Source of the DNA: a bacterium
GTDB lineage: Bacteria > Thermosulfidibacterota > Thermosulfidibacteria > Thermosulfidibacterales > Thermosulfidibacteraceae
Assembly (NCBI GenBank): GCA_027022065.1
Contig: JALVZS010000083.1
Coordinates: 1 to 15,869 of the forward strand
DNA: 15,869 bases
Reading direction: 5' to 3'
The translations under genes and the position numbers were made by a program. Shown piece by piece: positions 1 to 15,869 of this stretch (position 1 is its first letter; every line of letters begins with the position of its first letter). The notes beneath the pieces were generated by a model. The model saw nothing but the letters and a program-made list of their open reading frames with translations. It searched no databases and had not been told where the DNA came from.

Positions 1-168
1 ATGTGTGAAGATGCATGTCCCATGGATATTCCCGTTTCTCAGGTGTTCAAGGCGGTGGGCAGGGACGTTCAGGCGCTGTTTGAGTATGTGCCTGGAAGGA
101 GCGTTGAGGAGGAGCTTCCTCTCACCACCTTTAGGTATGATGAGCTGCACGAGGTGGAGGATAGGTGA
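1..168 (+). CDS. C-terminal end of an FdhB/FrhB-like iron-sulfur protein (partial, 5' end outside window)
   Basis: The frame is open from base 1 and ends at TGA 166-168, giving 55 visible residues. They begin with the end of a ferredoxin motif (CEDACP) and continue with a VP..VF..V....Q.LF.YVPG tail. The same layout, CEDACP followed by VPVSRLFALV and then FDYVPG, closes the complete gene at 8838-9947, so this is the tail of a paralogue of that gene. The family is the FrhB/FdhB-like (coenzyme F420 hydrogenase/dehydrogenase beta subunit) flavo-iron-sulfur proteins that accompany Hdr complexes. The ATG at base 1 is an internal Met, because by homology it sits inside the Cys motif. The stop overlaps the hdrC ATG by one base, so the gene belongs to the Hdr operon. 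The electron partner (NAD(P)H, F420 or formate dehydrogenase) cannot be seen here. Confidence 0.75.
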   Translation: MCEDACPMDIPVSQVFKAVGRDVQALFEYVPGRSVEEELPLTTFRYDELHEVEDR

Positions 169-716
169 TGGAGGCGAAGGGACTTTTGAAAGAGTTGCTT
201 GAGCTGCCCGGCGGGGATCAGATCCTGAAGTGCATCCAGTGCGGAACCTGCACGGGCTCCTGTCCCATGAGCGATGTGATGGATTACGGACCCAGAAGGC
301 TTTTTGCCCTCATAAAGGACGGAAGTATTAAAGAGGCATTGAGGTCAAACACCTACTGGGTGTGTGCTTCGTGCTACTTCTGCACGGTGCGCTGTCCCAG
401 AGGGATAAAGATCACCGATGTTATGTATGCGCTTAAAGAACTTTCCGTAAAGCAGGGCTTCTATCCTGCCGGCGAGCCCACGGTGAAGATGTATCAGGCG
501 TTCAGGGAGACGGTTGAGGAATACGGTAGACTTTCCGAAGCCAAGATGATGCAGAAGTTCGGCATGAAGGCTCCTCTTGACGTGATAAAGAAGGCTCCTC
601 TTGGGATAAAGCTGTTCTTCAAAAAGCGCATTGAAACCAAGGTGGAGCCTATAAAGAATCTAGATGCTTTTAAGAGGGTTATACAAAAAGCGAGGCAACT
701 GGAGAGGGCGTCATGA
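168..716 (+). CDS. hdrC: HdrC-like heterodisulfide reductase iron-sulfur subunit
   Basis: This 182-residue soluble protein has two classic [4Fe-4S] motifs near the N terminus, C22-C25-C28-C32P and C66-C69-C72-C76P, followed by a helical, Lys-rich C-terminal half. That is the size and layout of cytoplasmic HdrC, the electron wire between HdrA and HdrB in HdrABC complexes. I start it at ATG 168, seven bases after a GGAGG at 156-160. A GTG at 165 in the same frame would add one residue but is less well placed. The ATG overlaps the upstream stop by one base, and the 3' end overlaps hdrB in an ATGA, so translation is probably coupled through all three genes. No membrane segment is present, so it is not the HdrE/DsrM-linked membrane type. 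Confidence in the family is high; the final electron acceptor is unknown. Confidence 0.92.
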   Translation: MEAKGLLKELLELPGGDQILKCIQCGTCTGSCPMSDVMDYGPRRLFALIKDGSIKEALRSNTYWVCASCYFCTVRCPRGIKITDVMYALKELSVKQGFYPAGEPTVKMYQAFRETVEEYGRLSEAKMMQKFGMKAPLDVIKKAPLGIKLFFKKRIETKVEPIKNLDAFKRVIQKARQLERAS

Positions 717-1564
717 AGGCGGTGTTTTATCCGGGGTGCACGCTGAGCACGGCTGCAGGATATAAAGAGTCCATTGAACAGGTTAACAGGGTTCTTCAGG
801 TGGAGCTTCCGGAGGTGGACGACTGGAGCTGCTGCGGTGCCACGGCATACTTTAGCCTTGATGAGCTTGTGGCTTTGGTTCTTCCTGCGAGGAACATAGC
901 CATAGCGGAAAGAGACGGATACGACTGGATCGTTACGCCGTGTAATGCCTGCTATGCCACGCTGAGAAAGGCAAAGGCTATACTTGCGGATAACGAGGAT
1001 TTGAGGCAGAAAGCCAAGCAGGCACTTGAGGAGGAGGGATTAAGCTACAGGGGCAAGCCCTTTATAAGGCATCTTCTGGACTTCTATCTGCTTCCCGAGG
1101 TTTTTGAGAAGGTTAAAGAAAATGTGGTTAAGCCTCTTACAGGCTTGAGGGTGGCTCCCTATTACGGCTGTCAGTATTCCCGTCCTCAGGTGGGGGACGA
1201 GACGGACGATGCGGAAAATCCCGTCAACCTTGACAGGCTCCTTGAGGCACTGGGAGCCGAGGTTGTGGATTACTCTGCAAAAACTGCCTGCTGTGGGGCT
1301 GCCCAGATGGTTGCCCACGAGGATGGATGTTTGAGGCTTGTAAATAGAATTGTTAAAGCTGCCCAGCAGAAGGGGGCGGACGCCATAGTTGCTATATGTC
1401 CTCTCTGTCAGTTCAACGTGGAGACTGCCCAGAAGAAGCTTGGATACAACATTCCTGTGGTGTTCTTCACGCAGCTTATGGGGCTTGCCTTTGGGATACC
1501 GCATGTGAACCTTGGGATGAAGAAGCTGCTCATCCCTGCGGATACTGTTCTTGCAAAAATTTAA
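713..1564 (+). CDS. hdrB: HdrB-like heterodisulfide reductase catalytic subunit
   Basis: This 283-residue protein has two complete CCG-domain motifs: C9, C40-C41, C77, C80 and C153, C193-C194, C229, C232. In methanogen HdrB these bind the two noncubane [4Fe-4S] clusters that reduce the CoM-S-S-CoB disulfide. Spacing fits the family pattern (CX31-39CCX35-36CXXC), and every ligand Cys is kept in both halves, so it is likely catalytically competent rather than a degraded structural copy. It starts at ATG 713, within the hdrC stop (ATGA overlap), with a GGAGAGG upstream. In a bacterium without coenzymes M and B the substrate must differ. Other disulfides or persulfides, or a role as an electron relay to a separate enzyme, are possibilities. 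No DsrC, MetF or other partner gene is in this window to decide. Confidence 0.93.
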   Translation: MKAVFYPGCTLSTAAGYKESIEQVNRVLQVELPEVDDWSCCGATAYFSLDELVALVLPARNIAIAERDGYDWIVTPCNACYATLRKAKAILADNEDLRQKAKQALEEEGLSYRGKPFIRHLLDFYLLPEVFEKVKENVVKPLTGLRVAPYYGCQYSRPQVGDETDDAENPVNLDRLLEALGAEVVDYSAKTACCGAAQMVAHEDGCLRLVNRIVKAAQQKGADAIVAICPLCQFNVETAQKKLGYNIPVVFFTQLMGLAFGIPHVNLGMKKLLIPADTVLAKI

Positions 1565-1577
1565 GCGAGGTGTTGCC

Positions 1578-4500
1578 ATGGGCACCAAGGCGGAGCCGAG
1601 GGTTGGGGTTTACATCTGCCACTGCGGAATAAACATCGCCTACAAGGTGGATGTTGAGGCGGTTAGAGACTACGCTGCCACTTTGCCCCACGTGGTTGTG
1701 GCAAGGGATTATAAGTTTATGTGCTCCAACGTGGGGCAGGAGATGATCATAGAGGACATTAAGAAGTTCAACCTGAACAGGGTTGTGGTTGCCTCCTGTT
1801 CTCCGAGGATGCACGAAAAGACCTTCAGAAAAGCCTGCGAGAAGGGCGGGATAAATCCCTACCTCTTCCAGATGGCGAGCATAAGGGAGCAGGTTTCGTG
1901 GGTTCACGAGGATGAGAAGGAGGCAACAGAAAAGGCGAAGGAGCTGGTTAGGGCTGCCGTTTTCAGGGTGATATATCACGAGCCTCTTGAGAGAAGGTTT
2001 GTGGACATAAATCCCAATGTTCTGGTTATCGGCGGTGGGATTGCCGGCATGCAGGCTGCCCTTGAGATAGCCGATGCCGGAAAAACCGTTTACCTTGTGG
2101 AGAGGGAGCCCAGCATAGGCGGGCACATGGCGAAGTTTGACAAGACCTTTCCCACCTTGGACTGTGCCGCGTGTATCATGACTCCCAAGATGGTTGCTGT
2201 GGGGCAGCACGAAAACATAAAGCTATTTACCAACTCGGTGGTTGAAAGCGTTGAGGGCTTTATCGGGAACTTTAAGGTGAAGATCTGTAAAAAAGCCCGC
2301 TTTGTGGACGAGGACAAATGCACGGGCTGTGGCGAGTGTGCTAAGGTGTGTCCCGTTTCTGTTCCCAACGAGTTTGAGTACGGCATGAACGAAAGAAAAG
2401 CCATATACAGGCCCTTCCCTCAGGCGGTTCCCAATGTGTTCACCATATCAAAACTTGGGGAGTCTCCCTGCAGAAACGCCTGCCCTGCAGGCTTGAACGC
2501 CCACGGGTATGTGAAGCTCATAGGCGAGGGCAAGTTTGAGGAGGCGTTCAAGCTGATAATGGAGAGGGTGGTGCTTCCCGCATCCCTCGGAAGAGCGTGT
2601 CCCGCCTTCTGCGAGAAGGAATGCACCAGGGGTGAGGCGGGAGGTCCCGTTCACATAAGGATGCTCAAGCGCTTTGCCGCCGACTGGTATTACGAGAATA
2701 AGGGAACACAACCGCCCTTTGAGGTGGCTGAGAAGAAGGACAAGAAGGTTGCCGTTGTGGGTGCCGGTCCCGCCGGTCTTTCCTGCGCGTTCTATCTGGC
2801 GAAGGAGGGCTATCAGGTTACGGTGTTTGAGAGGGAGGCGGAGCCGGGCGGTATGGTGAGGTATGCCATTCCCGAATACAGGGTGCCCAAGGATGTGCTC
2901 GCCAAGGACATTGAAGTGATCAAGAACATGGGCGTTGAGATAAAGACCGGCGTTTGTGTGGGCAGGGATGTTACCATAGATGACATTTTCAAGCAGGGTT
3001 ATGATGCCGTCTTTCTCGGTATAGGTGCGTGGAAGGACAGAAGGCTCAATGTTCCCGGCGAGGATCTTGAGGGAGTATACACCTCCATTGACTTCCTCAA
3101 GAGGGTGAACACAGGTGAAAGGCCCGATCTTGGCAGGAAGGTGGCCGTTATAGGCGGCGGTAACTCCGCCATAGATGCGGCAAGGGTTGCCAAGCGCCTT
3201 GGAGCGGATGTTACCATCTACTACAGGAGAACCAGAAAGGAGATGCCTGCATTCCCTGAGGAAGTGGAAGCTGCCCTTGAGGAGGGCGTAAAGATAGAGT
3301 TCCTCACCACACCCGTTGCCTTTAAGGGCAACGGCAGGGTCTCCAAGATGGAGCTTATCCGCATGGAGCTTGGAGAGCCGGATGAGTCCGGAAGAAGGCG
3401 CCCTGTTCCCATTGAAGGTTCCAACTACGAGGTGGATGTGGACTCCGTTATCCTTGCCATAGGTCAGGTGCCCGATTCCGAGGTCTTTGCCAAGTTTGGC
3501 ATTGATCTCAACAGAAACGGCACGGTGAGAGTAGATCCCGAAACCCTCATGACATCAAGAGAGGGCGTCTTTGCCGGAGGAGATGCGGTAACGGGACCGT
3601 CAACTATTGTTGAGGCTATAGGCTGGGGCAGAAGGGCTGCCTATTACATAGCTAAATACCTTGAGGGTGCAAATCTCAAAGAGGTGAAGCCCTACGATGC
3701 GGACAGACTCCCGGTTGTGGACAAGTCTCAGGTGTTCAAGAGGGAGAGATTTGAGGTGGTGGAGCGCTCTAAGATAAAGGAGCTTCCCGTTGAGGAGAGG
3801 ATAAAAGGCTTTGCCGAGGTGGAGCAGCCCTTTACCGAAGAGGAGGCTGTGAAGGAAGGTTCCCGCTGTATGGACTGTGCCATATGCTGTGAGTGTAAAC
3901 AGTGCGAGCTTGCCTGCGAGGCTCAGGCGATAAGGCACGATCAGAGGGACGAGATAATTGAAGTGGATGTTGGCTCCATCATCGTTGCCACAGGATTTAA
4001 GACCTTTGATCCCACGCCTCTTTACAGATACGGCTACAGGAGGTTCCCGGAGGTTTACACAAGCATTGAGTTTGAAAGGCTCAACAACGCGGCAGGTCCC
4101 ACCGAGGGAAAGATAGTTATGAAAAACGGCAAAGTGCCCGAAAGCGTTGCCATTATACACTGCGTTGGCTCAAGGGATGAAAACTACCACAGATACTGTT
4201 CCCGCGTGTGCTGCATGTACTCCATGAAGTATGCCCACCTCATAAGGGAAAAGACAGGGGCGGAGGTTTACGAGTTCTACATTGACATAAGGGCTCCCGG
4301 AAAGATGTATGAGGAGTTCTACAACAGGGTGCAGGAGGAGGGGACCCATTTCATCAGAGGCAAGGTGGCTGAGGTTACGGACATTGCCGAGACGCCTGAG
4401 GAGGAAGGCAAGCTCATAGTGGTGGTGGAGGATACCCTTGCGGGCAAGGTGAAGAGGTATCCTGTGGACATGGTTATCTTAAGCGTTGCCCTTGAGCCTG

Positions 4501-4958
4501 CTGACGGAGCCGAGGAGCTTGCAAGAATCCTTGGCATATCCCAGGATCAGGATGGTTGGTTCATAGAGCTACATCCCAAGCTTGCTCCTGTTTCCACGGC
4601 ATCCGACGGTATCTTCCTTGCAGGCTGCTGTCAGGGTCCCAAGGACATACCGGATACGGTGGCTCAGGCATCGGGCGCTGCAGCAGAAGCCCTGTCCCTC
4701 ATAATGAGGGGCAAGGTGGAGATAGAGGCTGCCACTTCCCACATAGATCCGGAGGTGTGCGTTGGCTGTCAGCAGTGTAGGGAGGTCTGTGCCTACAGTG
4801 CCATAGATTACGATGCCGGAAGGGGTGTGTGCGTGGTGAACGAGGCGCTCTGTAAGGGATGCGGTCTGTGCGCTGCCACATGTCCCAACAAAGCAGTTAC
4901 CCTGAAGCACTTTAAGAACGAGCAGATACTTCACGAGCTGGAGGGCATACTGCTATGA
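1578..4958 (+). CDS. hdrA: HdrA with an inserted NfnB/GltD-type NAD(P)H:FAD oxidoreductase module
   Basis: The protein is 1126 residues, against about 650 for a plain HdrA. Residues 1-140 are the HdrA N-terminal domain with possible cluster ligands C14, C16, C49 and C74. The HdrA FAD motif GGGIAG is at 152-157, the HdrA-specific LDCAAC at 194-199, and the first ferredoxin motif at C248-C251-C254-C258. An inserted NfnB/GltD-like module then runs from about 290 to 767. It has Cys pairs C298/C302 and C341/C345/C349, FAD motif GAGPAG (395-400), NAD(P) motif GGGNSA (526-531), an YRRTRKEMPA stretch of the kind that contacts NADPH phosphate (549-558), and GGDAVTG. HdrA resumes with a Cys-rich cluster site (764-780), CVGSR (862-866), YCSRVCC (873-879), and two C-terminal ferredoxin sites (C1061-1071, C1092-1102). 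It likely exchanges electrons between NAD(P)H, ferredoxin and HdrC/B. ATG 1578 follows an AGGTG-type site; an in-frame TTG at 1551 lies inside hdrB and lacks one. Confidence 0.92.
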   Translation: MGTKAEPRVGVYICHCGINIAYKVDVEAVRDYAATLPHVVVARDYKFMCSNVGQEMIIEDIKKFNLNRVVVASCSPRMHEKTFRKACEKGGINPYLFQMASIREQVSWVHEDEKEATEKAKELVRAAVFRVIYHEPLERRFVDINPNVLVIGGGIAGMQAALEIADAGKTVYLVEREPSIGGHMAKFDKTFPTLDCAACIMTPKMVAVGQHENIKLFTNSVVESVEGFIGNFKVKICKKARFVDEDKCTGCGECAKVCPVSVPNEFEYGMNERKAIYRPFPQAVPNVFTISKLGESPCRNACPAGLNAHGYVKLIGEGKFEEAFKLIMERVVLPASLGRACPAFCEKECTRGEAGGPVHIRMLKRFAADWYYENKGTQPPFEVAEKKDKKVAVVGAGPAGLSCAFYLAKEGYQVTVFEREAEPGGMVRYAIPEYRVPKDVLAKDIEVIKNMGVEIKTGVCVGRDVTIDDIFKQGYDAVFLGIGAWKDRRLNVPGEDLEGVYTSIDFLKRVNTGERPDLGRKVAVIGGGNSAIDAARVAKRLGADVTIYYRRTRKEMPAFPEEVEAALEEGVKIEFLTTPVAFKGNGRVSKMELIRMELGEPDESGRRRPVPIEGSNYEVDVDSVILAIGQVPDSEVFAKFGIDLNRNGTVRVDPETLMTSREGVFAGGDAVTGPSTIVEAIGWGRRAAYYIAKYLEGANLKEVKPYDADRLPVVDKSQVFKRERFEVVERSKIKELPVEERIKGFAEVEQPFTEEEAVKEGSRCMDCAICCECKQCELACEAQAIRHDQRDEIIEVDVGSIIVATGFKTFDPTPLYRYGYRRFPEVYTSIEFERLNNAAGPTEGKIVMKNGKVPESVAIIHCVGSRDENYHRYCSRVCCMYSMKYAHLIREKTGAEVYEFYIDIRAPGKMYEEFYNRVQEEGTHFIRGKVAEVTDIAETPEEEGKLIVVVEDTLAGKVKRYPVDMVILSVALEPADGAEELARILGISQDQDGWFIELHPKLAPVSTASDGIFLAGCCQGPKDIPDTVAQASGAAAEALSLIMRGKVEIEAATSHIDPEVCVGCQQCREVCAYSAIDYDAGRGVCVVNEALCKGCGLCAATCPNKAVTLKHFKNEQILHELEGILL

Positions 4959-5383
4959 GTGAAAAGGGCTTTGAACCCAAAATTGTTGGTTTTTTGTGCT
5001 ACTGGTGCAGCTACACGGCAGCCGACCTTGCCGGTATCAGCAGGCTGAAGTATCCGCCGAACATACGCATAATCAGGGTTATGTGCTCAAGCAGGGTGGA
5101 TCCCGTTTTCATCATAAAGGCTCTTCTTGATGGAGCCGACGGCGTTTTGGTTGCAGGCTGCAAGCCGGGGGACTGCCACTATCAGAAGGGCAACTATTAC
5201 GCAAGGAGAAAGGTTGCCCTTACCAAGAAGATCCTTGAGAGCCTCGGGCTTGAGCCGGAGAGGGTGATGCTTTCGTGGGTTCCCGCTTCTGAAGCTCCCA
5301 AGTTTGCTGAAGTGGTAAAGGAGTTTACCGAAAGGATTAGGAAACTCGGTCCCAATCCTATGAAGGAACGGGTATTTGTCTGA
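4955..5383 (+). CDS. mvhD: MvhD-like [2Fe-2S] protein, copy 1
   Basis: This 142-residue protein has the signature of MvhD (methyl-viologen-reducing hydrogenase delta subunit). It has CYWC at 15-18, VMCS with C44, GADGVLVAGC with C69 and PGDCHY with C74. All five conserved cysteines are present. In methanogens MvhD carries one [2Fe-2S] cluster and docks an electron-donating enzyme (the MvhAG hydrogenase or a formate dehydrogenase) onto HdrA. Its ATG overlaps the hdrA stop in an ATGA, so it is coupled to the NfnB-containing HdrA and probably binds its C-terminal ferredoxin domain. A second copy at 8397-8822 follows the second HdrA protein, so each HdrA appears to have its own MvhD. No hydrogenase large or small subunit lies next to it. 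Confidence 0.93.
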   Translation: MSEKGFEPKIVGFLCYWCSYTAADLAGISRLKYPPNIRIIRVMCSSRVDPVFIIKALLDGADGVLVAGCKPGDCHYQKGNYYARRKVALTKKILESLGLEPERVMLSWVPASEAPKFAEVVKEFTERIRKLGPNPMKERVFV

Positions 5384-5397
5384 TGCGGAGGTGAGCC

Positions 5398-8385
5398 ATG
5401 GCTGAAAGCACTGTGCTTGTTTACGGAACCAACCTTGCAGGCTACAGGGCAGCATACACTTTGGCCAAGATGGGATATAAAACCGTGCTTCTCAATAGAG
5501 GCTCCTACGTGGACCAGTTTAAAAATCAGGCTCTTGCCCAGCTTCCTCTGGACTTCTGCTGGGCCTGCGGACACATGCCACAAAGATTGTTTATAGGTCT
5601 GGGGGCTTTGCAGGTCTTTTACAATGCGGAGGTGCTTTCCGTTGAGGGAGAGCCCGGCAACTTCACGGTGAAGGTGAGAAAGAGGGATCAGTATGTGAAC
5701 AACCTTGCCTGCACCGAGTGTGAGGCGTGCATCAGGGCGTGTCCCATTGAGGTGGAAACGGAAAACGGCAAGAGAAAGGCCATCTATGTGATTCCGGAGA
5801 TAGCGTGGGAAAACATCTTCATGATAGATGAGGAGCACTGCACTAAATGTAAGAAGTGTGAGGAGGTTTGTCCCACCAAGTGCCTTGCTGTGGAAAGGCC
5901 CACGGAGGAAGTGGAGCTGAAGGTGGGAGCCATAATTCTTGCCCTTGAGTATGAGGAGCCCACCGAGGAGGATTTAGAGAAGTTTGCATACAGCCATCCC
6001 AATGTGGTTAAAAATTCCGATCTCGCAAGAAGATCGCTTCTTACCAACTTTGTGAAGAACTCTTTGGCAAGGCCCTCTGACGGCAAGATTGCTAAAAAGA
6101 TAGCGGTGATAGCAACGCCCCAGTATAACGACAGAGAGTTTGAAAGCTACAACACCACGGTTTCTGCCGTTTACAGGGCCTACAAGATAAAGGAGATTTA
6201 TCCCGAAGCCGAAGTGGTGCTCTTTATGAGGGATTTCAGGGGCTATGGAAAGGGCCATTACAGGTGGTTTGAGAGGGCGCTTGAAAAGGGCGTCAGGCTT
6301 GTCAGGGCCGAGGATGTAAGGGTGAAGGCTTCGGAGGCCAAGAAGAGGAGCAAAGACAATCCCGTTGTGGTTTACAGTGAAAAGGGCAAGGAGAATGAGG
6401 AGAGCTTTGAGCTTGTGATTTTAGTTACGGGGCAGAAGGCTCCATCGGGAATGGAAAAGATAGCGAAGGTTTTCGGCGTTGAGGCGGATGAGCACGGCTT
6501 CTGCAGGGTTAAGCCTTTTACCGCTGGGGAGACCAATGTTGATGGCGTTTATGCCATCGGGGAGTTTACGGGACCAAAAGGTAACCCCGAAATAGTCTGG
6601 GAGGGGTATGGAGCAGCCACGGAAATAAGACGTTTCCTTGGCGATAAAAACTTTGCCCCCTCCCCTCCTCCCCCCCTCCGTAATGTGAGTGGCGAGCCCG
6701 TTAAGGTGGGGGTCTTTATCTGTTCCTGCTTTGGCGAGTTCAACAGATTCCTTGATCTTGAAGCGTTGAAAGAGAAGGTTGCCAAGATACCTGGTGTTGC
6801 CCATGTGGAGATCATAAAGGGATGCTGCACTCCACCCACCATGAAGGATACCGCAGAGAAGATAAAGGCTTCTGGCGTTAACAGGGTGGTGCTTGCGGTG
6901 TGCACGCCCCTGCAGAAGCTGCTCAAATATAGAAGAACCGTGATGATGGCAGGGCTCAATCCGCTTCTTTCCGAGTTCCTGAGGCTCAGGGAAGATGTGA
7001 TAAGGGTCCACGAGGACAAAGACAAAATGTTGGAGAAGGCATACGCCCTCATATACGGGGGCGTTGAGAAGGTGAAGAGAGCTGTTGCCGAGCCTCCCCC
7101 TGCTGGAAAGATCAAAAGCGGTGTGATCGTTCTTGGAGGCGGTGCGGCAGGGCTTGAAACGGCAAGGCTTCTTGCGGAAAGAGGAGTGCAGGTTTACCTG
7201 GTGGAAAAGGGCAAGGAACTTGGCGGTCTTGCAAGGAATCTTACCAAAGACCTTGAAGGAGACGACATCAAGTCCCACCTTGAGAGTCTCGTAAAGGCAG
7301 TGGAAGAAAACGAGAGAATAAAGGTCTTCAAGGGCTACGAGCTTGTGGAGCTTGAGGGAACCGCAGGAAGATACTTCGGCATGATTGAGAATAAAGAAGA
7401 GGGGCAAAGCGTTGCTCTTGAGGCGGGAGCCATCGTTCTTGCAACTGGCGCTCAGGAGTTCAAGCCCGATGGACTCTACGGATACGGGGAGACGGACAGG
7501 GTTATGACCCAGAGCGAGCTGGAAAGGGCGATAGCAGAGGGCAAGGTAAATGCCAAAAAAGTTGTTATGATCCAGTGTGTTGGATCAAGAAACAAAGCTC
7601 GTCCATACTGCTCCCGCGTGTGCTGCTCCCACGCCCTCAAAAACGCCATAGATCTTGCCGAAAAAGGAGCTGAAGTAACCATCCTCTACAGGGACCTCAA
7701 CACCTACGGGTTCAAGGAGGATTACAGGAAGATAGCCGAGGAGAAGGGAGTGAAGTTTATCCGCTTTGACGGAAGCAACTATCCCAAGCTGGTTTCCAAG
7801 GATCCCTTGAAGATAGAGGTGGAGACCACCGAGGGTGAAAAGCTTGAACTTGAGGCAGATCTTCTGGCGCTTTCCGTTGGCATAGTGCCCAATCCCGATA
7901 ACAAAAAGCTTTCCGAGCTTCTTAAGTTCAACCTTGATCCCGACGGCTTCTTTGACTCCGATGCCAACGCCTGTCCCTTTGAGGAGGCTATTAAGCGCCT
8001 CATGAAGCCCTTTGAGCTTTCCACCAAGGGCATATTCGCCGTGGGACTTGCCCACTCACCGAGGTCCTACACGGAGGCGCTTCTTACCGCGAAGGATGCC
8101 GCCGGAAAGATACTCACATTCATCACCAAGCCGCAACTTCCGCCTCCCAACGCCATGTATGTCTCTGCGGTCAGGGAGTCCAAGTGCACAGGCTGCGGCA
8201 TGTGCGTTACCGTTTGCCCGTATTACGCCCGTTCCATTGACGAAGAGAGAAAGATTGCGGTGGTCACGCCGTATCTGTGCGATTCCTGCGGAGCGTGCCT
8301 TGTTGCCTGTCCCAGCGAGGCAGCTTACCTCAGGGATGCAAGGGGCGAGATGATGATACCTTACATTGACGCCCTGCTGGTTTAG
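5398..8385 (+). CDS. Tandem HdrA-like flavo-iron-sulfur protein (two HdrA modules in one chain)
   Basis: The protein is 995 residues and built from two HdrA-like modules. Module 1 (about 1-418) lacks the HdrA N-terminal domain. It starts at once with a FAD-type fold whose glycine motif is degenerate (GTNLAG, 10-15), keeps an LDFCWAC equivalent (51-57), and has two ferredoxin sites, C105-C108-C111-C115 and C148-C151-C154-C158. It lacks the CVGSR and YCSRVCC motifs. A Pro-rich linker (about 421-426) follows. Module 2 has the HdrA N-terminal domain (C442, C444, C476, C477, C502), an intact GGGAAG FAD motif (580-585), CVGSR (727-731), YCSRVCC (737-743) and two C-terminal ferredoxin sites (C930-940, C961-971). 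It lacks the internal ferredoxin insert. The modules are thus complementary, together making one full set of HdrA cofactor sites plus a spare FAD fold. It starts at ATG 5398 after a GGAGGTG. QmoA/QmoB-like or BamE-like relationships are alternatives within the same superfamily. Confidence 0.88.
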   Translation: MAESTVLVYGTNLAGYRAAYTLAKMGYKTVLLNRGSYVDQFKNQALAQLPLDFCWACGHMPQRLFIGLGALQVFYNAEVLSVEGEPGNFTVKVRKRDQYVNNLACTECEACIRACPIEVETENGKRKAIYVIPEIAWENIFMIDEEHCTKCKKCEEVCPTKCLAVERPTEEVELKVGAIILALEYEEPTEEDLEKFAYSHPNVVKNSDLARRSLLTNFVKNSLARPSDGKIAKKIAVIATPQYNDREFESYNTTVSAVYRAYKIKEIYPEAEVVLFMRDFRGYGKGHYRWFERALEKGVRLVRAEDVRVKASEAKKRSKDNPVVVYSEKGKENEESFELVILVTGQKAPSGMEKIAKVFGVEADEHGFCRVKPFTAGETNVDGVYAIGEFTGPKGNPEIVWEGYGAATEIRRFLGDKNFAPSPPPPLRNVSGEPVKVGVFICSCFGEFNRFLDLEALKEKVAKIPGVAHVEIIKGCCTPPTMKDTAEKIKASGVNRVVLAVCTPLQKLLKYRRTVMMAGLNPLLSEFLRLREDVIRVHEDKDKMLEKAYALIYGGVEKVKRAVAEPPPAGKIKSGVIVLGGGAAGLETARLLAERGVQVYLVEKGKELGGLARNLTKDLEGDDIKSHLESLVKAVEENERIKVFKGYELVELEGTAGRYFGMIENKEEGQSVALEAGAIVLATGAQEFKPDGLYGYGETDRVMTQSELERAIAEGKVNAKKVVMIQCVGSRNKARPYCSRVCCSHALKNAIDLAEKGAEVTILYRDLNTYGFKEDYRKIAEEKGVKFIRFDGSNYPKLVSKDPLKIEVETTEGEKLELEADLLALSVGIVPNPDNKKLSELLKFNLDPDGFFDSDANACPFEEAIKRLMKPFELSTKGIFAVGLAHSPRSYTEALLTAKDAAGKILTFITKPQLPPPNAMYVSAVRESKCTGCGMCVTVCPYYARSIDEERKIAVVTPYLCDSCGACLVACPSEAAYLRDARGEMMIPYIDALLV
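6656..6679. other. Uninterrupted pyrimidine tract (C-rich + strand, G-rich - strand) encoding the inter-module linker
   Basis: Twenty-four bases are only C or T on the + strand, including a run of seven C at 6670-6676. They encode the Pro-rich linker between the two HdrA modules. On the - strand the tract has G-runs of 5, 4 and 7 (the last divisible into two triplets) separated by one to four bases, which meets the usual rule for a G-quadruplex. The C7 run is also a candidate slippage site. Formation or slippage in the cell is inference. Confidence 0.5.
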
Positions 8386-8390
8386 GAGGT
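8384..8390 (+). promoter_or_regulatory. Shine-Dalgarno site that fixes the start of mvhD copy 2
   Basis: AGGAGGT overlaps the last bases of the hdrA2 stop region and lies six bases before ATG 8397. An in-frame TTG at 8391 directly abuts the site and is therefore too close to be used, so the protein should begin MADKEF rather than two residues earlier. Confidence 0.7.
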
Positions 8391-8396
8391 TTGAAG

Positions 8397-8822
8397 ATGG
8401 CAGACAAAGAATTCACTCCCAAGGTTTTCTATGCCCTTTGTGCGTGGTGCGGGAGCGGTGGTTCCGAAACGGCGGGAGCCTACTGGCTCAAATACCCCGA
8501 AAATGTGCGTCCGTTCAGGGTTATGTGCACGGGTGCCCTTGATTCTGCCTATGTTCTGAGGGCGCTAATAGAGGGTGCCGATGGCGTTGCGGTAAGCGGA
8601 TGCCACCCGGGAGACTGCCATTATAACATCGGAAACTTCAGGGCAAGAAGGCGCATAGCCGTTATGAAGGAGATACTAAACACTTTCGGAATAGATGGGG
8701 ACAGGGTGTGGCTCAGGTGGGTTGCCCACGGCGAGGGCAAAAAGCTTGCAGATACCGCCACTGAATTTACCGAGCATATAAAGAAAAAGGGTCCAAGCCC
8801 GCTAAAGCGGTGGGATACATAG
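8397..8822 (+). CDS. mvhD: MvhD-like [2Fe-2S] protein, copy 2
   Basis: This 141-residue paralogue of the MvhD at 4955-5383 keeps all five cysteines at identical positions (C15, C18, C44, C69, C74) and the GCHPGDCHY signature. It diverges around the first motif, where CAWCGSGGSE replaces the CYWCSYTAAD of copy 1, so the two probably dock different partners. It follows the tandem HdrA protein by 11 bases and precedes the FdhB/FrhB-like gene by 15 bases. By family knowledge it should carry one [2Fe-2S] cluster and bridge the C-terminal ferredoxin sites of the tandem HdrA to another redox subunit. The adjacent FdhB/FrhB-like protein is the obvious candidate. Start chosen at ATG 8397 from the ribosome-binding site spacing. 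Confidence 0.92.
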   Translation: MADKEFTPKVFYALCAWCGSGGSETAGAYWLKYPENVRPFRVMCTGALDSAYVLRALIEGADGVAVSGCHPGDCHYNIGNFRARRRIAVMKEILNTFGIDGDRVWLRWVAHGEGKKLADTATEFTEHIKKKGPSPLKRWDT

Positions 8823-8837
8823 ACGGAGGGAAGAGCC

Positions 8838-9947
8838 ATGGCGCTGGGTGTTATCTACACCGGAGAACCTGAAGCTGCAATAAAAGATTTCGTGAAGCTT
8901 CTTATGAAGCATAAAGATATACAAGGGGCAGTTATCCCTGTTAAGATGGAAAGAGAAGGCTCGTATGCCTTCGTCTTTACAAAAAGCCCTGAAGTTGTGG
9001 ATAAAAGCTCTCCCATAGCTCCCGTTATGCCCGTTCAGGGGGCGAGGGTTCTATCAAAGCTTACTAAGAGAAAGCCCTTAACAAAGCCTGCCGTTGCGGT
9101 GCTCAAGCCCTGTGAAGTTAGGGCTGCAAGGGAGCTTTCCAAGATAAATCAGGTGTGCATGGAAAGCTTCATCACGGTGAGCTTTGACTGTCCGGGAGTG
9201 TATCCCACAAAGAGCTTTTTAAAGAATGCAGATGCCCTTGAGGAGGAGTTTAAAAAGGGCTTGAAAGGGCTTTCCGTTTCAGGTGTGCGTCCTCTGTGTG
9301 AGTCCTGTACATACTTTACTGGAGAGTTTGCGGACTTTGAGGTGCAGTTTGCAGGTATAAATGAGGTGAGGATAATAGCAAGAAGCCAAAGGGCAGAGGC
9401 TATACTGAAGGGTTTAGGAAAGGCCGAGGAAGTTGAGGAAAGAGATAAAAAGGCGATAGAGGCGGTGCTTGAGGCAAGGAAGAAGGCAAAGGAGGCGTTG
9501 AAGACCGAGTTTGCCGAAAAGGTGTCCACGCCGGAAAAGCTCTTAAGTGTTCTTTCCAGCTGCATAAACTGCCACAACTGTAGAAGCGTGTGTCCCATAT
9601 GCTTCTGCAGGGAATGCTTCTTTGACTCTGACTCATTGAAGACGCCACCGCACCTTTACCTTGAGAGGGCGAGCAGAAAGGGTGGCTTGAGGTTCATGCC
9701 CGATACACTGCTTTTTCACTTAGGCAGGATGAACCACATGAGCCTGTCCTGCGTCTCCTGCGGAACCTGTGAGGATGCATGTCCCAACATGGTGCCTGTA
9801 AGCAGGCTCTTTGCCCTTGTCTCTGAAAGAACCAGAGCCATATTTGATTATGTCCCCGGGATTGACGATAGACCCTCGCCATTCCTTGAATACAGAGAAG
9901 AGGAGCTTGAAGAGTACGAAATGCCCTATTACGAAGCGAGATCCTAA
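8838..9947 (+). CDS. FdhB/FrhB-like iron-sulfur flavoprotein (F420 hydrogenase/dehydrogenase beta-type)
   Basis: This 369-residue soluble protein has an N-terminal FrhB/FdhB-type domain with the family hallmark LKPCEVRAARELSKINQ (89-105) and further cysteines at 107, 118, 154 and 157. A charged helical stretch follows (about 195-235). Then comes a Cys-dense site, C242-C245-C248-C252 with C255, C257 and C260, and a last ferredoxin motif C305-C308-C311-C315P ahead of a VPVSRLF and FDYVPG tail. Family members bind FAD and [4Fe-4S] clusters and pass electrons to or from F420, NAD(P)H or formate dehydrogenase. They are common next to hdrA/mvhD in bacteria where no F420 hydrogenase exists. The start at ATG 8838 follows GGAGGG. 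It is the last gene of the Hdr block and a paralogue of the partial gene at 1-168. Its donor or acceptor is unknown; no formate dehydrogenase large subunit is present. Confidence 0.85.
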   Translation: MALGVIYTGEPEAAIKDFVKLLMKHKDIQGAVIPVKMEREGSYAFVFTKSPEVVDKSSPIAPVMPVQGARVLSKLTKRKPLTKPAVAVLKPCEVRAARELSKINQVCMESFITVSFDCPGVYPTKSFLKNADALEEEFKKGLKGLSVSGVRPLCESCTYFTGEFADFEVQFAGINEVRIIARSQRAEAILKGLGKAEEVEERDKKAIEAVLEARKKAKEALKTEFAEKVSTPEKLLSVLSSCINCHNCRSVCPICFCRECFFDSDSLKTPPHLYLERASRKGGLRFMPDTLLFHLGRMNHMSLSCVSCGTCEDACPNMVPVSRLFALVSERTRAIFDYVPGIDDRPSPFLEYREEELEEYEMPYYEARS

Positions 9948-9956
9948 GAGTTTGGT

Positions 9957-10412
9957 TTGGATGCGAAGCGTCTCTGGCTCGTTGGCGGTATAGCGTATCA
10001 ACTTATTATATATGCCACACTTCCCTTTACCCCTTCTTTTATAAACGCCTGTTCCCGAAGGCTAGGGGCAGGCGTTTTTGGTTTAGTGTTTACCGCTTTT
10101 GTGGGAGTGTCTATAGCACTTCTGGCTGTTTGGCTGGCTTTATCTGGTAGGGTTTTAAAGCTCTTTTTGCTTGGTATTGCCGTTACGGGGCTGTTTTTGT
10201 GCAAGATGACACCCTACGAGAGGTTCCATGTGGTTGAGTATGCCTTGCTCGCTTTTCTTTATAAAAATGGAACGGGAAGCAGAAAAAAGGCGTTTGTTCT
10301 TGCATCTATTGGCGGGGTTCTTGATGAAGTTATCCAGTGGCTTCTGCCCAACAGATATTTTGATCTAAAGGATATTTTATGGAATGTGGTAGGTGCGTTC
10401 TTGGGGGAATAG
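9957..10412 (+). CDS. VanZ-like small membrane protein
   Basis: This 151-residue hydrophobic protein has about five membrane segments (roughly 5-22, 38-61, 66-83, 90-103, 112-129) and a possible short last one. The second half fits the VanZ-like family: H91..E94Y, then D123E..Q127, R133, D136..D139 and N143..G146. VanZ was first described as an accessory teicoplanin-resistance protein, but most bacterial homologues have no known function. The only in-frame start upstream of the first membrane segment is TTG 9957, nine bases after the previous stop and with a poor ribosome-binding site. An ATG at 9961 is out of frame. Base composition is more AT-rich than in the Hdr genes. A strong terminator-like hairpin lies inside the frame at 10043-10079, so read-through from the Hdr operon may be limited. 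Confidence 0.75.
   Translation: MDAKRLWLVGGIAYQLIIYATLPFTPSFINACSRRLGAGVFGLVFTAFVGVSIALLAVWLALSGRVLKLFLLGIAVTGLFLCKMTPYERFHVVEYALLAFLYKNGTGSRKKAFVLASIGGVLDEVIQWLLPNRYFDLKDILWNVVGAFLGE
10043..10079 (+). terminator. Intrinsic-terminator-like hairpin inside the VanZ-like frame
   Basis: A perfect 9-bp inverted repeat, AAACGCCTG (10043-10051) and CAGGCGTTT (10069-10077), encloses a 17-base loop in which CCC (10054-10056) can pair with GGG. The right arm runs into five T (10075-10079), then GGTTT. This is a good rho-independent terminator for rightward transcription of the Hdr operon, but it lies about 90 bases inside the VanZ-like coding sequence. It may be an attenuator, or chance in a coding region. 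Confidence 0.5.
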
Positions 10413-10414
10413 TC

Positions 10415-10443
10415 TTGATCGTTCGGTGATGCTGAAATATACC
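10415..10443 (+). promoter_or_regulatory. Possible sigma70-type promoter for vapBC
   Basis: In the 51-base gap after the VanZ-like stop, TTGATC (10415-10420) and TATACC (10438-10443) are spaced by exactly 17 bases, each matching four of six consensus positions. It would start transcription about 15 bases before the vapB ribosome-binding site GGGAGG (10456-10461). The match is modest and rests on position as much as on sequence. Confidence 0.35.
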
Positions 10444-10466
10444 TAAGTACAGACAGGGAGGATGTG

Positions 10467-10661
10467 GTGAAGAAAGCATACATTTTAAAAAATGGGAACT
10501 CAATTGCGGTTAGATCCCTTGGGGAATCCCGTGTGAATGTTTCGAAAAAATGGGATGATCTTTTTGAAGAATTGGAAAAGGCAGGGGAGCTTCTCAAAGA
10601 TTTTCTTGTTGAAAGGGAGCAACCTTTATTTCAGAAGAGAGAACTTTTTGGAAAACTTTGA
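10467..10661 (+). CDS. vapB: VapB-like antitoxin with an apparently shortened AbrB domain
   Basis: About 64 residues lie directly before vapC, with the toxin ATG overlapping the stop by one base (TGATG), the usual antitoxin-toxin layout. The N terminus KKAYILKNGNSIAVR matches the first strand-turn of VapB/VagC AbrB-type antitoxins (NGxSQAVR). The C terminus KKWDDLFEEL followed by VEREQP..Q.RE matches their toxin-wrapping tail. Between them only about ten residues remain where family members usually have about 25-30, so much of the DNA-binding swapped hairpin seems to be missing. Two adjacent GTG codons, 10464 and 10467, are candidate starts. The GGGAGG at 10456-10461 favours the second on spacing. 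It should neutralise VapC and repress its own promoter, though the repression role is in doubt given the shortening. Confidence 0.7.
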   Translation: MKKAYILKNGNSIAVRSLGESRVNVSKKWDDLFEELEKAGELLKDFLVEREQPLFQKRELFGKL

Positions 10662-11065
10662 TGATTTACATGCTGGATACCAATATTTGTGCTTATATTA
10701 TAAGGGAGAGGCTTCCGAATGTTAAGGAGAGGTTGAAGCAGGTAGCTGAAGCCGGATGTGAGGTGAGCCTTTCTTCAATAGTGGTTTCCGAGCTTTTCTA
10801 TGGAGCCTATCGTAAGGGATCTTCTAGGATTTTAGAGCTAATAGAAAGGTTTGTGGAGAACTTCAAAATTTATGAGTTTGATCTCAATGCGGCGAGAAGA
10901 TACGGAAAACTTAGAGCTGATCTTGAAAAGGAGGGCGAGATTATTGGACCTTATGATCTCCAAATTGCGGCTCATGCGATGGCAATAAGAGCTATTCTTG
11001 TTACTAATAATGAAAGGGAATTTAAAAGGATCACAGGTTTGAAAGTGGAGAACTGGGCTTGCTGA
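10661..11065 (+). CDS. vapC: VapC-type PIN-domain toxin ribonuclease
   Basis: This 134-residue single PIN domain has the acidic site residues D6 (YMLDTN), E44 (VVSELFYGA) and D99 (GPYDLQIAAHA), plus the LVTNN..EF.R..GLK.ENW ending typical of the VapC subgroup that cleaves initiator tRNA or similar RNA. All Mg2+-binding positions are present, so it looks active. ATG 10661 overlaps the antitoxin TGA by one base, giving coupled translation. A TTG three bases earlier is in frame but less likely. It ends four bases before the stop codon of ftsK on the other strand. Toxin-antitoxin pairs of this kind are mobile, and the more AT-rich base use here is in keeping with acquisition. Confidence 0.9.
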   Translation: MIYMLDTNICAYIIRERLPNVKERLKQVAEAGCEVSLSSIVVSELFYGAYRKGSSRILELIERFVENFKIYEFDLNAARRYGKLRADLEKEGEIIGPYDLQIAAHAMAIRAILVTNNEREFKRITGLKVENWAC

Positions 11066-11069
11066 AGTT

Positions 11070-13220
11070 TCAGTCCTCTTGGGGGCTTGCGTTGTCGTAG
11101 AGGTTGACTTCTGGTTTTTTCCTGATCAGCACTTCCCTTGGTTTACTGCCCTGGGCTGGTCCAACTATTCCGTTTTTCTCCATTAGGTCTATTAGGCGTG
11201 CGGCGCGGTTGTAGCCTATTTTGAAGTGCCTCTGTAGCAGACTTGCTGAGGCGTATCCCAGGTTTGTTACAAACTCCACTGCCTCATCGTAAAGCTCGTC
11301 CACCTCATCCCTTACATAATCGCTGTCCGAGGAGCTTACGCCATTAACTTTTGGTTTTGAGAAGATCTTATCATTGTATTCTGGCGCTGCCTGCTGCTTC
11401 CAGAAGTTTGCTATGGTTTCTATCTCTCCATCGCTTATGTATGCACCGTGAAGCCTTATAAGTTCCGACTTTCCAGGGGGCATGAAGAGCATGTCTCCGT
11501 TGCCCAAGAGCTTTTCTGCTCCTACTGTGTCAAGGATGGTGCGGGAGTCTACCTTTGAGCTTACCTTGAAGGATATGCGGGAGGGGAAGTTTGCCTTTAT
11601 AAGACCAGTTATTACATCCACAGAGGGTCTTTGTGTTGCAACTATTAGGTGTATTCCCGCTGCTCTGGCCTTTTGGGCCAGTCTTGCTATCTGGAGCTCT
11701 ACATCCTTTCCAGCTACCATCATGAGATCTGCAAGCTCATCAATAACTATCACTATGTAGTGGAGTTTTTCTTCGGCCTTTGCGTTGTAGCTTTCTATGT
11801 TCCTTACGCCTGCCTCTGAAAGCATCTGGTAGCGCTTTTCCATTTCGTCCACCGCCCAGGATAGTGCTTGGGCTGCCTGCTTGGGATCTGTTATTACAGG
11901 CACTACCAGGTGGGGAATGCCGTTGTAAACAGAAAACTCCAGCATTTTGGGATCCACAAGTATAAATTTTACATCCTCAGGGGTTGCCTTGAAAAGTATG
12001 CTGCAAATCATGGAGTTGAGTCCAACGCTCTTTCCTGAACCTGTGGCTCCCGCAACCAGAAGATGTGGCATCTTTCTTAGATCCGTTACGAAGGGTTTGC
12101 CAAATATGTCCTTTCCTAGGATGAGGGTGAGGGGGGATTTACTCTTTTCAAACTCCTCTGAGTTTAATATCTCCGAGAAATACACGATTTCCCTTTCATC
12201 GTTGGGGAGCTCAATGCCTATGGTGTCTTTACCGGGTATGGGGGCAACTACCCTTACGCTTCCCGCCTTCATTACCACGGCGATGTCGTCTTGGAGATTG
12301 AGTATCTTGCTCACCTTTATGCCTGGAGCAGGCTTGTATTCAAACATGGAAACTACAGGCCCGTAGTGGATACTCACCACCTTGCCAGATACCCCAAAGT
12401 CCCTGAGCTTTTCCTCCAAAAGGGCGGCTTTGGCTTCAAGCTCTTTGGGGTTTATTTTCTTCTTTTCCTTTTTGTATGAGCGAAGCATGCTGGGAGAAGG
12501 AAGCTTGTAGTGGCGGCTGGGCTTTGGAGGTGGGAGGTTGGTTTCCTCTGTTTCTTCCTGCCTTGGGCTCAAGGCCTCTTCAAGCTCGCCTGCTCCTTCA
12601 ACTATTTTTATTGACTCTTGCTGTGGCTGCTCGGGGGCAAAGGCTTCAAACTCATCTTTTTTCTCCTGCACAGGGGGGATATACTTGGACTCTTCTTTTA
12701 CCTTTGTCTCTTCCCTGTGTGCTTCTTTAGGTACTTGTGATTTTTCCTTTTTAAGTTTTGGTGGTTTGAAAATGGAAAATACGCGCTTTATCTTTTGGTC
12801 CAGTTCAAAAGCTATGAATAGTAGCACGAACAGGCCTATAAGTAGTAGGTTTGAACCTAGTACGCCAATGTTTGCTATGAGCTTTTTCTTAAGGTAAAGT
12901 GCTAGCGTTCCTCCCCAAACTCCTTTAAACCAAAGGGCCGATGCAAGCTCTAGGATAAAGAAAAACAACACCACGTAAAGGGCATATATAACAGAGCGGA
13001 AGATCCTGCCGATAAGGATGCCTATGGACACGAAAAACAGAGAAATAGGAATGGAAAAGGAAAGTATTCCAGCATTTTTGAAAAGGAAGGTTCCTAGATC
13101 AAGCCCTATGCCTCCCACGAAATTAGATGAAAGATTTAACAAGGGGGAGGCAATAGAGACCCCTACAAATACCGAAAATAAAGCAAGCAAAATACCGTAT
13201 GCCTTTCTTAGTGCCACCAT
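11070..13220 (-). CDS. ftsK: FtsK/SpoIIIE-family DNA translocase
   Basis: This 716-residue protein anchors in the septal membrane and pumps chromosomal DNA during division. The N terminus has about four hydrophobic segments (8-28, 48-70, 76-96, 116-138). A charged, Pro/Glu/Lys-rich linker runs from about 145 to 255. Then come the alpha/beta motor with Walker A GATGSGKS (391-398), Walker B IVIDELADLM (491-500) and ATQRPSVDVITG, and a C-terminal gamma winged-helix domain (about 635-700). The gamma domain contains QRHFKIGYNRAARLIDLME, the DNA-polarity (KOPS/SRS) recognition helix. Length resembles SpoIIIE-type proteins and is much shorter than E. coli FtsK, whose linker is long. The start at ATG 13220 has no clear ribosome-binding site and sits just after a hairpin. 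Only 36 bases separate it from the upstream aldolase/phosphatase gene, so it probably depends on that operon or on a promoter inside it. Confidence 0.96.
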   Translation of the reverse strand: MVALRKAYGILLALFSVFVGVSIASPLLNLSSNFVGGIGLDLGTFLFKNAGILSFSIPISLFFVSIGILIGRIFRSVIYALYVVLFFFILELASALWFKGVWGGTLALYLKKKLIANIGVLGSNLLLIGLFVLLFIAFELDQKIKRVFSIFKPPKLKKEKSQVPKEAHREETKVKEESKYIPPVQEKKDEFEAFAPEQPQQESIKIVEGAGELEEALSPRQEETEETNLPPPKPSRHYKLPSPSMLRSYKKEKKKINPKELEAKAALLEEKLRDFGVSGKVVSIHYGPVVSMFEYKPAPGIKVSKILNLQDDIAVVMKAGSVRVVAPIPGKDTIGIELPNDEREIVYFSEILNSEEFEKSKSPLTLILGKDIFGKPFVTDLRKMPHLLVAGATGSGKSVGLNSMICSILFKATPEDVKFILVDPKMLEFSVYNGIPHLVVPVITDPKQAAQALSWAVDEMEKRYQMLSEAGVRNIESYNAKAEEKLHYIVIVIDELADLMMVAGKDVELQIARLAQKARAAGIHLIVATQRPSVDVITGLIKANFPSRISFKVSSKVDSRTILDTVGAEKLLGNGDMLFMPPGKSELIRLHGAYISDGEIETIANFWKQQAAPEYNDKIFSKPKVNGVSSSDSDYVRDEVDELYDEAVEFVTNLGYASASLLQRHFKIGYNRAARLIDLMEKNGIVGPAQGSKPREVLIRKKPEVNLYDNASPQED

Positions 13221-13250
13221 TTTTAAAGGTAAAGGGGGCCGATGGCCCCC
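13221..13250 (-). terminator. GC-rich hairpin with T-rich tail between the aldolase/phosphatase gene and ftsK
   Basis: GGGGGCC (13234-13240) and GGCCCCC (13244-13250) form a perfect 7-bp stem with a three-base loop. Read leftwards on the - strand, the stem is followed by TTTACCTTTAAAA, a broken T tract. It begins six bases after the aldolase/phosphatase stop and ends 13 bases before the ftsK ATG. It is likely a partial terminator or attenuator that lowers ftsK transcription relative to the upstream metabolic genes. Confidence 0.5.
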
Positions 13251-13256
13251 GAAGCA

Positions 13257-14354
13257 TTACTCTCCAGGTTTGAATCTATCCTTGAGCTTTTCCAAAACAG
13301 CGGGAAGGGTTGTATACTCCATTTCTTCAAGATGCAACCTGTGGGGCTCAAATGGTCCATGGCGCCTGATGTAATCGGTGATTTCAAGGGCCTTCTGCCT
13401 TGTGTAGTCAAAGCTTTTGTCCTTGAACATATCAACGGGCCCCACCAGCTTGCCCTCTGCCAGCTGGAAGCCTGCGGCTATAACTCTTGGGGGACCGTCA
13501 AACCTTGTGGGAACTGCATCTTCAAAGCTTACGGGCATGAGAGGTCCGTGATGGGACCCCCTCATCCACCCTTCAACGAGGTGGGGGAAGGAGAAGGCCT
13601 CAAGCACCTCTCCCACAGCGGGGAAGCCCGACTGGGCGCGCACAATCAGCACAGGATCGTCCTTGCCCACATACCTTCCCGCCATCATGTTGAGCCTTTG
13701 GACAGAGGCCCTTGCAGCTATCTCGCCGTCACTCTTTCTGTAAACGCTTTTTATCATATACCTTCCAGATGCGCCTATGAAGACCAGAAGATCGTACATC
13801 TCCTCAGGACACGAAAGGGTTATGTACTTGTTCTCAATCACATCAAGCACCTCAAACTTGAAGCCTTCGTGCATGGAGGGATCAATCACCAGACCAGCCG
13901 TGTTGAAGGGATCTGCGAACATCTTAAATAGCGGGAAGTTCCATGCACCAGGTGAGGTTTTGTCCGCCATAAAGATGATAATGGGCTCGCTCTTTCTCTC
14001 CTCTATCTCCATCTCTGCGTATCCGGGTCCCATGCCTTTCAAGTTTCCGCTGAAGGCGTCGCTGAGGAGATCCTGTCCCGCTCCGTAGAGCTTCAGTTTT
14101 TTGGCCACTTCTGTGCACCTAAGAAACACGTCCCATCCCAACTTGTGGATGTCCGGGTTATCCTCGCCTTTAGTGTGGGTCAGGATGAGATTAAGATCGT
14201 CCCCGCAGAAGGCCACGTGGTAGTCAATTATAATGCCGTCGGCCTTGGCAGCATCAAGGCTTTCTTGGGCCATTTCAATGAGCTTGGGATGCATATTGCT
14301 GTGGCCAACCCAGCCTCCTACATCGGCCTTGATAACGCTTATGGTTACTTTCAT
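13257..14354 (-). CDS. fbp: Bifunctional fructose-1,6-bisphosphate aldolase/phosphatase (class V, archaeal type)
   Basis: The protein makes fructose-6-phosphate from triose phosphates in one enzyme, aldol condensation followed by dephosphorylation, and so drives gluconeogenesis one way. At 365 residues it is full length for the family. The known active-site residues are all present, shifted by one from the archaeal numbering: Mg2+ ligands D11, H18, D52-D53, Q94 and D131, the Schiff-base lysine K231 in GRYVGKDDP, with Y228, D232 and D233 beside it, and Y347 near the C terminus (EYTTLP). ATG 14354 overlaps the ROK kinase stop (ATGA) and has a strong GGGAGGTGA at 14358-14366. This enzyme is nearly universal in autotrophic archaea and also occurs in deep-branching thermophilic bacteria, which is the best clue here to organism and lifestyle. 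Very confident. Confidence 0.97.
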   Translation of the reverse strand: MKVTISVIKADVGGWVGHSNMHPKLIEMAQESLDAAKADGIIIDYHVAFCGDDLNLILTHTKGEDNPDIHKLGWDVFLRCTEVAKKLKLYGAGQDLLSDAFSGNLKGMGPGYAEMEIEERKSEPIIIFMADKTSPGAWNFPLFKMFADPFNTAGLVIDPSMHEGFKFEVLDVIENKYITLSCPEEMYDLLVFIGASGRYMIKSVYRKSDGEIAARASVQRLNMMAGRYVGKDDPVLIVRAQSGFPAVGEVLEAFSFPHLVEGWMRGSHHGPLMPVSFEDAVPTRFDGPPRVIAAGFQLAEGKLVGPVDMFKDKSFDYTRQKALEITDYIRRHGPFEPHRLHLEEMEYTTLPAVLEKLKDRFKPGE

Positions 14355-15265
14355 GCCTCACCTCCCTTTAAGCTCTTTATAGCCAAGTACGCTGCGCCAT
14401 AAACGCCAGCGTAGTCTTTCAATTCTGCAAGGCGCAATTTTACCTTCCCCCTCAAGCCTGAGAGTAACAGGGGTTCAAAGTGCACTTTGACACAATCTAG
14501 TAATAGCATGCCAGCGTTGGATAATCCACCCCCGATTACTGCCACATCGGGATCCAGGGCATTACAAAGGGAGGCTAGTCCTACGGCGATGTTTCTTCCC
14601 AAAAGCCTAAAGCTTTCCAGGGCTGCCTCATTGCCCTCAAGAGCGAGCTTGTAGATCTTATCTGGGGTGGCTTCTTTTCCAGAGAGCTTCTTGTAGCACT
14701 CCATTAGATACTTTGATGAGCCCATGGCTTCAAAGCATCCCCTGTTGCCGCAGTTGCACGAGGGCCCGTCTATGTTTATGGTTATGTGGCCGAATTCCCC
14801 TCCTAGCCCGTGAGCTCCGTGCCATATGTTTCCGTTAACCACCAACCCACCACCTATTCCTGTTCCCAACGTTATGCAGAGAAGCACCCTCGCTCCTCTT
14901 CCAGCTCCCTTCCACCATTCTCCCAAGGCATAGCAGTTGGCGTCGTTGTCTATAACAAAGGGTATAGAAATTCTATCTTTAAGATAGCTTTTTAAGTCAA
15001 AAACATCAAACCCTGGAAGATTAGGTGGATTGTAGAGTATTCCGTTCCAGGGATCCAGAGGGGAAGCAATGGAGAGCCCTATGGCAGTTATATTGCGGTT
15101 GCTGCTGAAGGACTCAATGAGACTTGTTAGGTTGGAAAGTGCGGTTTCTTTTCCCCTTTCTGCTTTTGTGGGGATGTTTTTCTTCTCTAAAAGCTCGCCA
15201 TCTTCGGTTAGTAGACCAGCTTTGATTCTGGTTCCCCCCATATCAACGCCTAAAAATAGCCTCAT
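14351..15265 (-). CDS. ROK-family sugar kinase (glucokinase-like)
   Basis: This 304-residue cytoplasmic kinase phosphorylates a hexose with ATP. It has the N-terminal phosphate-binding motif DMGGT (8-12), the catalytic Asp in DNDAN (106-110), GTGIGGG (134-140), GGEFGH with H160, and the ROK zinc site CNCGNRGCFE (C170, C172, C177). There is no N-terminal helix-turn-helix, so it is a kinase rather than a NagC/XylR-type repressor. Glucose is the commonest substrate, but fructose, mannose, N-acetylhexosamines or polyphosphate-dependent variants cannot be excluded. ATG 15265 overlaps the TPR gene stop (ATGA) and follows GGAGGTGA (15273-15280) by seven bases. Its own stop overlaps the aldolase/phosphatase start, so kinase and gluconeogenic enzyme are translated as a coupled pair. 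Confidence 0.92.
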   Translation of the reverse strand: MRLFLGVDMGGTRIKAGLLTEDGELLEKKNIPTKAERGKETALSNLTSLIESFSSNRNITAIGLSIASPLDPWNGILYNPPNLPGFDVFDLKSYLKDRISIPFVIDNDANCYALGEWWKGAGRGARVLLCITLGTGIGGGLVVNGNIWHGAHGLGGEFGHITINIDGPSCNCGNRGCFEAMGSSKYLMECYKKLSGKEATPDKIYKLALEGNEAALESFRLLGRNIAVGLASLCNALDPDVAVIGGGLSNAGMLLLDCVKVHFEPLLLSGLRGKVKLRLAELKDYAGVYGAAYLAIKSLKGGEA

Positions 15266-15869
15266 GGCAGCTTCACCTCCGGATTTAGCAAAAACCTGTA
15301 ATCTACAATGTGTAACTCATCATCGGGAATGATATCCTTTGAAAAGTAGGCCCTGTATCTGTCATCTCCCATGAGTTTGTAGACAACTCCCGTGTCGTGC
15401 CATACTATAGGCTTCCATCTGTGTTCTCCTTTGGCCATGAAAAGGAGCTGTAGGGCCTTTCCGTAGTCTCCCTTTTTGGCATAGTAAACAGCGGTGTTTA
15501 TGAGAACCGCCACATCCATGGGAAATCTTGAGTACATTTCCTCCACATACTCGGCCTTTCCCTTTCCCGTTTTGATATAGAATGTGGCCATGTTGAAGAT
15601 GGCCTCGTATGGGAAGTCTTCAACGATGCTTTCAAGCAGGGACAGCCCCCTTTTGTACTGTTTTTTTGTCATTAAATAGGCCACGCCAAGGTCATTGGTT
15701 ACCGCCTCTGGGTGGGAGGAAGTTACAAGGGCATCTTCAAGTAGTTTTATTCCCTCTTCCACCATTCCTGCCCTTACGAGGAGGGAACCTTTAACATCTT
15801 CGTTTTTAACGAGGTTGGCCGTTTTGAGGTAGTACTCCTTTGCTCTGCTGTCTCCTATGGTATTTAGAG
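15262..15869 (-). CDS. TPR-repeat protein (partial, 5' end outside window)
   Basis: The frame is open from the right edge of the window to TGA at 15262-15264, giving 201 visible residues. An internal ATG at 15765 has no well-spaced ribosome-binding site, and clearly related repeat sequence continues upstream of it, so the true start lies beyond 15869. Helical repeats of about 34 residues are visible: EGIKLLEDAL then AVTNDLGVAYLMTKKQYKRGLSLLE, AIFNMATFYIKTGKG, and VLINTAVYYAKKGDYGKALQLLFMAK. This is the A/G/Y pattern of tetratricopeptide repeats, used for protein-protein contact. The last 50 residues depart from the repeat. No signal peptide can be judged. The stop overlaps the ROK kinase ATG by four bases, so it is the upstream member of the same operon. 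Specific function unknown. Confidence 0.75.
   Translation of the reverse strand, partial: LNTIGDSRAKEYYLKTANLVKNEDVKGSLLVRAGMVEEGIKLLEDALVTSSHPEAVTNDLGVAYLMTKKQYKRGLSLLESIVEDFPYEAIFNMATFYIKTGKGKAEYVEEMYSRFPMDVAVLINTAVYYAKKGDYGKALQLLFMAKGEHRWKPIVWHDTGVVYKLMGDDRYRAYFSKDIIPDDELHIVDYRFLLNPEVKLP

Follow-up and report, generated by a model that had tools for sequence, protein, structure and literature searches.

An Hdr operon of Thermosulfidibacterota encodes two HdrA units, one of them a tandem HdrA with a degenerate N-half under purifying selection

An operon on a contig of Thermosulfidibacterota (JALVZS010000083.1) encodes, together with an HdrA that carries a GltD/NfnB-like insert, a tandem HdrA whose N-half is without FAD motif, HA3 ligands, K409 and E356 yet retains the predicted HdrA fold, a combination that, judged by sequence, appears to be new. 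The whole stretch of DNA analysed (15,869 nucleotides) is hereafter called the window. We see about an even chance that the eight genes of the operon specify a single soluble complex, flavin-based, bifurcating or confurcating and organised around two HdrA units, whose assembly, substrates, ligands, electron path and direction we infer.

Results

The gene content, order and spacing given in a preliminary description of this DNA were confirmed (Table 1), with neighbouring genes either overlapping by 1-4 bases or lying 11-15 bases apart. Both of the FdhB-like proteins said to flank the set belong to that family, with the match strongest in the iron-sulfur C-terminal part, but FdhB1 is present here only as its end, cut at the contig edge. 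Relatives carry the gene in full, and the fragment shares 67-83% identity with its C-terminal end there; a full-length relative matches FdhB 9t1s_M (E=8.7e-36). The features of soluble HdrABC were found, namely two CCG motifs in HdrB, two [4Fe-4S] motifs in HdrC, and FAD motif, HA3 ligands, K409 and E356 in HdrA. The cysteine count is consistent with the proposed twenty or so iron-sulfur clusters; for the three or four flavin sites proposed, three canonical FAD motifs were present (in HdrA1, the insert and the tandem C-half) but that of the tandem N-half is lost, this count covering the HdrA-type units and the insert. As had been noted, there is no catalytic hydrogenase (MvhA/MvhG) in the operon; it has no catalytic subunit of formate dehydrogenase (FdhA) either, and the operons of the phylum relatives have neither. 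Similarly, no MetV/MetF-like open reading frame was found in the operon of the window, and none is annotated in the operons of relatives.

Table 1. Features of the Hdr operon in the window.
Feature	Coordinates	Strand	Basis or remark
FdhB1, FdhB/FrhB-like, last 55 codons (C-terminal)	1..168	+	truncated by contig start
HdrC, two [4Fe-4S] motifs	168..716	+	NCBIfam HdrC E=1.8e-23, under curated cut-off; eight cysteines in two motifs
HdrB, two complete CCG motifs	713..1564	+	Pfam CCG in two stretches; cysteine spacing
HdrA1, complete HdrA plus GltD/NfnB insert	1578..4958	+	HdrA 8rvu_a matched in two blocks, residues 3-292 and 766-1124
GltD/NfnB-like insert, about residues 293-765 of HdrA1	2454..3872	+	FAD and NADP(H) Rossmann motifs
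MvhD1, [2Fe-2S] FlpD domain	4955..5383	+	Pfam FlpD E=2.9e-58
Tandem HdrA, N-half	5398..6672	+	lacks the N-terminal domain, FAD motif, HA3 ligands, K409 and E356; HdrA fold kept
Tandem HdrA, C-half	6673..8385	+	N-terminal cluster domain, FAD, HA3, E356, K409, C-terminal ferredoxin
MvhD2, [2Fe-2S] FlpD domain	8397..8822	+	Pfam FlpD E=9.2e-41
FdhB2, FdhB/FrhB-like iron-sulfur protein	8838..9947	+	Pfam FrhB_FdhB_C E=8.1e-7; FdhB 9t1s_M E=9.7e-29

The tandem HdrA (5398-8385, + strand) comprises two fused HdrA thioredoxin-reductase-fold domains, and the degeneracy of its N-half was overlooked in the preliminary description. The FAD motif, HA3 ligands, K409 and E356 are all present in HdrA1 and in the C-half, and all are missing from the N-half in nine of nine aligned degenerate members, where GxGxxG is replaced by GTNLxG, K409 by Tyr and E356 by Ala or Val; the type II rule of K409 plus E356 in both halves thus does not hold for this protein. 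The four HA3 cysteines are gone in every aligned degenerate sequence and retained in the other 42. What the N-half keeps, the Cys197 equivalent and two ferredoxin-type (inserted) clusters, is complementary to the C-half, which has neither Cys197 nor the inserted ferredoxin domain.

Among the 53 proteins compared, 11 are degenerate tandem HdrAs, and these form one clade (support 100/100) that is under purifying selection, with dN/dS of 0.07-0.10 in the two pairs with estimable dS, one of them near saturation. As a fold search with the model of the whole tandem HdrA weighed mostly the C-half, the N-half was modelled separately; folded alone, its predicted structure matched HdrA 8rwn_A with a Z score of 36.3 and an rmsd of 2.9 Å over 406 residues. 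Simple decay of the N-half was rejected on the basis of these dN/dS values and the kept HdrA fold.

In HdrA1, the insert separates the two clusters that belong to the inserted ferredoxin domain, a feature of type III HdrA. Its best matches are NfnABC (9n5u; E=7.8e-144) and the large subunit of Pyrococcus NfnI (5jca; E=6.4e-104). The first of its motifs (FAD) is GAGPAG and the second GGGNSA, with the NADP(H) motif GGGNSA...YRRTRKEM common to the insert and Pyrococcus NfnI, in which YRRTRKEM is identical. These NfnI-type FAD and NADP(H) motifs support the earlier proposal that NAD(P)H enters via the inserted module.

Both halves of the operon were found in eight of the nine phylum genomes examined, while the ninth (G006) shows the first half as far as mid-HdrA1, followed by a contig end. 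The gene order lies on single contigs at L022 and L025, and likewise at L024, where HdrC is missing from the ORF calls; elsewhere in the phylum it is interrupted by contig ends. Since this order recurs across the phylum, the gene set is not a chance association. No HdrA locus other than this operon was seen in the nine genomes. All eight proteins also occur together, without the GltD/NfnB insert, in a Desulfococcus MAG (L036), and a search of viral contigs with MvhD1 returned no relatives.

The loci collected are the 80 best matches to the query, and frequencies drawn from them are biased. Among these best 80, ordinary tandem HdrA is widespread with other partners such as MetVF, and in several loci it is accompanied by FdhB with no second HdrA nearby. 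The degenerate tandem HdrA always has FdhB1 adjoining in the loci examined, in two different gene orders. The refutation raised earlier, occurrence of the second half alone with an unrelated partner, thus has a mixed outcome: ordinary tandem HdrA is seen with other partners, whereas the degenerate type, in the loci examined, was never seen apart from FdhB1. Some related tandem-HdrA loci elsewhere adjoin MetVF plus CODH genes.

Metabolism was read from retrieved contigs and from family searches (one Pfam family per absence call), with absence calls covering nine draft genomes, the host's own being 88% complete. Genes of beta-oxidation, 2-oxoacid:ferredoxin oxidoreductases, succinate dehydrogenase and complex I were present on the retrieved contigs, and the host is apparently a heterotroph using beta-oxidation. 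A recognisable acetyl-CoA synthase was found in none of the nine genomes, so a role in Wood-Ljungdahl carbon fixation is not supported. The F420 ligase (PF01996, single family) was similarly found in none of the nine; F420 is for this reason not supported as the FdhB ligand, and its use through the FdhB-like proteins seems unlikely. Family searches across the phylum genomes detected no DsrC, which was thus rejected as partner of HdrB, and neither FeFe hydrogenase nor Rnf, which were rejected as ferredoxin outlets.

Discussion

How much energy many anaerobes have to spend is set by flavin-based bifurcation, in which HdrA is among the most reshuffled modules. An N-half without flavin and cluster ligands that is nevertheless under purifying selection would represent a natural separation of function, and the tandem HdrA could reveal which half bifurcates and which only wires electrons. 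The operon is furthermore a candidate for linking NADPH to ferredoxin in a phylum that is uncultured and apparently heterotrophic, and whose genomes showed no Rnf, FeFe hydrogenase, F420 ligase or acetyl-CoA synthase.

In the single complex proposed here, unit 1 would be HdrA1 with the GltD/NfnB module spliced into the ferredoxin-exit domain, seating NADP(H) at the usual docking place of free ferredoxin; HdrCB would form the high-potential thiol/disulfide branch, and MvhD1-FdhB1 the electron arm. Unit 2 would be the tandem HdrA as a covalent pseudo-dimer, its C-half holding a working flavin and HA3 cluster and its N-half having given up the flavin, with the Cys197 equivalent serving the shared N-terminal cluster and the two ferredoxin-type clusters able to face free ferredoxin; MvhD2-FdhB2 would be its arm. 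Most likely, the complex would couple ferredoxin, NADP(H) and some thiol/disulfide at HdrB in a beta-oxidising, 2-oxoacid-oxidising anaerobe. The fuller version, an asymmetric eight-subunit complex in which two bifurcating flavins in series join NADP(H), ferredoxin and thiol/disulfide and one HdrA half, once a flavoenzyme, has become a flavin-free electron relay and scaffold, is speculative and rather doubtful. Of the bifurcating or confurcating machine originally envisaged, what stands is the soluble Hdr-type flavoprotein set, conserved as a unit and with an NAD(P)H port; what finds no support is its role in carbon fixation in the Wood-Ljungdahl form.

The pairing of each HdrA with a separate MvhD and FdhB would also be expected of two separate complexes that are merely co-transcribed, i.e., an NADP(H)-linked HdrCBA1-MvhD1-FdhB1 and a tandem HdrA-MvhD2-FdhB2 with another partner, and the loci with ordinary tandem HdrA and FdhB but no second HdrA point the same way; yet there is a single HdrBC pair, and the degenerate tandem HdrA keeps FdhB1 beside it in both gene orders, so that we consider this arrangement possible, though not probable. 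The N-half might alternatively bind FAD non-canonically and provide a second active flavin site, as its intact predicted fold would allow; the substitutions of the FAD motif, K409 and E356 and the loss of the HA3 cysteines in all aligned degenerate sequences make this unlikely.

Docking of a hydrogenase or formate dehydrogenase encoded elsewhere, on MvhD or FdhB, is suggested by L037, where genes for NiFe hydrogenase subunits follow the gene set downstream, and by one molybdopterin oxidoreductase candidate in G002. However, clear NiFe large subunits occur in only three of the nine genomes, the small subunit of the NiFe hydrogenase examined in G000 is of the exported type, the molybdopterin matches in G000 are NuoG-like by position, and no FeFe hydrogenase was detected in the phylum genomes, which together render such docking distinctly unlikely. 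The supply of reduced ferredoxin to carbon fixation, as read in the preliminary description, finds a parallel in the tandem-HdrA loci elsewhere with MetVF and CODH genes, but as acetyl-CoA synthase was found in none of the nine genomes, MetF is missing from the operon and its surroundings, and the gene content is catabolic, it is very improbable.

The novelty first attached to the assembly was overstated, as the literature since 2009 describes HdrA fused to GltD, HdrA in tandem, and loci that combine hdrL, hdrA, mvhD, fdhB and hdrBC. Locus VIII of Desulfobacterium autotrophicum HRM2 (hdrL, hdrA4, mvhD, fdhB, hdrBC; PMC2702500), compared by its published composition, is almost the same in make-up and likewise places an HdrA-GltD fusion beside a second HdrA plus MvhD, FdhB and HdrBC, but its hdrA4 is described without MvhD, whereas the present operon has two MvhD, two FdhB and a tandem HdrA with degenerate N-half. 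The methanogen HdrABC-MvhAGD and HdrABC-FdhAB complexes (5odc, 7bkb) share homologues of HdrA, HdrB, HdrC, MvhD and FdhB, but the operon here lacks MvhA/MvhG and FdhA and contains two HdrA types and an NADP(H) module. Type III HdrA (ANME HdrA9-11) carries the GltD/NfnB insert, with an NAD-type motif reported for the archaeal proteins (PMC12054007, PMC9012536), although the source leaves open which of the two motifs was read as the GxGxxG of NAD preference; the present case differs in its bacterial operon, its separate tandem HdrA and, apparently, its NADP(H)-type motif. In NfnI/NfnABC (5jca, 9n5u, 9bov), the similar GltD-like FAD/NADP(H) module forms a subunit or belongs to a different fusion, while here it is inserted in HdrA. 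Type II (tandem) HdrA, represented by ANME HdrA3/4 and Moorella MetFV-HdrABC-MvhD (PMC12054007, PMC9012536), also consists of two fused halves that complement each other in N-terminal domain and Cys197, but in the published proteins each half has the key residues, and the Moorella cluster includes the metV/metF missing here. The components (HdrA with GltD/NfnB insert, tandem HdrA, FdhB neighbours) are thus already known, while the assembly and the repurposed half look new.

Gene content and conservation of the operon

The window represents the first 15.9 kb of the 33.3-kb contig G000:C83 of the source genome, and its Hdr operon consists of eight nearly gapless genes, identified by profile and PDB searches as FdhB1, HdrC, HdrB, HdrA with an insert (HdrA1), MvhD (MvhD1), tandem HdrA, a further MvhD (MvhD2) and FdhB2. 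The double Hdr locus of the preliminary description was borne out except on two points: its flavin count did not hold, and the first gene proved truncated, with only the last 55 codons of FdhB1 in the window. The two ORFs that follow the operon were not seen at the corresponding position in the relatives' loci.

Coordinates of features in the window and in loci (L) of related genomes (G)
Sequence	Coordinates	Strand	Feature
Window	1-9947	+	Hdr operon, eight genes
Window	1578-4958	+	HdrA1; insert at approximately residues 293-765
Window	5398-8385	+	Tandem HdrA (N-half 5398-6672, C-half 6673-8385)
Window	9957-10412	+	VanZ-like ORF
Window	10658-11065	+	PIN-domain ORF
Window	13257-14354	-	Archaeal-type fructose-1,6-bisphosphatase (PF01950, E=3e-189), adjoining a ROK-family kinase ORF
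L023 (G008)	4070-5235		FdhB2 as two overlapping ORFs
L026 (G003)	106-1243		FdhB2 as two overlapping ORFs
L036 (Desulfococcus MAG)	9736-11178		Pyridine nucleotide-disulfide-oxidoreductase-like ORF (by eye) after HdrA1
L161; L173	7470-9670; 3632-9660		NuoF-like protein carrying Fer4 domains at its C-terminus, next to a 2Fe-2S-type protein; NuoE/NuoF-like set in G004
L167	1-7487		Complex I gene set without NuoEFG (by eye)

Conservation was examined across nine genomes, which represent a single order of the phylum. The complete gene order lies on a single contig in two loci (L022 and L025) and recurs on one contig in a third (L024), where HdrC is not among the called ORFs; in the remaining genomes it is interrupted by contig ends, yet consistent. 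Both operon halves are present in eight of the nine genomes; the G006 contig is cut off within HdrA1, and a tandem HdrA was not found in that genome. None of the nine showed a second HdrA locus. Identity to the window within the phylum is 63-75% for tandem HdrA and 69-85% for HdrA1. The split FdhB2 of two genomes reflects a frameshift or an assembly error.

A degenerate half in the tandem HdrA

Residues of the tandem HdrA were scored on 5odc numbering. The C-half retains the cysteines of the N-terminal cluster, the FAD motif, the ligands of the iron-sulfur cluster HA3, E356 and K409, and is without Cys197; the N-half is without the N-terminal domain, and retains the equivalent of Cys197 together with the two clusters of the inserted ferredoxin domain. 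In the N-half, GxGxxG is changed to GTNLxG, K409 to Tyr and E356 to Ala or Val, and no HA3 cysteine is left. These losses are common to all nine degenerate-type sequences in a 51-sequence alignment; in each of the remaining 42, the HA3 cysteines, the lysine and the glutamate are preserved, as is a GxGxxG or GxGxxA motif. The N-halves of two further loci, L185 and L186, likewise have no CVGSR motif, and the resulting 11 sequences form one clade (support 100/100).

On the stem of this clade the N-half accumulated ~3.1 changes per column, versus ~1 in the C-half, and within the clade dN/dS is 0.07-0.10 (two pairs with estimable dS, one near saturation). The AlphaFold model of the tandem HdrA is confident (pLDDT 87, pTM 0.88), and a separate model of the N-half retains the HdrA fold, with best Z scores of 36 against HdrA and 22 against thioredoxin reductase. 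Judged from its sequence, the N-half is predicted to bind no FAD, and it probably underwent a burst of change before settling into a new, conserved and flavin-free role.

The insert of HdrA1

Two blocks of HdrA1 (residues 3-292 and 766-1124) align with HdrA of known structure, and the insert falls between the two clusters of the inserted ferredoxin domain. The insert matches NfnABC (9n5u; E=7.8e-144) and also the Pyrococcus NfnI large subunit (5jca), with YRRTRKEM identical after the second Rossmann motif, a motif that suggests a preference for NADP(H). Since HdrA1 of the Desulfococcus MAG has no insert despite being 71-72% identical in the flanks, the insert was either acquired or lost inside this family of complexes. 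The oxidoreductase-like ORF after that HdrA1 could hint at a disulfide partner.

Distribution outside the phylum

With the N-half alone as query and a strict E-value, matches among 386 genomes were in seven of the phylum's genomes and in two from elsewhere. Outside the phylum, the set tandem HdrA-MvhD2-FdhB2-FdhB1 recurs in four loci, and in three of them MvhD1 comes next; HdrC-HdrB-HdrA1 continue the set in the Desulfococcus MAG, and NiFe hydrogenase subunit genes lie downstream in L037. Among 80 GTDB loci picked by similarity to the query, FdhB-like neighbours were found in 30, at least two HdrA ORFs in 35, an HdrA-NfnB fusion in 12 and MetF in 14. The building blocks are widespread and the exact assembly is uncommon.

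Host metabolism and proposed mechanism

Acetyl-CoA synthase, DsrC, F420 ligase, FeFe hydrogenase and Rnf were not found in the nine genomes. The contigs examined from the phylum encode acyl-CoA dehydrogenase, thiolase, succinate dehydrogenase, EtfAB adjoining a membrane HdrD-like protein, 2-oxoacid:ferredoxin oxidoreductases and complex I (several of these genes named by eye from translations). The complex I set without NuoEFG is distinct from a NuoEFG-containing set on L160. In G004, genes for 2-oxoacid:ferredoxin oxidoreductase are immediately followed by a NuoE/NuoF-like set, a possible NADH-ferredoxin link. Three of the nine genomes have clear NiFe large subunits, and the small subunit of the source genome bears the C-terminal domain of exported enzymes.

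The mechanism we favour is an Hdr complex that would link NADP(H), ferredoxin and thiol, in which the N-half of the tandem HdrA would serve as a flavin-free relay; its assembly as one complex, its ligands and its direction are what we infer.

Comparison with known systems

In the literature searched, no account was found of a tandem HdrA in which one half is degenerate. Related arrangements are on record: in Desulfobacterium autotrophicum, HdrL (an HdrA/glutamate-synthase fusion) was reported in 2009 in a locus with hdrA4, mvhD, fdhB and hdrBC (PMC2702500), and Seep-SRB1g has adjacent HdrABC copies (PMC10553843). HdrA9-11 of ANME, fused HdrA and the complementarity of the N-terminal domain and Cys197 have been published (PMC9012536), as have HdrA types II and III (PMC12054007). 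Archaeal type III HdrA carries a GltD domain at the same place as the HdrA1 insert.
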